DNA from: Pseudogemmobacter lacusdianii
Lineage (GTDB): Bacteria > Pseudomonadota > Alphaproteobacteria > Rhodobacterales > Rhodobacteraceae
DNA: 64,000 nucleotides
Assembly: GCF_030848395.1 (NCBI RefSeq)
Contig: NZ_JAVDBT010000006.1
Span: 124,001-188,000 of the forward strand
Direction: 5' to 3'
Shown: one piece after another, positions 1 through 64,000 of the stretch
Layout of the letters: each line of letters opens with the position of its first letter
Position numbering within the stretch: position 1 is the first letter of the stretch
The notes under the pieces: model-generated
The model's input: only the letters and a program-made list of their open reading frames with translations
The model's database searches: none
What the model was told of the DNA's origin: nothing
Program-made: the position numbers and the translations under genes

Positions 1-2339
1 ATCGTGTTGATCGCCACGGATTTACCCGAACCGGTGGTCCCGGCGATCAAAAGGTGAGGCATCTTGGCGAGGTTCGCCACGATGGGATCGCCGCCAATGT
101 CCTTGCCCAAAGCCAGCGGCAGCCGCATCTGGCTGTCGCCAAAGTCGCGGGCGGCAAGGATCTCTTTCAAGACCACTTTCTCGCGGTAGGAATTCGGCAA
201 TTCGATCCCGATGACCGAACGCCCCGGCACGGTCGAGACCCGCGCCGACAAAGCCGACATCGAGCGTGCAATGTCATCGGCCAGACCGATCACGCGGGAT
301 GCCTTCAGACCCGGAGCCGGCTCCAGCTCATACATGGTGACCACGGGGCCGGGACGGACCGAGACGATCTCGCCCTTCACGCCGTAATCATCCAAGACCG
401 ATTCCAGCATACGGGCGTTTTCTTCCAGCGCCTCATCAGAAAGCTGGCGACCCTGACCTTCGGTCGGATCGGCAAGCAGGCCCAAGGGGGGCAGCTCGAA
501 CTCTGTCGTCGCCTCTTCAAAGCGCATGCGCGGTTGCGTTTCGGCCACAGCGCGAGTCGATTGCGCAATCGGGCGCTTCACCGGCGCTTGCACCACAGCG
601 CGACGCTCCGGGATCGCAGCGACACGCGGCAAGGCACGCGGCGCAACTGGGGTCGGATCGTAATCCGGCTCAAAGCTGTCATCGGGATGCCAATCGTCCG
701 AGGCTTCGTCCCAGTTCTCCTGCCAATACATGTCTTCGGCCACGAACATATTCTCGACCTCAGCCACCTCTTCAGCGGCAAATGCACTGCCCCTCTCGAT
801 AGGGGAGGGGGGTGCAGCGGCCGGAATTGGGGCCACAGCGGGGGCCGTGCGCGAGCGGGTCAAGAAGGCGGGCGCAGCAGGACGCGGAGCTTCCGTTGCA
901 GTGTGATCCATGTGATCTGCCACAGCCTCGACCGTCGGGGCCGCAAAGCTCGTGGCTTGCGCGACAGGCGCCGGGGCAGCATCAACAACGGCGGAGACTG
1001 CTGTTACCGGCGGCTCCATCATCATCGACGGACGTGTGTCGGCCAAAAGCGGTTGCGGGCGGCGCGCACGCATCAAAGGCGGCTCGGCGCGGCGGGCGGC
1101 GACGGCAGCCTGCAAGGGCGACATCGGAGCGGGCAATGCGCCGGTCAGGCCCGGAGCACCACCGCGCGCGCGGCTGCGGATCACATCGGAGATCCGCGCC
1201 TTGATGCGGTCTTCCGAGGGCTGCTCCATATCATAAACAGGCTCGATCGGCTCTGGCTCGACCAATTCCGGCTCAGGTTCAACGACCCGGCGCATCCGGG
1301 CCAAGAAGCCCAGCTTCTCTTTCGGCAAGCTCGGCGGAGCTTCAAAGCGGCGCGGCTCGGCCCGCAGGGTCGAGGGCGCATTCCAACCTTGCGCCGCCTC
1401 AAGCGGGGCAGGCTCGTAATCGTCATAGGTCGGCTCGACCACCTGCGGCGCGGCGCGGCGCACCACCGAGCGAGCGGCAGCCATCGGCTCTTCGCGAATA
1501 GGCTCGCGCAGCGGCGCGCGCGCTTCGGGGGCCATCAGCGGCGGCTCGTCCCACTCTTCGATCACCGGGTCGGAATAGCGCGTATCAGCATAGCGATTGG
1601 CGCGGTTGGACGCGGCCGCACGGCCCGCTGCCGCACGATCTTGCAAGCCGCGCGCGCCTTTCATGGCACCCGACAAAGCGGCCGAGCCACCTTTGCCCAT
1701 GAAGTTCATCGCCGCCGCATAGGCCAAGATCGAGCCGGTTAGCAGGAAATGCCAGATGCCGCGCAACTCATCGCGGTCAAAGCCGGTGACGTAAAGCATC
1801 ATGCCAAGCAGGCTGAAAAACGCCAGCAGCGAAACGACTTTCAACCCAAAGCCCAATGAGCCCGGGATCACGCCTGCGACCAAAGCGCCGGTGACCGTAT
1901 CGCCAAAAAGCCCACCCAGACCAAAGGCATGCGGCCAATCAGCGGGCACCGAGAGCGTTGCCGCATAGGCCGAGGCCAAAGCAACCGCGATCACCGCAAA
2001 GACCACGCGCGACAGAACCCGCTCACCGCCGCGGTGCAGGATGAAGCGCGCGCCCCATGCAAAGAAAATCACCGGAATCGACCAAGCACCTTTGCCGATC
2101 AAGATCACCAAGGTCGAGGCAATCGCCGCGCCGAACCGGCCCAGCATATTGCGTGCCGGCTCTTCGGTGGCGACCATCCAGCCCGGATCATCCGGCGAGT
2201 AACTGCCCAGCATTGCGGCGAAAATCACCGCGACCACCACCAAGCCAATGCCGAGCAACTCGCGCGAGCGGCGTTCAAGCATGGCTTGCGTGCCTTGATC
2301 AAGAAGCGGGTCGCGTTGTCTCATTTGGTACAAAGCCAT
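1..2339 (-). CDS. ftsK: DNA translocase FtsK, N-terminal 779 codons (3' end outside window)
   Basis: FtsK pumps chromosomal DNA through the closing septum and delivers the dif region to XerCD. The start is the ATG ending at 2339, only 12 bases after the upstream aminotransferase stop. Residues about 25-190 hold four to five hydrophobic segments (membrane anchor). A long Pro/Ala/Glu-rich linker follows (about 200-600), which is normal for the family and poorly conserved. The start of the motor domain is recognisable by GVKGEIVSVRPGPVVTMYEL and a Walker A, GTTGSGKS, at about residues 767-774, right at the window edge. The Walker B and gamma domains lie outside. The identification is firm. The only uncertainty is the exact linker function. 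Confidence 0.96.
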   Translation of the reverse strand, partial: MALYQMRQRDPLLDQGTQAMLERRSRELLGIGLVVVAVIFAAMLGSYSPDDPGWMVATEEPARNMLGRFGAAIASTLVILIGKGAWSIPVIFFAWGARFILHRGGERVLSRVVFAVIAVALASAYAATLSVPADWPHAFGLGGLFGDTVTGALVAGVIPGSLGFGLKVVSLLAFFSLLGMMLYVTGFDRDELRGIWHFLLTGSILAYAAAMNFMGKGGSAALSGAMKGARGLQDRAAAGRAAASNRANRYADTRYSDPVIEEWDEPPLMAPEARAPLREPIREEPMAAARSVVRRAAPQVVEPTYDDYEPAPLEAAQGWNAPSTLRAEPRRFEAPPSLPKEKLGFLARMRRVVEPEPELVEPEPIEPVYDMEQPSEDRIKARISDVIRSRARGGAPGLTGALPAPMSPLQAAVAARRAEPPLMRARRPQPLLADTRPSMMMEPPVTAVSAVVDAAPAPVAQATSFAAPTVEAVADHMDHTATEAPRPAAPAFLTRSRTAPAVAPIPAAAPPSPIERGSAFAAEEVAEVENMFVAEDMYWQENWDEASDDWHPDDSFEPDYDPTPVAPRALPRVAAIPERRAVVQAPVKRPIAQSTRAVAETQPRMRFEEATTEFELPPLGLLADPTEGQGRQLSDEALEENARMLESVLDDYGVKGEIVSVRPGPVVTMYELEPAPGLKASRVIGLADDIARSMSALSARVSTVPGRSVIGIELPNSYREKVVLKEILAARDFGDSQMRLPLALGKDIGGDPIVANLAKMPHLLIAGTTGSGKSVAINT

Positions 2340-2351
2340 TCTTCCCCGTCC

Positions 2352-3530
2352 TCAATCGTAAAGGCAATCGCGCAGCTGAATCAGCCCGCGTTGCGTTTCT
2401 TCACGTGGTGCCACCAAAGCCACTCGAATATACTCTTTGCCGGGGTTATGGCCCCCGGCCTCTCTCGACAAATACGCCCCCGGCAAGACACGCACGCCGG
2501 TTTGCTGCCAAAGTTTCAGCGCAGCCTCTTCGCCGTCCTCAACAGGCAGCCAAAGGAAAAAGCCACCGCCGGGGGCTTGATAGCCCTGCATGCCGGAAAA
2601 GATCTGCTCTGCATCGGCGAATTTCTCTTGGTAAAGCGCGCGGCTGGCGGTGACATGCGCCTCATCATTCCAGACCGCCTCGGCCACCTTTTGCAAGGGC
2701 AATGGCAAGGGCGCACCGGCAAAAGCGCGCAGCTGGCGGATGCGGGCCATCGTCTCGACGCCAGCGGCCACAAAGCCAGAGCGTAGCCCCGGCAGGTTCG
2801 AACGCTTCGAGAGCGAATGGAAGGTCACCACCCGTTCTGGGTCCGCGCCAACCTCTTGCGCCACTTCGAGAATCCCTGCGGGCGGTGCCTCGCGCCAAAT
2901 CTCGGAATAGCATTCATCGGCGAAAATCTTGAAGTCGTGCTTCTCGGCCAAAGCCAAAAGCTCGGCCAGATATTCGCGCGAAGCAACCGCGCCCTGCGGG
3001 TTCGAGGGCGAGCAGATATAGGCCACAGCAACGCGATCCAGCACCTCCGCCGGAAGCCCCGCGTAATCGGGCAGGAAACCGGTCGAGGCCCCTGCGGGCA
3101 CATAGACCGGCTCGGCCCCAATCGCCAAAGCGGCAACGGCATAGACCTGATAGAAAGGGTTCGGGACCAAAATGGCCGGAATTTTGCCGCGCTTTTGCTC
3201 GGGGCAGACCGCAACCAGCGCGTTGAACAGACCCTCGCGCGTGCCGTTCAGCACCATCAACCGGTTCTCGGCCACATCGACCCGGTAGCGCCGCGCGATC
3301 CAACCCGAAATCGCCGCCAGCAAGGCCGGAGTGCCGTCATTCGGTGGATAGACCGAAAAACCCGAGAGATTCTCGGCCAAGATTCGGCCGACGAATTCGG
3401 GCATCGGATGCCGAGGCTCTCCGATGGTCATAGAAATTTGTTCGCCGCCCGGAGCGTGCGCGTCCAGAAGTTTCCGCAAGCGCGGAAACGCGTAATCTGG
3501 CAGGTTCGAAAACCGCTCAGGAAATGCCAT
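2352..3530 (-). CDS. Class I/II PLP aminotransferase, DapC-like (N-succinyldiaminopimelate aminotransferase)
   Basis: This is a 392-residue fold-type I aminotransferase. The PLP-lysine lies in SLSKRSNLPGLRSGF, a form typical of DapC-type succinyldiaminopimelate transaminases in the lysine/peptidoglycan pathway, and the aspartate/tyrosine pocket is seen in FADECYSE. I chose the internal ATG at 3530 (MAFPERFSNLP) because family members start there. The upstream extension to 3620 has no counterpart. The gene is followed by ftsK after 12 bases, so the two are probably co-transcribed, which fits a cell-envelope and division role. Substrate specificity within the aminotransferase family is inferred, not proven. 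Confidence 0.85.
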   Translation of the reverse strand: MAFPERFSNLPDYAFPRLRKLLDAHAPGGEQISMTIGEPRHPMPEFVGRILAENLSGFSVYPPNDGTPALLAAISGWIARRYRVDVAENRLMVLNGTREGLFNALVAVCPEQKRGKIPAILVPNPFYQVYAVAALAIGAEPVYVPAGASTGFLPDYAGLPAEVLDRVAVAYICSPSNPQGAVASREYLAELLALAEKHDFKIFADECYSEIWREAPPAGILEVAQEVGADPERVVTFHSLSKRSNLPGLRSGFVAAGVETMARIRQLRAFAGAPLPLPLQKVAEAVWNDEAHVTASRALYQEKFADAEQIFSGMQGYQAPGGGFFLWLPVEDGEEAALKLWQQTGVRVLPGAYLSREAGGHNPGKEYIRVALVAPREETQRGLIQLRDCLYD

Positions 3531-3724
3531 GACTGCCTCAGATGCCGGGATCGTGAATGCCCCGGTTTGGTTCAGATTAGCGCCAGCGATTGCGATGGTC
3601 CAGTTTTTCCCAGCCGTCACTTGGGGTTGGAGCGCAAAATTGTGGCTTTTATGTTTGCCGCCTTGTGAGGGTGCTTCTCAGCCCCGCCTGTCCGCCCTAC
3701 CCGGCTTGGGTTGCGTCAAATAAG

Positions 3725-3760
3725 CAAGGGCGGGAAAGGCTCAAACCCTTCCCGCCCTTG
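3725..3760 (-). terminator. Rho-independent terminator after the carboxynorspermidine dehydrogenase gene
   Basis: A 12-bp perfect stem, CAAGGGCGGGAA paired with TTCCCGCCCTTG, closes a loop of about 12 bases. On the minus strand it is followed by TTATTT. It lies 35 bases beyond the stop of the gene ending at 3796, the expected place for its terminator. Confidence 0.75.
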
Positions 3761-3795
3761 ATAGAAAGTCATCGCTCACCGGCGTGCCGGAGAGA

Positions 3796-5037
3796 TCAGA
3801 TCTCGTATTGCAGCAGGCGGTCGCCCTGATCGTCTTTGATGTAAGACGGCAGACCGATCGTGTTCAAAAGGTTGATGAAGGGCCGCGGGTCCAGCTCTTC
3901 CACGTTGACCATCTGACCGACATCCCAGACGCCCTCGGCCACCAAGATCGCGGCGGCAACGGCAGGCACGCCAGCGGTATAGCTGATGCCTTGGCTGCCG
4001 ACTTCCTCATAGGCCTCTTTATGGTCAGCCGAGTTGTAGATCATCACCTCAACCGGTTTGCCGTCTTTCTCGCCCTTCACGAAGTCAGCGATCAGGGTCT
4101 TGCCGGTATAGCCGGGGGCCAAAGTAGCCGGATCGGGCAGCACGGCTTTCACCACCTTCAGCGGCACCACTTCCAAACCTTCGGCGGTGACAACGGGTTG
4201 CTCGGACAAAAGGCCAAGGTTTTTCAACACGGTGAAGACGTTGATGTAATGCTCACCAAAGCCCATCCAGAAGCGCACATCGGCATCCGGATAGTTGGCC
4301 GAGAGCGAATGCACCTCATCATGGCCCGAGAGATAGGCTTTCGAGGGGCCGACGATGGGCAAATCCCAAGTCTTGCCGATCTCGAACATGGCGTTTTCTT
4401 GCCACTTGCCGCCCTGCCACGAATAGACCGTGCCGGTGAATTCGCGGAAGTTGATCTCGGGGTCGAAGTTGGTGGCAAAATACTTGCCGTGGCTGCCTGC
4501 ATTGATGTCGACAATGTCGATCGAATGGACCTTGTCCATCATATCGGCGGCCGCCCGCGCCCAAACGTTCACCACGCCCGGATCAAAGCCGATGCCCAGA
4601 ATCGCCGTCACGCCCGCCGCTTTGGTGGCGTCGCGCTTTTTCCATTCGTAATTGCCATACCACGGCGGGATCTCGCAGATCTTCGACGGGTCTTCATGGA
4701 TCGCGGTGTCCATATAGGCGACGCCGGTCTCGATGCAGGCATCAAGCACAGTCATATTCACGAAGGGCGAGCCGACGTTGATGACGATCTGCACGCCGAT
4801 GTCGCGGATCAGCGCCGCCACAGCGGCTGTGTCCATCGCGTCCAAAGCATGGGCTTTGAAAACCCCAGCGACTTTCATCGCGGATTTTTCATGCACCGAG
4901 GCAATCACCGCCTCGGCCTTGGCCAAGGTGCGGCTTGCAATGTGCAAATCGCCCAATTTATCGTTGTTTTGCGCAGCCTTATGCGCAACCACTTGTGCTA
5001 CGCCACCGGCGCCGATGATGAGAACATTCCGTTTCAA
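3796..5037 (-). CDS. Saccharopine dehydrogenase family protein, carboxynorspermidine dehydrogenase (carboxyspermidine synthase)
   Basis: 413 residues. The N-terminal Rossmann motif GAGGVAQVVAHKA is at residues 9-21, and the fold is that of the saccharopine dehydrogenase (Lys9) family. The product immediately downstream on the same strand is nspC, carboxynorspermidine decarboxylase, which makes this the NADPH enzyme that condenses aspartate semialdehyde with putrescine or diaminopropane. The two steps replace the SAM-dependent speD/speE route to spermidine. The gene is last in the operon, 45 bases after nspC, with its own terminator. The lysine-degradation alternative for this family is made unlikely by the nspC neighbour. 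Confidence 0.9.
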   Translation of the reverse strand: MKRNVLIIGAGGVAQVVAHKAAQNNDKLGDLHIASRTLAKAEAVIASVHEKSAMKVAGVFKAHALDAMDTAAVAALIRDIGVQIVINVGSPFVNMTVLDACIETGVAYMDTAIHEDPSKICEIPPWYGNYEWKKRDATKAAGVTAILGIGFDPGVVNVWARAAADMMDKVHSIDIVDINAGSHGKYFATNFDPEINFREFTGTVYSWQGGKWQENAMFEIGKTWDLPIVGPSKAYLSGHDEVHSLSANYPDADVRFWMGFGEHYINVFTVLKNLGLLSEQPVVTAEGLEVVPLKVVKAVLPDPATLAPGYTGKTLIADFVKGEKDGKPVEVMIYNSADHKEAYEEVGSQGISYTAGVPAVAAAILVAEGVWDVGQMVNVEELDPRPFINLLNTIGLPSYIKDDQGDRLLQYEI

Positions 5038-5082
5038 GGAATACCGCCTCCACGAGTTATAGGTGAAAGGGGAGACTGCCTG

Positions 5083-6177
5083 TTAACCCAGGCTGTCCCG
5101 GTAATCGGCATAGCCGAATTCGCGCACGACCGTCTCGGAACCATCCAGTTCCTTGATCACGATGGACGGCATTTTCACACCGTTGAACCAGTTTTTCTTA
5201 ACCATCGTGTAACCGGCGGCATCAGCGATCGAGAGACGATCGCCAATTTGTAGGGGCTGGGCGAAGTTGAACTCGCCATAGACATCACCTGCGAGGCAGG
5301 ATTTGCCACAGACCATATAGGGGTGGTCGCCTTCGGTCTCGATCTTGCCCGAGATGCGGTAGATCAAGAGGTCCAGCATATGCGCCTCGACCGAAGAATC
5401 GACGATGGCAAGGTCTTTGCCATTGTTGAGCACGTCGAGCACCGTCACCTCAAGGCTGGCGCATTGGGTGATCGCGGCCTCGCCGGGCTCCAGATAGACT
5501 TGGACGCCGAACTTCTCTTGGAAGGCTTTCAGACGCGCGGCCAGCTTTTGGACCGGATAGCCCTCGCCGGTGAAATGGATGCCACCGCCAAGGCTGACCC
5601 ATTTCAGCCGGTGCAGAAGATCGCCGAATTCTTCCTCGATTCGCGCCAACTGCCGGTCGAAGAGGTCGAAGTCGCCGTTCTCGCAATTGTAATGGATCAT
5701 GAAGCCAGAGATTCGGCCCATCACCGTTTCAATCTTCGTCTTGTCCCATTCACCGAGCCGCGAGAAGGGCCGCGCCGGATCGGCAAGGTCAAAGCCCGAG
5801 GTCGAGAACCGCGGGTTCAGCCGCAGACCACGCTCGATATGCGCCGAGGCATTGTCGAACCGCTCCAACTGGCTGATCGAGTTGAAGATGATCTTATCGG
5901 CGTAAGAGACCGCCTCTTCGATCTCATGATCGGACCAACCCACCGAATAGGCGTGGGTTTCTTTACCGAACTTCTCGCGGCCCAAACGCAACTCGTAAAG
6001 CGAGGACGAGGTGGTGCCGTCCATATGCTGCGACATCTGGTCGAACACGCCCCAAGTCGCAAAGCACTTCAGCGCCAGTAGCGTTTTCACGCCCGAGGCT
6101 GCACGCAGCTCGTCCATCACAGCCATGTTCTTGGCCAGTTTTGCGCGGTCGATGAGGTAGTAGGGCGTCTGGTTCAT
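5083..6177 (-). CDS. nspC: Carboxynorspermidine decarboxylase
   Basis: A 364-residue alanine-racemase-fold (group IV) PLP decarboxylase that converts carboxy(nor)spermidine to (nor)spermidine. The PLP lysine is in LLALKCFATW near residue 40, the glycine-rich phosphate loop is SLGGGIHFTGEGYP, and the carboxylate-binding stretch near the C-terminus is CGKSCLAGDVYGEF. I chose the ATG ending at 6177 because GGGGGG (Shine-Dalgarno) sits just upstream and the family begins near there. The longer reading to 6258 is unlikely. It is the first gene of the two-gene spermidine operon. Confidence 0.93.
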   Translation of the reverse strand: MNQTPYYLIDRAKLAKNMAVMDELRAASGVKTLLALKCFATWGVFDQMSQHMDGTTSSSLYELRLGREKFGKETHAYSVGWSDHEIEEAVSYADKIIFNSISQLERFDNASAHIERGLRLNPRFSTSGFDLADPARPFSRLGEWDKTKIETVMGRISGFMIHYNCENGDFDLFDRQLARIEEEFGDLLHRLKWVSLGGGIHFTGEGYPVQKLAARLKAFQEKFGVQVYLEPGEAAITQCASLEVTVLDVLNNGKDLAIVDSSVEAHMLDLLIYRISGKIETEGDHPYMVCGKSCLAGDVYGEFNFAQPLQIGDRLSIADAAGYTMVKKNWFNGVKMPSIVIKELDGSETVVREFGYADYRDSLG

Positions 6178-6328
6178 CGCATCCCCCCAGTTAAGAAGAA
6201 GAAACGGCCAAACGGCCAGGAAGGGCGCCCCTTTACGGGGGGGAACCGCCGGGTGCAAGCCAAGAATCCGTGTGCGAGTGCTGTTACCCTACAGCAAACG
6301 CCAATGTCGCACCGTCACGGAGGAAAAA

Positions 6329-6361
6329 GTAAGGAGCCGGACATGCGATCCGGCCCCTTAC
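6329..6361 (-). terminator. Bidirectional rho-independent terminator after the amidase gene
   Basis: A 13-base arm GTAAGGAGCCGGA pairs with TCCGGCCCCTTAC (one mismatch) around a 7-base loop. TTTTT follows on the minus strand, and a weaker TTTT tract lies a few bases downstream on the plus strand. It is 14 bases past the amidase stop and separates it from the nspC leader. Confidence 0.85.
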
Positions 6362-6375
6362 TGCAGGTTTTAACC

Positions 6376-7707
6376 TTAGCGCATCGCGCGTTCGGCCGCA
6401 GCGCCCAGCCGCAAAAGCCGCCCTTCGCCAAAGGCTGGCCCGACAAGGGAGACACCGCAGGACGGCTGCGAGGTCGGCAGGGTCAGCGCGCAAACGCCCA
6501 TCAAATTGCCCACCCGCGTGTTGCGCAGCGCCAGCAGGTTCTCGGTCACATAATAATCCTGATCGGACATGAGCCGTTCGAGATTGGGCGGCAGAATCGG
6601 CGCTGTCGGCATGATCACCGCATCAAACCCGCTGACGCGCGCCGCCCATTCTTCGCGCAGCCGCTCCAACCGCCGCCAATCGGCAACATAATCGGCCGCG
6701 TTCATATCAGCGCCCGAGCGGAACCGCTCAAGAATGCGGGGGAACATCACCGAAGGGTTGGCCTCGATCACATCGCGCCAAATGCTGTAAGCCTCGGCGG
6801 TGAAAAGCCGTCCCGCAAGGCCCATCGACTCAGGAACTTCGGGCGCAGAGATATGCTCGATCTTTGCCCCCGCGCGGGCCAGCCGCTGGCAGGCATCCTC
6901 AAAGGCCTTCGCCGGCGCCTCGCGCAGATCATCGAGCACCACTGTGTCCAAGATCGCCAGCCGCACGCCCGACAGATCCGCACCTTCCAGATCCACCGCT
7001 TGGCCACCCTGCAACATCCCAAGCAGCAGCGCGCAATCCTCAACCGAATGCGCCAAGGGGCCGATGGTGTCGAAGCGCTCGCACAAAGGCACCACGCCTT
7101 TGTTGGGCAAAAGCCCATGCGTGGTCTTTAGACCCACAAGGTCATTCCAAGCCGCCGGGATCCGCACCGAACCGCCAGTGTCCGAGCCGATCGCCGCTGG
7201 CGCCAGCCCAAAGGCCACCGAAGCCGCCGCCCCCGAAGAAGAGCCTCCGGGCACCGCCGCCTCGTCATTCAGACAGGGCGGCGTGCCCATCACCGGGTTG
7301 AGCCCGATGCCGGAAAACGCCAGTTCTGACATATGCGTCTTGCCCAAGCAGACCGAACCGGCCAGCGTGGACCGCGTCAAAACCTCGGCATCCTGCGCAG
7401 GCGTACGGTCGCGCAACAGCGCCGAGCCCGCCTCGGTCACAATGCCGGCGGTGTCGAAAAGGTCTTTCCAGCTGACCGGAACGCCATCCAAAAGCCCCTT
7501 ACGAAAGCCCTTTTGCGCCCGCGAGGCTGCGGCGATCGCCTCGGCCCGCGCCCGCACTGGGGTTGCGCGGGCATAGATCCGCTCGGTCAAAGGATGCGAG
7601 GCGATCCGGTCCAGATAGGCCTCGGTCAGCTCAACCGGGTTGATCTTACCCTTGCCAATTTCGCGCCCCAGATCGGCCGCTGTCATATGGAACCAAGTCC
7701 CGCTCAT
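6376..7707 (-). CDS. Amidase signature family enzyme
   Basis: 443 residues with the Ser-cisSer-Lys triad of the amidase signature family. The lysine is in VSWKDLF (about residue 82), the glycine/serine-rich core is PGGSSSGAAASVA (about 154), and the nucleophile region is GSDTGGSVRIPAAW (about 174). The family includes GatA, aryl-acylamidases and malonamidase-type enzymes. No gatB or gatC neighbour is present, so this is a stand-alone amide hydrolase of unknown substrate. The ATG at 7686 (eighth codon) is a possible alternative start. It sits between nspC and a divergent FAD hydroxylase gene. Confidence 0.85.
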   Translation of the reverse strand: MSGTWFHMTAADLGREIGKGKINPVELTEAYLDRIASHPLTERIYARATPVRARAEAIAAASRAQKGFRKGLLDGVPVSWKDLFDTAGIVTEAGSALLRDRTPAQDAEVLTRSTLAGSVCLGKTHMSELAFSGIGLNPVMGTPPCLNDEAAVPGGSSSGAAASVAFGLAPAAIGSDTGGSVRIPAAWNDLVGLKTTHGLLPNKGVVPLCERFDTIGPLAHSVEDCALLLGMLQGGQAVDLEGADLSGVRLAILDTVVLDDLREAPAKAFEDACQRLARAGAKIEHISAPEVPESMGLAGRLFTAEAYSIWRDVIEANPSVMFPRILERFRSGADMNAADYVADWRRLERLREEWAARVSGFDAVIMPTAPILPPNLERLMSDQDYYVTENLLALRNTRVGNLMGVCALTLPTSQPSCGVSLVGPAFGEGRLLRLGAAAERAMR

Positions 7708-7791
7708 TTTCGCCCCTCACTCTGCATTGGCGCGAGGCTAATCCCTGCGCGTCGCATGGACAATGGCCCCCAGAGGACCTAGGTCTAGGGG

Positions 7792-9021
7792 ATGGAATAT
7801 GATGCTGATATCCTGATCGCAGGCGGCGGGCTGAACGGCCCCGCTTTGGCGCTGGCCTTGGCGCAAGGCGGCCTTAAGGTCACCGTGATCGACGCGCGCC
7901 CGGCGGCTAGCCGCGCGGTTGCGGGCTTTGACGGCCGCGCCTATGCCCTTGCCATTGCATCAAAACGCCTGCTGCAAGGCATTAGCGTCTGGCCTCGGGT
8001 GGCCGAGAAGAGCCAACCGATGCGGCAGATCCGCACCTCGGATGGCCATGCAGGGGCGGGCGCCTCGATCTTCCATCTGTGTTTTGATTCCGATGAGATC
8101 GAAGAAGGCCCGATGGGCTTTATGCTCGAGGACCGCTTCCTTTACAGCGCCTTCCTTGACGCTATGGCCGAGACCCCCGGCATCACGCTTCTCTCGGGCG
8201 AGACGGTGGTGGCGCAAGAGGTGGATGACACCGGCGTCAGCGTCACATTGGCCTCGGGCCGACAGCTGACGGGTCGGCTTTTGGTCGGCTGCGACGGGCG
8301 CAATTCCGGCGTCGCTTTGCGCGCCCGGATCCGCCGGCAAGGCTGGGGCTATGGCCAAACCGCGCTGGTCACCGCCATCCAGCATGAGCGGGACCACGAG
8401 GGCGTCGCGCATCAATTCTTCATGCCCTCCGGCCCCTTGGCGATCCTGCCTTTGCCGGGCGGGCATCATTCCAGCATTGTCTGGGCCGAGACCGAGGCCC
8501 AAGCCCGCGCGATCCAAGCCCTGCCAGATGCCGAATATCTGCAAGCTCTGCGCCCGCGATTTGGTGATTTCTTGGGCGAGATCTCCCTTGCCGGAACCCG
8601 CTTCACCTATCCTTTGTCGCTCTCTTTGGCCGAGCGTTTCGTGGCCCCGCGCGTCGCTTTGGTCGGCGATGCCGCGCATGGCGTGCATCCGATTGCCGGG
8701 CAGGGGCTGAACCTTGGCCTGCGCGATGTCGCCGCTTTGGCCGAGGTGCTGATCTTGGCCAAACGGCGCGGCGAGGATATCGGCTCGGCGGTGGCGCTTG
8801 AGGAATATCAAAGCTGGCGCCGCTTTGATGCCACCGCACTCGCCTTGGGGATGGACGGGGTCAACCGGCTCTTTTCCAACGACAACCCGCTGCTGCGGCT
8901 CGGCCGCGACCTTGGTATGGGGCTGGTCAACGCCCTCCCCGGCCTGCGCCGCAACTTCATTCGTCAGGCCGCCGGCTTGCAAGGAGAGCTGCCGCGCCTT
9001 TTGGCCGGTAAGCCAATCTAA
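7792..9021 (+). CDS. UbiH/UbiF/COQ6-family FAD-dependent hydroxylase
   Basis: 409 residues. This is a class A flavoprotein monooxygenase of the ubiquinone-biosynthesis group. The FAD ADP-binding motif GGGLNGPALALALAQGG is at residues 11-27, the DG motif is LVGCDGRNSGVA, and the second FAD motif GDAAHGVHPIAGQGLN is near residue 288. The last motif is characteristic of UbiH/UbiF/VisC/COQ6, which hydroxylate the quinone ring. Which ring position it modifies cannot be told from sequence. COQ9 (36024) and the polyprenyl synthase (17040) elsewhere in the window belong to the same pathway. The start is the ATG following a purine-rich GGTCTAGGGG stretch. Confidence 0.88.
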   Translation: MEYDADILIAGGGLNGPALALALAQGGLKVTVIDARPAASRAVAGFDGRAYALAIASKRLLQGISVWPRVAEKSQPMRQIRTSDGHAGAGASIFHLCFDSDEIEEGPMGFMLEDRFLYSAFLDAMAETPGITLLSGETVVAQEVDDTGVSVTLASGRQLTGRLLVGCDGRNSGVALRARIRRQGWGYGQTALVTAIQHERDHEGVAHQFFMPSGPLAILPLPGGHHSSIVWAETEAQARAIQALPDAEYLQALRPRFGDFLGEISLAGTRFTYPLSLSLAERFVAPRVALVGDAAHGVHPIAGQGLNLGLRDVAALAEVLILAKRRGEDIGSAVALEEYQSWRRFDATALALGMDGVNRLFSNDNPLLRLGRDLGMGLVNALPGLRRNFIRQAAGLQGELPRLLAGKPI

Positions 9022-9044
9022 CGCGCCCGCCCCTCTTTCAGAAC

Positions 9045-9100
9045 ATAAATATCCCGGGGGTGAATTGGCCCTATCAGGGCCAAGAGGGGGCTGGCCCCCT
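9045..9100 (-). repeat. Dispersed palindromic intergenic element, copy 1
   Basis: The element is framed by ATAAATATCCCGGGGG on the left and AGGGGGCTGGCCCCCT (itself a palindrome) on the right. Between them is the inverted repeat TTGGCCCT-ATC-AGGGCCAA. Read on the minus strand its ends match those of the longer element at 56151-56266, while the central palindrome differs. It fills most of the 102-base gap between the convergent hydroxylase and Trm112-like genes. Confidence 0.6.
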
Positions 9101-9123
9101 CCCCTTCCCCGGAAAAAGCGCGC

Positions 9124-9306
9124 TCAGTCCAAAGCCCGCGCTTCCGAGACCAGCATCACCGGAATGCCATTGCGCACCGGAAAGGCCAGATTGGCGGCTT
9201 TCGAGATCAGCTCCTGACGCTCTGCATCCCAGCTCAGCACCGCATGGGTCACCGGGCAGACCAAGGCCTCCAGCATCCGCCGATCCGCGATCACATCTTC
9301 CGTCAT
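9124..9306 (-). CDS. Trm112/UPF0434-family small protein
   Basis: 60 residues. It contains the Trm112 fold signature [16 protein letters not shown] followed by [11 protein letters not shown]. The usual second zinc cysteine of the family is replaced: CPVTH is seen where CPxC is common, so metal binding is doubtful. In eukaryotes the family activates methyltransferases, while bacterial stand-alone members are of unclear role. Its ATG overlaps the stop of the LON-domain gene (ATGA), so it is translationally coupled to that gene. Confidence 0.85.
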
Positions 9307-9941
9307 TGCACAATATCCTCGGCATCTCCGCCCAATAGGGCAAATTCAATCAATGTTTGCAGCGTCTTGCGCCGCGAAGTTAGGTCTGGCGCTTCCAGCA
9401 AGGCCTGACGGTCCTCGGGCGAAAACGGCGCCATCTGCGACAGAGCGTTGATCAACATCTCTGGCTCGGCGCCGCGCAGACTGTCCCAATCCGCCGTCAC
9501 GCCTCGAGAGGCGAAATAGCGCGCCAGCAGCGCCATAAAGCCCTCGCGCTCAAAACCCGGATCACTTTCCGCCGCCCCGGTGTCACGCTCATAGCCCGAC
9601 CAATCGACCGCACACCGCCGATAGGGGGCAAACCCGTCGACATCACCCAGAATGCGAAAACGACTGATACCCTGCAGCGTCACCATGTAACGCCCGTCAT
9701 CGGTCTCGGCAAAACTCACCAGCCGTCCGGCACAGCCCACCGCTTGCAAAGCCTCATCCCCTCCGGCCGCGCGGGGCTGCACCATGCCGATCAGACGAGC
9801 CGGGGTCTTCATGCAATCCTCGATCATCGCCAGATAGCGCGGCTCAAAGATATGCAGCGGCAGCCGGGCGCGCGGCAGCAGCAACGCTCCGGACAGCGGA
9901 AAGACCGCAAGGGTCTGCGGAAGATCACCAATACGCATCAT
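9303..9941 (-). CDS. LON peptidase substrate-binding domain protein
   Basis: 212 residues made of a single LON N-terminal domain: [20 protein letters not shown], then the motif YLAMIEDCM and the later [15 protein letters not shown]. No AAA or protease domain is present. Stand-alone LON domains of this length are common in alphaproteobacteria, and a substrate-binding role in proteolysis is assumed but not shown. Two adjacent ATG codons could start it (9941 or 9938). It is part of a minus-strand unit thioredoxin-LON-Trm112, with a possible terminator at 9994 in between. Confidence 0.87.
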
Positions 9942-9993
9942 CGGCCAAGGCTAGGGAGGGCTTGCAAACCAAGCAACTCCAAGAGGGAAAACA

Positions 9994-10020
9994 CGGGCCG
10001 CACCGGCAAGTTACGGCCCG
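9994..10020 (-). terminator. Probable terminator after the thioredoxin-TPR gene
   Basis: CGGGCCG pairs with CGGCCCG over a 13-base loop. On the minus strand TGTTTTCCC follows. It sits 18 bases past the stop at 10038. The stem is short and the U-run imperfect, so read-through into the LON gene is likely. Confidence 0.5.
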
Positions 10021-10037
10021 GCCAGTGACAGACGCCT

Positions 10038-10943
10038 TTAAGCGAAGATCATCGAAGAGAGCTTGCGACGGCCCTTCAGCACGATCGGATCTTGCGGCTT
10101 CAGCGCATCGAAGATGGTGAAAAGCTGGGCGCGGGCCGCACCCTCGTTCCATTCACGGTCACGCCGGAACAGCTCCAACAGCTGGTCCACCGCCTCATCA
10201 ACCTTACCGGCGGCATTCAGCGCCACGGCCAAATCAAAGCGCGCTTGGTGATCCTGCGGATCGGCATCGACGGCGGCCTGCAACTCGGCCTCGGGGCCAG
10301 CATTCGCGGCTTGGCGCGCCAGATCCAACTGGGCCCGCGCGGCCTCCAACTCTTTGGCTTTGGCAATCGCAGCCGGGGCGGCGGCAAGCAAAGCCTCGGC
10401 CTCATCCAGCGCGCCCGAGGCGATCTGGCTGCGGGCAAGCCCGCCATAAGCCAAAGCATTCTCAGGCTCTTCACCCAAGATCGCGGCAAAGGTCTCGATC
10501 GCATCGGCGACTTCGCCCTGCTCGAGCATCTCTTCGGCGGCGGCAATCGCCTCACCCAAGCCATCGTCGCCGCCCAAAGCGGTCAGTTTGTCGATGAAGG
10601 CTTTGATCTCCGAGGCGGGCAAAGCACCTTGGAACCCGTCCACCGGCTGGCCTTGCCAGAAGGCATAGACCGTCGGGATCGACTGGATGCGCATCTGCGC
10701 CGCGATGCCTTGGTTCTTATCAACGTCAATCTTGGCCAGACGCACCTTGCCCTTGGCCGCCGTCACCGCCGCTTCCAAAGCCGGGCCAAGCGTCTTGCAG
10801 GGGCCGCACCACGTTGCCCAGAAATCCACAATGATCGGCACCTCGCGCGAGGCTTCGATCACATCGACCATGAAGCTGGCCTCGGTCACGTCCATGATTA
10901 CAGGAACGGCCGGAGCTGCGGGTTTCTCGCCAAGACCAAGCAT
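10038..10943 (-). CDS. cnoX: Thioredoxin-TPR co-chaperone (CnoX/YbbN family)
   Basis: 301 residues. A thioredoxin domain (about 15-125) with the redox motif WATWCGPCK is followed by an all-helical TPR-like region, the layout of CnoX/YbbN. CnoX is a chlorine-activated holdase that hands proteins to GroEL. This copy keeps both cysteines (CGPC), so it should be a true oxidoreductase, unlike E. coli YbbN, which lacks one. A GAGGA Shine-Dalgarno precedes the ATG at 10943. Confidence 0.88.
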   Translation of the reverse strand: MLGLGEKPAAPAVPVIMDVTEASFMVDVIEASREVPIIVDFWATWCGPCKTLGPALEAAVTAAKGKVRLAKIDVDKNQGIAAQMRIQSIPTVYAFWQGQPVDGFQGALPASEIKAFIDKLTALGGDDGLGEAIAAAEEMLEQGEVADAIETFAAILGEEPENALAYGGLARSQIASGALDEAEALLAAAPAAIAKAKELEAARAQLDLARQAANAGPEAELQAAVDADPQDHQARFDLAVALNAAGKVDEAVDQLLELFRRDREWNEGAARAQLFTIFDALKPQDPIVLKGRRKLSSMIFA

Positions 10944-11016
10944 ATCGTCCTCATTCGTCGGGTGTCGTCAGGTTCGCGGTTTATATGCGCTTTCCATGCG
11001 CAATCGCCAAGGGGCG

Positions 11017-11583
11017 TCAGCCCATTGCGGCGCATTCGGCATGGGCCGGGCAGCTCAGCATATGGTCGTTGACCATGCCCACCGCCTGCATAAAGGCATA
11101 GGTGATGGTCGGGCCGCAGAACTTGAAGCCCTTGGACTTCAGGGCCTTGGACATGGCCACTGAGATCTCGGTCTGGGTTGGCACCTGCGAGGGGCTTTGC
11201 AACCTTGTCTGCAAGGGCTTGCCGCCGACGAAGGACCACAGGAAGGGTGAAAAGCCCTGCTCTGCCTCGATCTTTAGATAGGCTTGCGCCGAGGCGATGG
11301 TGCCCTCGATCTTACCACGATGGCGAATGATGCCGGGATCGGCCAACAGGCGCAGCACTTCCGCCTCGCCCCAAGTGGCAATTTCCTCGGGGTGAAAGCC
11401 GCGAAAGGCAGCGCGAAAGTTTTCGCGTTTGCGCAGGATGGTGATCCAAGAAAGCCCAGCTTGGAAACCATCAAGGATCAGCTTTTCCCATAAAGCGCGG
11501 CCATCCCATTCAGGCCGCCCCCAGTCGGTGTCGTGGTAATGGACGTAAAGCGGATCAGTGCCGCACCAGCTGCAACGCGTCAT
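11017..11583 (-). CDS. tag: DNA-3-methyladenine glycosylase I
   Basis: 188 residues starting at MTRCSWCGTDPLYVHYHD. Tag removes 3-methyladenine from alkylated DNA. Zinc-binding residues are visible at the N-terminal cysteine (C4 in RCSWCG) and in the C-terminal HMLSCPAHAEC. The substrate pocket motif DTDWGRPEWDGRALWEKL and the helix GLSWITILRKRE are typical. I chose the ATG ending at 11583, since the 24-residue extension to 11655 is not family-like. The length is normal for Tag. Confidence 0.95.
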   Translation of the reverse strand: MTRCSWCGTDPLYVHYHDTDWGRPEWDGRALWEKLILDGFQAGLSWITILRKRENFRAAFRGFHPEEIATWGEAEVLRLLADPGIIRHRGKIEGTIASAQAYLKIEAEQGFSPFLWSFVGGKPLQTRLQSPSQVPTQTEISVAMSKALKSKGFKFCGPTITYAFMQAVGMVNDHMLSCPAHAECAAMG

Positions 11584-11716
11584 GATTGGCCTTTGCGTCA
11601 AATTGGCGGGATTTAAACCAGTGTGAGGGGAGCAATCGTCGAAATCTTCACCCAAGCTTTACCGCCCTAGGCCGAAGCTGTCACGCGATGCTGCGGTTCA
11701 GGAATGGGGTGCAGGA

Positions 11717-12586
11717 ATGGGCGTAATGGCAGGTCCCTTGGGGAACGCAGCTTTGGTTGAGCCGGAACTGGCCAGCCCCTTGGCCTGCGCTCTGTCGTCG
11801 ATGGAGCGTGAGGTGCTGACCACCGTCCGCACCGCTCTGTCGCAGCGGCGGATGCGTCTTGCCTATCAACCAGCGGTCTATGCCGCAGACCCTTCGATCA
11901 TCGGCTTCTACGAAGGCTATATCCGGCTTTTGGACGCGCAAGACCGGGTGATCCCGGCGCGGGACTTTATGCCCGTGGTTGAGATGCAAGAGCTGGGCCG
12001 TGAGATTGACCTCGCGGCGCTGCAATTGGGGCTTCAGACCTTACAAGAGCACCCCGGCATCCGCGTGGCGGTGAATATGTCCGCGCGTTCCGTGGGTTAT
12101 GCCCCATGGACGCAGCTGCTGTGGCGATCTCTGCTCAACCACCCCGGCATCGGGCGCGGGTTGATCCTTGAGATCAGCGAGGCCACGGCTGTGCAGATGC
12201 CCGATGTGCTGATCCCTTTCATGAATGAACTGCGCCCCCAAGGCATTGCCTTTACTTTGGACGATTATGCGGCGGGGGCCACCTCGCTACAGCTTCTGGC
12301 CGCTTTTCGCTTTGACATTGCCAAGCTGGACGGCCGCTTTGTGCGCGGGATCGACCGCTACGCCGGTCATCAAAAGATCCTGCGTGGCGCCATCGCCTTG
12401 GCGCAAGAGTTTGGCATGTTCCTCACCGCTGAATCCGTCGAAACCCATGCCGAAGCGGAATGGCTGCGGGACCAAGGTGTGGGTTGCCTGCAAGGCTTTT
12501 TCTTCGGAGCGCCAGATGTTTCTCCCGATTTCGCCGCCTTCTTGGCCGCCCGCCTCTCGGCCGACCGCGCGCTGGACCGCCGATGA
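11717..12586 (+). CDS. EAL-domain protein with partly degenerate motifs
   Basis: 289 residues, essentially one EAL domain without a GGDEF, PAS or membrane part. Recognisable positions: the signature motif reads YEGYIRL instead of xEALLR (Glu kept), NMSARS replaces the usual NLS, LEISE keeps its Glu, KLDGRFV keeps Lys and Asp, and AESVET plus LQGFFFGAP keep Glu and Gln. The DDFGTG loop reads DDYAAGATS, keeping both Asp but losing the GTG. c-di-GMP hydrolysis is possible but unproven, and a binding-only role is equally open. The start may be the ATG at 11726, which has better Shine-Dalgarno spacing. Confidence 0.82.
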   Translation: MGVMAGPLGNAALVEPELASPLACALSSMEREVLTTVRTALSQRRMRLAYQPAVYAADPSIIGFYEGYIRLLDAQDRVIPARDFMPVVEMQELGREIDLAALQLGLQTLQEHPGIRVAVNMSARSVGYAPWTQLLWRSLLNHPGIGRGLILEISEATAVQMPDVLIPFMNELRPQGIAFTLDDYAAGATSLQLLAAFRFDIAKLDGRFVRGIDRYAGHQKILRGAIALAQEFGMFLTAESVETHAEAEWLRDQGVGCLQGFFFGAPDVSPDFAAFLAARLSADRALDRR

Positions 12587-12695
12587 TGGGTGTTTACGCT
12601 GCACTGCCGCGTAACTTTCTTGCGAAAACGTGGGATAAGTCCTAATTCCAAAGCGGGGCGCGGTGGGCGCGGCTCGACCTGAGGAAAGGCATCAT

Positions 12696-13871
12696 ATGAC
12701 CAATGTCGTAATTGTCGCGGCCGGCCGCACCGCGGTGGGGAGTTTCAACGGTTCCTTCGCCAATACCCCGGCGCATGATCTGGGCGCAGCCGTCATCGAA
12801 GGCGTGATCGCCCGCGCGGGCATCGACAAGGCCGAGGTTGAAGAAACCATTCTTGGTCAGGTGCTTACCGCAGGTCAGGGTCAGAACCCGGCGCGTCAGG
12901 CCCATATCAAAGCCGGCCTTTCCAAAGAAGCCAGCGCTTGGTCGCTGAACCAAGTGTGCGGCTCGGGACTGCGCGCCGTCGCTTTGGGCGCTCAGCATGT
13001 CCAACTTGGGGATTCTCGGATTCTGATCGCCGGCGGTCAGGAATCGATGTCGCTCTCGCCCCATGTCGCGCATCTGCGCGCGGGCCAGAAAATGGGCGAT
13101 ATGAACTTCATCGACTCGATGATCCGCGACGGTCTTTGGGACGCCTTCAACGGCTATCACATGGGCCAAACCGCTGAGAACGTTGCCAATCAATGGCAGA
13201 TCTCGCGCGAGATGCAGGACGAATTCGCCCTTGCCAGCCAGAACAAGGCCGAGGCCGCGCAGAAGGCCGGCAAGTTCAAGGATGAGATCATCCCCTTCAC
13301 GGTGAAAACCCGTAAGGGCGATATTGTGGTCGATGCTGATGAGTACATCCGTCACGGCGCCACGCTGGAATCGATGCAAAAGCTGCGCCCGGCCTTCACC
13401 AAAGACGGCTCGGTCACCGCGGCCAATGCCTCGGGGATCAATGACGGTGCCGCTGCGGTTTTGCTGATGTCGGAAGAAGAAGCGGCCAAGCGCGGCCTGC
13501 CGGTTCTGGCCCGCATCGCCTCTTACGCCACCGCCGGGCTTGACCCGTCGATCATGGGCGTCGGTCCGATCTTCGCCAGCCGCAAGGCTTTGGACAAGGC
13601 CGGCTGGAAGGTCGGCGATCTCGATCTCGTGGAGGCGAATGAGGCCTTTGCCGCCCAAGCCTGCGCTGTGAACAAGGACATGGGTTGGGATCCGTCGATC
13701 GTGAACGTGAACGGCGGCGCCATTGCCATCGGTCACCCGATCGGCGCTTCGGGCGCACGGGTGCTGAACACGCTCATCTTCGAGATGCAGCGCTCGGGCA
13801 AGAAGAAGGGTCTGGCCACGCTTTGCATCGGCGGCGGCATGGGCGTTGCAATGTGCCTTGAGCGCGGCTGA
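12696..13871 (+). CDS. phaA: Acetyl-CoA C-acetyltransferase (beta-ketothiolase)
   Basis: 391 residues. The enzyme condenses two acetyl-CoA to acetoacetyl-CoA, the first step of polyhydroxybutyrate synthesis. The nucleophilic Cys is in NQVCGSGLRAVALG (about residue 88), the His in GGAIAIGHPIGASGARVL (about 348), and the second catalytic Cys in CIGGGMGVAMCLERG near the C-terminus. I chose the ATG at 12696, which follows GAGGAAAGG (Shine-Dalgarno), over the in-frame ATG at 12663. phaB follows on the same strand after a terminator. Confidence 0.96.
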   Translation: MTNVVIVAAGRTAVGSFNGSFANTPAHDLGAAVIEGVIARAGIDKAEVEETILGQVLTAGQGQNPARQAHIKAGLSKEASAWSLNQVCGSGLRAVALGAQHVQLGDSRILIAGGQESMSLSPHVAHLRAGQKMGDMNFIDSMIRDGLWDAFNGYHMGQTAENVANQWQISREMQDEFALASQNKAEAAQKAGKFKDEIIPFTVKTRKGDIVVDADEYIRHGATLESMQKLRPAFTKDGSVTAANASGINDGAAAVLLMSEEEAAKRGLPVLARIASYATAGLDPSIMGVGPIFASRKALDKAGWKVGDLDLVEANEAFAAQACAVNKDMGWDPSIVNVNGGAIAIGHPIGASGARVLNTLIFEMQRSGKKKGLATLCIGGGMGVAMCLERG

Positions 13872-13907
13872 TCGCCGGCAAATCTGGATAAAATTTCATC
13901 AATTGGA

Positions 13908-13944
13908 AATCAGGCGCGCAATAATGTTGCGCGCCTGATTGCTT
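13908..13944 (+). terminator. Strong rho-independent terminator between phaA and phaB
   Basis: A 14-bp perfect stem, AATCAGGCGCGCAA with TTGCGCGCCTGATT, closes a 5-base loop and is followed by GCTTTT. It lies inside the 129-base phaA-phaB gap, 37 bases after the phaA stop. Confidence 0.88.
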
Positions 13945-14000
13945 TTGGATAACAGGATTTCAAGAATAGGGGAAATTAACAACGGGTTAGGGAGAATCAG

Positions 14001-14726
14001 ATGGCTAGGGTGGCATTGGTCACAGGCGGCACGCGCGGCATCGGCGCGGCGATTTCAGTGGCGCTGAAGGCTGCGGGTTACAAGGTTGCGGCGAATTACG
14101 CCGGAAACGAAGAAGCAGCGGCAGCATTCACCAAAGAAACCGGCATTCCGACCTATAAATGGTCGGTGGCAGAGTACGACGCCTGCGCTGCCGGCATCGC
14201 ACAAGTCGAGGCGGACCTTGGACCGATCGACGTTCTGGTCAACAATGCCGGCATCACCCGCGATGCTATGTTCCACAAGATGACCCCCGGCCAGTGGAAA
14301 GAGGTCATCGACACCAACCTCAGCGGTCTTTTCAACATGACGCATCCTTTGTGGTCCGGCATGCGCGACCGCAAATTTGGCCGCGTGATCAGCATTTCTT
14401 CGATCAATGGCCAAAAGGGTCAGGCCGGTCAGGCCAATTACTCGGCTGCAAAGGCGGGCGACCTTGGTTTCACCAAAGCCTTGGCCCAAGAGGGCGCGCG
14501 GGCCGGCATCACCGTCAACGCGATCTGCCCGGGCTATATCGGCACCGAGATGGTGCGTGCGATTGATGAAAAAGTGCTGAATGAGCGCATCATCCCGCAG
14601 ATCCCGGTCGGCCGCCTGGGCGAGCCGGAAGAGATCGCGCGCTGCGTCGTCTTTCTGGCCGCCGATGACGCGGGCTTCATCACCGGGGCCACGATCACCG
14701 CGAATGGCGGACAATACGTGGCATAA
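14001..14726 (+). CDS. phaB: Acetoacetyl-CoA reductase
   Basis: 241-residue short-chain dehydrogenase reducing acetoacetyl-CoA to (R)-3-hydroxybutyryl-CoA with NADPH. The nucleotide motif TGGTRGIG is at residues 8-15, NNAGITRD at about 81, the catalytic Ser in SISSINGQKGQAGQ and the YSAAK Tyr/Lys pair near residue 150. INGQKGQ and the C-terminal TANGGQYV are typical of PhaB rather than FabG. It follows phaA but is separated by a strong terminator, so it probably has its own promoter in 13945-14000. A GGGAGAATC stretch precedes the ATG. Confidence 0.95.
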   Translation: MARVALVTGGTRGIGAAISVALKAAGYKVAANYAGNEEAAAAFTKETGIPTYKWSVAEYDACAAGIAQVEADLGPIDVLVNNAGITRDAMFHKMTPGQWKEVIDTNLSGLFNMTHPLWSGMRDRKFGRVISISSINGQKGQAGQANYSAAKAGDLGFTKALAQEGARAGITVNAICPGYIGTEMVRAIDEKVLNERIIPQIPVGRLGEPEEIARCVVFLAADDAGFITGATITANGGQYVA

Positions 14727-14750
14727 ATCCCCTCGCGCACAACATCTTAC

Positions 14751-14776
14751 AAGGCCCGCCCCTGTGGCGGGCCTTT
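14751..14776 (+). terminator. Rho-independent terminator after phaB
   Basis: AAGGCCCGCC pairs with GGCGGGCCTT across a 5-base loop and ends in TTT. It is 24 bases past the phaB stop. Confidence 0.85.
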
Positions 14777-14824
14777 CCCGATGGTGCCTCTCTTGCTACA
14801 GCAATGGCAGTTCAGGAGAGTTAC

Positions 14825-15679
14825 ATGACCCGCGCCAAGGCCACTGCCATCGGTTTCACCGCCATTCTGATGTGGGCGCTGTTGGCGCTGCTGACCATCC
14901 AATCGAGCCCGGTGCCGCCGCTGCTCTTGAACGCGATATGCTTTGGTCTGGGCGGCATCATCGGTCTGATCTGGACAGCGCGGAAGGGCTTCTCGATCCT
15001 GCGCGCGGTGTCGTGGAAGGTCTATGCCTTTGGCACGATTGGCCTTTTCGGCTATCACTTCCTTTACTTCACCGCTTTCCGGATCTCCCCCTCAGCCGAG
15101 ACCGGGTTGATCGCCTATCTCTGGCCGCTCTTCATCGTGCTCGTCTCGGGCCTTTTGCCGGGCGAGAAACTGACCGCACAGCATATCATCGGCGCGCTTT
15201 TGGCCTTCGCCGGGGCGGCGCTGATCATTCTGGCCAAAGACAGCAGCGGTGCAGGCAACGCCTTGGGTTTCCTCTTGGCCTTTGCCTGCGCCATCACTTG
15301 GACCGCCTATTCGGTGCTGTCGCGCCGCATGGGCGATGTGCCGACCGAGGCGGTGACGGTGTTCTGTCTGGCCACCGCGCTGCTGTCGGCGGCCGCACAT
15401 CTGAGCTTTGAAGAGACGGTCTGGCCGGCGGGCACCACTGGCTGGCTGGCGGTGCTGCTTTTGGGTATCGGCCCGGTGGGCGCGGCCTTCTTCACTTGGG
15501 ATATCGGGATGAAAAAGGGCGACATTCAGCTTCTGGGCGTCGCGTCATATGCGGCGCCGTTGTTGTCAACGCTGGTGCTGGTCGCGGCGGGCATCTCGGC
15601 CGCGTCTTGGTCCATCTTGCTTGCCGCCCTGCTGATCGCGGGCGGGGCGGCAATTGCGGCCCGCAAAGCGCGGGCCTGA
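14825..15679 (+). CDS. EamA/DMT-family membrane transporter
   Basis: 284 residues with about ten hydrophobic segments in two five-helix halves, the drug/metabolite transporter (EamA) layout. The first half ends near GALLAFAGAALIILA and the second repeat ends in LLAALLIAGGAAIAARKA. Such proteins export amino acids, nucleosides or other small molecules, and the substrate cannot be predicted here. The ATG at 14825 is favoured by CAGGAGAG eight bases upstream over the in-frame ATG at 14804. Confidence 0.85.
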   Translation: MTRAKATAIGFTAILMWALLALLTIQSSPVPPLLLNAICFGLGGIIGLIWTARKGFSILRAVSWKVYAFGTIGLFGYHFLYFTAFRISPSAETGLIAYLWPLFIVLVSGLLPGEKLTAQHIIGALLAFAGAALIILAKDSSGAGNALGFLLAFACAITWTAYSVLSRRMGDVPTEAVTVFCLATALLSAAAHLSFEETVWPAGTTGWLAVLLLGIGPVGAAFFTWDIGMKKGDIQLLGVASYAAPLLSTLVLVAAGISAASWSILLAALLIAGGAAIAARKARA

Positions 15680-15745
15680 CGCGCGGCCTGCGGCACAAAG
15701 GGGAGGATGGTGCAGGTCTTCCCCTAACACGCAAGCCTGTCGCCT

Positions 15746-15910
15746 TTATTGAGACAGGCGCGTAATCTCTTCTTTCAGCTTCATTTTTTGCTTTTTCCAC
15801 TCGGCGACCTTCAGGTCATCCGACGCGGGGCTGCGTTGCGCATCCTCGACCATGGTGGAAAGATTTTGGTGCTTGCGGCGCAGTTCCTGCAAGTGAGAAG
15901 CCAGCGACAT
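15746..15910 (-). CDS. Small DUF465/YdcH-family coiled-coil protein
   Basis: 54 residues, starting MSLASHLQELRRKHQNL and ending MKLKEEITRLSQ. It is almost entirely helical with heptad leucines. The pattern HLQELRRKHQNL...LKKQKMKLKEEI-like matches the DUF465 (YdcH) family of short coiled-coil proteins, whose function is unknown. A perfect AGGAGG Shine-Dalgarno stands just upstream of the ATG at 15910, supporting real translation. Confidence 0.85.
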   Translation of the reverse strand: MSLASHLQELRRKHQNLSTMVEDAQRSPASDDLKVAEWKKQKMKLKEEITRLSQ

Positions 15911-16010
15911 GTCCTACCTCCTGTGTTGTAGCTGCCACCTCAACAGTGCAGCACGGAAGCTGAGTCGTGTCATCTGATATTCATGAGAGCCGGCAGAAAG
16001 GGTGCCGCGC

Positions 16011-16772
16011 TCAGGCAAAGAGCGGCAAGATATCGCCGCCGTCGCGCAGCACCGCATTCGCCTGTGGCGTATAGCTCTCGCGGTCGCCACTATGCGCGGG
16101 CCCTTGATGGATCACGAAGGGCGCCAGCAGCCGAAAGGCACCCCGCCCGCCTTTGCGCGCGCGCAAGATCACTCGCAAAGGCGCGCGCCCCTCACGCGCG
16201 GCCAAGGGCAGCACCGCGGCCGTGCCCATCTTTGGCGCCAAAGCCGAAAGGAGATCGGGCAGGCTATCCGCCCCTGCGATCAACGTCAGACAGCCGCCCG
16301 GAGCCAGCCGCCGCGCCGCCGCTTCGACCCAAGTCGACAGCGGCAGGCTGACCTGCAAAGCCGTGGCGCGATCCGGTTGCGGTGAGCGCGTCCCCCCCGG
16401 CGGATACCAAGGCGGATTGGCGATCACATGGTCAAAGTCCCGCCGTAGCGCTTTCGGCATCTCGGTCAGGTCACCCTCGACCACCTCAACCGCAACACCA
16501 TTGCGCGCGGCATTGCGGCGAGCAAGCTCGGCATAGGCCGGTTGCAGCTCAAGCCCGGCATGGTGCAATGCCGGCACACGCGCCGCCAAGCAAAGCGTTG
16601 CCGCCCCCGCCCCACAGCCCAGATCCAGCACAGATTGGCCCGAAACTGCGGGACAAGCCGCCGCCAAAAGCACCGCATCCGTCGCTGCGCGGTAGCCCGT
16701 CGCAGGCTGAAAAAGCCGCAGCTTGCCGCAGAGAAATTTGTCGTCTGTCAGCTGATCATCAAGGAATATCAC
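16011..16772 (-). CDS. tRNA1(Val) (adenine(37)-N6)-methyltransferase-like protein (TrmN6/YfiC)
   Basis: 253-residue class I SAM-dependent methyltransferase. The SAM motif VLDLGCGAGAATLCLA is at about residues 48-63, followed by GLELQP and the catalytic NPPWYPP (about 119), which marks N6-adenine methyltransferases. The N-terminal QPATGYRAATDAVLLAA is characteristic of the YfiC/TrmN6 group, which modifies A37 of tRNA-Val1. It is coupled to the upstream DUF2007 gene through an ATGA overlap. Confidence 0.87.
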   Translation of the reverse strand: MIFLDDQLTDDKFLCGKLRLFQPATGYRAATDAVLLAAACPAVSGQSVLDLGCGAGAATLCLAARVPALHHAGLELQPAYAELARRNAARNGVAVEVVEGDLTEMPKALRRDFDHVIANPPWYPPGGTRSPQPDRATALQVSLPLSTWVEAAARRLAPGGCLTLIAGADSLPDLLSALAPKMGTAAVLPLAAREGRAPLRVILRARKGGRGAFRLLAPFVIHQGPAHSGDRESYTPQANAVLRDGGDILPLFA

Positions 16773-16984
16773 GCGCTTGGCTCAATCCCATTGTCCCGGC
16801 AGGTGGCTCTGGCGATGAAAAGATCGCGCTCCGCCACCATAAGCCTTTGCGGCAAAAAACCCAAAGAGCCATCAAGGATGCTCATGTGGACGTCGAGGGC
16901 GAAGGAAGTTATACCCTCCCCGTCGAGAAGGGCCTGAGCGAAAGCGATCACAGTAGGGTCGTTGGTGCGCAAGAGTTCCTTCAT
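16769..16984 (-). CDS. DUF2007-family small protein
   Basis: 71 residues from MKELLRTNDPTVIAFAQALL. The pattern LLRTNDPTVIAFAQALLDG, a short beta-alpha unit and a final RLMVAERDLFIARA, fits DUF2007 (putative signal-transducing protein), a small ferredoxin-like domain of unknown role. It overlaps the methyltransferase start by four bases and is divergent from the polyprenyl synthase gene, with a 55-base shared promoter gap. Confidence 0.82.
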   Translation of the reverse strand: MKELLRTNDPTVIAFAQALLDGEGITSFALDVHMSILDGSLGFLPQRLMVAERDLFIARATCRDNGIEPSA

Positions 16985-17039
16985 ATTACAGGAAATAGCC
17001 GTGCCTGCGCCATGGGGCAAGGCCGTGGAAGGATCGCGG

Positions 17040-18047
17040 ATGAACGCTCAGCCAGACAAACCTCAAGCCGGGCCAGAAGTGCGTATTGCCGCGCATTTGG
17101 CTGAGGATATGGCTGCGGTAAATGCGCTGATCCGCGACCGCATGGCCTCGGAACACGCGCCGCGTATCCCCGAGGTGACGGCGCATTTGATCGAAGCTGG
17201 CGGCAAGCGTCTGCGGCCGATGCTGACCTTGGCCGCGGCGCGGATCTGTGGCTATGAGGGCAACGATCACCAAAAGCTGGCGGCAACGGTGGAGTTCATC
17301 CACACCGCCACGTTGCTGCATGATGATGTGGTTGACGAAAGCGAGCGGCGGCGCGGGCGGCCCACAGCCAACCTTCTGTGGGACAACAAGTCGTCGGTTC
17401 TGGTCGGCGATTATCTTTTCGCGCGCAGTTTCCAGTTGATGGTCGAGACCGGCTCTTTGCGGGTCTTGGACATCTTGGCCAATGCCTCGGCCGTCATTGC
17501 CGAGGGCGAGGTTTTGCAACTGACCGCAGCGCAGGATCTGGGCACGACGGAAGAGATCTATCTGAAGGTCATCCGTGGCAAAACTGCTGCTCTCTTCTCG
17601 GCCGCGACCGAGGCGGGCGCGGTGATCTCGGGCGCGCCCGAGGCGCAGATCCGCGCGCTTTATGATTATGGCGATGCTTTGGGGATCGCCTTCCAGATCG
17701 CCGATGATCTGTTGGATTACGGCGGCTCGGCGGCGGCGATTGGCAAGAACACCGGCGATGATTTCCGCGAGCGGAAGTTGACGCTGCCGCTGATCAAAGC
17801 GGTGGCCGCAGCTGACGCGGAAGAGCGCGCCTTCTGGCAACGGGTGATCGAAAAAGGTGACCAGCGCGAGGGCGATCTTGAGCAGGCTTTGGCGCTGATG
17901 ACCAAGCATGGCGCTTTGACAGCCGCGCGGGATGATGCTTTGGCTTGGTCGGACAAGGCCCGAAAATCGCTTGAGATTTTGCCCGAGCATCCTTTGCGCG
18001 ACCTGCTCTCAGAGCTTGCCGCTTATGTGGTCAGCCGGATCAACTGA
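17040..18047 (+). CDS. Long-chain polyprenyl diphosphate synthase (ubiquinone side chain)
   Basis: 335-residue trans-prenyltransferase. The first aspartate-rich motif is [10 protein letters not shown] and the second is [10 protein letters not shown], with GGKRLRPML and the GDYLFARSF helix also typical. The small residue five positions before the first DDxxD is consistent with a long product, and alphaproteobacteria use decaprenyl or octaprenyl chains for ubiquinone. Its 3' end overlaps the convergent ispE gene by eight bases. The start at 17040 gives a normal-length protein. The earlier in-frame start at 16962 would run into the divergent gene. Confidence 0.92.
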
Positions 18048-18861
18048 GCATCTGGCCCGCCGCCACCCACCACGCGGGGTGGCGGGCCGCCAATGCTGCC
18101 CGGGCGGTATCGGCTTTGGCCTGATCCTTAAAGAGCCCAAAGCAGGTGGCACCCGAGCCTGACATCCGTGCCAAAGCGCAGCCCGACTGGGCTTCGAGCG
18201 CAGCAAGGCAATCTTCGATCACGGGCTGAAGGGCGATCGCTGGGGCTTGCAGGTCATTGCGCTGCGCGGCCAGCCAATCGGCAAGCGCATGGCAATCGCG
18301 CCATTCCGGCAGATCCGAAAGCGGCGCATTGTCCTTGCGGCCAAGCGCGCGGAAGATTTCGGGGGTCGAGACTCCGACACCCGGGTTCACCAGCACCAGC
18401 CAAGCCGACGGCAGGGAGACAGGCGTCAGCACCTCGCCCACGCCTTGCATCCTTGTGGCCCGGCCTGAAAGGCACACCGGCACATCCGCGCCAAGCGCCA
18501 AGACCTGCGCAGGCTCAGGCAAGGTCCGGCCCATCCGCGCCATTGCCCGCAAGACCGCCGCCGCGTCGGCCGATCCGCCGCCGATGCCCGAGGCGATGGG
18601 CAGGTGCTTTTCCAAGCCAATGCTCACGCCGCCGCCCATAGCCTCGGCCGCACGCAGGCAAAGATTATCCGGCATAGGTGCAAGCTGTGCGGCTTGCGGA
18701 CCGGTGATCTTCAGCCCCTGCCCCGCCGTGACCGTCACACGGTCGCCGATATCGGCAAAGCACACCAAAGAATCCAAAAGGTGATAGCCATCAGCCCTTT
18801 GCCCGGTCACATGCAGGCAAAGGTTAATCTTCGCAGCGGCGAATTCGGTCTCAGCCGCCAT
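18040..18861 (-). CDS. ispE: 4-diphosphocytidyl-2-C-methyl-D-erythritol kinase
   Basis: 273-residue GHMP kinase of the non-mevalonate isoprenoid pathway. The substrate motif [20 protein letters not shown] is at residues 8-27, the ATP loop [18 protein letters not shown] at about 86, and the C-terminal [14 protein letters not shown] is the third GHMP motif. It supplies precursors for the polyprenyl synthase encoded on the opposite strand next door. Its start overlaps the end of the TPR gene by 11 bases, implying translational coupling. Confidence 0.96.
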
Positions 18862-20641
18862 GCGTTGTGGCAGCCTCGGGTTGCGCCTCCACCGGGGCCG
18901 AGGCCTCTGCCGCCATCACCTGATCCAAGCCGATCTCAAGCTTCTTGCGGATGCGCTCTGCATCCTTTTCAGTCGGGCTGAAGGAAAGCGCACGGTGCCA
19001 TTGGAATTCGGCCTCACGCTTGCGGCCCACCATCCAATAGACATCGCCCAAATGGTCGGTCACCACCGGATCGCTGGGCTCAAGCAGCGAGGCCTTTTCC
19101 ATTGGCTTCAAGGCCTCATCATAGCGGCCCAACCGGAAATAGGCCCAAGCGAGGCTGTCGATGATATAGCCCGACTCCGGCTCGGCTTTGACGGCCTTTT
19201 CGATGAGAGACAAAGCCTCTTCCAGGTTGATCCCGCGATCGACCATCGAATAGCCAAGGTAGTTCAGCACCTGCGGCTGGCCGGGGCGCAGCTCTAAAGC
19301 GCGGCGAAAATCGGCTTCGGTCTTCGGCCAATCCTTCAGCTGCTCATGGCAAACGCCCCGGCTGAAGAAAAGGCTCCAATGCATCGGCTGAACGTCGTCC
19401 ACCAATGCCAAAGCGGCATCATAGGCGGCAACCGCATCGGCGCAGCGATCCTCACGCCGCAAGATATCGGCGTAAGAGCTGTGCACCACCACCAGATCCG
19501 AGTGACTTTCCGTCAGCCCCTGTAAAGCCGCAACCGCAGCCTCTTTATCGCCCGCGGCATAAAGCGCATCGGCCCGGCCAATCTCGGCCGAGTAAAACAC
19601 CGGCTGATCGGGCGAGATTTGGGCATAGGTCTCGACCGCAAGGTTATACTGGCCCAACTCTTCCAGCGACTGCGCCGTCATCAGCAGAGCATCGGCATTG
19701 GTCGGGTCAAGGAAATTGGCGATGCGGCTGTGGATCAGCACATAGGAGGGATCGGCATCGCTGCGCAAAAGCGCGGCAATGGTGAAGAAGGCCTCGGCCA
19801 GACCGGATTTCGCCCCCGTGACGACATCAAAGGGCAGCGTCTCGCCGGTTTGCAGACTGGCGCGCAAGGCGTCGAGCATTGGCTCAGGCTCCGTGCCGAA
19901 AGCCTGAGCCAACAGCGCCAACGCATCCTCATTGCGCTCAAGCTGGCTTAGGATCTGCACGCGCGCGATCACGCCGCGCCGGTTGAGGTTCAGCTTGCCC
20001 TGCGCCGAACCCGACAGAATCGCATCGGCGCCCTCAAAGTCGCCCGCAACCGCCAAAGCCAAAGCTTTGTGGTAAAGCCCGATCGCCTCAAGGCCGCGCT
20101 TTGAGGCAAGCGCATCGAAATCCTTCAGCGCTTCCGAGACCTTACCATCGCCAAAGCGCGACCAGCCGACGATCAGCTCATCAAGAACCGGGCCAACCTG
20201 CCGCCCATCCGCTTTGGCCTGCAAAAGGCCCGCCCAGTCTTCCGCACCAATCTGCAACGCATCTTGCACGAAGGCGGCCAGCTGCACATCCTCCATCGGG
20301 CCTGCGGCAAGGGCATCGGCCAAGGGCCCCGCGCGTTCGAATTCGCCCAAGGCCAGAACGGCGTAAAGCCCGCCCTCGATCAAAGCCAGATTGCCGGGGT
20401 CAAGTTGCAGCGCCACGTCATACCAATAGGCGGCTTCGCGGAAATCCGTCTCCGCCTCGGCCACCCGCGCGGCAAGATAGGCACCAGCAAGGCCCTGCGC
20501 TGCGGGCACCACCACCGTCTCGGCGGTGATCTCACGATCAGCGGTCGTGGGCTCCGCCTCGGCCGAACCGGCGCTTGGCAGAGCCAAGGCAAGAACCGCC
20601 GTCAGCGCGGCAGCAAGAGCGGGGCGAGAGCTGGAGGACAT
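18851..20641 (-). CDS. Exported tetratricopeptide-repeat protein
   Basis: 596 residues. Residues 1-27 form a signal peptide ([25 protein letters not shown]). The rest is a solenoid of TPR-like helical pairs. The clearest repeats are C-terminal, for example [20 protein letters not shown] and [21 protein letters not shown] periplasmic or outer-membrane-associated scaffold is likely. Similar TPR proteins sit next to ispE in other Rhodobacterales, but no function is established. It is encoded upstream of and overlapping ispE. Confidence 0.83.
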
Positions 20642-20750
20642 AGCCGGCCTTTTTCACGAAACGTGTTTCGCCCAAGGCTATCCGCGCGACAGCGGAAGGG
20701 CAACGTGTTGCAAGAGGGGCCAAAGCGGCCAGGCCCCTGACAGTTGCGTG

Positions 20751-20775
20751 AAGGGGCAGCGAAACGCTGCCCCTT
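20751..20775 (-). terminator. Stem-loop after the ETF-QO gene (probable terminator without U-run)
   Basis: AAGGGGCAGCG pairs perfectly with CGCTGCCCCTT over a three-base AAA loop, ten bases past the ETF-QO stop. A second stem, GGGGCC...GGCCCC, lies at 20716-20737. Neither is followed by a clear U-run on the minus strand, so termination may be partial or the stems may protect the 3' end. Confidence 0.55.
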
Positions 20776-20784
20776 CGGTCGTTC

Positions 20785-22431
20785 TTACATATTGGGGTAG
20801 TTCGGACCGCCACCGCCCATCGGCGTCGTCCAGTTGATGTTCTGGCTGGGGTCTTTGATGTCGCAGGTTTTGCAATGGACGCAGTTTTGGAAGTTGATGC
20901 GGAAGGATGCATCTGCGCCTTCGCCCAAAACCTCGTAAACGCCTGCCGGGCAGTAGCGCTGTGCCGGTTCGTTATAAAGCGGCAGGTTGACGCCGATCGG
21001 GATCGAAGGATCCTTCAGCTTCAGGTGCGCGGGCTGGCTCTCATCATGGTTGGTGAAAGAGAAGGCCACGTTGGTCAGACGGTCAAAGCTCAGCTTCCCA
21101 TCGGGCTTCGGATAGTCGATCACTTTGTAATCGGCGGCCTTGCCGGTCGAAGCCGCATCGGTCTTGCCATGTTTCAGCGTGCCGAAAATCGTCATGCCAA
21201 AGGTGTTCATCCACATGTCGATGCCGCCGCCCATCAAGCTGGCGACCAGACCGAATTTCGACCAGAGCGGTTTGACGTTGCGGACCTTTTTCAGGTCTTT
21301 GCCAATCGCGCCGCCGCGAACCTCGGCTTCGTAATCATTGAGCTCATCGCCCATCCGGCCCGCTTTGATCGCGGCATGCGCGGCCTCAGCGGCAGCTTTG
21401 CCCGAGAGCATGGCGTTGTGGTTGCCCTTGATGCGCGGCACGTTGACCATGCCAACCGAACAGCCCAGCATTGCGACGCCCGGTGCGACCATCTTCGGCA
21501 TCGACTGATAGCCGCCTTCCGAGATCGCCCGCGCGCCGTAAGCCACGCGTTTGCCGCCTTCCAGAAGCTCGGCCACCATCGGATGGTGCTTGAAGCGCTG
21601 GAATTCCATATACGGATAGAGGTGGGGGTTTTTGTAGTTCAGGTGAACCACAAAGCCGACGTAAACCTGATTGTTCTCAAGGTGGTAGATGAAGCTACCG
21701 CCGCCCGCGTTCGAGCCAAGCGGCCAGCCCATCGTATGGGTGACGGTGCCCAGCTTGTGCTTCTTGGGATCGATCTCCCAGATCTCTTTCATGCCAAGGC
21801 CGAACTTCTGCGGCTCATGACCTTCCGAGAGGTTGTATTTCGCGATGACTTCCTTGGCCAAAGAGCCACGCACGCCTTCCGACAGGAAGACATACTTGCC
21901 GCGCAACTCCATGCCCGGCTCATAAGACGGACCCGGCTCGCCGGTGGTGGCATCAAGGCCAAACTCGCCCGCAACGACGCCGGCCACGCGGTCGCCATCA
22001 TAGACCAACTCCGAGCAAGACATGCCGGGGAAGATCTCAACGCCAAGCCCTTCGGCCACGCCCGCCATCCAACGGCAGACATTCGCCATCGAGACGATGT
22101 AATTGCCATGGTTGTTCATCAAAGGCGGCATCGGGAAGTTCGGGATCTTCACCTTGCCCGCCGGCCCGAGGATGTAGAAGTTATCCTCTTTCACCTCGGT
22201 TTTGATCGGCGCGTTCATATTGCGCCAGTCGGGCAGCAAAGCGTCGAGACCCGCAGGATCCAGCACCGCACCCGAAAGGATATGCGCGCCGACCTCTGAA
22301 CCCTTTTCCAGCACGACCACCGACATATCGGGGTCCAATTGTTTCAGCCGGATCGCGGCGGATAGGCCTGAAGGCCCCGCTCCGACGATGACGACATCAT
22401 ATTCCATGCTCTCGCGCTGGACCTGGCTCAT
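20785..22431 (-). CDS. Electron transfer flavoprotein-ubiquinone oxidoreductase
   Basis: 548 residues. Membrane-associated enzyme passing electrons from ETF (fatty acid and amine dehydrogenases) to ubiquinone. The FAD motif VVIVGAGPSGLSAAIRL is at residues 13-29. The C-terminal 4Fe-4S cluster cysteines are seen in RYCPAGVYE and NCVHCKTCDIKDP, and the invariant C-terminal motif NINWTTPMGGGGPNYPNM is present. The length matches the family. It would accept electrons produced by the acyl-CoA dehydrogenase at 29430. Confidence 0.96.
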   Translation of the reverse strand: MSQVQRESMEYDVVIVGAGPSGLSAAIRLKQLDPDMSVVVLEKGSEVGAHILSGAVLDPAGLDALLPDWRNMNAPIKTEVKEDNFYILGPAGKVKIPNFPMPPLMNNHGNYIVSMANVCRWMAGVAEGLGVEIFPGMSCSELVYDGDRVAGVVAGEFGLDATTGEPGPSYEPGMELRGKYVFLSEGVRGSLAKEVIAKYNLSEGHEPQKFGLGMKEIWEIDPKKHKLGTVTHTMGWPLGSNAGGGSFIYHLENNQVYVGFVVHLNYKNPHLYPYMEFQRFKHHPMVAELLEGGKRVAYGARAISEGGYQSMPKMVAPGVAMLGCSVGMVNVPRIKGNHNAMLSGKAAAEAAHAAIKAGRMGDELNDYEAEVRGGAIGKDLKKVRNVKPLWSKFGLVASLMGGGIDMWMNTFGMTIFGTLKHGKTDAASTGKAADYKVIDYPKPDGKLSFDRLTNVAFSFTNHDESQPAHLKLKDPSIPIGVNLPLYNEPAQRYCPAGVYEVLGEGADASFRINFQNCVHCKTCDIKDPSQNINWTTPMGGGGPNYPNM

Positions 22432-22631
22432 GGCTTAATTTCCGCTTCCCGCTGGTTCCCCGCAGCTAGTTGCCCGATGGTCATGCCAAGGTCAACCTTA
22501 ACGCAACATCAGATCGCCATCTTGCTGCCGTAAGGAAACATTCTTGCCAGCAGGCAAGAGCCTGCCCAATTCTTCGGCATTGCCGCTTGCAATTCTTGCC
22601 CTCATGCGCTGATCTGGTCATGAGCAGACAC

Positions 22632-22675
22632 GAAGACATGGTCCGGGAAAACCCCCAGACCATGTCTTCTCTTTT
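22632..22675 (+). promoter_or_regulatory. Terminator-like hairpin in the greA leader
   Basis: A 12-bp perfect stem, GAAGACATGGTC with GACCATGTCTTC, is extended inside by GGG-CCC around an A-rich loop and followed by TCTTTTG. It ends about 15 bases before the greA start and so covers the leader just ahead of the ribosome-binding region. Its form is that of an intrinsic terminator or attenuator. Confidence 0.75.
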
Positions 22676-22689
22676 GACTGGTGGACGTT

Positions 22690-23160
22690 ATGGAAAAGAT
22701 CCCGATGACCCGGCGCGGTTTTGACGCGCTGGATGAAGAACTCAAGCAATTGAAAACCGAGGCGCGGCCTGCGGTGATCCGGGATATTGCCGAAGCCCGC
22801 GCGCATGGCGATCTGTCGGAGAATGCCGAATACCATGCCGCCCGCGAAAAGCAGGGCTTCATTGAAGGTCGGATCAAAGAGATCGAAGGGCTGATGTCGC
22901 TGGCCGAAGTGGTGGATCCGTCGAAATTCTCGGGCGCGATCAAATTTGGCGCGACGGTTGTCTTGCTGGATGAAGATTCGGAAGAAGAAAAGACCTTCCA
23001 AATCGTCGGCGAGGTCGAAGCGAATATCGAAGCCGGGTTGCTCAACATCCGCTCGCCGATCGCACGCGCCTTGATCGGCAAGGAAGAGGGTGACAGCGTT
23101 GATGTCGCCACGCCGGGCGGTCAACGCTCGTATGAAATCCTTTCGGTGCGCTATATCTAA
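22690..23160 (+). CDS. greA: Transcription elongation factor GreA
   Basis: 156 residues. GreA rescues backtracked RNA polymerase by stimulating transcript cleavage. The N-terminal coiled coil carries the acidic tip ([20 protein letters not shown], with the conserved Asp-Leu-Ser-Glu-Asn), and the C-terminal FKBP-like domain ends in YEILSVRYI. The start [14 protein letters not shown] is the family start, so the in-frame GTG at 22681 is not used. A terminator-like hairpin lies in its leader, and the next gene starts two bases after its stop. Confidence 0.97.
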
Positions 23161-23162
23161 AT

Positions 23163-24191
23163 ATGGCCCGCGATCCCGCGCCATTGCCCCGCTCTAAAGG
23201 CCTCACCGCCGAGGCCCCTTCGGCACAGCCTTCTCGGCTGATCGAGGGGGTTGCGACGGGGATGTCTCTGGTCTGGGTGATTGCGGTTCTGAGTTACATT
23301 TTTACCTCGCCCCCCGGAGATGATGTGAAGACTTTGGGACTGGTGATGACCCTGTTGATTGTGTTCCTGCCGCTGGCTCTGATCTGGGTGGCGGTGATTA
23401 CCCTGCGCTCGGTGCGCGATCTGCGCGCCGAGGCGGCCCGACTGCAGGCCTCGGTCGATGCGATGCGCAGCTCTTATGTGCAGGCCTCGGGGCAGATGCA
23501 GCCGCAGGGGGTGTCGCCTGAGGTTGAGAAGAAGCTGGAAGAGATCGCCGCCGCCACCCGGCAGGCCGAAAGCGTTTTGGCCACGTTCTCCAGCCGTCGC
23601 GACACAGCGCTGAGCGTGCCTTCCGCCGATCGCAAAGCCGCAATGGCCCCGCCGCGCCCTGAGCCCGAGGCAGAAGAGCCGCGGCTGGCGCTTGGCACTC
23701 CGCCCGAAGATATGCGGGCCCCGCTGGATCTGGGTGACTTCGTGCGGGCGCTGAACTTCCCCGAAAGCCCCGATGACAAAGAGGGGTTTCGCGCCCTACG
23801 CATGGCGCTGGAAGACCGCTCGGTCGCCAAGCTGATCCGTTCGGCGCAGGATGTGCTGACTTTGCTGAGCCAAGAGGGCATCTATATGGATGACCTTAAG
23901 CCCGAAATGGCGCATCCCGATGTCTGGCGGCGCTTTGCCGCTGGGGAGCGTGGCCGTTCGGTGGCCACTTTGGGCGGCATCCGCGACCGATCTTCCTTGG
24001 CGCTGACTTCGGCGCGGATGCGTGAAGACACGATCTTCCGCGATGCCGCGCATCACTTCCTGCGCACCTTCGATCGCAACTTCACCGCGTTTGAACAAAA
24101 TGCCAGCGATGCCGAGCTGGTCGATCTGGCTGACACCCGCACCGCCCGCGCCTTCATGCTGATCGGTCGTGTCGCCGGGGTATTCGACTAA
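23163..24191 (+). CDS. Conserved membrane protein of unknown function with coiled coil
   Basis: 342 residues. Two hydrophobic helices occupy about residues 34-48 and 57-80 (VWVIAVLSYIF and VMTLLIVFLPLALIWVAVI). A helical, coiled-coil-like stretch follows (about 85-140), then a Pro/Glu-rich linker and a soluble C-terminal domain beginning DLGDFVRALNFPESPDD. I do not recognise an enzymatic motif. It starts two bases after greA and is probably translated with it. Rhodobacterales-restricted proteins of this layout exist, but their role is unknown. Confidence 0.75.
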   Translation: MARDPAPLPRSKGLTAEAPSAQPSRLIEGVATGMSLVWVIAVLSYIFTSPPGDDVKTLGLVMTLLIVFLPLALIWVAVITLRSVRDLRAEAARLQASVDAMRSSYVQASGQMQPQGVSPEVEKKLEEIAAATRQAESVLATFSSRRDTALSVPSADRKAAMAPPRPEPEAEEPRLALGTPPEDMRAPLDLGDFVRALNFPESPDDKEGFRALRMALEDRSVAKLIRSAQDVLTLLSQEGIYMDDLKPEMAHPDVWRRFAAGERGRSVATLGGIRDRSSLALTSARMREDTIFRDAAHHFLRTFDRNFTAFEQNASDAELVDLADTRTARAFMLIGRVAGVFD

Positions 24192-24195
24192 CGCC

Positions 24196-24777
24196 CTAAA
24201 GCGGCCGGAGCATGGTGGTGGCCGCTTTGAACCCAAAGACCAAGCCCAAAAGCCCAAGTCTATCGGTGCGTCCCACCACAAAACCTTGCCGCTCATATAA
24301 CGCCTTGGCGCGCCAATTGCTGTCGATCACCTCAAGCCGGATCGAGGCATACCCCCGCGCTTGGCCCTCTTGGCACAGCGCCTCAAGCAGCGCGGTGCCA
24401 ATGCCCTGCCCCCGCGCCGCGCGGGTGACGGCGATCCCATCGATCAGGAAGTTCTCGTTATCAACCTCATGCGCCAAAAGCCAAAGCGCAAACCCGCGCC
24501 AGCGCGCGCCGAACCAGCCGTAGACCGCTTGCATCTGGGCAGAAGTGCCATTCACAAAGCCGCCCTCAGGCGTTTTGAACCCCGCAACGCCCAGCACGCG
24601 ACCCGAAGGATCGATGGCAACGCAGCAATGATCCGGTCGCATGATCTGCGTGATGTAGCGTAAGGCGCGCGCATCGGGTCCAAAGACCTTGCCGAGCTTG
24701 CCGCCAAAGGCCTCCCAATAAAGCGCGGCCACGGTGGCGCGCTGATCCTCGGGGAAGCCTTTCGTGATCTGGATCAT
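24196..24777 (-). CDS. GNAT-family N-acetyltransferase
   Basis: 193 residues from MIQITKGFPEDQRATVAALY. The acetyl-CoA pyrophosphate loop is VTRAARGQGIGTALLEAL (motif A, R/Q-x-x-G-x-G/A) at about residues 122-139, followed by RLEVIDSNWRAKALYERQGF (motif B). The acceptor substrate is unknown. The start at 24777 overlaps the stop of the upstream DUF429-like gene (ATGA). Convergent with the greA unit, with only four bases between them. Confidence 0.87.
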   Translation of the reverse strand: MIQITKGFPEDQRATVAALYWEAFGGKLGKVFGPDARALRYITQIMRPDHCCVAIDPSGRVLGVAGFKTPEGGFVNGTSAQMQAVYGWFGARWRGFALWLLAHEVDNENFLIDGIAVTRAARGQGIGTALLEALCQEGQARGYASIRLEVIDSNWRAKALYERQGFVVGRTDRLGLLGLVFGFKAATTMLRPL

Positions 24778-25688
24778 CGCAGGGCCCCGCCCAGTTGGGC
24801 ATCGTCCTGCAAGACACTGGCCAGCAGCGCAGGATCGTTGCAGCCAAGGATCCAGCCCTCTTCCGCCGCCTCGGCCGGGCAGTCGAGCAAAGGCGCCAAG
24901 GCCTCTTGCTGCGAGAGCCTCCACAAAGCTTGGGCCATCAGCCGCACCTGCGCCTGATCGCGCGGCAGGTTGCGACGGTTCGCCTCGATCGCCACGGGGC
25001 CGGCGATCAGCGAGGGGTAAACCTCGGCCAGAACCACCCGCGCCTCTGAGAGTGTCTCGGGCGGATCGAAGGGCCAAACGGCCGTGCCGGGCAAGCTGGC
25101 AAGTCGGTGGATCATCGGCAGGCCGAGCAAGGTTTGCGAGCCGACAGAGCCCGGATTGAACAGCATCCAAGGCGATTTCGCGCCCGGGGTCAGGCTTTCG
25201 GCGATGCGAAATTCGGCCAAGCCCAAGGCGTCATAAGCAATGCCATGACGGCGCGGCGGCAGGCCGGGCCAATCCTGTTCGGTCGGGTGGCTCCAAAATG
25301 GGCCGGGGCCTTCGGGGAATAGCGCATTGATGCTTTGCGCCACGGAAAAGCGGTTGTTGCGGTTGTCGGGCGCATCCTCAACCACCTCGGCCAGCCAGCG
25401 CCAGATCGCGCGCGGGTCGGCACTGCCGGTCAGCTTCTCGGCAAAGCCAGCAGGGTAAGCCATTGAGAAATCAAAGCCAATCAAGAGCCGCTGGCCTTCG
25501 GCCATCTCGATCAGCGTCATCAGTTGCTCTTCGGCGCTGGCACGGGTGCGGTGATGCCACTCGGCCCCGCCCTCGGCATCATGACAACCCAGCCAAATCG
25601 CATTCGAGCGATTGATCGCCGAGGTCGGCAGATTCGCCGCCGACCAATCAGCCATGATCACCCGATCAAAGCGCAAGTCCCACCTCAC
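24774..25688 (-). CDS. Uncharacterised DUF429-like protein in the mob cluster
   Basis: About 300 residues. The N-terminal strand and Asp motif RVIMADWSAANLPTS, followed by GFDFSMAYP, resembles the RNase H-like fold of DUF429 proteins (inference from pattern only). Database labels of molybdopterin-related function for such proteins rest on position beside mobA/mobB. The start is uncertain: GTG at 25688 overlaps mobB by 23 bases, while TTG at 25676 has a GAGG Shine-Dalgarno six bases upstream, and ATG at 25655 would cut into the first strand. It is coupled downstream to the GNAT gene. Confidence 0.7.
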   Translation of the reverse strand: MRWDLRFDRVIMADWSAANLPTSAINRSNAIWLGCHDAEGGAEWHHRTRASAEEQLMTLIEMAEGQRLLIGFDFSMAYPAGFAEKLTGSADPRAIWRWLAEVVEDAPDNRNNRFSVAQSINALFPEGPGPFWSHPTEQDWPGLPPRRHGIAYDALGLAEFRIAESLTPGAKSPWMLFNPGSVGSQTLLGLPMIHRLASLPGTAVWPFDPPETLSEARVVLAEVYPSLIAGPVAIEANRRNLPRDQAQVRLMAQALWRLSQQEALAPLLDCPAEAAEEGWILGCNDPALLASVLQDDAQLGGALR

Positions 25689-26160
25689 GCAGGATGAAAT
25701 CGGCCACCGCGGCGGTGTTGTTCAGATCCAAGACCGGCACCGGCAGATCCAGCGCGGCATCGGTGGCAACAGCCCGCACCAAAGCATCATGGGTCTGGAT
25801 CAAAGCCTGCCCGGTCTCGGCCCGCCAAACCTCAATCTTGGCATGGGCGTCGCGCTTATAGCCCTCAACCAGCACCAGATCGACGGGGGCAAGGCGCGCC
25901 AGAACTTCGGGCAATTCAGGCTCGGCCCCGCGATGCTCGCGCATCAGCGCGAAGCGATGCGCCGAGGCCAGCACGGTTTCCGACGCCCCGGCGACCCGGT
26001 GGCGATAGGTGTCCTTGCCGGGGATATCCAAGTCCACATCATGGTGGACATGCTTAACGGTCGAGACCGTGAAGCCGCGCCCGGTGATCTCGGCCACCAA
26101 ACGCTCCATCAAGCTGGTTTTGCCCGAGTTTTTCCAGCCGATGACGCCGTAGACCTTCAT
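25666..26160 (-). CDS. mobB: Molybdopterin-guanine dinucleotide biosynthesis adapter protein MobB
   Basis: 164-residue P-loop GTP-binding protein. The Walker A GWKNSGKTSL is at residues 8-17, with the conserved TVKHVHHDVDLDIPGKDTYRH stretch (switch region) and VLVEGYK. MobB assists MobA in attaching GMP to molybdopterin. Its ATG overlaps the mobA stop (ATGA), so the pair is translationally coupled. Confidence 0.94.
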   Translation of the reverse strand: MKVYGVIGWKNSGKTSLMERLVAEITGRGFTVSTVKHVHHDVDLDIPGKDTYRHRVAGASETVLASAHRFALMREHRGAEPELPEVLARLAPVDLVLVEGYKRDAHAKIEVWRAETGQALIQTHDALVRAVATDAALDLPVPVLDLNNTAAVADFILREVGLAL

Positions 26161-26756
26161 GCCGCACCTGTGATGCGGGCTTCGGCTGCCGCCAAATCCT
26201 CGCGCGTGTTAAGATTGGTAAATGCGCCATCATCGGGGAAATCAGCAACCGCGGCGCCCTGCGAATGGGCGAAATCGGTGACCCGAGGCTTCACGCCCGA
26301 GGCAAGGAACGCCGCCAGAGCCGGGATCAAAGTGACTGGCCAAAGCCCACAGGTCGGATGCAGCCGCCCGCCCGACCGCGCCAGCGCAGGTCCAACTCCA
26401 CCCGCCGCCAGCAAGAGCCGAGGCGTCAGATCTTGGGGCACGAAAGGCGCATCGACCGGGGCCGAGACCACAGCATCGGCCCCTTGGGATTGCGCCCATT
26501 GAAGCCCTGCCAGCACGCCGGAAAGCGGCCCGAAAGAGCCCGTATCGGGCAAAACCGGAAGGTTGAACGCCGCGAACCGCGCGGCATCTCCATTGGCAGA
26601 CACAGCCAATTCTTCGACCTGAGGGGCAAGACGCTCGTGCAGATGCGCCAAAAGAGGTCGTCCCGCCAAAGGCAGCAAGGCCTTGTCAGCGCCGGCATCC
26701 GAGCTTCCCATACGCCGCCCCTCACCGCCGGCGAGTATGATTCCGAAGATCCGCAC
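26157..26756 (-). CDS. mobA: Molybdenum cofactor guanylyltransferase MobA
   Basis: 199-residue nucleotidyltransferase that makes bis-MGD or MGD for enzymes of the DMSO reductase family. The N-terminal loop is ILAGGEGRRMGSSDAGADKALLPL (consensus LAGGxxxRMGxxDK), with PDTGSFGPLSGVLAGL (G-P-L-x-G) and the SAPVDAPFVP metal-binding Asp. The length is normal. It is first in the mobA-mobB-DUF429-GNAT run. A short tandem repeat lies just upstream of its start. Confidence 0.94.
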   Translation of the reverse strand: MRIFGIILAGGEGRRMGSSDAGADKALLPLAGRPLLAHLHERLAPQVEELAVSANGDAARFAAFNLPVLPDTGSFGPLSGVLAGLQWAQSQGADAVVSAPVDAPFVPQDLTPRLLLAAGGVGPALARSGGRLHPTCGLWPVTLIPALAAFLASGVKPRVTDFAHSQGAAVADFPDDGAFTNLNTREDLAAAEARITGAA

Positions 26757-26774
26757 TTAATCCTCCGCCCCAGT

Positions 26775-26813
26775 TTTGCCGCCCGCAGCTTTGCCGCCCG
26801 CAGCTTTGCCGCC
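26775..26813. repeat. 15-bp tandem repeat upstream of mobA
   Basis: The unit TTTGCCGCCCGCAGC occurs twice in full and a third time for nine bases. It begins 18 bases upstream of the mobA start, in the leader. In one minus-strand frame it would encode repeated AAKLR, but that frame is not the mobA frame. Confidence 0.8.
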
Positions 26814-26899
26814 ATGTGGCAGCCACGCAATATTAGGCCGCCCGACCCGCAAGGGCCAAGCGCGCCAAGGGCTGCAGCCCCCTAAGGGGCCGCTTTAGG

Positions 26900-27532
26900 T
26901 CAAATTTTGGTTGGATTGCCGTCTTTGTCGATGAAAACAACGTTGTGATTCTCACTGCCGTCGTTTTCTTCGGTGATCTTGCGGGTCTGCACGCCGGGCA
27001 GCTTGCCGAAGGATTCACCCAGAGCAATCGGGAACCAGCTGGATTTCAGCCCCTCGAACCCCGGCACGCCGCGCAGGATGCCCGAGATCGAATTGGCGCA
27101 TTGCGCTTTGGGCACCGGGCCATTGGCCTGCACGCGCTGCAAAATCAGCTCGGCCGTTTGCGGCGAGACGTAAAGCTTGCGCTCAATAATATGGAACTTT
27201 TCCGTTGCCGTATCGCGGGCATGGAAATCGGTGAACGAGGCCAAAGCCGCGTCGGTGATTCCGTAATGCACATCGCCCTGCACCGGCACATTGGGGTTCT
27301 CATAGCTGCCCGCCGGATCGAACAACACCCGTTGCGAGGCGTTGATCAAAAGCGCCGAATGCGCGCCCGAGCCATTGCGGTCATTCACACCGGTGTAGAG
27401 CACAATATAGGTCGGCGGACCTTCAACGTAGCGGGCCGCGTCCACCTTCTCCTGCGGAGCATAGGTGTTATCGACACCGCCACAGGCAGCGAGGGTCAGC
27501 AGGCCAAACAGGGCAAGGGCAAAACGCACCAT
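26900..27532 (-). CDS. Putative lipoprotein, possibly of the permuted papain-like (NlpC/P60-type) fold
   Basis: 210 residues. The N-terminus is a lipoprotein signal with lipobox LLTLAACGG (Cys about residue 17), so it is anchored in an envelope membrane. Two spaced motifs, GSGAHSALLINASQRVLFDP (His about 59) and later KAQCANSISGIL (Cys about 145), follow the His-before-Cys order of circularly permuted papain-like enzymes. That assignment is an inference. The ATG at 27532 is nine bases after the stop of the small cox subunit gene, so the longer reading to 27892 is not needed. Confidence 0.72.
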   Translation of the reverse strand: MVRFALALFGLLTLAACGGVDNTYAPQEKVDAARYVEGPPTYIVLYTGVNDRNGSGAHSALLINASQRVLFDPAGSYENPNVPVQGDVHYGITDAALASFTDFHARDTATEKFHIIERKLYVSPQTAELILQRVQANGPVPKAQCANSISGILRGVPGFEGLKSSWFPIALGESFGKLPGVQTRKITEENDGSENHNVVFIDKDGNPTKI

Positions 27533-27540
27533 CTGGGCGA

Positions 27541-27690
27541 TCAGGCGTTGCTCAGGGCCAAGAAGACCAAGACAACGGCCACGATGACCACGGTCCAAAC
27601 CGACATGCGGATGAAGCCTGCGAAGGTCTTTTCTTGCGCGCGGATGTCCATCGTGCCGTGAACGTGCTTTTCTTGCGAGTGATCGGCCAT
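27541..27690 (-). CDS. aa3-type cytochrome c oxidase subunit IV (short bacterial form)
   Basis: 49 residues: MADHSQEKHVHGTMDI, then a single membrane helix of about 20 residues (TVVIVAVVLVFLALS). The layout, with a short His-rich cytoplasmic head, the conserved TFxGFIR and one helix, matches the four-subunit aa3 oxidase subunit IV of alphaproteobacteria. No other cox genes are nearby, which is usual for this subunit. It is too short for many gene finders. It lies directly upstream of the lipoprotein gene. Confidence 0.85.
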   Translation of the reverse strand: MADHSQEKHVHGTMDIRAQEKTFAGFIRMSVWTVVIVAVVLVFLALSNA

Positions 27691-27833
27691 CTGTCTTCGG
27701 GTCCCGTCTTCGGTTCAATTGCCCCTTCCGCATAGCCGATCCAGCCAGCGCTGTCACGGGGCAAGCCGTCGCACGGGGCCGATCTGTGCAAGCTGTGGCA
27801 ATTGGCGGCGCGAGCTGTGCCCAAGCCTTTGCC

Positions 27834-28322
27834 TCAGGCCGAGGCGTCGCCGGATTCGCCACCGTTCCAGCCGGTGTTGAGCGCAAATCCAATGCGACGC
27901 GGCGGCTCTTGCGGCTGCTCTTTCGGAGCCGCGCGCAGGATCACCGACAGTTGGGTGACGTGCTGGATGAGCTGGGTCTTCATCCCCGATTCGTCACGCC
28001 CGTAGAACGTGACAATATCGGGGTCATAATAGCCCAAGCCCTCGATCCGCAGCACGCCAGCGTCACTGCCGGCAAAGCCCATTGCGATCTCTTGGGTCGC
28101 GTCCAGCTGCTGCTCGAAGCTGCGGATGTAGCGCACCAGCCGCTCATAGGCCCAAGCGGCCGGACTTTTCGGCGCCTCAGCCCCCTCAGCTTGCGAGACT
28201 TCGGGAACTGCGACCTCGCCTTGTGGCGGCAGTTTGGCCAAGGGCTTTGCTGCCGTCTTCGCCTTCACCTTGGTCGAATCTTGAGCCGGCCGCTTGGCCT
28301 TGGTGTCTGTTGCCTCGGCCAT
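27834..28322 (-). CDS. DUF6173-family protein
   Basis: 162 residues. A low-complexity Lys/Ala/Pro-rich head (1-50) precedes a conserved domain: WAYERLVRYIRSFEQQLDA, then GSDAGVLRIEGLGYYDPDIV and FYGRDESGMKTQLIQHVTQL. The pattern fits DUF6173, a family of unknown function common in Rhodobacterales. Its ATG is three bases beyond the stop of the MBL gene, so the two are probably cotranscribed. Confidence 0.8.
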   Translation of the reverse strand: MAEATDTKAKRPAQDSTKVKAKTAAKPLAKLPPQGEVAVPEVSQAEGAEAPKSPAAWAYERLVRYIRSFEQQLDATQEIAMGFAGSDAGVLRIEGLGYYDPDIVTFYGRDESGMKTQLIQHVTQLSVILRAAPKEQPQEPPRRIGFALNTGWNGGESGDASA

Positions 28323-28325
28323 CGC

Positions 28326-29348
28326 TCAAAGTCTCTCCCAGTGATATGCGCCTGATTTCCCTAAGGAACGGGAAACCTTCCCCCGGTGCAAGAGCCAGTT
28401 GAGATGCGCCACCGCCTCAACCAAAGCCAGCCCCTCTTCGGCAGGACCTATCGGGCGTTTGAAAAGGACGGGGAAGCACTCGACCGCCGTCTTCGGCGTC
28501 TCCAAATGCTGCAAAAGCCGCTCAAGGGCGCTCAGATGATTATCGATCATCTGGCGCAGCCGGAAGGGCAGACCGGTGAAAGGCAATTTGTGCCCCGGCA
28601 GGATCAGATCGCTGTCTTTCGCATAGGGCTCGAATGCCGCGCAGCTTTGCAGCCATTCGGCCAAGGGATCTGCCTCGGGCTCGGTCGGGTAAACGCCGAT
28701 ATTGGCCGAGATGCCGGGAAGCAGCTGATCGCCACCCAAGACAAGACCATCGGTCCAAAGCGTGGCATGGTCTGGGGCATGACCGCTGCCCAGCCGCACG
28801 GTCCAATCGCGCGCGCCGATGCGCAGCACATCGCCTTCAGAAATCCGGGTGAAGCCCTGCGGCAAAGGATGCACCACATCGGCAAAGTTGAAGGGCCGCT
28901 CGGCTTGGCGCGCGGCCAGACGCTCCGCCGACAGACCGGCCTTGGCCCAGAAAGCCATCGCTTGCGGCGAGGGCTGTTCTTGCACATCAAGCGTCAGCAT
29001 ACGGGCGTAAAGCCAAGCGGTACGGGTGGCGTAAAGCTCAGCCCCGCGCTCTTGGAACCAGCCAACCATGCCGACGTGATCGGGGTGGTGATGGGTCAAG
29101 ATGACCTTGGTCACCGGACGGCCCGCCAAGGGGCCTTGCAGAATCTCCTGCCACAAAGCCTCGCCCCGGCGCGACCTCATGCCAGTGTCGATCAGGGTCC
29201 AGCCGGGACCATCTTCCAGCGCGTAGATGTTCACATGATCCAAAGCCATCGGCAGCGGCAGGCGCAGCCAAAGCACACCGGGGGCAACTTCAGCAGCTTG
29301 GCCGGGGGCGGGAGGCTCGGGGAAGGGGAATTGCAGGGCATCACTCAT
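28326..29348 (-). CDS. Metallo-beta-lactamase-fold hydrolase
   Basis: 340 residues. The metal motif THHHPDHVG (HxHxDH) is at about residue 87, a later His is in SGHAPDHATLW and an Asp in LGGDQLLPGI, with a final His in LPGHKLPF. This completes the two-metal site of the glyoxalase II-like branch. Its C-terminal winged-helix-like region (LVEAVAHLNWLLHRGKVSRS) places it with the LACTB2-type MBL proteins. Substrate unknown. It lies downstream of the acyl-CoA dehydrogenase gene (81-base gap), where a thioesterase-like role would make sense. Confidence 0.86.
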   Translation of the reverse strand: MSDALQFPFPEPPAPGQAAEVAPGVLWLRLPLPMALDHVNIYALEDGPGWTLIDTGMRSRRGEALWQEILQGPLAGRPVTKVILTHHHPDHVGMVGWFQERGAELYATRTAWLYARMLTLDVQEQPSPQAMAFWAKAGLSAERLAARQAERPFNFADVVHPLPQGFTRISEGDVLRIGARDWTVRLGSGHAPDHATLWTDGLVLGGDQLLPGISANIGVYPTEPEADPLAEWLQSCAAFEPYAKDSDLILPGHKLPFTGLPFRLRQMIDNHLSALERLLQHLETPKTAVECFPVLFKRPIGPAEEGLALVEAVAHLNWLLHRGKVSRSLGKSGAYHWERL

Positions 29349-29429
29349 GCCCTGTCCTCGCCAATTTGGCGAAAGGAATCAAGCCAGTCCGCCGCCCAGC
29401 GCCTTATGCACCGGGCGGCGGAGGGGGGT

Positions 29430-31124
29430 TTAAAGCGCCTCGGGCGAGAGCGCGTAAAAATCGGCCGCGCCCTGCAAGGATCTGGCGAACAGAGCCTGAT
29501 GCTCGGGCAGCAAGCGGCGGATCATCACCCGCGCCAAGGGCAGACGGCTGGCTTCGGCCAAAGCGGCTTTCAGATGGAAGGCGCTGCCCAAAACCAAGGC
29601 AAAGCCACGCAGATAGGGCACGGCACCGGCAAAGCGGTCGTTCATCTCCAGCGCCAGCAGACTGTCGGTGGTCTCGCGCAAAGCCTCAATCGCTTGCCAA
29701 AGATCCTCGGCCAGTTCGGGCTGCGCGGCACGGGCGCCGCTCGCGGTCGCCTCCAGCTCTGCGATCATCCGCAAAGCCGCTTCGCCACCATCCATCAGCT
29801 TGCGGCCCACGAGGTCCATCGCTTGAATGCCGTTGGTGCCTTCGTAAATCGCGGTGATCCGAGCATCGCGCAGGAATTGCGCTGCACCCGTTTCCTCGAT
29901 GAAGCCCATGCCGCCGTGGATCTGCACGCCGGTGTCTGCGACCTTGCAGCCGATATCGGTGCCGTAAGCCTTGGCAATCGGCGTCAGCAATGCCGCGCGG
30001 GCCTTCCACGCCGGATCATCCGTCGCGGTGCCCATGTCGATCGCGACCGCGCAAGCCAACGAGATCGCGCGGGCGGCAAAAACCTCGGCCCGAGATTCGG
30101 CCAGCATCCGGCGCACATCGGCATGGCCGATGATACCCGGCACGCCCTCGGGCGTTTTGCCCTGCACGCGGTCTTGCGCATATTGCAGCGCTTGTTGCAG
30201 CGCGGCTTCGGCCACGCCCACACCTTGCGCGCCCACGCCGAGGCGGGCGTTGTTCATCATGGTAAACATCGCTGCCATGCCTTTGTGCGGCCCGCCGACG
30301 AGCCAGCCCTTGGCGCCGTCGAACTGCATCACACAGGTCGGGCTGCCGTGGATGCCCAGCTTATGCTCAAGGCTCACGACCTTCAGGCTGTTCGCCTCAC
30401 CCGGGTTGCCATTGGCATCGGGCAGGTATTTCGGCACCATGAAAAGCGAGATGCCGCGCGTGCCGGGGGCACCATCGGGCAGACGCGCCAGCACCAGATG
30501 GCAAACGTTCTCAACGATGTCGCTGTCACCCCAAGTGATGAAGATCTTCTGGCCAGTGACCGCATAAGACCCATCATCATTGGGCTTGGCCGTCGAATTC
30601 AGCGCGCCCACGTCCGAGCCTGCATGCGGCTCGGTCAGGTTCATCGTGCCCGACCATTGGCCGGAAATCAGCTTCGGCAGATACAAAGCTTTCAGCTCAT
30701 CCGAGGCATGATGCTCCAAAGCTTCAATCTGGCCTTGGGTCAGCAGAGGCTTCAGCTGCAAGGCAAGGCAAGCGCCCGCCAACATCTCATTCACCGCCGT
30801 GTTCAAAGCCATCGGCAGACCCATGCCGCCGAATTCCGGATTGGCCGCAAGCCCAACCCAGCCACCTTCGGCGATGGCGCGATAGCCTTCGGCATAGCCG
30901 GGCGAGGCGCGGACAACGCCATTCTCCAGCCGCGCGGGCGTCAGGTCACCATTGCGGTTCAAAGGCGCGATCACCTCATCACAAAGCCGGGCGGCTTCGG
31001 TCAGAATGGCACTGGCAGTGTCGGGCGTTGCATCAGTGAAACGGTCGGTCGCGGCCACTCCATTGAAATTCACCACCTGCTCAAGGATGAACCGATGATC
31101 GTCAGCGGGGGCACGATAGGACAT
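29430..31124 (-). CDS. DmdC-like acyl-CoA dehydrogenase
   Basis: 564 residues from MSYRAPADDHRFIL. The long acyl-CoA dehydrogenase form carries an extra C-terminal domain. The flavin/substrate motif NLTEPHAGSDVG is at about residue 161, and the catalytic Glu lies in RITAIYEGTNGIQAMDLVGR. The N-terminal YRAPxxDxxFxL start and length match the group containing DmdC (3-methylmercaptopropionyl-CoA dehydrogenase of DMSP demethylation), but most members act on other acyl-CoAs, and no dmdB or dmdD lies nearby. Start chosen at 31124, where GGAG stands upstream. Confidence 0.88.
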   Translation of the reverse strand: MSYRAPADDHRFILEQVVNFNGVAATDRFTDATPDTASAILTEAARLCDEVIAPLNRNGDLTPARLENGVVRASPGYAEGYRAIAEGGWVGLAANPEFGGMGLPMALNTAVNEMLAGACLALQLKPLLTQGQIEALEHHASDELKALYLPKLISGQWSGTMNLTEPHAGSDVGALNSTAKPNDDGSYAVTGQKIFITWGDSDIVENVCHLVLARLPDGAPGTRGISLFMVPKYLPDANGNPGEANSLKVVSLEHKLGIHGSPTCVMQFDGAKGWLVGGPHKGMAAMFTMMNNARLGVGAQGVGVAEAALQQALQYAQDRVQGKTPEGVPGIIGHADVRRMLAESRAEVFAARAISLACAVAIDMGTATDDPAWKARAALLTPIAKAYGTDIGCKVADTGVQIHGGMGFIEETGAAQFLRDARITAIYEGTNGIQAMDLVGRKLMDGGEAALRMIAELEATASGARAAQPELAEDLWQAIEALRETTDSLLALEMNDRFAGAVPYLRGFALVLGSAFHLKAALAEASRLPLARVMIRRLLPEHQALFARSLQGAADFYALSPEAL

Positions 31125-31233
31125 AGAGGCTCCGTCCAAACAGAATAAGATATGCGTCTTGTGATAGGAGGCGCGTTGCGATTATGGCAGGCTAGCGCAA
31201 GCTACAACACCTTCAAGACGGACGCTGCGTCAG

Positions 31234-32181
31234 ATGCATACCCTTATTTTACCGCAGAATAACGATGGCGTGACTGAAGCGGCTCGGCTGTTGCGGCAGG
31301 GGCAGCTCGTCGCTTTCCCGACCGAGACCGTCTATGGTCTGGGCGGTGATGCCAGCGATGATCGCGCGGTGGCGATGATCTTTGACGCCAAGGGCCGGCC
31401 AAGGTTCAACCCGTTGATCGCCCATGTTCCAAGCCTTGAGGTGGCAGAACGATACGCGCATTTCGACGCGCGCGCCCGCGCAGTGGCCGAGGCGTTTTGG
31501 CCCGGTCCATTGACGCTTGTTTTACCTTTGCGCGCTCATGCGGGGCTTTCGCCCTTGGTCACGGCGGGGCATGACACTGTGGCAATCCGGGTGCCCGCGC
31601 ATCCTTTGGCGCAAGCGATCTTGCAAGCGGCAGGGCGACCCATTGCAGCGCCTTCGGCCAACCCTTCGGGCCGAGTGTCGCCCACGCGGGCGCAACATGT
31701 GATCGACGGATTGTCGGGGCGAATTGCGGCGGTGGTCGATGGCGGCGCTTCGGCGGTCGGGGTGGAATCGACCATTCTGGGCCTTGCCGGCACGCCGCAG
31801 CTTTTGCGCCCCGGCGGCATCCCGGCCGAGGCTTTGGAGGCGGCTTTGGGCATGGCGCTAGAGATCGGCGGCAGCGCTGAGACGCCGAATGCGCCGGGGC
31901 AACTCGCCTCACATTACGCGCCGGGGGCTGCATTGCGGCTCAACGCCCTATCGGCCGAGCCGGGTGAGGTGCTGGTTGGCTTTGGCTCGGTCGTGGGCGA
32001 TCTGACGCTCTCAGCCAGCGGTGATCTTGTCGAGGCCGCGGCCAATCTCTTCCACCTTCTGCGCGAGGCGGATCTTCTGGCCGGAGAGCAAGGTCGCATT
32101 GCTTTTGCCCCCATCCCGCAGCAAGGCTTGGGGCGGGCGATCAACGACCGTTTGGGCCGCGCCGCAGCGCCCAGACCCTAA
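31234..32181 (+). CDS. L-threonylcarbamoyladenylate synthase (Sua5/YwlC type)
   Basis: 315 residues. An N-terminal YrdC domain (about 1-200) with VAFPTETVYGLGGDA, KGRPRFNPLIAHV and the ATP/threonine site SANPSGRVSPT is followed by a C-terminal Sua5 domain (from about 210). The two-domain layout distinguishes it from single-domain TsaC. It makes TC-AMP for the t6A37 modification of ANN-decoding tRNAs. It is divergent from the acyl-CoA dehydrogenase gene. Confidence 0.94.
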   Translation: MHTLILPQNNDGVTEAARLLRQGQLVAFPTETVYGLGGDASDDRAVAMIFDAKGRPRFNPLIAHVPSLEVAERYAHFDARARAVAEAFWPGPLTLVLPLRAHAGLSPLVTAGHDTVAIRVPAHPLAQAILQAAGRPIAAPSANPSGRVSPTRAQHVIDGLSGRIAAVVDGGASAVGVESTILGLAGTPQLLRPGGIPAEALEAALGMALEIGGSAETPNAPGQLASHYAPGAALRLNALSAEPGEVLVGFGSVVGDLTLSASGDLVEAAANLFHLLREADLLAGEQGRIAFAPIPQQGLGRAINDRLGRAAAPRP

Positions 32182-32334
32182 GCTCCGCGCACCGCCAGTA
32201 AAAACTTGCCGTCTATAGGCAACATTTCCCCGTTAAGCCGCCGACAATTTTGTGGCATGATTCGCCCAGCGCAGCGGAGCGCGGGTGTTGGGCGCCGTCC
32301 GAAAAGAGACGGAACTGGGTAAGGAAACGTTCAA

Positions 32335-32706
32335 ATGCTTAATGAATTCAAAACTTTCATCGCGCGTGGCAACGTGCTTGATCTGGCCGTCGGTGTTGTC
32401 ATCGGTGCCGCCTTCACTGCCATCGTGACCTCGATGGTGGATGACATCATCAACCCGCTGATCGGCTTGGTCGCCGGCGGTGTGGACTTCAGCGGGCTGA
32501 GCTTCGGCCTTGGCGATGCGCAATTCATGTACGGCAACTTCATCAACGCTGTGATCAAATTCCTGATCGTGGCTTGGGTGGTCTTCCTTCTGGTGAAGGC
32601 TGTGAACCGTATGATGCCGAAGAAGGTCGAAGCCCCGGCAGAGCCGGCCGGCCCCACCGATAACGAACTTCTGCGCGACATTCTGGTTGAGCTGAAGAAG
32701 AAGTAA
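32335..32706 (+). CDS. mscL: Large-conductance mechanosensitive channel
   Basis: 123 residues with two membrane helices. The amphipathic N-terminal [20 protein letters not shown] and first helix [20 protein letters not shown] are the MscL signature. The second helix is [15 protein letters not shown], and a charged C-terminal bundle ends [12 protein letters not shown]. The homopentamer opens on membrane tension to release solutes during hypo-osmotic shock. Followed by a strong terminator shared with the convergent ald gene. Confidence 0.97.
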
Positions 32707-32720
32707 GCCACGCGAAACGA

Positions 32721-32756
32721 CAAACGGCCTGCGACAACCGCAGGCCGTTTGCTTTT
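32721..32756 (+). terminator. Rho-independent terminator between mscL and ald
   Basis: CAAACGGCCTGCG pairs perfectly with CGCAGGCCGTTTG around a five-base loop, followed by CTTTT on the plus strand. It lies in the 55-base gap between convergent stops and may serve both genes. Confidence 0.88.
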
Positions 32757-32761
32757 AGGGG

Positions 32762-33880
32762 TTAAAGCGCCAAAGCCTCGGCCCCCGAGATCGAGGGCAG
32801 GCCCAGCGCCGCGCCCACCGCCGCATAGGTCAGCTTTCCGGCATGGATGTTCAGACCATTCAGCAGATGCTTGTCCTCGCCGCAGGCCTGTTTCCAACCT
32901 TTATTCGCCAAAGCCAGCATGAAGGGCATGGTCGCATTGCCCAAAGCTTGGGTCGAAGTGCGGGCCACCGCTCCGGGCATATTGGCCACGCAGTAATGCA
33001 TCACGCCATCGACCTCATAGATCGGGTCTTGATGGGTGGTCGCGCGCGAGGTCTCAAAGCAGCCGCCTTGATCGATGGCCACATCGACGAGAACCGAGCC
33101 TTGCTTCATCTCTTTCAGCTGCGCGCGGGAGATCAACTTAGGAGCGGCCGCGCCGGGGATCAGCACCGCCCCCACCACCATATCAGCGGTCTTGATCAGT
33201 TCGGCCACAGCGCCCGCGCTGGAATATTGCGTGACCAATTGGCCGTGGAAAATGTCATCAAGGTAAGACAGCCGCGCCAGCGAGCGATCAAGAACCGTGA
33301 CCCGCGCGCCCATGCCAACCGCGACCCGCGCCGCCGCCGTGCCGACGACACCGCCGCCAAGGATCACCACATTGCCCGGCGCCACGCCCGGCACGCCGCC
33401 AAGCAAAACGCCCGAGCCGCCATTGGCCTTTTGTAGCGTCCATGCGCCGACCTGTGGTGCCAGCCGCCCCGCCACCTCGGACATGGGTGCAAGCAAAGGC
33501 AGACCGCCCCGCGCATCCGTCACCGTCTCATAAGCGATGCAGGTCGCACCCGAGGCCAAAAGGTCTTTGGTCTGCTCAGGGTCCGGGGCCAAATGCAGAT
33601 AGGTGAACAAAAGCTGCCCCTCCCGCAGCCGTTTCCGCTCTGCCGCTTGCGGCTCTTTGACCTTCACGATCATATCCGCGCGGGCAAAGATCTCTTCCGC
33701 CGTCTCAATGATCTGCGCGCCTGCCGCCTGATAGGCCGCATCGGCGAAACCGGCCCCAAGGCCCGCCCCGCGCTCGATCATCACCTCATGACCATGTGCG
33801 ATGGCCTCGCGCGCCGCGTCGGGACTCATCCCGACGCGAAACTCCTGCGGTTTGATTTCTTTCGGGCAACCAATTCTCAT
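32762..33880 (-). CDS. ald: Alanine dehydrogenase
   Basis: 372 residues from MRIGCPKEIKPQEFRVGM. Oxidises L-alanine to pyruvate and ammonia with NAD. Substrate-binding residues are in PKEIKPQEFRVG (Arg15-type) and the conserved TYLHLAPD (His), and the NAD fold is VVILGGGVVGTAAARVAVGMG at about residues 169-189. A GGAGGAT Shine-Dalgarno directly precedes the ATG at 33880. An Lrp-family regulator is encoded divergently 140 bases away, a common arrangement for ald control. Confidence 0.96.
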   Translation of the reverse strand: MRIGCPKEIKPQEFRVGMSPDAAREAIAHGHEVMIERGAGLGAGFADAAYQAAGAQIIETAEEIFARADMIVKVKEPQAAERKRLREGQLLFTYLHLAPDPEQTKDLLASGATCIAYETVTDARGGLPLLAPMSEVAGRLAPQVGAWTLQKANGGSGVLLGGVPGVAPGNVVILGGGVVGTAAARVAVGMGARVTVLDRSLARLSYLDDIFHGQLVTQYSSAGAVAELIKTADMVVGAVLIPGAAAPKLISRAQLKEMKQGSVLVDVAIDQGGCFETSRATTHQDPIYEVDGVMHYCVANMPGAVARTSTQALGNATMPFMLALANKGWKQACGEDKHLLNGLNIHAGKLTYAAVGAALGLPSISGAEALAL

Positions 33881-33944
33881 TCTATCCTCCCCAAGGACCC
33901 TGATGGTCCGCGGAAAATCCTGCGCCACTTTCACCGTTGATGTT

Positions 33945-33964
33945 TTGACATTTCGCTGGCGAAA
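33945..33964. promoter_or_regulatory. Palindrome and TTGACA box in the ald-lrp divergent gap
   Basis: TTGACA at 33945-33950 (plus strand) is followed directly by the 14-base inverted repeat TTTCGC-TG-GCGAAA at 33951-33964. Its position, mid-gap between divergent ald and an Lrp-type regulator, suggests an operator for that regulator. No good -10 is seen at the normal distance, so the promoter reading is tentative. Confidence 0.5.
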
Positions 33965-34020
33965 CCTGCGCCATGCGGTAAAAATCGCGCTGAAAGGCCC
34001 AGCTCGCAGGAAATATCACC

Positions 34021-34485
34021 GTGGAAAGTGCCCTTGACGCCACCGACCGCAGGATTCTTGCGGCCTTGCAGAAAGAGGGCCGCATCACCAATGCCGAGCT
34101 GAGCGAGCGGGTGAACCTGTCGCCCTCGGCCTGCCACCGGCGGGTGCAGCGGCTTGAGGAAGACGGGTATATCGCTGGCTATGTGGCGCTGGTCGATGCC
34201 CGCCGCTTGGGCAAGCCGACCACGGTTTTCGTCGAGATCACTTTGGAATCGCAGGCCGAAGAACTGCTCGACGCCTTCGAGCGCGAGGTGGCGCGGGTGC
34301 CCGATATCTTGGAATGCCATCTGATGGCAGGCTCGGCCGATTACCTTCTAAAGATCGTGGCCGAGGATACCGAGGATTTCGCCCGCATCCACCGCCAACA
34401 CCTGAGCCGCCTGCCCGGCGTGCGGCAGATGCAATCAAGCTTCGCTCTACGCGAGGTGCTGAAGACAACGGCTTTGCCGGTCTAA
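34021..34485 (+). CDS. Lrp/AsnC-family transcriptional regulator
   Basis: 154 residues with a GTG start. The N-terminal helix-turn-helix is ALDATDRRILAALQKEGRIT and ELSERVNLSPSACHRRVQRL, and the C-terminal RAM effector domain follows from about residue 68 (FVEITLESQ, then ECHLMAGSADYLLKIVAED). Such regulators respond to amino acids as octamers. Divergence from ald makes alanine dehydrogenase its likely target. The aquaporin gene starts 14 bases after its stop. Confidence 0.93.
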   Translation: MESALDATDRRILAALQKEGRITNAELSERVNLSPSACHRRVQRLEEDGYIAGYVALVDARRLGKPTTVFVEITLESQAEELLDAFEREVARVPDILECHLMAGSADYLLKIVAEDTEDFARIHRQHLSRLPGVRQMQSSFALREVLKTTALPV

Positions 34486-34499
34486 CCGAAGGTGTCCCC

Positions 34500-35168
34500 A
34501 TGCTGACCGCGCGCAAACTTCTGGCCGAGGGCATTGGCACCGGCTTTCTGGCCATAGCGGCGATCGGCGCTGGGGTGATGGCGCAAGGTCTGACCTCGGA
34601 TCCGGGGCTGGCGCTTTTGGCCAATGGCATCGCCTCAGGACTGGCCTTGTACATCATCATCACGGTGATGATCCCGGTCTCGGGCGGGCATGTGAACCCG
34701 GTGATCACTTTGACCTTTGCTTTGCGCGGCGAGTTCCCGCCGGGGCAGGCCTTGGCCTATATGGCAGTGCAGATCTGCGGGGCTTTGATCGGGGTGGCGC
34801 TGGTGCATGCGATGTTTGACCAGCCGCTTTTGCAATGGTCTGAGACCATTCGAAGCGGTTGGCCGCTGTGGTTCGCAGAAGCCTTGGCCACCTTTGGTTT
34901 GGTCTTTGTCACCCTTGGCGGGATTGCGGCGCGGGCCAATGTGCCCGCCATCGTCGGAGCCTATGTGGCGGCGGGCTATTGGTTCACCGCCTCCAGCGCC
35001 TTTACCAATCCCGCGATCACCGTGGCGCGGGTCTTCACCGAAGCACCGGGCGGGCTGCGCGCTGCCGATCTACCGCCCTATCTGATCGCCGAGGCCTTGG
35101 GCGCTTTGGCCGCCATTGCGCTTGGCAGTTGGCTGTTCCTGCCCAAAACACCAGCGCAGAGCAATTAG
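34500..35168 (+). CDS. MIP/aquaporin-family channel
   Basis: 222 residues with six hydrophobic helices and two half-helix loops. The first pore motif is GGHVNPVITL (NPV rather than NPA) and the second is FTNPAITVARVF (NPA with the following Arg). NPV in the first loop recalls AqpS-type channels associated with arsenic operons and other atypical members, so water, glycerol or small-solute transport are all possible. No ars gene is present. It follows the Lrp regulator at a distance of 14 bases and is probably cotranscribed, suggesting an amino-acid or ammonia-linked role (inference). Confidence 0.87.
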   Translation: MLTARKLLAEGIGTGFLAIAAIGAGVMAQGLTSDPGLALLANGIASGLALYIIITVMIPVSGGHVNPVITLTFALRGEFPPGQALAYMAVQICGALIGVALVHAMFDQPLLQWSETIRSGWPLWFAEALATFGLVFVTLGGIAARANVPAIVGAYVAAGYWFTASSAFTNPAITVARVFTEAPGGLRAADLPPYLIAEALGALAAIALGSWLFLPKTPAQSN

Positions 35169-35192
35169 CCAACAAGCCCTCCTGACCGATCA

Positions 35193-35207
35193 TGCTGCAT
35201 TGCAGCA
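35193..35207. promoter_or_regulatory. Palindrome matching the PhaR operator pattern CTGC-N3-GCAG
   Basis: TGCTGCA-T-TGCAGCA is a perfect palindrome about 103 bases upstream of the small gene at 35310. Its core CTGCATTGCAG fits CTGC-N3-GCAG, the site reported for the PHB-responsive repressor PhaR of Rhodobacter and Paracoccus. Binding here is inferred. Confidence 0.5.
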
Positions 35208-35309
35208 AACGCAAGGCGGGGTTGCGAGAGTGGCGCTTGTCCTGCGACCGCTTCGGGACCAGTTAAGCAAGAGCAGGATCCGCCTGCCATGATGACCCTG
35301 GAGGTTCCG

Positions 35310-35528
35310 ATGTCGGACCAAGCTACGCTTCACACTTCGCCGCTTTCCACCGCTTTTGACCACCTGCGCCGCGCTGGCAAAGCTTTCGTCAACGGGCTCG
35401 ACCTGCTCTTCACCGCGCATGACCGCGTGCGTGAGCTGAACCGTCTGGTCCGCTGCACCGATGCCCAGCTGCAAGACCGCGGCACCTCGCGCGAGGCTGA
35501 AATCGCGCGCATCCTCGGCCCGCGCTAA
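35310..35528 (+). CDS. Small DUF1127-like protein
   Basis: 72 residues. The N-terminal half is a helix-rich segment (AFDHLRRAGKAFVNGLDLLF) and the C-terminal LNRLVRCTDAQLQDRGTSREAEIARIL resembles the DUF1127 (YjiS) motif, in which an L-x-D-x-x-L-x-D-x-G-[IT]-x-R core is usual. Short DUF1127 proteins bind RNA and act in stress or small-RNA circuits in Rhodobacter. Assignment to the family is by pattern only. GGAGG lies seven bases before the ATG at 35310, so I prefer it to the in-frame ATG at 35289. A possible PhaR-type site lies upstream. Confidence 0.65.
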   Translation: MSDQATLHTSPLSTAFDHLRRAGKAFVNGLDLLFTAHDRVRELNRLVRCTDAQLQDRGTSREAEIARILGPR

Positions 35529-35563
35529 GCGCAACCGCTCTTAAAGTTTAAGCCGATTGCATC

Positions 35564-35589
35564 GAGCCGTCCAATGGGGCGGCTCTTTT
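35564..35589 (+). terminator. Rho-independent terminator after the small DUF1127-like gene
   Basis: GAGCCGTCC pairs with GGGGCGGCTC (one G-U pair) across a short AAT-containing loop, followed by TTTT. It is 36 bases past the stop at 35528. Confidence 0.72.
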
Positions 35590-35635
35590 CACATCTGCCC
35601 CTAAGCCCCCGAAAGAAGCTCAACAGCCAAAAGAA

Positions 35636-35661
35636 AACCCCCGGCCGAGGGCGCGGGGGTT
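35636..35661 (-). terminator. Rho-independent terminator after rpsU
   Basis: AACCCCCG pairs with CGGGGGTT across a ten-base loop. On the minus strand TTCTTTTG follows the stem. It is 49 bases past the rpsU stop. Confidence 0.78.
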
Positions 35662-35709
35662 GACCTTGTGGACCTTGCGGTCCCAGCTTTCGCTAACGCC
35701 TGAGAAATC

Positions 35710-35916
35710 TCAGAGTGCGCCTTCGCGTTGAGCCTTCTTGCGAGCGAGTTTACGGGCGCGGCGGATTGCCTCGGCCTGTTCGCGCGCTTTCTTGACCGAC
35801 GGTTTCTCGAAATGCTGCTTGAGCTTCATTTCGCGGAAAACGCCTTCACGCTGAAGTTTCTTCTTCAGGGCACGGAGTGCCTGTTCGACGTTATTGTCAC
35901 GGACGCTGACCTGCAT
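35710..35916 (-). CDS. rpsU: 30S ribosomal protein S21
   Basis: 68 residues: [20 protein letters not shown], the [14 protein letters not shown] segment and a basic C-terminal tail ([20 protein letters not shown]). S21 binds the 30S platform near the anti-Shine-Dalgarno region. The length is normal for alphaproteobacteria. Single-gene unit, convergent with the DUF1127-like gene and divergent from COQ9. Confidence 0.97.
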
Positions 35917-36023
35917 GTGGTTGTCACCACCTTCCTAAGCTAGAGTTGCACTAATGTGCAGGCTCGCGCCCCATAGCAAATGGGGGGCAAGCTGTCCACC
36001 GTTGACGCGGAAAGTGAGACGAT

Positions 36024-36698
36024 ATGGCCGAAGAAGCGACGCGTGAGGCGATTTTAGGGGCTGCGATGGCGCATGTGCCCTTTGACGGCTGGTCCGAGAT
36101 GACCCTGAAGGCGGCGGCGGCTGATTCGGGTCAGCCCTTGGCTTTGGCGCGGGCTTTGTTCCCTCGGGGCGGGTTGGATCTGGCTTTGACCTATCACCGC
36201 GCCGGCGACCGGGCGATGATCCGCGCATTGGCGGATCAGGATCTGGGCGCTTTGCGCTTCCGCGAGCGGGTGGCTTTGGCGGTGCGTCTGCGGCTTGAGG
36301 CTGCGGACAGTGAGGCAGTGCGCCGCGGATCGGCGCTTTTTGCTTTGCCACAGAACAGCGCGGCGGGGGCCAAGGCGATCTGGGGCACGGCGGATGCGAT
36401 CTGGACCGCGCTTGGCGACACATCGGACGATATCAATTGGTATTCCAAACGCGCCACGCTCTCAGCCGTCTATGGCGCGACGGTTCTGTTCTGGCTGGGA
36501 GATGAATCCTCCGATCACCATGCCACTTGGGATTTCCTCGACCGCCGCATTGAAGGCGTGATGCAATTTGAAAAGGCCAAGGCGGCTTTTGCGAAAAACC
36601 CGCTGGGGAAGGCGCTGCTCAACGGGCCTTTGAAGGTTTTGGAAAGGATTCATGCGCCAAAGATAGCGGATGACCTGCCGGGCCGCTGCCAAGACTGA
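36024..36698 (+). CDS. COQ9-family ubiquinone biosynthesis protein
   Basis: 224 residues. It has a TetR-like helical fold: an N-terminal helix-turn-helix remnant (REAILGAAMAHVPFDGWSEM) and the COQ9 C-terminal domain with DTSDDINWYSKRATLSAVYG and SDHHATWDFLDRRI. COQ9 binds lipid and presents quinone intermediates to the hydroxylase step. The window also encodes a COQ6/UbiH-type hydroxylase (7792) and the side-chain synthase (17040). The quinone oxidoreductase gene lies 58 bases downstream. Confidence 0.92.
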   Translation: MAEEATREAILGAAMAHVPFDGWSEMTLKAAAADSGQPLALARALFPRGGLDLALTYHRAGDRAMIRALADQDLGALRFRERVALAVRLRLEAADSEAVRRGSALFALPQNSAAGAKAIWGTADAIWTALGDTSDDINWYSKRATLSAVYGATVLFWLGDESSDHHATWDFLDRRIEGVMQFEKAKAAFAKNPLGKALLNGPLKVLERIHAPKIADDLPGRCQD

Positions 36699-36756
36699 AG
36701 ACCCTGCCGAAGATTTGGCCTCAAAGACGTTAAGACAGAGTGAAGGACGACCGTAG

Positions 36757-37749
36757 ATGACCCTTTCGCATTCCATGCTGGCGATGGAGATCGTGGCCCC
36801 CGGAGGGCCGGATGTGCTGAAGCCCTGTTCGGTGCCAGTTCCGATGCCCGCGCATGGCCAGATCGTCATCCGCGTCGCCTATGCTGGGGTGAACCGCCCT
36901 GATGCCTTGCAACGTGCCGGTGCCTATGCGCCGCCGCCCGACGCCTCGCCTTTGCCGGGGTTGGAATGCTCGGGCACGGTGGTGGAATGCGGACCGGGTG
37001 TCACGCGCTGGAAGATCGGCGACAAGGTCTGCGCGCTGCTGCCCGGCGGCGGCTATGCCGAATATGCCGTGACGCATGAGGCCCATGCTCTGCCAGTGCC
37101 CGAGGGGCTGTCGCTGCGCGAAGCCGCCTGCCTGCCCGAGACCTGCTTCACCGTCTGGTCCAATCTGGTGATGCGCGGCAAGCTGAAAGCCGGGCAGAAG
37201 CTTTTGGTGCATGGCGGCACCTCGGGCATTGGCACCACGGCGATCCAGATCGCGAAAGCCTTGGGCGCGCGGGTCTTTGCCACCGCCGGATCGGAAGAGA
37301 AATGCCAAGTCTGCAAGGATTTGGGCGTTGAGCAGGCTTGGAACTACCGCGACCGCGACTGGTCGCATCTGATGGCCCAAGCGGGCGGCGCGGATGTGAT
37401 TTTGGATATGGTCGGCGGCGCCTATATCCAGCGCAATATCAAGGCTTTGGCCAATGATGGCCGTCTCGTACAGATCGCCTTCCTGCAAGGTGCCAAGGCC
37501 GAGGTGAACTTTGCCGAGGTGATGACGCGGCGGCTGACCATCACCGGCTCGACCTTGCGGCCGCAAAGCGAAGCCGCCAAGGCCGAGATCGCCGCTCAGG
37601 TCGAAGCGCAGGTCTGGCCGATGATCGCACGCGGCGCTTTGCGGGTGGTGATGGACAGTGAATACCCCCTGCCCGATGCCCCGCAAGCGCATTGGCGGAT
37701 CGAAGCGCCCGGCCATATCGGCAAGATCGTTCTGAAGGTCGAAGAGTAA
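36757..37749 (+). CDS. NAD(P)H-quinone oxidoreductase, zinc-independent MDR family (PIG3-like)
   Basis: 330 residues of the medium-chain dehydrogenase/reductase superfamily without structural-zinc cysteines. AGVNRPDALQRAGAY is the quinone-oxidoreductase/PIG3 signature near residue 45, and the NADPH Rossmann loop is VHGGTSGIGTTAIQIAKALG at about residues 150-169. The ending (HIGKIVLKV) is typical of PIG3-type quinone reductases, which act on quinones and may protect against oxidants. A GAAGGA stretch precedes the ATG. It follows COQ9 on the same strand. Confidence 0.9.
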   Translation: MTLSHSMLAMEIVAPGGPDVLKPCSVPVPMPAHGQIVIRVAYAGVNRPDALQRAGAYAPPPDASPLPGLECSGTVVECGPGVTRWKIGDKVCALLPGGGYAEYAVTHEAHALPVPEGLSLREAACLPETCFTVWSNLVMRGKLKAGQKLLVHGGTSGIGTTAIQIAKALGARVFATAGSEEKCQVCKDLGVEQAWNYRDRDWSHLMAQAGGADVILDMVGGAYIQRNIKALANDGRLVQIAFLQGAKAEVNFAEVMTRRLTITGSTLRPQSEAAKAEIAAQVEAQVWPMIARGALRVVMDSEYPLPDAPQAHWRIEAPGHIGKIVLKVEE

Positions 37750-37826
37750 GCCGCGGGCTTTTCTTTGGCCCAAATTCAATCGGGCCGCGCGGAACGCTTC
37801 AATAGGCAAAAGCGCATATCGCAATC

Positions 37827-37853
37827 TATGGGCGCGGAATTGCTGCGCCCATA
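37827..37853. other. Stem-loop in the convergent gap between quinone oxidoreductase and RNase T2 genes
   Basis: TATGGGCGC pairs with GCGCCCATA across a nine-base loop, followed on the plus strand by AGCCTTT. It may end transcription of the plus-strand genes, although the U-run is weak and it lies 78 bases past the stop. Confidence 0.45.
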
Positions 37854-37911
37854 AGCCTTTAGTCCAGCGTCACTTTCCTGCTTTTCTATAAAGCCCGCCG
37901 CGCCAAATTGG

Positions 37912-38547
37912 TTAGCGGACCGCTTCCAAAATGGCATCCTTCATTTTGCAATCGCGGATTGTGTCAGGGCCACAGCGGCGCGGCTCAAGATCCTTGGTCA
38001 GGCAAATTCGCACCTCTTGGATGCGGCCATCACGGCAGGTGATGGTGACTTGGTCGCGGCTCAGTTGCGGGTTCGCCTCAAGAAAGGCGCTCTCAATCAC
38101 CTCGGCCGGGACTTTCAACCGCTTAGAGATCTCATCAAAGACCGGCGGCACTTTCACGCTGTCATATGCCAGCCGAGACGTCTCGAAATAAGCCTCGGCC
38201 GAAAGGCCTGAACAGCGGCCGTGCTTTTTCCATTGATAAAATGCCGGGCCCGAGCTGCCCATGATATCGGCCATCGCCGCGGTCTCGGCGCGCGTCGGAT
38301 CGCGCTCGGTTGTCCGGCAATATTGCGGCCAGCCGCGTTCATGCTGCGGCCATAGCCCGTGCAGCACAAAGGTCAGCCCCCGGCCCCTATCGCATTGCGG
38401 ATCATCCCGCGCATCGCCCGTGGCGGCGCACCAACCTGAGGACCAAGATAATGCCAACACATAATGGTCAAAGACCCCCGCCTTTTCACCATCCGCCCTT
38501 GCCACAAAAGGCAATAGCACCGCCAAGAGGCAAAGGACCAAACGCAT
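37912..38547 (-). CDS. Secreted ribonuclease T2 family protein
   Basis: 211 residues. Residues 1-17 form a signal peptide (MRLVLCLLAVLLPFVARADG), so it acts in the periplasm or outside. Both catalytic segments are intact: CAS1 FVLHGLWPQ (His) and CAS2 QWKKHGRCSG (Lys-His). Paired cysteines in the mature part suggest disulfides. T2 enzymes cut RNA at any base and probably serve nutrient scavenging. The ATG at 38547 gives a clean signal peptide, so the longer reading to 38601 is not needed. Divergent from trcR. Confidence 0.93.
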   Translation of the reverse strand: MRLVLCLLAVLLPFVARADGEKAGVFDHYVLALSWSSGWCAATGDARDDPQCDRGRGLTFVLHGLWPQHERGWPQYCRTTERDPTRAETAAMADIMGSSGPAFYQWKKHGRCSGLSAEAYFETSRLAYDSVKVPPVFDEISKRLKVPAEVIESAFLEANPQLSRDQVTITCRDGRIQEVRICLTKDLEPRRCGPDTIRDCKMKDAILEAVR

Positions 38548-38611
38548 TTTGACTTTTCCTTCACTGCGATTGACAGTATATGGCAAGTGAATTCCCCACA
38601 TCGGAGAACTT

Positions 38612-38643
38612 GCGGGCCGGGCCCGCAGCCGTTTTCCCGGCCC
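38612..38643 (+). other. Overlapping alternative GC stems in the trcR leader
   Basis: GCGGGCC-G-GGCCCGC (38612-38626) is a near-perfect palindrome. The same GGGCCGGG (38614-38621) can instead pair with CCCGGCCC at 38636-38643 across GTTTT. The two structures exclude one another. They lie 27-58 bases upstream of the trcR start. Confidence 0.5.
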
Positions 38644-38669
38644 GGGGAAGATTTGTAAAGGAGCCAGAG

Positions 38670-39428
38670 ATGAACAAGCCGATCATGGCGCGCGCAACCG
38701 CTGTCTGGCTGGTGGACAACACCACGCTGACCTTCCGTCAGATCGCGGATTTCTGCGGGATGCATGAGCTGGAAGTGCAGGGCATTGCTGATGGCGACGT
38801 CGGCGGCGGGGTCAAAGGCTTCGACCCGGTCAGCAACAACCAACTCGACCCGGCTGAGATTGAGAAGGGTCAGGCTGATCCGCTCTATAAGCTGAAGCTG
38901 AAATTCATCGCCTCGGCCGTGGGCGAGGACAAGCGTCGTGGCCCGCGCTACACGCCTTTGTCGAAGCGCCAAGACCGCCCGAATGCGATCCTATGGCTGG
39001 TGAAATTCCACCCCGAGCTTTCGGATGGTGCCATTGGCAAACTGGTCGGCACCACCAAGCCCACCATCCAATCGATCCGTGAGCGGACCCATTGGAACAT
39101 CCAAAGCATGACCCCGATCGACCCGGTGGCGCTTGGCTTGTGCAAACAGTCCGAGCTGGATACCGCGGTGCAAGCAGCCGCCCGCAAGAAGGCAGCCGAA
39201 GGCGGCGTGATGAGCGACGACGAGCGCCGCAAGCTGGTCTCGACCGAGCAGTCCTTGGGCATGGCGGCGGAAGAGCCGAAAATGCCGACCGGCCTGACCG
39301 GTCTCGAGGTCTTTGGCGAAGAAGAGAAAGAAGAAGCTCCGGCGGGCGATTTCTCGGATGCTGACAGCTTCTTCAACCTGCCCGGCGGGTCGGATGATGA
39401 TGAAGAAGACGAGGACGACCGCCGCTAA
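38670..39428 (+). CDS. Cell-cycle transcriptional regulator, TrcR/DUF1013 family
   Basis: 252 residues. The DUF1013 core fills residues 1-170: MARATAVWLVDNTTLTFRQI (a helix-turn-helix-like start), DGDVGGGVKGFDPVSNNQLD and KLVGTTKPTIQSIRERTHWN, which looks like a second DNA-recognition helix. A strongly acidic tail follows (SDDDEEDEDDRR). The family (TrcR) is tied to cell-cycle transcription in alphaproteobacteria. A GTAAAGGAG Shine-Dalgarno precedes the ATG at 38670. Confidence 0.9.
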   Translation: MNKPIMARATAVWLVDNTTLTFRQIADFCGMHELEVQGIADGDVGGGVKGFDPVSNNQLDPAEIEKGQADPLYKLKLKFIASAVGEDKRRGPRYTPLSKRQDRPNAILWLVKFHPELSDGAIGKLVGTTKPTIQSIRERTHWNIQSMTPIDPVALGLCKQSELDTAVQAAARKKAAEGGVMSDDERRKLVSTEQSLGMAAEEPKMPTGLTGLEVFGEEEKEEAPAGDFSDADSFFNLPGGSDDDEEDEDDRR

Positions 39429-39451
39429 GGCCCCGATCTTTCAAAAGAACA

Positions 39452-39485
39452 GAGCCCGGCTCCGCAAGGATCCGGGCTTTTTCTT
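39452..39485 (+). terminator. Rho-independent terminator after trcR
   Basis: AGCCCGG pairs with CCGGGCT across an imperfectly paired interior, followed by TTTTCTTT. It is 24 bases past the trcR stop. Confidence 0.85.
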
Positions 39486-39497
39486 TGGACTTAAGGG

Positions 39498-41315
39498 CTA
39501 GCCGCCCCGCGCCTGATCTCGCCGTCCTGCGGCGAAAGCTTTGCTGAGGAAATCTTCACTGCGGCGCAGATAATCCTCCACATTGCTGCGGCGAAAAACG
39601 CCGTGACCTTCGTTATCGTAAAGCAAAACCTCATGCGGGATGCCAGCCTCGGTCAGTTCACGCACCGCGACATGGGTGTTTTCAGGGCCGACATTGGTGT
39701 CGGCCAGCCCATGCACGATCATCACATGGCCCCGGATATCTTCGATAAACCGCCCCGGTGAGGCATTGTCGTACTTCTCGGGCAACTCCTCGGGCGTGCC
39801 CCCCATCATCTCTTCGGAATAGGCCTTGCCATGCGGCATCTCGGTGGCGTGGTAGTCGATATCCAGCCGATACATGCCGCACATCGGGATCGCAGCCGTC
39901 ACCAGATCGGCAAAGCGGGTGATCGCGTACCAGCTGGAAAATCCGCCATAGCTGTTGCCCGCCAGGGCTACGGGGCCTGGAATGCCGGTGGCGCGGGCCG
40001 CCTCAAGCCCAGCGCGGATGTCGGTCTGCTCACGCCCCCCCCAACCATCGTCTTTCACCGCTTCGCGATGCGCAAAGCCGAACCCGGTGGAGCCGCGGTA
40101 ATTGGGATCAAGCACGGCAAAGCCACTGGCGAGCCAGAACTGGATCTTGGGGTTCATCCAATCCTCGGAATGCCAGGTTGGCCCGCCGTGAATATAGCCG
40201 ATCAACCCGCGCGGCGTGCCTTTGGGGCGGTAGAGCCAGCCCTGCATCGGGCGGCTATCTGCGGCGGTCCAGCGGAAATCCTCTGGAGCAATGCCCGCAT
40301 GCGCGGCGGGATTGGGCGCGCGCGCGATCACCCGGCAGCTGCCATCCGCCGCGACGGCCACCAGCTCATGCGGGGCATCGGCGTCATAGGCCTCGGCCAG
40401 CCAGCCGCCATTCGGCAAAGCGGCATGAGGCAAAAGGCTGCGGCGGCCAGAGCGATTGGGCAGCGGGGCAATCGAGCGCCCCTGCACCAAAGCGGCACGG
40501 GTATGGCTTTGCTCATGGTGGATGCAAAGGAAAGCCGCCCCTGTCCCCGCAAGGCAATCATGCGGGAAAAGCGCGGGCTCCGCGGCGATCCACTCCATCT
40601 CGCCCGAGGAAAGCGTCAAAATGCCAAGCCGGTCCTGCCCCTCGACATCCGCGACCACCGCGATCCGGTCGTCATCGATCCACGTCCCACGGGCGTTGTT
40701 CGTGGGGCCAAGGTTCAGGACCTCCGAATGTCCCGCACCAGCGGCCGTCATCACCCAAAGCTGAGAGCCTCCGGGCGCGCGATCATGGCGGTGCCAAAGG
40801 ATAAGCTCCCTGCTCGGCGAGAATTTCGGCCCCACCCCAAGCGGCCCGTCGCTGCGCCCGAGGCAACTGCGCGTCCCGGTCCTGATGTCTTGCCACCAGA
40901 TACAGCAGCCTTGCGTGACCTCATCCGTCTCATAGTCGAAATCTGCGGCGAAGATGATGCCCGTCTCATCGCGTGTGAAGGAGCCCCCCGTAAGGTAGTG
41001 GCGATCCTGCGCCGGGGTCAGCGGCTGCAGATGGTTCAGCCTGCGATCCAGAAGCAAGAGCTGGTCCTGATCGCTGCCGAACCGCGACTGTGCCAGGATC
41101 AACTGGTTGCCGTTAGAGCTCACATCGCGGATTTGGTAATGATCCGTGCCTTGGGTCAACTGCTGCGGCGGAGCGGATCCATCCAAGGGCACGCACCAAA
41201 CGTTCTCCGTCTCGGAAAGCCCAGCCCAGCACCAAAATGCCCATTTACCATCGCCGCTGGCATGGATGTTCGTCATCTGCGGCAGTTCGGACCAGAGCTT
41301 GGCGAGATCAGTCAT
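39498..41315 (-). CDS. S9 family (prolyl oligopeptidase/acylaminoacyl-peptidase) peptidase
   Basis: 605 residues. An N-terminal beta-propeller-like region (about 1-340, repeated SGxxxx/DRIAVVAD-type blades) precedes an alpha/beta-hydrolase domain. The nucleophile is in GNSYGGFSSWY (about residue 450), the Asp in HGLADTNV and the His in DNEGHGVFRR. HGGPTW is the oxyanion-hole motif. No signal peptide is seen, so it is cytoplasmic and would cut imported peptides. It starts directly after the stop of the ABC ATPase gene, as the last gene of the peptide-importer operon. Confidence 0.93.
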   Translation of the reverse strand: MTDLAKLWSELPQMTNIHASGDGKWAFWCWAGLSETENVWCVPLDGSAPPQQLTQGTDHYQIRDVSSNGNQLILAQSRFGSDQDQLLLLDRRLNHLQPLTPAQDRHYLTGGSFTRDETGIIFAADFDYETDEVTQGCCIWWQDIRTGTRSCLGRSDGPLGVGPKFSPSRELILWHRHDRAPGGSQLWVMTAAGAGHSEVLNLGPTNNARGTWIDDDRIAVVADVEGQDRLGILTLSSGEMEWIAAEPALFPHDCLAGTGAAFLCIHHEQSHTRAALVQGRSIAPLPNRSGRRSLLPHAALPNGGWLAEAYDADAPHELVAVAADGSCRVIARAPNPAAHAGIAPEDFRWTAADSRPMQGWLYRPKGTPRGLIGYIHGGPTWHSEDWMNPKIQFWLASGFAVLDPNYRGSTGFGFAHREAVKDDGWGGREQTDIRAGLEAARATGIPGPVALAGNSYGGFSSWYAITRFADLVTAAIPMCGMYRLDIDYHATEMPHGKAYSEEMMGGTPEELPEKYDNASPGRFIEDIRGHVMIVHGLADTNVGPENTHVAVRELTEAGIPHEVLLYDNEGHGVFRRSNVEDYLRRSEDFLSKAFAAGRRDQARGG

Positions 41316-42287
41316 TCAGGCACCTTCAACGAAATGGCAGGCGACATGGCGCTCGGGCGCAACCTCGCGCAGCAGCGGCCGTGAGTTGTGGCACATCTCC
41401 GCGGCCAAGGGGCAGCGGGTGGCAAAGACGCAGCCTTTCGGCGGGTTCAAAACCGAAGGCAATTCGCCGGGCAAAGCCGTGCCGACACGGCCCTTTTCGC
41501 GCCTCGGATCAGGCTCGGGCACTGCATCCATCAACGCTTTGGAATAAGGATGCAGAGGGCGTGCGTAGAACTCAGAGCGCGGGGCCTTTTCAACCACCCG
41601 GCCCAGACACATCACCATCACCTCATGGCTGATGTGCCGCACCACGGCGAGGTTATGCGAAATGAAGACCAGCGCCAGACCCATGCTTTCTTGCAGGTCC
41701 ATCAAGAGGTTAATCACCTGCGCTTGGATTGACACATCCAAGGCCGAGACCGGCTCATCGCAGATGATCATCTTCGGGCGCCCCACAATGGCGCGGGCAA
41801 TCCCCACCCGTTGCGCTTGGCCACCCGACAGCTCATGCGGATAGCGGTCGGCGAAATCCGCCGAAAGACCGACCTGCTGCAATGCCTCAACCGCGCGGGC
41901 GCGGGCGGCGGCTTTGCTCAACTCAGGCTCAAATGTCGCAAGCGGCCGACTCACGATTTTGCCCAGCGTCATGCGTGGATCCAAAGCGGCGATCGGGTCT
42001 TGGAAGATGATCTGCATTTCAGACCGGCGGCGGCGCAGATTGGGAATCTTCGCCATATCCTGCCCCTGCCAGAACACCTGCCCCGCGCTAGAGGGGATAA
42101 GCTGCAACAAGGCCCGGCCAAGGGTAGATTTTCCGCAACCGGATTCGCCCACCACCCCCAACGTGCGGCCCGGCTGAAGGCTGAGCGAGACTTCATGCAC
42201 GATCGGCAAATGCCGAGGCGCGCCAAAGAGACCCGCGCCGGGAATCGTGTAGCCAACGCCAAGATTGCGCGCTTCCAGAAGGCTCAT
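41316..42287 (-). CDS. Peptide-type ABC transporter ATP-binding protein (OppF/DppF-like)
   Basis: 323 residues. Walker A GESGCGKSTLGRALL, the signature LSGGQAQRVGIARAI and Walker B MIICDEPVSALD are intact. The C-terminal oligopeptide extension (PYSKALMDAVPEPDP, then CVFATRCPLAAEMC with paired cysteines) places it in the OppF/DppF group. Its ATG overlaps the stop of the other ATPase gene (ATGA). The TGA of this gene is followed at once by the ATG of the S9 peptidase. Confidence 0.93.
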   Translation of the reverse strand: MSLLEARNLGVGYTIPGAGLFGAPRHLPIVHEVSLSLQPGRTLGVVGESGCGKSTLGRALLQLIPSSAGQVFWQGQDMAKIPNLRRRRSEMQIIFQDPIAALDPRMTLGKIVSRPLATFEPELSKAAARARAVEALQQVGLSADFADRYPHELSGGQAQRVGIARAIVGRPKMIICDEPVSALDVSIQAQVINLLMDLQESMGLALVFISHNLAVVRHISHEVMVMCLGRVVEKAPRSEFYARPLHPYSKALMDAVPEPDPRREKGRVGTALPGELPSVLNPPKGCVFATRCPLAAEMCHNSRPLLREVAPERHVACHFVEGA

Positions 42288-43279
42288 GCTGGGGCTCCGG
42301 TCAAATGGCAGGCGGTGCGGCGGCTGGGTTCAAGGCCTGCCACCCCGCGCAAGGTGGGGCGGGCGGTGGTGCATATCGGCAGGCGCACTTCGCAGCGGGC
42401 AACGAAGGGGCAGCCCGCGACCTCGCGACCGGCCGAGCGCGGCGTGCCGGGGATGGTGCCCAGCCGCGGCGTCAGCTCGGTCTCCAGCCGAGGCATCGCC
42501 GCCAAAAGGCCCTTGGTATAGGGATGCGACGGCGTATCGAAGAGCGCCTCGGCTTGCGCCTCTTCCATCACGCGGCCACCGTACAGCACCATGACCCGGT
42601 CACAAAGCCGCGCCACCACGCCCAAATCATGGGTGACAAGGATAATGGCTGTGCCAGTCTCACGACCAAGTTCCGCCATCAAATCCAGTACTTGCGCTTG
42701 GATGGTCACGTCCAAGGCCGTGGTCGGCTCATCGGCCAGCAAAAGCTTTGGCCGCGCCAACAGCGCCATCGCGATCATCACGCGCTGCCGCATCCCGCCC
42801 GAAAACTCATGCGGATAGCGCCGCGCGCGGCTGGCGGCATCGGGGATGCGCACGCGATCAAGCATCCGCACCGCCTCGGCCTTGGCGGCATCTTTCGACA
42901 TGCCTTGATGCACGATCAACCCCTCGGCCAGCTGATCGCCAACCCGCATAAAGGGGTTCAAGCTGGTCATCGGATCTTGGAAGATCATCGAGATTTCAGA
43001 CCCGCGCACCCGGTCTAGCAGGCGCGGTGAGAGCGTGAAGAGATCTTGGCCGTCAAAACAGGCCTCGCCCCGCGCCTCACCGTTTGAGGCGAGAAGCCCC
43101 ATCAAGGCGTAAAGGATCTGGCTTTTCCCCGAGCCGCTCTCGCCGACGATCCCCAGCACCTCACCGGGGGCGAGGTCGAGGTCGACGCTGTCAACGGCCA
43201 CGGTGCGCCCACCCTCCATGCGAAAGCGGACCGAGAGGTCGCGGAGTGAGAGCAGCGGTTCGGGGTTTGATTGGGTCAT
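42284..43279 (-). CDS. Peptide-type ABC transporter ATP-binding protein (OppD/DppD-like)
   Basis: 331 residues. Walker A GESGSGKSQILYALM (Gln replaces the usual Thr after GKS), signature FSGGMRQRVMIAMAL and Walker B LLADEPTTALDVTI. The C-terminal PYTKGLLAAMPRLE and CPFVARCEV are typical of OppD/DppD. The ATG at 43279 lies four bases after the permease stop. An in-frame ATG at 43291 would overlap that stop and cannot be excluded. Its partner ATPase follows with a four-base overlap. Confidence 0.93.
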   Translation of the reverse strand: MTQSNPEPLLSLRDLSVRFRMEGGRTVAVDSVDLDLAPGEVLGIVGESGSGKSQILYALMGLLASNGEARGEACFDGQDLFTLSPRLLDRVRGSEISMIFQDPMTSLNPFMRVGDQLAEGLIVHQGMSKDAAKAEAVRMLDRVRIPDAASRARRYPHEFSGGMRQRVMIAMALLARPKLLLADEPTTALDVTIQAQVLDLMAELGRETGTAIILVTHDLGVVARLCDRVMVLYGGRVMEEAQAEALFDTPSHPYTKGLLAAMPRLETELTPRLGTIPGTPRSAGREVAGCPFVARCEVRLPICTTARPTLRGVAGLEPSRRTACHLTGAPA

Positions 43280-43283
43280 GCGA

Positions 43284-44174
43284 TCAACGGTCATTGGGGT
43301 CAAAGGCATCGCGCAGCCCATCGGCGATGAAGTTCAGGCAAAAGAGCACGGTGGCCAGAAGCCCGCCGGGCAATAGGAGAAGCCGCAGATCGGTGCTCAT
43401 CGCCGAGGTGCCAACTTGGATCAGGTTGCCCCAGCTCGCCTGCGGTTCCTTCACACCGATGCCAAGGAAGGACAGGAAGCTTTCCGACAAGATCACCTCG
43501 GGCACCAAAAGACTGCCGTAGACGATCACCACCGAGACACAGTTCGGCACAATATGTTGCAGCACGATGCGCCCGCCGGTCATCCCCCCTGCGCGGGCGG
43601 CCTGGATGAACTCGCGCTGCGCCAGACTTTGGGCTTGGGCGCGAACGATCACGGCGGGGGTGAGCCAAAGGGTGAAGACGATGGCGGCGAACAACGAGAC
43701 CGTGCCGCCGCCGAAGAGAAGGCTCAGGAGGATCACAAGGATCACATAAGGAAAGCCGTAAAGCACCTCGACCAGCCGCATCATGAAGCCGTCGAGCCGC
43801 CCGCCGACATAACCCGCCGCCGCACCGTACAGGACGCCAATGCCACCCGCGACCAAAGCGCCAAGGAAACCGATGGTCAGCGAGACTTGCCCCCCCTCAA
43901 GCACGCGGATGAAAAGATCGCGGCCATAGTCATCGGTGCCAAAGGGGTGGATCGAGAAGAGGTTCACCGGCGCGCCAATGTTGTCGAAATCGGCATCCTC
44001 CCCGGTGAAGGGGAAGAACATCGGGCCAAAGAAGCACATCAACACGATCAGCGTCAGCAGATAGACCGAAGCCATCGCCAACCGGTTCTTGCGAAACCTC
44101 CGGAATTGCAGCCGAAGCGTCGAAGCTGGCTCTGCCGTTGGCGCGGCGAAGGGGGGGGAGATGTCGCTAGGCAT
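43284..44174 (-). CDS. Peptide-type ABC transporter permease (OppC/DppC-like)
   Basis: 296 residues with about six membrane helices. The first helix MASVYLLTLIVLMCFFGPMF follows a long cytoplasmic head. The EAA loop is FIQAARAGGMTGGRIVLQHI, which docks on the ATPase, and LGIGVKEPQASWGNLI is typical of OppC. The start at 44174 (MPSDISPPF) overlaps the preceding permease stop by eight bases. Confidence 0.92.
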   Translation of the reverse strand: MPSDISPPFAAPTAEPASTLRLQFRRFRKNRLAMASVYLLTLIVLMCFFGPMFFPFTGEDADFDNIGAPVNLFSIHPFGTDDYGRDLFIRVLEGGQVSLTIGFLGALVAGGIGVLYGAAAGYVGGRLDGFMMRLVEVLYGFPYVILVILLSLLFGGGTVSLFAAIVFTLWLTPAVIVRAQAQSLAQREFIQAARAGGMTGGRIVLQHIVPNCVSVVIVYGSLLVPEVILSESFLSFLGIGVKEPQASWGNLIQVGTSAMSTDLRLLLLPGGLLATVLFCLNFIADGLRDAFDPNDR

Positions 44175-45087
44175 GGCGCAACCTCGGGTCCATCCAGGCA
44201 CGCAAGACATCGGTGCCGATGTTGAAAAGAATGACGATGCCGCCGTAGAGAAGCGTGATCCCGGTCACGAGCGGATAGTCGCGGTTCAAAGCCGCATCGA
44301 CAAAGTGCCGCCCGATGCCGGGCAGAGCAAAGACCGTCTCGATCAACACCGAGCCGGTGATGATCGCCGCCGTGGCGGGGCCAAGATAGGCCACCACCGG
44401 CAGCAAAGCTCCTTTAAGCGTATGTTTCAGCAACACCCTTCGCCCGCCGATCCCCTTAGCGCGGGCAGTGCGGACGTAGTTTTCACGCATCGTCTCGATC
44501 ATCGACGTGCGGGTGAGGCGGCTGATATAGGCGATATTGGGCAAGGCCAGCACCAGTACGGGCAAGACCCAAGATTTCCACCCTGCCCCCATGCCGCCCA
44601 CTGGCAGCCAGCCCAAATGCAGCGCGAAATAGGCCTGCGCCACCGGACCGATCACGAAGATCGGAATGGCGATGCCGATCACGCCGATCGTACCTGCAAC
44701 GTAATCCGTCATCCCATTGCGCCGCAAAGCGCCAAGGATGCCCAGCGCGATGCCGACGAAGGTCGCCACCACCATCGCCCAAAAGCCGATGGTCAGCGAA
44801 TAGGGCAGGCCCGAGGCGATCAGGTCGTTGACGCTATAGTCGCGAAACCGGGTCGAGGGGCCAAGGTCGAAATGCAGCAAGCGCCAGACGAAGCGGCCAA
44901 ACTGCTGGATCACCGGCTCATCAAGATGAAAGGCCGCCTCGATATTGGCCTGGACTTCCTTGCTGATCTTGCGATTGCGCGAGAAAGGGCCGCCGGGGGC
45001 CAACCGCATGACGAAAAACGTCAAGGTGACCAAGGCCGCAAGCGTCAGCGCGCCATTCCATAACCGCTTGCCGATAAAGCGTAACAT
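44167..45087 (-). CDS. Peptide-type ABC transporter permease (OppB/DppB-like)
   Basis: 306 residues with about six membrane helices. The N-terminal helix MLRFIGKRLWNGALTLAALV is the OppB/DppB start, and the EAA loop ENYVRTARAKGIGGRRVLLK and ITGSVLIETVFALPGIGRHF are diagnostic. I chose the ATG at 45087 because the longer reading to 45246 would run into the binding-protein gene. A GC-rich stem-loop occupies the gap upstream. Confidence 0.93.
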   Translation of the reverse strand: MLRFIGKRLWNGALTLAALVTLTFFVMRLAPGGPFSRNRKISKEVQANIEAAFHLDEPVIQQFGRFVWRLLHFDLGPSTRFRDYSVNDLIASGLPYSLTIGFWAMVVATFVGIALGILGALRRNGMTDYVAGTIGVIGIAIPIFVIGPVAQAYFALHLGWLPVGGMGAGWKSWVLPVLVLALPNIAYISRLTRTSMIETMRENYVRTARAKGIGGRRVLLKHTLKGALLPVVAYLGPATAAIITGSVLIETVFALPGIGRHFVDAALNRDYPLVTGITLLYGGIVILFNIGTDVLRAWMDPRLRHA

Positions 45088-45107
45088 ACAATGTTCCTGC
45101 CTAAGTA

Positions 45108-45138
45108 GGGCGGCCCCGATAATACCAAGGGGCCGCCC
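45108..45138 (-). other. Intercistronic stem-loop after the peptide-binding protein gene
   Basis: GGGCGGCCCC pairs perfectly with GGGGCCGCCC across an 11-base loop, 14 bases past the binding-protein stop. No U-run follows, so it is more likely a 3'-end-protecting or partially terminating stem that raises binding-protein levels over the permeases. Confidence 0.7.
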
Positions 45139-45151
45139 GCCAATCGGTTGG

Positions 45152-46744
45152 TTATTCCAGACGCAGATACTGGCTGTTGTAATAACCGGTGGCCGAGGGG
45201 ATCCAGCCATTGACCTTGGTGCTGACCAAAGCGCGCATCGGCTCAACCGCGATCGGGGCCAGGGTCATATCGTCGAGCAGGATCTTCTCGGCCTTCGCAA
45301 GTTCAACATCACGACTGGCCTTGTCAGCCTTGGTGCCTGCCACATCCATCGCCGCGTCATATTCGGGGCTGACCCAGTTGTAGCCGGGCTCGGCCGAGGG
45401 GCGCATGTAGGACAAGAAGGTCTCGGCCCCGGCGAAATCGCCGATCAGACCATCCGAGAAGACATCCCAATTGGTGGTGTAGAACTCATCGAGCCAAGCC
45501 TTGCGCTCCATGCCGCGGATGTCGGTCTCGACCCCCAGCACCTGTTTCCACATCAGCGCCACCCCTTGCGCGATGCGCATGCGGTCTTCGGCCACAGTGG
45601 TCACAACGTTGATCTTCAAGGGATTGTCGGGACCAAAGCCCGCCGCCGCCATCAACTCTTTCGCTTTGGCCTCACGCTCTTCCTGGCTCAGCTCAAAGCC
45701 CGGCATCTGCGGGCCGTTATATTCAGGATCCACGCCCCCCGCGAAAGCATAAGAGGGTGTTGCACCGCCCTTGACGATCTTCTCTTGCAAAACCTCACGG
45801 TTGATTGCCCAAGCCAAAGCGGTGCGGACATTGATGTCTTGGAACTCGGGCTTCGTCAGGTTGAAGCTGTAGAACGAGACATAGGTCGAGGGCGCGATCA
45901 TCACCTGATCCGGGATCTCGGCCTTCAGCGCCTCGATTTGGTTCACCGGGATATCATAGGTGATGTCCAGCTCACCGGCTTGGAAACGCTTCAGCTCGGT
46001 CGCGACATCTTCGGTGACGTAATACTTCACCTTCTCGATGCTAACATTGGCCGCGTCCCAGTAATTGGGATTCTTTTCCAAAAGGATATGGCTTTGCGGC
46101 ACGACTTCCTTGATCGCATAGGCGCCGTTCGTGACCACTTTGGTCGGATCGCCAAAGGCCGCGGTGCCGCTGGCTTCAAGGCTCGGGCTATGGACTGGCG
46201 ACATCTGGAAAGCGCCCATCAGATACAGCAGATGCGGCGCGGGATTGTCCAAAGTGATCACAACCGTGCGATCATCGGGCGCGGTGACGCCAAGGGTCGA
46301 GACATCCGTGGTCTCGCCATTGGCCAAAGCCGCGGCCCCGGTGATGCTGACCGTGGAATAGAAGTAATAACCCTTCTCCGAAATCGTATCAGGGTTCAGC
46401 GTGCGCGAGACGGCATTGACGAAATCTTGCGCCACCAGCGGCTCGCCATTCGACCATTTCAAGCCTTCGCGCAGATGAAAGGTATGGGTCAAACCATCTT
46501 CAGAGCTTTCCCAACGCTCAGCCGCGCCGGGCACGATCGTGCCACCGGGACCGAAGTTGATCAGCCCCTCATAGGCATCCATCAAGATCCAGCCGGTCGC
46601 GCCGTCAAAGACGACATGCGGGTCCAGCGTCGACCATTCCGAGCCCATGCCGCGATCCAAAACCCCGTCCGCCATCGCCGCCCCGCCCAAGCCAAAGGAC
46701 AGCGCCGCGCTGGCAAGTAACAGGCCAATTCCCTTCATCTTCAT
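45152..46744 (-). CDS. Peptide-type ABC transporter substrate-binding protein (SBP_bac_5)
   Basis: 530 residues with a signal peptide (GLLLASAALSFGLGGAAMA, cut near residue 25), so periplasmic. Family 5 extracellular solute-binding protein: LDPHVVFDGATGWILMDAYE, WSNGEPLVAQDFVNAVSRTL (LTAxDV-like) and VTNGAYAIKEVVPQSHILLE are characteristic of OppA/DppA-type proteins. It selects the substrate of the importer encoded downstream. Preceded by the deacylase gene with a 39-base gap. Confidence 0.93.
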   Translation of the reverse strand: MKMKGIGLLLASAALSFGLGGAAMADGVLDRGMGSEWSTLDPHVVFDGATGWILMDAYEGLINFGPGGTIVPGAAERWESSEDGLTHTFHLREGLKWSNGEPLVAQDFVNAVSRTLNPDTISEKGYYFYSTVSITGAAALANGETTDVSTLGVTAPDDRTVVITLDNPAPHLLYLMGAFQMSPVHSPSLEASGTAAFGDPTKVVTNGAYAIKEVVPQSHILLEKNPNYWDAANVSIEKVKYYVTEDVATELKRFQAGELDITYDIPVNQIEALKAEIPDQVMIAPSTYVSFYSFNLTKPEFQDINVRTALAWAINREVLQEKIVKGGATPSYAFAGGVDPEYNGPQMPGFELSQEEREAKAKELMAAAGFGPDNPLKINVVTTVAEDRMRIAQGVALMWKQVLGVETDIRGMERKAWLDEFYTTNWDVFSDGLIGDFAGAETFLSYMRPSAEPGYNWVSPEYDAAMDVAGTKADKASRDVELAKAEKILLDDMTLAPIAVEPMRALVSTKVNGWIPSATGYYNSQYLRLE

Positions 46745-46783
46745 GGTCTAACTCCCTGTCATTATTGTTTATTTTTAGTGATT

Positions 46784-47893
46784 TTAGTTTGAAAGTAGGT
46801 CCCCACTTCGCACCGGGGTCTCCCCGGCGACATGCGCAAGCCCCTGCCCTTTCAGGCAGAAGGGGTGTAAATCACGCCGGAAGAAAAGCCCGGCATTGGG
46901 GGCAAGAAGCGGCAAGCGCCGCCGGGTCAAAGGGTCGCTGACATGGCCAAGGATCTGGTCCTTCTCGACCATTGCTCCCGGCGTCAGCGCCCAAGTCACA
47001 ATGCCGCCCTGCGCGGCAAAAACCTCACCCGCGCCATTGAGCGGAGTTTGCAGGGCGGGCGGATGGGCGGGCTTTGGCGCGCCGGAGATCACACCCGCCG
47101 CACCCAAAAACGCCATCATATTCAACGCATCTTGCTGCGCCTGCGCATCCGAGACATCGCGCTGACCGCGATATTCCAGTGTGGTGGCGAAGGTCGGCTG
47201 CGCAATCGGATGGTCCGGGAAGCGCTTTTGCAGCGCCCGCCAAGGCGCGGTATGCGCCTCATCAAAGGCATTGCCGCCAGAGGTATCTTCCATCAGCGCA
47301 AGCACGGCCCCGGTGCAGCGGCCCAAAGCCTCGGTCAGCGCGGGGTGCGAGGAGGAGGTGTAGAAATGCATCACCGCCTCATGGTCGCAGTGCAGATCCA
47401 GCACCAGATCAGCATCATGCGACCATTGCAAAAGCCGCTGACGCAGCTCTTCATTCTCGGATTTCGGGGCCAGTGCCTTTAGGGCTTTGGCAAAAGCTGC
47501 GCGGATGATCTTGGTGTTCTGGCCTGCATCTTGGGTCAACTGACCTTCCAGCGCATCGCCCGCCAAAGCGGCAAGATCGAAATGGCCACGATTATAATTC
47601 TGCATGGTTTCAAGGTCTTGCCGCCCCTGCGGCTTGCCTTGCAGCCATTGCGTCAGCCCGATCGGATTGGCGAATGGCACGACCGAGATCTGCCCGGTGA
47701 TCCGCCCCTCAGCCTCGGCCGTATCCAAAAGTTCCATCAGATGCCAAAGGAGGATCGCCCCCGGCATTTCATCGGCATGTAAAGCGGCTTGCAGATAGAC
47801 CTTGGGGCCGCCCCCCGCATCCCAGAAATGACGGGTCAGCTGGCGGCGGCTGCCGGGGCTTACGGGCGTCAGATCTAGGATCTCAGTTTTCAT
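46784..47893 (-). CDS. M14-type deacylase (succinylglutamate desuccinylase/aspartoacylase family)
   Basis: 369 residues. The zinc site reads LHADEMPGAIL (H-x-x-E, about residue 39) and DLHCDHEAVMHFYT (His, about 166). A later Glu in TTLEYRGQRDVSD matches the catalytic Glu. The C-terminal beta domain (GAGEVFAAQGGIVTWAL) is typical of the AstE/AspA branch. The family removes acyl groups from amino acids or opens amide bonds. Lying between a TetR regulator and a peptide importer, it probably processes the imported compound. Confidence 0.88.
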   Translation of the reverse strand: MKTEILDLTPVSPGSRRQLTRHFWDAGGGPKVYLQAALHADEMPGAILLWHLMELLDTAEAEGRITGQISVVPFANPIGLTQWLQGKPQGRQDLETMQNYNRGHFDLAALAGDALEGQLTQDAGQNTKIIRAAFAKALKALAPKSENEELRQRLLQWSHDADLVLDLHCDHEAVMHFYTSSSHPALTEALGRCTGAVLALMEDTSGGNAFDEAHTAPWRALQKRFPDHPIAQPTFATTLEYRGQRDVSDAQAQQDALNMMAFLGAAGVISGAPKPAHPPALQTPLNGAGEVFAAQGGIVTWALTPGAMVEKDQILGHVSDPLTRRRLPLLAPNAGLFFRRDLHPFCLKGQGLAHVAGETPVRSGDLLSN

Positions 47894-47941
47894 GGCAACC
47901 TCACCGGGTCAGCAATGATCTTTGCAGGTTTTTCAAGTCGA

Positions 47942-48556
47942 TCAACTCTCATCCGCATCCTCCAGCTTGCCCAGCAATGGCTCTAGCAAGCTTTGCGCCG
48001 CCGCCAGTGCACGCGCGGAATCAAACCCTTCGGGATCGATGCATTGTTCAAGCCAAAAGCCATCCGCCAAAGCGATCACCGAGGCAGCCATTGCGGCCGC
48101 ATCCACCTTCAACCCATGCGCAAAGCAATGCTCTTCAATCGCCGCCTCGACCGCCGCTTTGTAGCTGCCGTAATTGCGTTGATGGGCCGCGCGCAGTTTG
48201 GGGTTCACTGCAAACTCCCCCCAAAGCGCCAACCAAATCCGAAGGTTTTCAACGCTGTAGCTTTCAACGCCGAAAATGCGCTTTAACATTGAGGGAAATT
48301 TCAGCGGCGGGTCCGAGTTCACCTCTTGCAGCATCGGCTCATAAGCTGCCTCGTAAACCGCCGCCAAGAGCCCGTCTTTTGAACCGAAATGATGCGCGAT
48401 CAAACCGCGCGAGGCCTCGGCCTTTTTGCAGATATTGTCGATGGTGAAGGCGGTGATCCCGCCCTCCCCAAGACATTCAAGTCCGGCCTTCACCAGCATC
48501 GCGGCCCGCTCTTCGGCGGCGTAACGGCGGAATTTTGGAGGCTCAGATATGGTCAC
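47942..48556 (-). CDS. TetR/AcrR-family regulator (BetI-like)
   Basis: 204 residues, probably from a GTG at 48556. The N-terminal helix-turn-helix is KAGLECLGEGGITAFTIDNI, then KKAEASRGLIAHHFGSKDGL, which is BetI-like, and the C-terminal ligand domain contains WLALWGEFAVNPKLRAAHQR, also BetI-like. The GTG overlaps the end of the CocE-type gene by 14 bases. An ATG at 48595 is possible but would overlap 53 bases. It likely regulates this operon and perhaps the divergent oxidoreductase-methyltransferase pair. Confidence 0.88.
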   Translation of the reverse strand: MTISEPPKFRRYAAEERAAMLVKAGLECLGEGGITAFTIDNICKKAEASRGLIAHHFGSKDGLLAAVYEAAYEPMLQEVNSDPPLKFPSMLKRIFGVESYSVENLRIWLALWGEFAVNPKLRAAHQRNYGSYKAAVEAAIEEHCFAHGLKVDAAAMAASVIALADGFWLEQCIDPEGFDSARALAAAQSLLEPLLGKLEDADES

Positions 48557-50555
48557 GCGGGATCGCCCTTTCCCAAGACCGGCGGCGAATCTCACTGCCG
48601 TTTTCGCTGATCACCGTCTCGGCGGTCAGATGGAAATGCGTCAGATCGCAGGTCATTCTGGCGCGGCTTTCATGGGTGAATGTGCCGTCCTTGCGGATCT
48701 GATCAACCCTGTAAGCCAATGACATCTCAGCCGATAACGGGTCTCCCTCAGTGATCTGATAGCGGGCAAAGCCGTCGCTGCGCTGGCGAATGCCAATCTC
48801 GGGGAACTCGTGATCATAGGTCCAGCGCGGGAAATCGACCGTGATGCGGCCTTCAAGCAGGTCCCGGGTGATCCGGCGCGGACTGGCGGGGGCGACCGGA
48901 TGGCTGATCATCGGTGATTCCGGCGCGGCCTCAGGCGGATCGAAGGCGCGCAGATGCGCATCCTCGGCGCGCGGCGGGCGCACCGGCAGGTGCAGCACGG
49001 TGGCACCGGTGTCGATGGTCAGCGTCACCGCCTCGGGCGATGGCCAAGCGATCGGCCAATAGTTGGACGAGAGCGACAGGCCGATGCGATGGCCCGCCGC
49101 AAAGGCATGGGCGATATCGTCAAGCTCGACCTCAACAGTGATTTCCTGCCCCGGAACAAGGGCTTGCGGATTTCCGTGGCCCTGATGATGCGTCAGGTTC
49201 ATCAGCCCCAACGTCACCCGAGTTGAGGCGCCGTTCGGGGCCACATCGTTCAGCCGCGCCGCGACCAAAGCCAACGGCTTATCGCTGGAGACTCGCAGGG
49301 TAACCCTCGGCGCGCCAAGGATTTCCAGCCGCTCGGGCAAGGGCTCTGACAGCCAGACCAGTGAGCCCGCATCATCCTCGCGCTGGTCCACCGGCCAATC
49401 GGCATCCGCGCCGTAGCGGCCAATCTCGCCCGCCGCCATCCCCACCCAAAGCGGCGAAGAGATCTGCGCTTTGCCCGGAGCTGCTGCCGCGTTTAAGCCC
49501 GCGCCAACCGGATGATACTGCCGCCAATCAATGCGCGGTGAGGGCCATTGATCCTCGCCCACCCAGCGGCCGGGCCGCTCAGTATAGCAAGGTTTCGGCG
49601 GCAGCCCCTCTTGCATCCAAACCCGCAAAGCGGGTTCGTCCATGATGCCGGTGTCACGCCCCTTCATCCAATGATCGCACCAGCGCAGCACTTCTTGCAG
49701 CCAGCCGATCGCCGGTTCCACCGTAACATCATGCGGATAACTATGCGCCCAAGGGCCAATCAGCCCGCGCACCTTATCCGCGCCAAGCCCCGCCAGAAGC
49801 CGCGGCACCGCTTCCGAGTAATTGTCCGCCCAGCCCGAAACCGCATAGACCGGGATCTGGATTGCCGAGAAATCCTCACAAACCGAGCCCTGCTGCCAGT
49901 ATTCATCACGCCGCTGATGATCGAGCCAAATAAGGCCCCAAGGATCATTCGCTTCGATCCGATCCAGCCAGATTTGCCGCCAAGCGTCGCCGTGCAAAGC
50001 CGGATCCGGCGGCAGGTCCATGCCGGCCACCATCGTGCCCGACCAATCAAGATTGTCCTTGGACAGACAACCACCGATGTAATGCACGTCAGTGGCATAG
50101 CGGTCATCGGTGAAGCCCACCGCGATCACCGTTTTCAGCGCCGGAGGCTGACGGGCCGCGATCTGCAAGCCGTTGAAACCGCCCCAAGATATCCCGATCA
50201 TCGCAACCTGACCGTCGCACCAATCCTGCGCCGCGATCCAAGCGATCAGATCGACGCCATCCAACTGTTCTTGCAGCGAATATTCGTCGTAAAGCAGCCC
50301 CTCGCTCTCGCCACAGCCGCGGATATCCACGCGGATACAGGCATAGCCATGCCCGGCCAGATACATATGCAGCCCCTGATCGCGCGAACGGGTGCCGTCA
50401 TGCTTGCGGTAGGGCAGATATTCCAAGATCGCCGGATGCTTGCCGGAAGCCGGACGCCAGATCTTGGCCGCCAGCCGGGTGCCATCGGGCAAAGGGATGA
50501 AGAGATTCTCCACCACGTCCACCTGATGCGGAAAATCTGTGCGGATCTCGGCCAC
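48543..50555 (-). CDS. CocE/NonD-type S15 hydrolase
   Basis: 670 residues with a GTG start at 50555. The alpha/beta-hydrolase core has the nucleophile in MIGISWGGFNGL (about residue 123), RGCGESEGLL nearby, an Asp in SGWADNYSEA and a His in GPWAHSYPHD. A C-terminal jelly-roll domain with LRVSSDKPLALVAARL follows. The group includes cocaine esterase, X-Pro dipeptidyl peptidase and alpha-amino-acid ester hydrolases. No signal peptide. It is first in the nine-gene operon. Confidence 0.9.
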   Translation of the reverse strand: MAEIRTDFPHQVDVVENLFIPLPDGTRLAAKIWRPASGKHPAILEYLPYRKHDGTRSRDQGLHMYLAGHGYACIRVDIRGCGESEGLLYDEYSLQEQLDGVDLIAWIAAQDWCDGQVAMIGISWGGFNGLQIAARQPPALKTVIAVGFTDDRYATDVHYIGGCLSKDNLDWSGTMVAGMDLPPDPALHGDAWRQIWLDRIEANDPWGLIWLDHQRRDEYWQQGSVCEDFSAIQIPVYAVSGWADNYSEAVPRLLAGLGADKVRGLIGPWAHSYPHDVTVEPAIGWLQEVLRWCDHWMKGRDTGIMDEPALRVWMQEGLPPKPCYTERPGRWVGEDQWPSPRIDWRQYHPVGAGLNAAAAPGKAQISSPLWVGMAAGEIGRYGADADWPVDQREDDAGSLVWLSEPLPERLEILGAPRVTLRVSSDKPLALVAARLNDVAPNGASTRVTLGLMNLTHHQGHGNPQALVPGQEITVEVELDDIAHAFAAGHRIGLSLSSNYWPIAWPSPEAVTLTIDTGATVLHLPVRPPRAEDAHLRAFDPPEAAPESPMISHPVAPASPRRITRDLLEGRITVDFPRWTYDHEFPEIGIRQRSDGFARYQITEGDPLSAEMSLAYRVDQIRKDGTFTHESRARMTCDLTHFHLTAETVISENGSEIRRRSWERAIPRDHI

Positions 50556-50602
50556 CGGTCACCCCCTGCTACTGAACGACCATGCAACAAGGCGCGATCT
50601 TC

Positions 50603-50655
50603 TGTCAAACACTCATGCATGCTTGACCGATCGCGGAAGGCGCTCTTACTATACG
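50603..50655. promoter_or_regulatory. Divergent promoter-operator candidate between the hydrolase operon and the TMADH-like operon
   Basis: TTGACA on the minus strand (50603-50608) and TTGACC on the plus strand (50623-50628) lie back to back, forming the inverted repeat GTCAA-N14-TTGAC. On the plus strand TACTAT (50647) is 18 bases downstream, a fair -10. A -10 for the minus strand is not clear. A regulator bound between them would control both operons. Confidence 0.5.
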
Positions 50656-50676
50656 AATGTTCAGCAAGGAGTCACC

Positions 50677-52725
50677 ATGCCCCGGAATCCCCGCTACAAT
50701 ACCCTGTTCGAGCCGGTTCAAATTGGCCCGAAAGTCGCCCCAAACCGGTTCTTTCAGGTGCCGCATGCCAGCGGCATGACCAATGTCAGCCCGCGCGTGC
50801 GCGCTGCGTTTCGCGGCATGAAGGCCGAGGGCGGTTGGGGCGTGGTTTGCACCGGGGCCTGTTCGGTGGATCCTTCGTCTGACGACAGCCCGTTTCCGAA
50901 TGCCACGCTCTGGGACAAGGCCGACATTAAGGCGCATAGGTTAATGACTGATGCAGTCCACGCGCATGGCGCTTTGGCGGGGGTAGAGCTCTGGCACGGC
51001 GGGGCGGCCGCGATGAACCGCACCACCCGCTTCGCGCCTTTGTCGCCCTCGGGCGTGCCTTGGATGGCGACCCATGTCGGCTTCATGACCTCGGCCCGCC
51101 CTAAGGTCATGGATGCGCAGGATATTCGCGATCTCATCCGCTGGCATGCCGAAGCGGCAAAGCGCTCTGAGGAGGCCGGGTTTGACATCCTCTATGTCTA
51201 TTCCGGCATGGGCTACCTGCCCTATCAATTCCTTTTGTCGGATTATAACCACCGCACAGATGCCTATGGCGGCTCGGTGCAAAACCGGGTTCGGTTAACG
51301 GAAGAGCTGATTGACGCTGTGCGCGATGCCACCGGCGGGCGCTGTGCGGTGGCCTTGCGGATCTCGATGCAAGAGCTGCGGTCGCGGCCTTCTGAGGTCG
51401 CGGAATCCGAGGCGCATGAGGTGATGTCCTACCTCAAAGACGCGCCGGATCTGTTCGATGTGAAGATGGATTATTCGGCCTTTGACTGCGCGCCAAGCCG
51501 CTATTCGGCCGAAGGAAGCCATGAGCAGACGATTGAATTCATGAAGAAAGTCACCACGAAGCCCGTGGTTGGCGTGGGGCGTTTCACCTCGCCCGATACG
51601 ATGGTGTCGATGGTGAAGCGCGGCGTTCTTGACCTGATCGGCGGCGCGCGGCCCTCGATCGCTGACCCCTTCCTGCCCGCCAAGATCAATGAGGGGCGCG
51701 AGGAGGATATTCGTGAATGTATCGGCTGCAACATCTGCATTTCCTCGTGGCATGACGGGGTTTGGGTGCGTTGCACGCAGAACCCGACGGTGGGCGAGGA
51801 ATATCGCCGGGGCTGGCATCCGGAGAAAGTTACAAAAGATTCAGCGGGTTCGGTGCTGGTGATCGGCGGCGGGCCGGCGGGGCTGGAGGCGGCGCTGACC
51901 TTGGCGCGGCGCGGCTTTGAGGTGAGCCTCGCCGAAGCGCGGCGCGAATTTGGTGGGCGGCTTTTGTGGGAAAGCAGCCTACCGGGGTTGCGGCAGTGGT
52001 TCCGGGTGGCAGATTATCGGCTGGGGCAGCTCGCAAAGCTGCCAAATGTCACGCTTTATCCCGAAAGCCCGCTGACGGCAGCAGAGGCTATGGAGTTTGG
52101 TGCAGACCACATCGTTGTGGCCACCGGCGCCGATTGGGACCGCGCGCTCTGCGGGCCGAATGAGATCCCCGAGGGGCGGCTTGAGGGGGCTGCGGTCTAT
52201 ACGCCCACCGATTTGGCCGCAGGGCGCATCCCGCAAGGCCCTGTTTTGGTGCATGATTTCGACAATTACTACATGGGCTCGGCCGTCAGTGAATGGCTTT
52301 CGGGCAAGGGGCTTGAGGTGACGCATGTCACCACGGCGGGCAATGCGGCGGCTTGGGGTTTCATGACCAATGAGCAACCGCAGGTGCATAAGTCCTTTGC
52401 CGCAAAAGGAATTACCCTGCGGACCGCAGAACGAGTGACCGGGTTTGACGGCGGGGTGGTGCGGCTGGCGCATATGCTCTCAGAGACGCCGTCTGAGGTT
52501 GCGGCGGCCTCGGTTGTGCTGGTCGGCACACGGGTTTCCCGCTCCAGTCTGGCCGAGGAATTGCGGGCCTTGGGGGCAATTTCGGTGCATCTTGCAGGGG
52601 ATGCATTTGCGCCCGGCGCCTTGGCACATGTGACCTATAGCGCGCATAAGACGGCACGGGAGATTTCCGCCAAGCCTTTGATCAAACGGGATTTCGCAAT
52701 CCCCAGCCTTGAGTTGCAAGCATGA
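50677..52725 (+). CDS. Trimethylamine dehydrogenase-like iron-sulfur flavoprotein (old yellow enzyme plus FAD/NAD-fold domains)
   Basis: 682 residues. The N-terminal TIM barrel binds FMN (about 1-330), four cysteines at 348, 351, 354 and 366 (CIGCNIC...RC) hold a 4Fe-4S cluster, and a C-terminal FAD-like domain begins VLVIGGGPAGLEAALTLARR. ARPSIADPFLPAKI and EEYRRGWHPEK strongly recall trimethylamine dehydrogenase and dimethylamine or N-methylproline demethylases. The residue aligning with the flavin-linked Cys30 of TMADH is Ala31, and that for Tyr60 is Ala61, so its substrate should differ. AAGGAG precedes the ATG. The methyltransferase gene overlaps its end by four bases. Confidence 0.9.
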   Translation: MPRNPRYNTLFEPVQIGPKVAPNRFFQVPHASGMTNVSPRVRAAFRGMKAEGGWGVVCTGACSVDPSSDDSPFPNATLWDKADIKAHRLMTDAVHAHGALAGVELWHGGAAAMNRTTRFAPLSPSGVPWMATHVGFMTSARPKVMDAQDIRDLIRWHAEAAKRSEEAGFDILYVYSGMGYLPYQFLLSDYNHRTDAYGGSVQNRVRLTEELIDAVRDATGGRCAVALRISMQELRSRPSEVAESEAHEVMSYLKDAPDLFDVKMDYSAFDCAPSRYSAEGSHEQTIEFMKKVTTKPVVGVGRFTSPDTMVSMVKRGVLDLIGGARPSIADPFLPAKINEGREEDIRECIGCNICISSWHDGVWVRCTQNPTVGEEYRRGWHPEKVTKDSAGSVLVIGGGPAGLEAALTLARRGFEVSLAEARREFGGRLLWESSLPGLRQWFRVADYRLGQLAKLPNVTLYPESPLTAAEAMEFGADHIVVATGADWDRALCGPNEIPEGRLEGAAVYTPTDLAAGRIPQGPVLVHDFDNYYMGSAVSEWLSGKGLEVTHVTTAGNAAAWGFMTNEQPQVHKSFAAKGITLRTAERVTGFDGGVVRLAHMLSETPSEVAAASVVLVGTRVSRSSLAEELRALGAISVHLAGDAFAPGALAHVTYSAHKTAREISAKPLIKRDFAIPSLELQA

Positions 52726-54230
52726 GCCGCCGCCCCGAACGCAGCCGCCAAGCGGCGGTGCAGCAACGCCCCTTTGGCCAAGTGCCGAGGCATATTGGCC
52801 CGGTGGAGGCGATCAGCGCCGATCAGGTTGAGGCGATCCATCAGGCCGCGCTGACCGTCCTGCGCGATACCGGCATGCGGGTGCTGGAGGATGGCGCGCG
52901 CGATCGCTTCCGTGACGCGGGGGGGAAGGTCGACGGACAGATGGTCCGTTTCGACCCAGAGATGGTGGAGGAACACCTTAAAACCGTGCCCGCGCGGTTT
53001 ACGCTGGCCGCCCGTAACCCATTGCACAATTTGACTTTAGGTGGCGCGGATACGGTTTTTGCCTCGGTCGGCGGGCCGGCCTATGTGATGGATCTTCAGC
53101 GCGGGCGGCGCGAAGGGACGCTCTCGGAGATGGAGGATTACCTGCGTTTGGTGCAGGTTTTGAACGTCATCCAGCAAGAGGGTGGCGGGCCGTTTGAGCC
53201 GATGGAATTGCCGGCGCATACGCGGCATCTCGACATCTATTCCTCGCAGATCCGGCTTCTGGATAAGAACTGGCAGACCCAGACTCTGGGCCGCCGCCGC
53301 ACGCTTGATGGGCTTGAGGCGGCCCAGCTTGGCATGGGGCAAAGCCTTGAATATATGGCAGAAAACCCCTGCCTTTTGGGCATCATCAACACCAATTCCC
53401 CGCTGCAATTGGACATCCCGATGTGCGAGGGACTGATCACAATGGCCGAGCATGGGCAGGTCAATGTGATCACGCCTTTCACCCTGTCGGGGGCGATGGC
53501 GCCGGTGTCTTTGGCGGGGGCTTTGGTCCTGCAACATGCCGAGGCTTTGGCGGGGATTATCCTGACGCAAATCGTGCGGCCCGGGGTGCCGGTGATGTAT
53601 GGCGGCTTCACCTCAAACGTCGATATGCTCTCGGGCTCGCCTGCTTTTGGCACTCCGGAATATTCCATCTGTTCAATGGCTTCTGGGCAGCTTGCCCGTC
53701 GGATTGGGGTGCCGTTCCGGTCTTCCAACGTGACTTCGGCCAATGCGGTGGATGCGCAGGCGGCTTATGAGAGCATGATGTCGCTTTGGGGCGTGATGCT
53801 GGGCGGCGCGCATCTCGTCAACCATGCGGCGGGCTGGATGCATGGCGGGCTAACCGCCAGTTTTGAAAAACTTATTCTCGACGCCGAGATGCTGCAAATG
53901 CTGCAAGCTATGCAGCAGCCCGTCTCGACCGATCCGAGCGAATTGGCGCTTCAGGCGATTGCCGAGGTTGGCCCCGGCGGGCATTTCTTCGGGACTTCTC
54001 ATACACTTGAGCGCTACCGCGAGGCCTTCCATAAGCCGCTGATCTCGGACTGGACGGCGCATGAGGCTTGGAAGGCGGGCGGCAGTTTGGGAACGGTGGA
54101 GCGTGCCTCGGCGCTTTGGCCAAAGCTTCTGGCGGAATACCAAGAGCCGAAATTGCCTGAGGATCGGGCGGAAGAATTGGCCGCTTGGGTGACAAAACGC
54201 AAAGCCGAAGGTGGCGCGCCGATGAACTGA
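52722..54230 (+). CDS. MttB-family (COG5598) methyltransferase without pyrrolysine
   Basis: 502 residues with no in-frame stop, so no pyrrolysine. The TIM-barrel MttB fold shows FASVGGPAYVMDLQRGRREG, LGIINTNSPLQLD, MYGGFTSNVDMLSGSPAFG and GPGGHFFGTSHTLE. Family members demethylate quaternary amines such as glycine betaine, proline betaine or carnitine and pass the methyl to a corrinoid protein. No corrinoid-binding gene is seen in this window, so the acceptor is unknown. ATGA overlap with the upstream flavoprotein shows the two are made together. Confidence 0.9.
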   Translation: MSRRPERSRQAAVQQRPFGQVPRHIGPVEAISADQVEAIHQAALTVLRDTGMRVLEDGARDRFRDAGGKVDGQMVRFDPEMVEEHLKTVPARFTLAARNPLHNLTLGGADTVFASVGGPAYVMDLQRGRREGTLSEMEDYLRLVQVLNVIQQEGGGPFEPMELPAHTRHLDIYSSQIRLLDKNWQTQTLGRRRTLDGLEAAQLGMGQSLEYMAENPCLLGIINTNSPLQLDIPMCEGLITMAEHGQVNVITPFTLSGAMAPVSLAGALVLQHAEALAGIILTQIVRPGVPVMYGGFTSNVDMLSGSPAFGTPEYSICSMASGQLARRIGVPFRSSNVTSANAVDAQAAYESMMSLWGVMLGGAHLVNHAAGWMHGGLTASFEKLILDAEMLQMLQAMQQPVSTDPSELALQAIAEVGPGGHFFGTSHTLERYREAFHKPLISDWTAHEAWKAGGSLGTVERASALWPKLLAEYQEPKLPEDRAEELAAWVTKRKAEGGAPMN

Positions 54231-54268
54231 CCTCGGCTCGGTTAACCTTCGGAAAAGGCCCGAAAATC

Positions 54269-54310
54269 TACGTATGGTTTTGGGCTGTTTTACGTATGGT
54301 TTACGTATGG
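54269..54310. repeat. Three direct TACGTATGG repeats
   Basis: TACGTATGG occurs at 54269-54277, 54291-54299 and 54302-54310, with start-to-start distances of 22 and 11 bases (two and one helical turns). They lie in the 129-base gap between two convergent stops. Confidence 0.75.
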
Positions 54311-54359
54311 CTTTGGTCGGGCTTTTTGCGCTTCACCCAATGGTTAACGGTAGGGCGGC

Positions 54360-55199
54360 TTATTTGCCGCCGCCCGCCGTCTCGGACCCGCCGCGGGTCA
54401 GGTAATAGGCGATCAGGATCGGTAGGAAGGTCGCGGCAAAGACCACAATGGCGACCACATTGGTCACTGGGCGCTGCCTTGGCCGGATCAGCTCATTATA
54501 CATCCAGATCGGCAGGGTGCTTTGCTGGCCTGCGGTGAAGGTGGTGACGATCACCTCATCAAAGCTGAGCGCGAAGGCGAGCATCCCCCCGGCCAAGAGC
54601 GCCGAGCCGAGGTTGGGCAGCAGCACATAGCGGAAGGTCTGGAAGGCATTGGCGCCAAGATCGGCCGAGGCCTCCATGATGCCACCGGACAGGCGGCGCA
54701 TCCGGGCGACGGCGTTGTTATAGACGATGACGATGCAGAAGGTGGCATGGCCAAGGATGATCGTCCAAGTGCTGAACGGGATCTCCATCACGCCGAAGGC
54801 CGAGCGCAGCGACATGCCGGTGATGACGCCGGGCAGAGCGATGGGCAGGATGACCAGAAGCGAGAGTTGCTCGCGGCCGAAGAATTTGGCGCGCGACATG
54901 GCGGCGGCGACGAGCGTGCCGAGGATGATGGCAAGGATCGTGGCGACGCTGGCAACCTTGAGCGAGAGCCACAAGGGCGGCCAGATATCGGCGCGGTTCC
55001 AAGCGACGCCGAACCACTGGGTGGTGAGGCCGGGCGGCGGGAATTGATAGGTCTTCTCCTCGGTCGTGAAGGCATAAAGGAAGATCAGCAGGATCGGCAG
55101 GTGCAGGAACAAAAGCCCCGCGAAGGCGGCGGCTTTGAGGCCAAGCGAGGCGCGCGGGCCAGAGAGTCTGGGGTCAGAGAGGCTGAGGTCAGAGCGCAT
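54360..55199 (-). CDS. Polyamine-type ABC transporter permease (PotC-like)
   Basis: 279 residues with about six membrane helices. The first helix LLFLHLPILLIFLYAFTTEE and motif EASADLGANAFQTFRYVLLPNLGSALLAG (EAA loop) are typical of PotC/PotI permeases. ITGMSLRSAFGV and FSFDEVIVTTFTAG-like segments follow the family. Its start overlaps the PotB-like gene end by 11 bases. Last gene of the importer operon, converging on the MttB gene. Confidence 0.9.
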   Translation of the reverse strand: MRSDLSLSDPRLSGPRASLGLKAAAFAGLLFLHLPILLIFLYAFTTEEKTYQFPPPGLTTQWFGVAWNRADIWPPLWLSLKVASVATILAIILGTLVAAAMSRAKFFGREQLSLLVILPIALPGVITGMSLRSAFGVMEIPFSTWTIILGHATFCIVIVYNNAVARMRRLSGGIMEASADLGANAFQTFRYVLLPNLGSALLAGGMLAFALSFDEVIVTTFTAGQQSTLPIWMYNELIRPRQRPVTNVVAIVVFAATFLPILIAYYLTRGGSETAGGGK

Positions 55200-56124
55200 C
55201 GAAAGCCCCCGCCCGTTTGGCCAAAGCCAGATAGATCAGCATGATCAGGATCGGCACCACGGCGAAAGCGGCGGCGAGCGGGATATTCCCGGCGGTGCCT
55301 TGCAGCTGATAGACCGCCATGCCGATGGAATTGGCCGAATTGCCAATGATTTGCGGGATAATGTAATCGCCCAAAGTCAGCGAGAAGGTGAAGATCGAGC
55401 CTGCGATCACGCCGGGCATCGCAAGCGGCAGGATCACGGTGCGGAAGGTTTGGGCCGAGGTGGCGCCAAGGTCGCTGGAGGCTTCCAGCATCGAGGTCGG
55501 CACACGCTCAAGCGCGGCCTGCATTGGCAGGATCATATAGGGCAGCCAGACATAGACGAAGACCATGAAGGTGCCTGCCGGAGAGGTGGAGAGGGAGGAG
55601 CTTTCCAGACCCGGTATCGAGAGGATCCCGTTGATGATCCATGATGTATGCGTGCCCTCGGCCGCCCAAGTGAGGATACCCTCTTTGGCGAGGATCAGCT
55701 TCCACGCGTAGACTTTGACGAGATAGCTCGACCACAGGGGCAGCATGATGCCGAGGTAGAAGGCAGCTTTCCATGCGCCTTTGGCGTAGCGGGCGGCGAA
55801 ATAGGCGATGGGGAAGGCAAGGATCGCCGAGGTCAGGGTGACGGCACCGGCCATCAGCACGGTGCGGCGGATGATGTCGAGGTTTTGCGCCCGAAAAAGC
55901 TCGGCATAGGTTTTGAGGGTGAATTCCTCTTTCACCACGCCGGAAAATTCATCGATGGAATAGAAGCTTTGCAGCAGGAGGGCGGCGAGGGAGCCAAGAT
56001 AGACCACCCCCAGCCAGAGAAGCGGCGGGGTGATGAGGAGGAGCAGCAGCAGCCCCGGGCGGCGCCAAAAGAGTGCGGTGAGCTTATCGGCCCAGCCACG
56101 GGCGGGGAGGATCGCGCCTTTCAT
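55189..56124 (-). CDS. Polyamine-type ABC transporter permease (PotB-like)
   Basis: 311 residues with about six membrane helices. The N-terminal helix is LLLLLITPPLLWLGVVYLGS, and the EAA loop EASSDLGATSAQTFRTVILPLAMPGVIAGS and TFSLTLGDYIIPQIIG are the PotB signature. The ATG at 56124 is chosen because the longer reading to 56199 enters the repeat element. The ATPase gene lies 175 bases upstream. Confidence 0.91.
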   Translation of the reverse strand: MKGAILPARGWADKLTALFWRRPGLLLLLLITPPLLWLGVVYLGSLAALLLQSFYSIDEFSGVVKEEFTLKTYAELFRAQNLDIIRRTVLMAGAVTLTSAILAFPIAYFAARYAKGAWKAAFYLGIMLPLWSSYLVKVYAWKLILAKEGILTWAAEGTHTSWIINGILSIPGLESSSLSTSPAGTFMVFVYVWLPYMILPMQAALERVPTSMLEASSDLGATSAQTFRTVILPLAMPGVIAGSIFTFSLTLGDYIIPQIIGNSANSIGMAVYQLQGTAGNIPLAAAFAVVPILIMLIYLALAKRAGAFDAL

Positions 56125-56150
56125 GCGTGGGTCCTCTGTGTTCGACCGCC

Positions 56151-56266
56151 GGGGGCCAGCCCCGCCGCCGATTGGTTCTCGAACCAATGGCGAACGCAAT
56201 CGGCAGCCCCCGGAGTATTTCGGTCAAGATGAAAGCGGAACGTGGTTTTCATCTTGATATAAATAC
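56151..56266 (+). repeat. Dispersed palindromic intergenic element, copy 2
   Basis: The element begins GGGGGCCAGCCCC, continues with the inverted repeat ATTGGTTC-TC-GAACCAAT (56171-56188), then CCCCCGGAGTATTT, and ends in a long stem: GTATTT..TCAAGATGAAA (56215-56234) pairs with TTTCATCTTGA..AAATAC (56247-56266). The ends are shared with the element at 9045-9100 in reverse orientation. It splits the ATPase and permease genes of this operon. Confidence 0.65.
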
Positions 56267-56299
56267 TCACAGCAACGCGAGTCCGGGGCGCAGCGATGG

Positions 56300-57298
56300 T
56301 CATGCGCCCTCCATCAGATGCAGAGCTTTGGGGTCGAAGCGCAGCGAGCGGGTGTCTCCGATCGCGGGTACGGGTTGGCCGCTCGGCAGGAGGGCGGCGA
56401 TTTCGGTGCCTTGGGCGGTGAGGAGGATGCGAGTGGCGGCACCGAGATAGCGCAGGCCGGTGACTTGGCCGCTGATCTGGCCCTCGGGGCTCCCGGGTTC
56501 CACCAATTGCACCGATTCGGGACGGAGTGAGGACCATTGCGCGGGGCCGCCGAGGCTTTGGGTCAGGGCGGGCGGCAGGACGTTGGAGGAGCCGACGAAA
56601 TCAGCGACGAAGCGGCTGGAGGGTCGGTCGTAAATTTCTTGCGGGCTGCCGACTTGCGCGATGCGGCCTTGGTTGAAGACCGCAAGGTGATCGGCCATCG
56701 ACAAAGCCTCGTGCTGGTCGTGGGTGACGAAGACGAAGGTGAGGCCAAGTTTGGCTTGCAGGGCTTTAAGCTCATCCTGCATCGCCTCGCGCAGTTTGAG
56801 ATCGAGGGCGCCAAGGGGTTCATCCAGCAAGAGGACGCGGGGTTCGTTGACCAAGGCGCGGGCCAGCGCCACGCGTTGGCGTTGGCCGCCGGAGAGTTGT
56901 GCGGGTTTGCGGTCGCCGTAGCCTTCGAGTTTGACCAAAGCCAGCATCTCTTCGGCGCGGGCGTGGCGGGCGGTGCGGGACATGCCTTTGACCATCAGCC
57001 CATAGGCGACATTGTCGCGGACGTTGAGATGGGGGAACAAGGCATAATCTTGGAAGACCGTGTTGACCGCGCGCAGATGCGGGGGGATGCGGCTCACATC
57101 CTCGCCAAAGATGCGGATCTCGCCGGTGGTGGGTTGCTCAAAGCCCGAGATCAGCCGCAGGCAGGTGGTTTTGCCGGAGCCAGAGGGGCCGAGCATGGCG
57201 AAGAACGCGCCTTCGGGCACGGTGAGATCGACCCCGTCCACGGCTTTGGTGCTGCCGAAGTGACGGGAGACATTGGAAAACGTGACGGCTGCGGTCAT
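56300..57298 (-). CDS. Polyamine-type ABC transporter ATP-binding protein (PotA-like)
   Basis: 332 residues. Walker A GPSGSGKTTCLRLI, Q-loop NTVFQDYALFPHL, signature LSGGQRQRVALARAL and Walker B VLLLDEPLGALD are intact. A C-terminal TOBE domain (from about 260) with LRPESVQLV is present, as in PotA/FbpC. The ATG at 57298 (MTAAVTFSNVSRHFG) is the family start, so the 57355 extension is rejected. A stem-loop separates it from the binding-protein gene. Confidence 0.93.
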   Translation of the reverse strand: MTAAVTFSNVSRHFGSTKAVDGVDLTVPEGAFFAMLGPSGSGKTTCLRLISGFEQPTTGEIRIFGEDVSRIPPHLRAVNTVFQDYALFPHLNVRDNVAYGLMVKGMSRTARHARAEEMLALVKLEGYGDRKPAQLSGGQRQRVALARALVNEPRVLLLDEPLGALDLKLREAMQDELKALQAKLGLTFVFVTHDQHEALSMADHLAVFNQGRIAQVGSPQEIYDRPSSRFVADFVGSSNVLPPALTQSLGGPAQWSSLRPESVQLVEPGSPEGQISGQVTGLRYLGAATRILLTAQGTEIAALLPSGQPVPAIGDTRSLRFDPKALHLMEGA

Positions 57299-57333
57299 CT
57301 GCGGGTCCGGGGATTGGGGCCTTGGCCGAAGGG

Positions 57334-57360
57334 GCAGGATGGACGCGCGGCCCATCCTGC
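57334..57360 (-). other. Intercistronic stem-loop after the polyamine-type binding protein gene
   Basis: GCAGGATGG pairs with CCATCCTGC over a nine-base loop, 13 bases past the binding-protein stop. No U-run follows on the minus strand. Its position matches the stem at 45108 in the other importer operon. Confidence 0.6.
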
Positions 57361-57372
57361 AAGCTCAAGCGA

Positions 57373-58530
57373 TCAGCGCCCGCCGATCACGCCGATGTAG
57401 TCAGAGACCCAGCGGTAATAGGGCACGCAAGCGCCCTCGCCTTGGGCGCAATTCGAGACCGGGGTGGTCCAGAAGCGGATTTTCTCAAAGTCATCCATGC
57501 CATTGGCGGTGCAGCTTTCCGCCGTCGATTTGCCCGAGCCATCGGTGCAGGCCGCGGGCACCGATGGGTTGGCGCCGAACCAGACCGCAAGGTCAGATTG
57601 CAGGTTCGAGGACAAAGAATGCTCCATCCACATATAGGCGCAGTTGGGGTTCTTTGAATCGACATGCAGCATCGAGGTATCTGCCCAGCCGGTGGCGCCC
57701 TCTTGCGGGATCACCGAGGCGATCGGCTGGCCGTCGGCTTGCAGAAGGTTGCGCTGGAAGGGCCAAGAGCCCGAGGCGACCACGCCTTCATTCTTGAAGT
57801 CGTCAATCTGGATGAAGGCGTCATGCCAATAGCGGCTGACGATCTGGCGCTGGCCGCGCAGCAGATCCAAAGCGGCGGCATATTGCTCTTCGTTCAGCTC
57901 ATAGGGTGAGGTGATGCCCAGCTCGGGCTTGTGGAACATCAGATATTGCGCGGCATCGGCAATATGGATCGGGCCGTCATAGGCCTGCACCCGGCCTTTG
58001 TTCGACTGGCCATCGGGCAGGTTTTGCTCTTCGAAGACGATGTTCCAGGAGGTGGGCGGCTCTTTGAAGGTCTCGGTGTTATAGACCAGCACGTTGGGGC
58101 CCCACATATAGGGCACGCCGTAATGCACGCCGTCGACCGTGTGCCAGACCGCATCTTTCAGCCGGTCATCGACATTCTTCCACGAGGGCACAAGGTCGAC
58201 GTTGATCGGCTGCACCCGGCCGCCGGCGACCAGCCGCAGGGAGGCATCGCCCGAGGCGGTGACGATGTCGAAGCCGCCTTCATTCATCAGCGCCACCATC
58301 TCATCCGAGGTGGCGGCGACTTTGACATTGACCTTGCAGCCTGAGCTTTCTTCAAACTTGGTCACCCAGTCAAAACCGGGATCGGTCTCGCCGCGCTCAA
58401 CATAGCCCGCCCAAGCGACGATGTTCAGCTGGCCTTCACCGGCGCCGAGTTCGGTGACCTGCGCCAGCGCCGGGACGATCCCGGTCACCAGTGCCAGCGC
58501 CGTGGTGGCAAGCAGCTTAAATGATGTCAT
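57373..58530 (-). CDS. Polyamine-type ABC transporter substrate-binding protein
   Basis: 385 residues with a signal peptide (LLATTALALVTGIVPALAQ), so periplasmic. Family 1/PotD-like: LNIVAWAGYVERGETDPGFD, CKVNVKVAATSDEMVALM and VPYMWGPNVLVYNTETF are typical of spermidine/putrescine-binding proteins. The C-terminal part has several cysteines (ACTDG, ESCTANG, NCAQGEGACVP) that may form disulfides. The ligand is not certain and could be an amine other than polyamine. A GGGGAG Shine-Dalgarno precedes the ATG at 58530. Confidence 0.9.
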   Translation of the reverse strand: MTSFKLLATTALALVTGIVPALAQVTELGAGEGQLNIVAWAGYVERGETDPGFDWVTKFEESSGCKVNVKVAATSDEMVALMNEGGFDIVTASGDASLRLVAGGRVQPINVDLVPSWKNVDDRLKDAVWHTVDGVHYGVPYMWGPNVLVYNTETFKEPPTSWNIVFEEQNLPDGQSNKGRVQAYDGPIHIADAAQYLMFHKPELGITSPYELNEEQYAAALDLLRGQRQIVSRYWHDAFIQIDDFKNEGVVASGSWPFQRNLLQADGQPIASVIPQEGATGWADTSMLHVDSKNPNCAYMWMEHSLSSNLQSDLAVWFGANPSVPAACTDGSGKSTAESCTANGMDDFEKIRFWTTPVSNCAQGEGACVPYYRWVSDYIGVIGGR

Positions 58531-58597
58531 GGCAAACTCCCCATTGATCCCTCGGGCGGCTATGGCCGCACGGACGCCGGTTTTTCCGGTCATGGGA

Positions 58598-58618
58598 AAA
58601 AGCCTAGGTCAGGCTTTT
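58598..58618. promoter_or_regulatory. Inverted repeat upstream of the polyamine-type transporter operon
   Basis: AAAAGCCT-AGGTC-AGGCTTTT has eight-base perfect arms and lies 68-88 bases upstream of the binding-protein start. It could be an operator or, as RNA, a leader stem. The 238-base gap holding it also contains the promoters of this operon and of the divergent CAP gene. Confidence 0.45.
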
Positions 58619-58768
58619 CATTTCGCAAAGCTAAATCATTAAGCCGTTTCTGGCCGCCATAGTTCACGCTTTACCGCGCGAGCCGCGCAGAGAAACCGGT
58701 GAAAAACGAACATCCTTTGGCAGAGGTGTCGTGCTAAATTGTAGGTATCCTTGGATGGAGAGACTGGC

Positions 58769-59242
58769 ATGCGCCTGCCTGGCCCTGCGATACTTGCAAG
58801 CTTTTTCTATGCATTTTCAACGCTTGGCGCTTTGGCCTGTGCGCGGCCCAACGATGCCGCCCAGATCGTGACCGAAGTGATGCAATGGGTGAATGCTGAG
58901 CGATCTGCGCGTGGCTTGTCATCGTTGAGGTCTTCAGCGCAGCTGGCCTCGGCCGCGCAGGCGCATGCCTGCGATATGGCCCGGCGCGGGTATTTTGACC
59001 ATGAAGGCAAAGGGGGCCCTAGCTTTTCACGCCGGGTGAAGGCCTCGGGCTACCGGGTCGGCACGGCGGTGGAAAATATCGCCAGCAGCACCCAGCACAA
59101 CGCGCAGGTTCCCCAAAGGCTTTGGCGCAACTCGCCGGGGCATTGGGAGAATGTGCTGGACCCAAGGTTGCGCGATATGGGCGTGGCCGTGGCCCTTTCG
59201 GGCAACAAGCTGCTTTTCGTCTATGTCGGCGGCGCGAATTAG
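58769..59242 (+). CDS. Secreted CAP-domain (SCP/YkwD-like) protein
   Basis: 157 residues. A signal peptide (GPAILASFFYAFSTLGALAC) leads into a CAP domain: VNAERSARGLSSLRSSAQLA, ACDMARRGYFDHEGKGGPSF (H and E of the cavity) and ENIASSTQHNAQVPQRLWRNSPGHWENVLDP, which is the CAP1/CAP2 region. The role of bacterial CAP proteins is unclear. The ATG at 58769 follows GGAGAG. The TTG at 58751 is not needed. Its stop overlaps that of the convergent gene. Confidence 0.88.
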   Translation: MRLPGPAILASFFYAFSTLGALACARPNDAAQIVTEVMQWVNAERSARGLSSLRSSAQLASAAQAHACDMARRGYFDHEGKGGPSFSRRVKASGYRVGTAVENIASSTQHNAQVPQRLWRNSPGHWENVLDPRLRDMGVAVALSGNKLLFVYVGGAN

Positions 59243-60327
59243 GCGGTTTCGGGCGCTTGGCTGCGGATCTTGGCGGCCAGAAGCGCCACAAGATCCGAGC
59301 GGGTGACGATGCCGACAAGCTGGCCTTGGTCAACGATCGGCAGACTTTGCTGGCGGGTGTCGAGAAGCAGCGGCAGGATCTCGGCCAGCTGCGCCTCGGG
59401 CGGTTGAGTAACAGCGGGCTGGGCAAGGGCCGTGGCCGGTTGATCGGGGTCAGCCTCGATCAGGTCGCGGTCATGGATGAGGCCCGCGAAACCGCCCTTG
59501 GCATCGCGCAGCGGCAGGGTGTTAAAGCCGTGATGGCGGAAGGCTTGGGCCAACTCATGCGCGGTGGCCTCGGGCGGCAAGGCCACAACGTCGCGCGACA
59601 TGATATCGGCGGCGGTGAGACCGCCCAAATGGCGAGCGGTCGCCTCGGCCTCGGCCACTTCCAAAGCGCGACCAAGGTCCTCGGGACCAAGGTTGGGCGA
59701 AAGGCGCAAGCGGGTGAGGATGGTTTGCAGATCCTCGGGCCGCAGGCCAAGGCGACGGTCGGCGGTAGGATCAGCGGTGAGGTTGGGGCTTTGCACCGGG
59801 GGCTGGCGGAAGGGATAGGTGCGGCCCGAAAGCCGGTGCCAGAGGTAGCCACAGAGCACCAAGAGCGCCGCACCATCACCAACCGGAGAGAGCGCGTAGA
59901 GCAGCGAGGGCGGTGCGGCGGGGTCGGCGCTGAGCACGATCACCAAGGCGACAGCGCCGCCGGGCGGGTGCATCGAGCGACTGGCATGCATGGCAAGGAT
60001 CGCGAGCGCCACGGCAAGCCCAGCGATGGCGAGCGGCGGCAGGCTGGCGGGGAGCAACCAGAGCGCTGCAAGGGCGGCCATGGCCGAGACCACGCTGCCA
60101 ATCACCACCGACCAAGGCTGGGCGAGGGGCGAGTTCGGCACCACGCAAATCAGAAAGGCGGTGGCGCCAAAGGGGGCGATGAGCCCTGCGGCAGGCGCTC
60201 CGGGCAAATGGCCAAGGAGGAGGCCGGTGATGAGAAGGATCAGCGCGGCCCCCAAAGCGGCGCGGGCCGAATCGCCCGTTGCCGGGCGCGGCATCGCCGG
60301 GCCAAGGGCGCGCAGGACGGTCTTCAT
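59239..60327 (-). CDS. HPP-domain membrane protein with CBS pair
   Basis: 362 residues. The N-terminal HPP domain has four or five membrane helices (about 25-160) with the hallmark SRSMHPPGGAVAL. The C-terminal half is a CBS pair: ADIMSRDVVALPPEATAHEL and VDQGQLVGIVTRSDLVALLA. HPP proteins are implicated in nitrite transport in plastids, and bacterial HPP-CBS proteins are uncharacterised. A nucleotide-regulated membrane role is plausible. Its start overlaps the stop of the preceding small gene (ATGA). Confidence 0.87.
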   Translation of the reverse strand: MKTVLRALGPAMPRPATGDSARAALGAALILLITGLLLGHLPGAPAAGLIAPFGATAFLICVVPNSPLAQPWSVVIGSVVSAMAALAALWLLPASLPPLAIAGLAVALAILAMHASRSMHPPGGAVALVIVLSADPAAPPSLLYALSPVGDGAALLVLCGYLWHRLSGRTYPFRQPPVQSPNLTADPTADRRLGLRPEDLQTILTRLRLSPNLGPEDLGRALEVAEAEATARHLGGLTAADIMSRDVVALPPEATAHELAQAFRHHGFNTLPLRDAKGGFAGLIHDRDLIEADPDQPATALAQPAVTQPPEAQLAEILPLLLDTRQQSLPIVDQGQLVGIVTRSDLVALLAAKIRSQAPETA

Positions 60328-60668
60328 GGCGCGGGGGCTTTCGGCCAGATGCCGCGGTCAAGCATCACCCAGCCTTCGCCCGGCGGCGCGGGGGGCGGCG
60401 GCGCACCGGGCTCGGACACCCAAAGCTGGATATGGTCGGGCTTTTCGGGCGCGTCGCCTGCGGCCATGATCCGCCAATCAAGGTTGAAACCTTCATCCAG
60501 CAAGCCCTCGGCGTAGAAGGCGATTTCTTCGGCCTCAAGCTCTTCGGCGGGGTCATGGGGCCAGCCACTGGCCTCCCAAAACACCAGACCTTCGATCAGG
60601 GGGGAGCGGGCAGCGAGCCGGGCCAGAGGGGCGAGGAAAGTCTGCGCGGGCGAAGGGGTGGCGGCCAT
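60324..60668 (-). CDS. Hypothetical protein, unknown
   Basis: 114 residues. No recognised domain. The sequence has an acidic central helix (HDPAEELEAEEIAFYAEGLLDE) and a Pro-rich C-terminal part (GAPPPPAPPGEGWVMLDRG). It has no membrane helix or signal peptide. It lies between holA (21-base gap) and the HPP-CBS gene (four-base overlap) in one operon, which supports it being real despite no family match. Confidence 0.65.
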   Translation of the reverse strand: MAATPSPAQTFLAPLARLAARSPLIEGLVFWEASGWPHDPAEELEAEEIAFYAEGLLDEGFNLDWRIMAAGDAPEKPDHIQLWVSEPGAPPPPAPPGEGWVMLDRGIWPKAPAP

Positions 60669-60689
60669 AGGGGCGTCCTTTGGAATTGG

Positions 60690-61706
60690 TCAGGCGCGGC
60701 GGCGGTGGGCGATGCGCAAAAGGGAGCGCTCCATCAGCGCCATGCCGGGGGCGCGTGAGGAGGAGCGCAGGGTGAGGTCGGCGTCGAGCAGGTCGGTGAT
60801 CGCGGCCTCAAGCACCGGGAGCGCCCAGCCGCGGGCTTGGGCCTGCATCTGGTCGCGGCGCGGGCCGAAGACGCGGGCGCGCATCAGGCCGGATTGAAGG
60901 CCGCCGGGGTCGGTCATCGCGATATGCAGGCTGCGGAAATGCCGCAAGGCGCCGATGCAGATGGTGACGGGCAAGAGCCCCTGCCCTTCCAGCCGACGCA
61001 TCAGCAGGCCAAGGTCGCGCGAGCGGCCCTCGGCGGCGGCGCGGATCAGCTCATCCACTTCGGCATCAATGGTGGCGGGCGCCATAGCGGCGACCTCGGC
61101 CGGGGTCAGCTCCCCCTCATCGCCATGTTTATAAAGGGCGATTTTCTCAAGCGTCTGGCGGAAATCGCCGGGATCAAGCGCGCGGGCCAGCGTGGTCAGG
61201 TCAGCCATCGCATCTTGCGAGATGCGGCGCAGACCGGCTTTGGCAAGTTCGGCTTCGATCTCATCGCGGCTGGGCGGTTCGTCATAAAGCCCGATGCAGA
61301 TGGCATTGGGGGCTTTTTCAAACAGGCCCTTGAGGCTGTTTTTCGCGGTCAAAGAGCCGGCGGTGACGATGATATTGGCGTCCCCCGGCTGCCAATCGCG
61401 CAAGGCAAGGCCGATGACTTCGGTCAGGCCTTCGGTCGCGTCTTCGACAAAGGCGACGCGGGGGCCGGGGAAGAAGCCGATCTCTTTGATCGCATCGAGC
61501 AGAAGCGAGGCGTCTTTGCGCAAATCCGAGGCGGCGATGCGCGAGAGGCGCATTTCGCCCTCGCCCTGCGGGCCGATCAAAGCGGCGATCGCTTCTTGCC
61601 GCTTCAGGGCGACCCGCATCGGATCGGCGCTGAAGATCAAGAGACCCGCGCGGTTGGGATCGGGTTTGGCGCAATAGCGCGCCGCTTCGGCGCCCTTCAG
61701 GATCAC
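60690..61706 (-). CDS. holA: DNA polymerase III subunit delta
   Basis: 338 residues. HolA opens the sliding clamp in the clamp-loader. Domain I is a RecA-like fold with LLIFSADPMRVALKRQEAIA in place of a canonical P-loop, and domain III is helical, with LALPVLEAAITDLLDADLTL-type helices. The gene follows lptE (ATGA overlap), the standard neighbourhood. Weak sequence conservation of HolA makes context important here. Confidence 0.92.
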   Translation of the reverse strand: MILKGAEAARYCAKPDPNRAGLLIFSADPMRVALKRQEAIAALIGPQGEGEMRLSRIAASDLRKDASLLLDAIKEIGFFPGPRVAFVEDATEGLTEVIGLALRDWQPGDANIIVTAGSLTAKNSLKGLFEKAPNAICIGLYDEPPSRDEIEAELAKAGLRRISQDAMADLTTLARALDPGDFRQTLEKIALYKHGDEGELTPAEVAAMAPATIDAEVDELIRAAAEGRSRDLGLLMRRLEGQGLLPVTICIGALRHFRSLHIAMTDPGGLQSGLMRARVFGPRRDQMQAQARGWALPVLEAAITDLLDADLTLRSSSRAPGMALMERSLLRIAHRRRA

Positions 61707-62194
61707 GGCAGTTTGGCCGCCTCGGCGATCAGCCGGGCGACGATCTGATCGGCCAAAAGCCGCATCAGCCGGTAGGCGGCACTCTCCTCGGCGGCGAGGC
61801 CCGCCACGGTCGAGCCGGTGGCGGCGTAAGAGGTGAAGCTTTGCACCTGCCCGCCGGTGATCCGCGCGCCGGTTTGGGCATCGGTCAGGGTGTAATCGAT
61901 CACGCCGGTGAGGTTGTAGCGGGTGATCCGTTGGTCGGTGGTGAGACCCACTCCGACCGAATCGGTGCGGATCGTATAGGCAAGATCGTAAAGACGCTCT
62001 TCGGTCCGACCGAGGCGCTCTTCGATTCGCTCAACGAAATCAAAGCCGTTCTTGTCGGAAGGATCGGCGACGCGCACCGATCCCATCAGCCGGGTTGCGG
62101 CCCCACCGGGCGCATAGGCCGGGGTGAAACCGCAAGCTGCCAGCCCCGCAAGCGGGACCAGCGCGAGAAAGCTGCGACGGCTATACGACGACAT
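61703..62194 (-). CDS. lptE: LPS assembly lipoprotein LptE
   Basis: 163 residues. Signal peptide with lipobox [16 protein letters not shown] (Cys about 22), then the LptE-type beta-alpha fold: [20 protein letters not shown] and [16 protein letters not shown]. LptE sits in the outer membrane and plugs the LptD barrel that places LPS on the surface. It overlaps leuS upstream (14 bases) and holA downstream (four bases), the typical leuS-lptE-holA order. Confidence 0.92.
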
Positions 62195-64000
62195 TGATGA
62201 TGCGCCCCGGAACGACGATGATCTTCTTAACCGCAGTGCCGGCCAAGAATTTGGTCACATCTTCATTCGCCAGCGCCAGCTTTTCAACCTCGGCCGCAGG
62301 CATATCCTTGGGCACGCTGATTTCCGCCCGACGCTTGCCATTGATCTGGATCGGCAAGGTCACGGTGTCATCGATCAAGAGCGCCGGGTCAGCCTTCGGC
62401 CAAGCGGCCAGAGCGCAGAGGCCAGCGCCGCCCTGCATCGCCCAGATTTCTTCGGCGAGGTGGGGGGTCATCGGCTGCATCAGCTGCGCAAGGGTGCGGA
62501 TCGCCTCTTTGATCACCGGGGTCGAAGCATCGGCGCGGCTGATCGCATTGGCAAAGCCGTAAAGTGCCGCAATCGCCTTGTTGAAGGCAAAGCTTTCGAT
62601 GCTGCGGGTGACCTCATCCACGGCTTTCGCGGTGGTGCGGGCAAGGTCTTTATCGCCGCCGCCTTGGTGATCGGCGGGCATATCGGCGATGCGGGCCGAG
62701 AGGCCCCAGACGCGGGAGAGGTGCTTGAACGCGCCCTCGGCCCCCGAGGCGGTCCATTCCACATCCCGCTCGGGCGGGCTGTCGGACAGGACGAACCAAC
62801 GCGCGGTATCGGCACCGAATTGCGCGATGATGTTCATCGGGTCGACGACGTTTTTCTTAGATTTCGACATTTTGGCCGAGGGGATGACCTCGACCGCAGT
62901 GCCGTCTTTCAGCGTCGCACCATTCTCGCCACGGATGATATCTTCGGGCAGGTGATAGACCGGGCGGCCGCGCTCGTCGCGGGTGAGATAGATCTCATGG
63001 GTGACCATGCCTTGGGTGAAGAGCGCGTTGAAGGGCTCGGTCGCTTTGGCAGGCAGGTGGCCGGTCTTGTGCATCGCGCGGGCGAAGAAGCGCGAATAGA
63101 GGAGGTGGAGAATCGCATGCTCGATCCCGCCGATATATTGGTCAACGTTCATCCAATATTCAGCATCTTCCGCCACGGTCGGGGTGGAAGCGCGGGGCGC
63201 GGTGAAGCGGGCGTAATACCAAGACGAATCGACGAAAGTGTCCATCGTGTCGGTTTCGCGCTTGGCCGCGGCGCCGCATTTCGGGCAGGCGGTGTCGCGC
63301 CAAGTGGCGTGACGGTCCAAGGGGTTGCCGGGTTTGTCGAAGGCCACGTCATAGGGCAGCTCGACCGGTAGGTTTTCTTTCTTCTCCGGCACCACACCGC
63401 AAGCGGCGCAATGCACCACCGGAATCGGGCAGCCCCAATAGCGCTGGCGCGAGATGCCCCAGTCGCGCAGACGGAATTTGGTCACGCCGGTGCCAAAGCC
63501 CTTGGCTTCAGCAAAAGCGATGGCGGCGGCGATGGCGTCATCGCCGGTTTGGATCTCTTCGCCCGCAAAGCCACGGATGTATTGGACTTTTTCGGTCTTG
63601 GCGGGGACGAAAGGCTCGGCCAGCGGGGCTTCGTCCGCGCCTTGCGCGGTGAAGACCTGCGGGATGGAAAGCCCGTATTTGGTGGCAAATTCAAAGTCGC
63701 GCTGATCATGCGCCGGGCAGCCAAAGATCGCACCGGTGCCGTAATCCATCAGCACGAAATTCGCGATATAGACCGGGAGTTCGATCGAGGCGTCGAGCGG
63801 GTGGCGCACTTTGATGCCGGTATCGACACCGATCTTCTCGGCGGTCTCGATCTCTTCGGCGGTGGTGCCGCCCTTGCGGCATTCCTCAAGGAAAGCGGCG
63901 ACATGCGGCAGATGCGCCAAGGCCTTGGCCAAGGGGTGATCGGCGGCAATGGCAGCAAAGCTTGCGCCCATCAACGTATCGGGGCGGGTGGTATAAACCT
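62181..64000 (-). CDS. leuS: Leucyl-tRNA synthetase, C-terminal part (start outside window)
   Basis: The last 606 codons are present. The frame enters the window with [14 protein letters not shown], the editing-domain motif, so the N-terminal HIGH region lies beyond 64000. Zinc-like cysteines appear in [15 protein letters not shown] and PKCGAA. The catalytic KMSKS is intact ([14 protein letters not shown]). The anticodon-binding and C-terminal domains end in [15 protein letters not shown]. It is the first known gene of the leuS-lptE-holA run. Confidence 0.97.

Follow-up and report, generated by a model that had tools for sequence, protein, structure and literature searches.

Among the closest described counterparts of the locus analysed here is the MtgB/MtgC/MtgD system of Ruegeria pomeroyi, in which demethylation of glycine betaine is tied to a split methionine synthase (PMC12478193). 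Mutants of this bacterium showed that its use of glycine betaine depends on MtgC and MtgD, whereas RamA and DUF1638 have a predicted helper role in the hub; two MttB-family proteins encoded at unlinked sites are induced (PMC12478193). The betaine-binding residues of MtgB are modelled as Y94, N199, R309 and H345 (PMC6855144). In our literature search, glycine betaine was the only compound with a demonstrated entry into the methionine-synthase hub of aerobic alphaproteobacteria, and MttB proteins can be numerous (10 in this genome). Other quaternary ammonium compounds are attacked by oxygen-dependent Rieske clusters, such as those of CntA carnitine monooxygenase and stachydrine demethylase, and the rhizobial stachydrine route joins a Rieske enzyme to the StcD flavoprotein.

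In the 64-kb window, the whole stretch of DNA that was analysed, both ORFs of the overlapping gene pair proposed by the sequence-only reading are present: a TMADH-family flavoprotein of 682 aa and a non-Pyl MttB of 502 aa, the start codon of the latter lying inside the stop of the former (ATGA, 52722-52725). AGGAG precedes the flavoprotein ATG at 50677, and the N-terminus read from this ATG aligns with the N-termini of relatives. A left arm (39498-50555) diverges from the pair. We give a probability of about 0.58 to the reading that the whole is a divergent cassette for the catabolism of a quaternary amine imported as a conjugate, ester-like or amide/peptide-like.

50677..52725, + strand: TMADH-family flavoprotein, class I, with FMN barrel, 4Fe-4S cysteines and C-terminal nucleotide-binding domain (PF00724, PF07992, solved relatives, residues)
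52722..54230, + strand: non-Pyl MttB-superfamily methyltransferase (PF06253 609 bits, alignment with MtgB 2qne/9yce, residues)
50645..50668, no strand: weaker second copy of the palindrome, 5 mismatches, beside the flavoprotein start (locus comparison)
50568..50591, no strand: candidate operator, 4 mismatches to CTTGTTGNAC-N5-TGCAACAAG (site with at most 4 mismatches in 36 of 69 upstream regions)
48543..50555, - strand: CocE/NonD (peptidase S15) hydrolase (PF02129, PF08530; in 49 of 80 related loci)
47942..48595, - strand: BetI-like TetR regulator (PF00440, PF13977; the BetI model scores below its cut-off)
46784..47893, - strand: AstE/AspA-type deacylase (PF24827; 8ein; in 4 of 80 loci)
45152..46744, - strand: OppA-type solute-binding protein, SBP_bac_5 (profile match; same type in 4 of 80 loci)
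44167..45246, - strand: Opp-type permease (PF00528)
43284..44210, - strand: Opp-type permease with OppC_N (PF00528, PF12911)
42284..43321, - strand: Opp-type ATPase (PF00005, PF08352 oligo_HPY)
41316..42287, - strand: Opp-type ATPase (PF00005, PF08352 oligo_HPY)
39498..41315, - strand: S9 prolyl-oligopeptidase-family hydrolase, abutting the last transporter gene (PF00326)

The pairing of flavoprotein and MttB recurs far more often than chance would give. Across a family sample of 295 genomes, in which coordinates were compared by eye, a TMADH-like gene stands directly upstream of MttB in all 15 genomes, each of a different genus and this genome included, that have an MttB of at least 63% identity; among named-genome loci, a TMADH-like match lies upstream of MttB in 76 of 80. 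The adjacent pair that the earlier reading wanted sought in other genomes is conserved. More distant MttB homologues (47-53% identity) had no flavoprotein match within about 1.5 kb in 14 of 14 cases among the matches listed. Four of the 80 loci lack a flavoprotein match, two of these holding CocE and AstE, so that the flavoprotein is not always needed nearby.

Like its Ruegeria counterpart, the window MttB is a non-Pyl protein without an adjoining corrinoid gene, with MtgC, DUF1638, an MtgD-like protein and RamA encoded elsewhere; unlike MtgB, it belongs to another subfamily (Y94 to G, K to N, and position 374 occupied by H instead of the E of most relatives), and its gene stands with those of a TMADH-like enzyme, of CocE and of an Opp importer. 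Membership of the MttB superfamily is clear from the Pfam profile search (PF06253, 609 bits against a cut-off of 25, residues 3-498), while a Pyl-type trimethylamine methyltransferase was rejected (TIGR02369, 288 bits against a 525-bit cut-off; no internal stop; Val337 at the Pyl position). The equivalents of MtgB N199, R309 and H345 are kept in 80/80 loci, the modelled cage tyrosine Y94 is Gly in 80/80, and the lysine four residues past the Pyl position, common to Pyl-type MttB and MtgB, is Asn in 80/80. The same Arg and His also occur in 7/8 and 8/8, respectively, of the own-genome paralogues in the MttB tree. Identity as the glycine betaine methyltransferase MtgB was rejected on this pattern of kept N, R and H with Gly at Y94, and the residues do not support glycine betaine as the substrate, though it may still be one.

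The genome encodes all four hub proteins, MtgC, DUF1638, RamA and a protein that is MtgD-like by its pterin-binding domain only, unlinked to the cassette. The frames that hold the genome's pterin domains are 337 and 327 aa long, implying that there is no MetH and that MtgC is not part of one; MtgC is the one free-standing corrinoid protein, shared by the 10 MttB genes. The hub genes support the suggestion that the MttB might act with a distant corrinoid partner. Nearly all genomes of the family have the hub genes, so that finding them here does not tie the hub to the MttB of the pair, and the co-occurrence of RamA (15 of 15 MttB-carrying genomes) is uninformative given its base rate of 280 in 295 genomes of the sample. 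A search for conserved neighbours had been proposed as a check: in two Frigidibacter loci, mtgC and DUF1638 lie upstream of the cassette on its strand, some 5-6 kb away, and Rieske genes lie near relatives of the flavoprotein, but none of MtgC, MtgD and RamA was matched in the other 78 of the 80 loci. MtgC was also unmatched in L105, L106 and L211-L220, and within the window. These gaps, the ten MttB genes per free corrinoid protein and the invariant Asn in place of the lysine would all fit an MttB that uses no corrinoid, either passing the methyl to another acceptor or serving as a binding subunit for the flavoprotein. We consider this very improbable, since the genome has a hub like that of Ruegeria, which cannot use glycine betaine without MtgC and MtgD and in which two unlinked MttB proteins are induced (PMC12478193), mtgC and DUF1638 adjoin the cassette in the Frigidibacter loci, and four loci have MttB without the flavoprotein.

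The flavoprotein comprises Oxidored_FMN (PF00724) and Pyr_redox_2 (PF07992) domains in the Pfam profile search, and its best solved relatives are histamine dehydrogenase, 6l6j and TMADH. It is TMADH-like in the wide sense, sharing with the trimethylamine/dimethylamine/histamine dehydrogenase family the full-length plan of FMN barrel, four Fe-S cysteines and C-terminal nucleotide domain, together with Tyr169, Asp267, Arg222 and Trp105. The four cysteines are present in 40/40 class I rows and 38/38 class II rows, some class II rows lacking the N-terminal sites in the residue counts (4-5 gaps). Trimethylamine dehydrogenase proper was rejected: of its key residues Cys30, Tyr60, His172, Trp264, Trp355 and Asp267, the window protein keeps only Trp355 and Asp267. 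Cys30, the site of covalent FMN attachment, is absent, and the FMN is predicted not to be covalently bound; in class I, Y60 is replaced by A and H172 by M, and position 264 varies, whereas class II keeps Y60 and H172 but carries Asn at both 264 and 355. Histamine dehydrogenase is marked by Asp in place of Trp355, seen in the alignment of 3k30, and this identity was likewise rejected, with Trp there in 40/40 class I rows. So was a StcD-type N-methylproline demethylase, the flavoprotein being 25.5% identical to annotated stcD against about 45% to annotated ndpC. On the MttB tree, classes I and II have been exchanged at least six times, label II here covering anything below 60% identity to P0001, fragments included. 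This repeated exchange suggests that the two classes do one job. The trees were built by a quick method, with long branches among the genome's own paralogues, and exclude flavoprotein matches of up to 450 aa and MttB matches of up to 380 aa.

Without the TMADH His172 and Tyr60, class I flavoproteins may differ from TMADH in their chemistry. The enzyme encoded by ndpC releases methylamine. The likeness to it and the departure of the class I pocket from TMADH would suit a reversed order, in which the flavoprotein takes the first step, or works elsewhere in the molecule by cleaving the C-N bond of an N-methyl side chain as 6-hydroxypseudooxynicotine oxidase does, and MttB acts on the product. We hold this order to be improbable: in G503, a CntA-like Rieske oxygenase gene lies just upstream of the flavoprotein with no MttB match, which fits a quaternary nitrogen attacked first. 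Elsewhere, too, Rieske oxygenase genes lie near flavoprotein relatives that have no adjoining MttB, a BCCT transporter gene lies near some relatives and betC/betB near others. This context favours the route from quaternary to tertiary to secondary amine put forward earlier. Its two-step logic, with a flavoprotein second, resembles that of the stachydrine route; here, however, the first step would fall to MttB, which adjoins the flavoprotein in place of an oxygen-dependent Rieske enzyme. A weak Rieske match alongside MttB in some BKACE/M19-type loci counts against this picture.

The conserved neighbours of the pair are the left-hand genes, an arm that the sequence-only reading had passed over. 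With author-chosen identity floors of 33-50% and half-length matches, CocE was counted in 49/80 loci (38/51 with full flanks) and one of three distinct OppA types in 46/80 (38/51 with full flanks). The nearest solved relatives of the window OppA-type protein are murein-peptide and oligopeptide binding proteins. Those of the S15 hydrolase are cocaine esterases, a kinship too distant to give a substrate, and the S9 hydrolase has partial matches (64-66% identity) in 3/80 loci. In Fuscovulum ytuae and other loci, flavoprotein, MttB, CocE, Opp and TetR genes form a single strand run, and a Mesorhizobium plasmid carries the same set. Tabrizicola-type loci hold flavoprotein and MttB, mostly with TetR, without CocE or Opp.

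The opposite flank behaves differently. The converging polyamine-type (Pot) importer, which had been offered as the substrate carrier, is not conserved with the pair: its binding protein was unmatched in the 80 loci at E 1e-15 and had one weak match at E 1e-8 (L157, 23%), and its permeases had weak matches (25-33%) in 3/80 and 5/80. In the closest relative, L108, the sequence stops shortly past MttB and leaves no flank to show Pot genes; L174, L180 and L185 share the window-type binding protein and AstE and offer 10 kb on the Pot side. G503 and G457 do combine a Pot-like importer with a Rieske gene and a TMADH-like gene. The reading of the pair as an N-methyl catabolic module is supported for the two enzymes and their distant corrinoid partner, and not for the Pot importer.

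The left arm suggests an imported conjugate in place of a free small betaine, a step that is indirect because S15 and Opp families have broad substrates. It remains a weaker prospect, and in our view unlikely, that the pair demethylates a free betaine (of the glycine, proline, beta-alanine betaine or carnitine type) beside a co-located peptide-use unit of CocE and Opp with no direct role. The kept MttB residues modelled for betaine binding, the BCCT and Rieske genes near flavoprotein relatives and the cassettes without CocE or Opp speak for it. Yet most full-flank loci hold the pair together with CocE and an Opp importer, whose OppA is of three distinct types, and in some loci these genes share strand runs and palindromes with it; the low identity to annotated StcD places the flavoprotein outside the N-methylproline demethylase line.

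The candidate operator was found only by comparing loci, inverted repeats of the window alone being uninformative. The palindrome is common to about half of the loci, and 32 of 69 upstream regions have no copy with 5 or fewer mismatches; one-mismatch copies stand ahead of both arms on the Mesorhizobium plasmid, whereas in F. ytuae no copy comes within 4 mismatches.

The analysis shows the gene families, how they are packed and conserved, the hub genes, the patterns of residues and the palindrome; for the conjugate cassette, we infer the reactions, their order, their regulation and the class of substrate as follows. The substrate, perhaps imported as a conjugate, would be taken up by the Opp-type importer. 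Its hydrolysis by CocE, aided by AstE and possibly also by the S9 enzyme, would free an N-trimethyl or N,N-dimethyl ammonium compound that bears a carboxylate. The pair probably strips methyl groups from it in turn: MttB would move one methyl onto the cobalamin of the single free-standing MtgC, which RamA/DUF1638 would recharge and MtgD would empty onto tetrahydrofolate, and the flavoprotein would oxidatively remove a second as formaldehyde or cleave the C-N bond, its electrons passing, by family analogy, via the 4Fe-4S cluster to ETF. TetR may repress both arms through the palindrome.

More broadly, and with less than even confidence, we propose a previously undescribed, sometimes plasmid-borne alphaproteobacterial cassette for conjugated quaternary amines. 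In it, an Opp importer and swappable hydrolases (CocE; AstE; HDAC-like and M19 with BKACE) would free the amine, MttB as adaptor would pass one methyl to the B12 methionine-synthase hub (in relatives, a Rieske enzyme would pass it to oxygen), and either of two interchangeable TMADH-like flavoproteins would release the next as formaldehyde. Methylated-amine peptides could be one such substrate. No description of the cassette was recognised in the open-licence papers of our literature search. If correct, the proposal would connect the import of methylated nitrogen compounds in conjugated form with B12 and one-carbon metabolism. The cassette gives an orphan MttB subfamily a defined context of importer, hydrolase, second demethylase and regulator with candidate operator, which makes the substrate searchable through binding-protein ligands or induction. 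Records of the carriers name sediment, pond, reactor and soil.

In the model that we consider most likely, the flavoprotein/MttB pair and the gene arm to its left work as one cassette whereby a conjugate would be imported and then hydrolysed, MttB would transfer a methyl group to the corrinoid protein MtgC, and the flavoprotein would then act by oxidative demethylation; the reaction order, the electron acceptor, and the substrate are those that we infer. Each enzyme family of the cassette is already known; a literature search of open-licence papers recognised none on this gene combination. The two central genes are present as the sequence-only reading described them, with a four-base overlap:

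50677-52725, + strand, reading frame of the TMADH-family flavoprotein, 682 aa
52722-54230, + strand, reading frame of MttB, 502 aa

The window ORFs permit a longer flavoprotein from an upstream GTG, but AGGAG precedes the ATG at 50677, and the N-terminus from this ATG can be aligned with relatives. The same overlap recurs in 8 of 14 relatives in mechanical ORF lists. The flavoprotein comprises Oxidored_FMN and Pyr_redox_2 domains, and among solved structures it is closest to histamine dehydrogenase (3k30), 6l6j, and TMADH (1djq). MttB belongs to the MTTB family (609 bits), has no internal stop in its frame, does not reach the model score cut-off for the Pyl enzyme, and has 4yyc and MtgB (2qne/9yce) among its solved relatives.

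A pair both rare and unconserved would have counted against a joint module in the sequence-only reading; the pair proved rare in a class-wide sample but mostly conserved where close relatives of its MttB occur. In a family sample of 295 genomes, 15, including the own genome, encode MttB at 63–100% identity, and in all 15 the gene immediately before it, on its strand, is TMADH-like. Of these flavoproteins, 12 are 70–100% and three 49–50% identical to the window protein; 14 further MttB homologues at 47–53%, among the matches listed, had no TMADH-like match within ~1.5 kb. A scan of named genomes with an alignment of the 15 MttB proteins, kept the best 80 of 516 relatives; in 76 of these 80 best loci, a TMADH-like match precedes MttB on its strand. 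Four of the 76 matches are fragments (L108, L144, L148, and L155), in L148 and L158 the match lies 1.6 kb off, and L143, L146, L174, and L180 have none upstream. L108 holds the closest MttB relative among the 80 (85%), and its best flavoprotein match spans only 335 residues; the gene may be broken there or the MAG contig faulty. In a class sample of 385 genomes (flavoprotein threshold E 1e-195), eight genomes besides the own one have a flavoprotein at 48–53%, adjoined by MttB in six, one of which (G455) has the two genes divergent; thus, the pair is not confined to the family, but it is rare. In the own genome, one of ten MttB genes adjoins a TMADH-like gene, two other TMADH-like genes (44–47%) are on contigs where MttB has no match, and a relative at 29% lies on the window's contig some 60 kb off. 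A record titled as an Exiguobacterium profundum MAG (CP059262.1, L186) contains a Rhodobacterales-type pair (66% MttB, 76% flavoprotein) and is probably mislabelled.

MtgB residues Y94, N199, R309, and H345, modelled for betaine in PMC6855144, correspond to Gly117, Asn223, Arg333, and His368 of the window MttB (9yce numbering is one higher). The Asn, Arg, and His of this modelled site are kept in 80/80 MttB proteins, the tyrosine position is Gly in all 80, and one MtgB Lys is Asn in all 80. Arg and His, being shared by most paralogues as well, mark betaine-type MttB proteins generally. His374 is found in 78/80, with Glu there in 17 of 20 outside relatives and in seven of the eight own paralogues in the tree. 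For the flavoprotein we used what we take to be the TMADH residue numbering and roles. Its tree contains two groups, each on one side of a branch, class I with the window protein (support 100) and class II (support 89). Class I (40 rows including the window) has Ala at Cys30 (40), Ala at Tyr60 (39), Met at His172 (40), and Trp at 355 (40), while class II (38 rows, 4–5 gapped at some sites) has Tyr60 and His172 in all lettered rows and Asn at 264 and 355 (38); Tyr169, Arg222, Asp267, and four cysteines are kept in both classes wherever a letter stands. Histamine dehydrogenase and two own paralogues have Cys at position 30. Along the MttB tree the flavoprotein class switches at least six times, and two Mesorhizobium loci (L105 and L187) combine nearly identical MttB proteins with flavoproteins of different class.

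The divergent left arm encodes, in order, a CocE/NonD hydrolase, a BetI-like TetR, an AstE-type deacylase, OppA, two permeases, two ATPases, and an S9-family hydrolase. CocE is found in 49 of the 80 best loci. OppA comes in three types that never share a locus: a Fuscovulum type in 33 loci, the window type in four (the same four that have AstE), and a third type in nine; among the 51 of the 80 with at least 21 kb, CocE and any of the three OppA types each reach 38. The S9 gene has partial 64–66% matches in 3/80. On a Fuscovulum ytuae plasmid, nine genes follow in succession on one strand (flavoprotein, MttB, CocE, five transporter genes, and TetR), and on a Mesorhizobium plasmid this set is split into two arms that converge. 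In Tabrizicola-type loci, flavoprotein and MttB persist, in most cases alongside TetR, with no match for CocE or Opp; such loci, together with those lacking the flavoprotein, show that the parts are separable. A BKACE gene occurs in 11 of the 80 best loci, of which nine have HDAC-like and M19 genes, eight SDR, and two CocE. The BKACE/HDAC-like/M19 dipeptidase context (L135, L147, L150, L158, L161, L166, L169, L181, and L183) accompanies this MttB together with a flavoprotein of class II, with SDR in eight of these nine loci, GNAT in four, and a third Opp-type binding protein in eight. L174 and L180, which have no flavoprotein match, show partial S9 matches, and their MttB gene is transcribed divergently from CocE, AstE, and OppA genes of the window type. 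The polyamine-type (Pot) importer at 54360-58593, cast by the sequence-only reading as a possible substrate supplier, was rejected both in that role and as a cassette part: its binding protein is unmatched in the 80 best loci at E 1e-15, with one weak match at E 1e-8. Beyond it, an HPP transmembrane + CBS protein is encoded at 59239-60327 on the minus strand.

TetR would presumably act through a palindrome. The 5-mer form TGTTG-N10-CAACA recurs in 14 of 70 upstream regions, where 20 mononucleotide shuffles gave three at most, and a 24-base version (at most 4 mismatches) is present in 36 of 69, preceding both flavoprotein classes; 32 of the 69 have no 24-base site within 5 mismatches. Counting both strands of all 80 loci (1.47 Mb) gives 83 such sites, although a palindrome may have been scored twice. 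Palindrome comparison places two copies in the window:

50568-50591, candidate operator, 4 mismatches
50645-50668, weaker second palindrome copy

F. ytuae has no palindrome within 4 mismatches; in Mesorhizobium, one-mismatch copies stand ahead of both arms.

Neighbourhoods of flavoprotein relatives, taken as single loci and not as counts (G503, G457, G441, and plasmids), make a quaternary amine the more likely starting compound, with the flavoprotein as the next step. In G503, which has no MttB match, a full-length Rieske oxygenase gene (L214, 3336-4607, minus strand) ends 5 bases before the flavoprotein gene (1288-3330, minus strand) begins. Among solved structures the oxygenase is closest to carnitine monooxygenase; 3vca and 4qup, which we take to be stachydrine-type Rieske structures, follow further down. 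Pot-like transporter genes accompany this CntA-like Rieske gene and TMADH-like gene. In G457, a second TMADH-like gene that lacks an MttB partner has within 10 kb a 46% relative of the G503 Rieske gene and Pot-like transporter genes. A Rhizobium plasmid combines CocE, Opp genes, and TetR with a flavoprotein of class I (60%) and frame-broken Rieske pieces; the stretch examined shows no MttB match. On a Parasedimentitalea plasmid, a flavoprotein relative lies with an ABC importer and with two genes annotated as ring-hydroxylating oxygenases. In G441, a BCCT transporter gene lies two genes past the flavoprotein relative, and on a Leisingera plasmid (L198, 4463-8085) the choline-sulfatase gene betC directly precedes the TMADH-like gene, with betB and Opp-like transporter genes. 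Weak Rieske matches (27–33%) in six of the 80 best loci having MttB, all six with an M19 gene, speak against a strict either-or of MttB and Rieske enzymes. Of the two-step route proposed earlier, from quaternary to tertiary to secondary amine, these neighbours favour the quaternary start and the flavoprotein as second enzyme, the order of reactions being one that we infer.

A distant corrinoid partner for MttB, also suggested earlier, has candidate genes elsewhere in the own genome. Three genes there encode B12-binding domains, two of methylmalonyl-CoA-mutase type and one free-standing and MtgC-like, followed by DUF1638; one RamA-like gene and a pterin-binding, MtgD-like gene are also present, and the genome has no MetH-sized frame with a pterin domain. 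RamA is found in 15/15 pair genomes but also in 280/295 family members, so that its presence speaks for availability and not for an association with the pair. Within the 80 best loci, MtgD and RamA have no match and MtgC has two, both in Frigidibacter, where the genes below share the strand of the flavoprotein gene and lie ~5–6 kb upstream of it:

L125, 964-2599, mtgC and DUF1638 genes
L156, 930-2565, mtgC and DUF1638 genes

PMC12478193 reports that Ruegeria pomeroyi mutants require MtgC and MtgD for methionine synthesis and glycine betaine use, and that two MttB-family proteins, RamA, and DUF1638, assigned by homology, are more abundant on such substrates. The same paper counts as many as seven pfam06253 genes in a genome and raises the prospect of further methylated substrates; the own genome (3.8 Mb) has ten MttB-family genes versus a single free-standing corrinoid protein.
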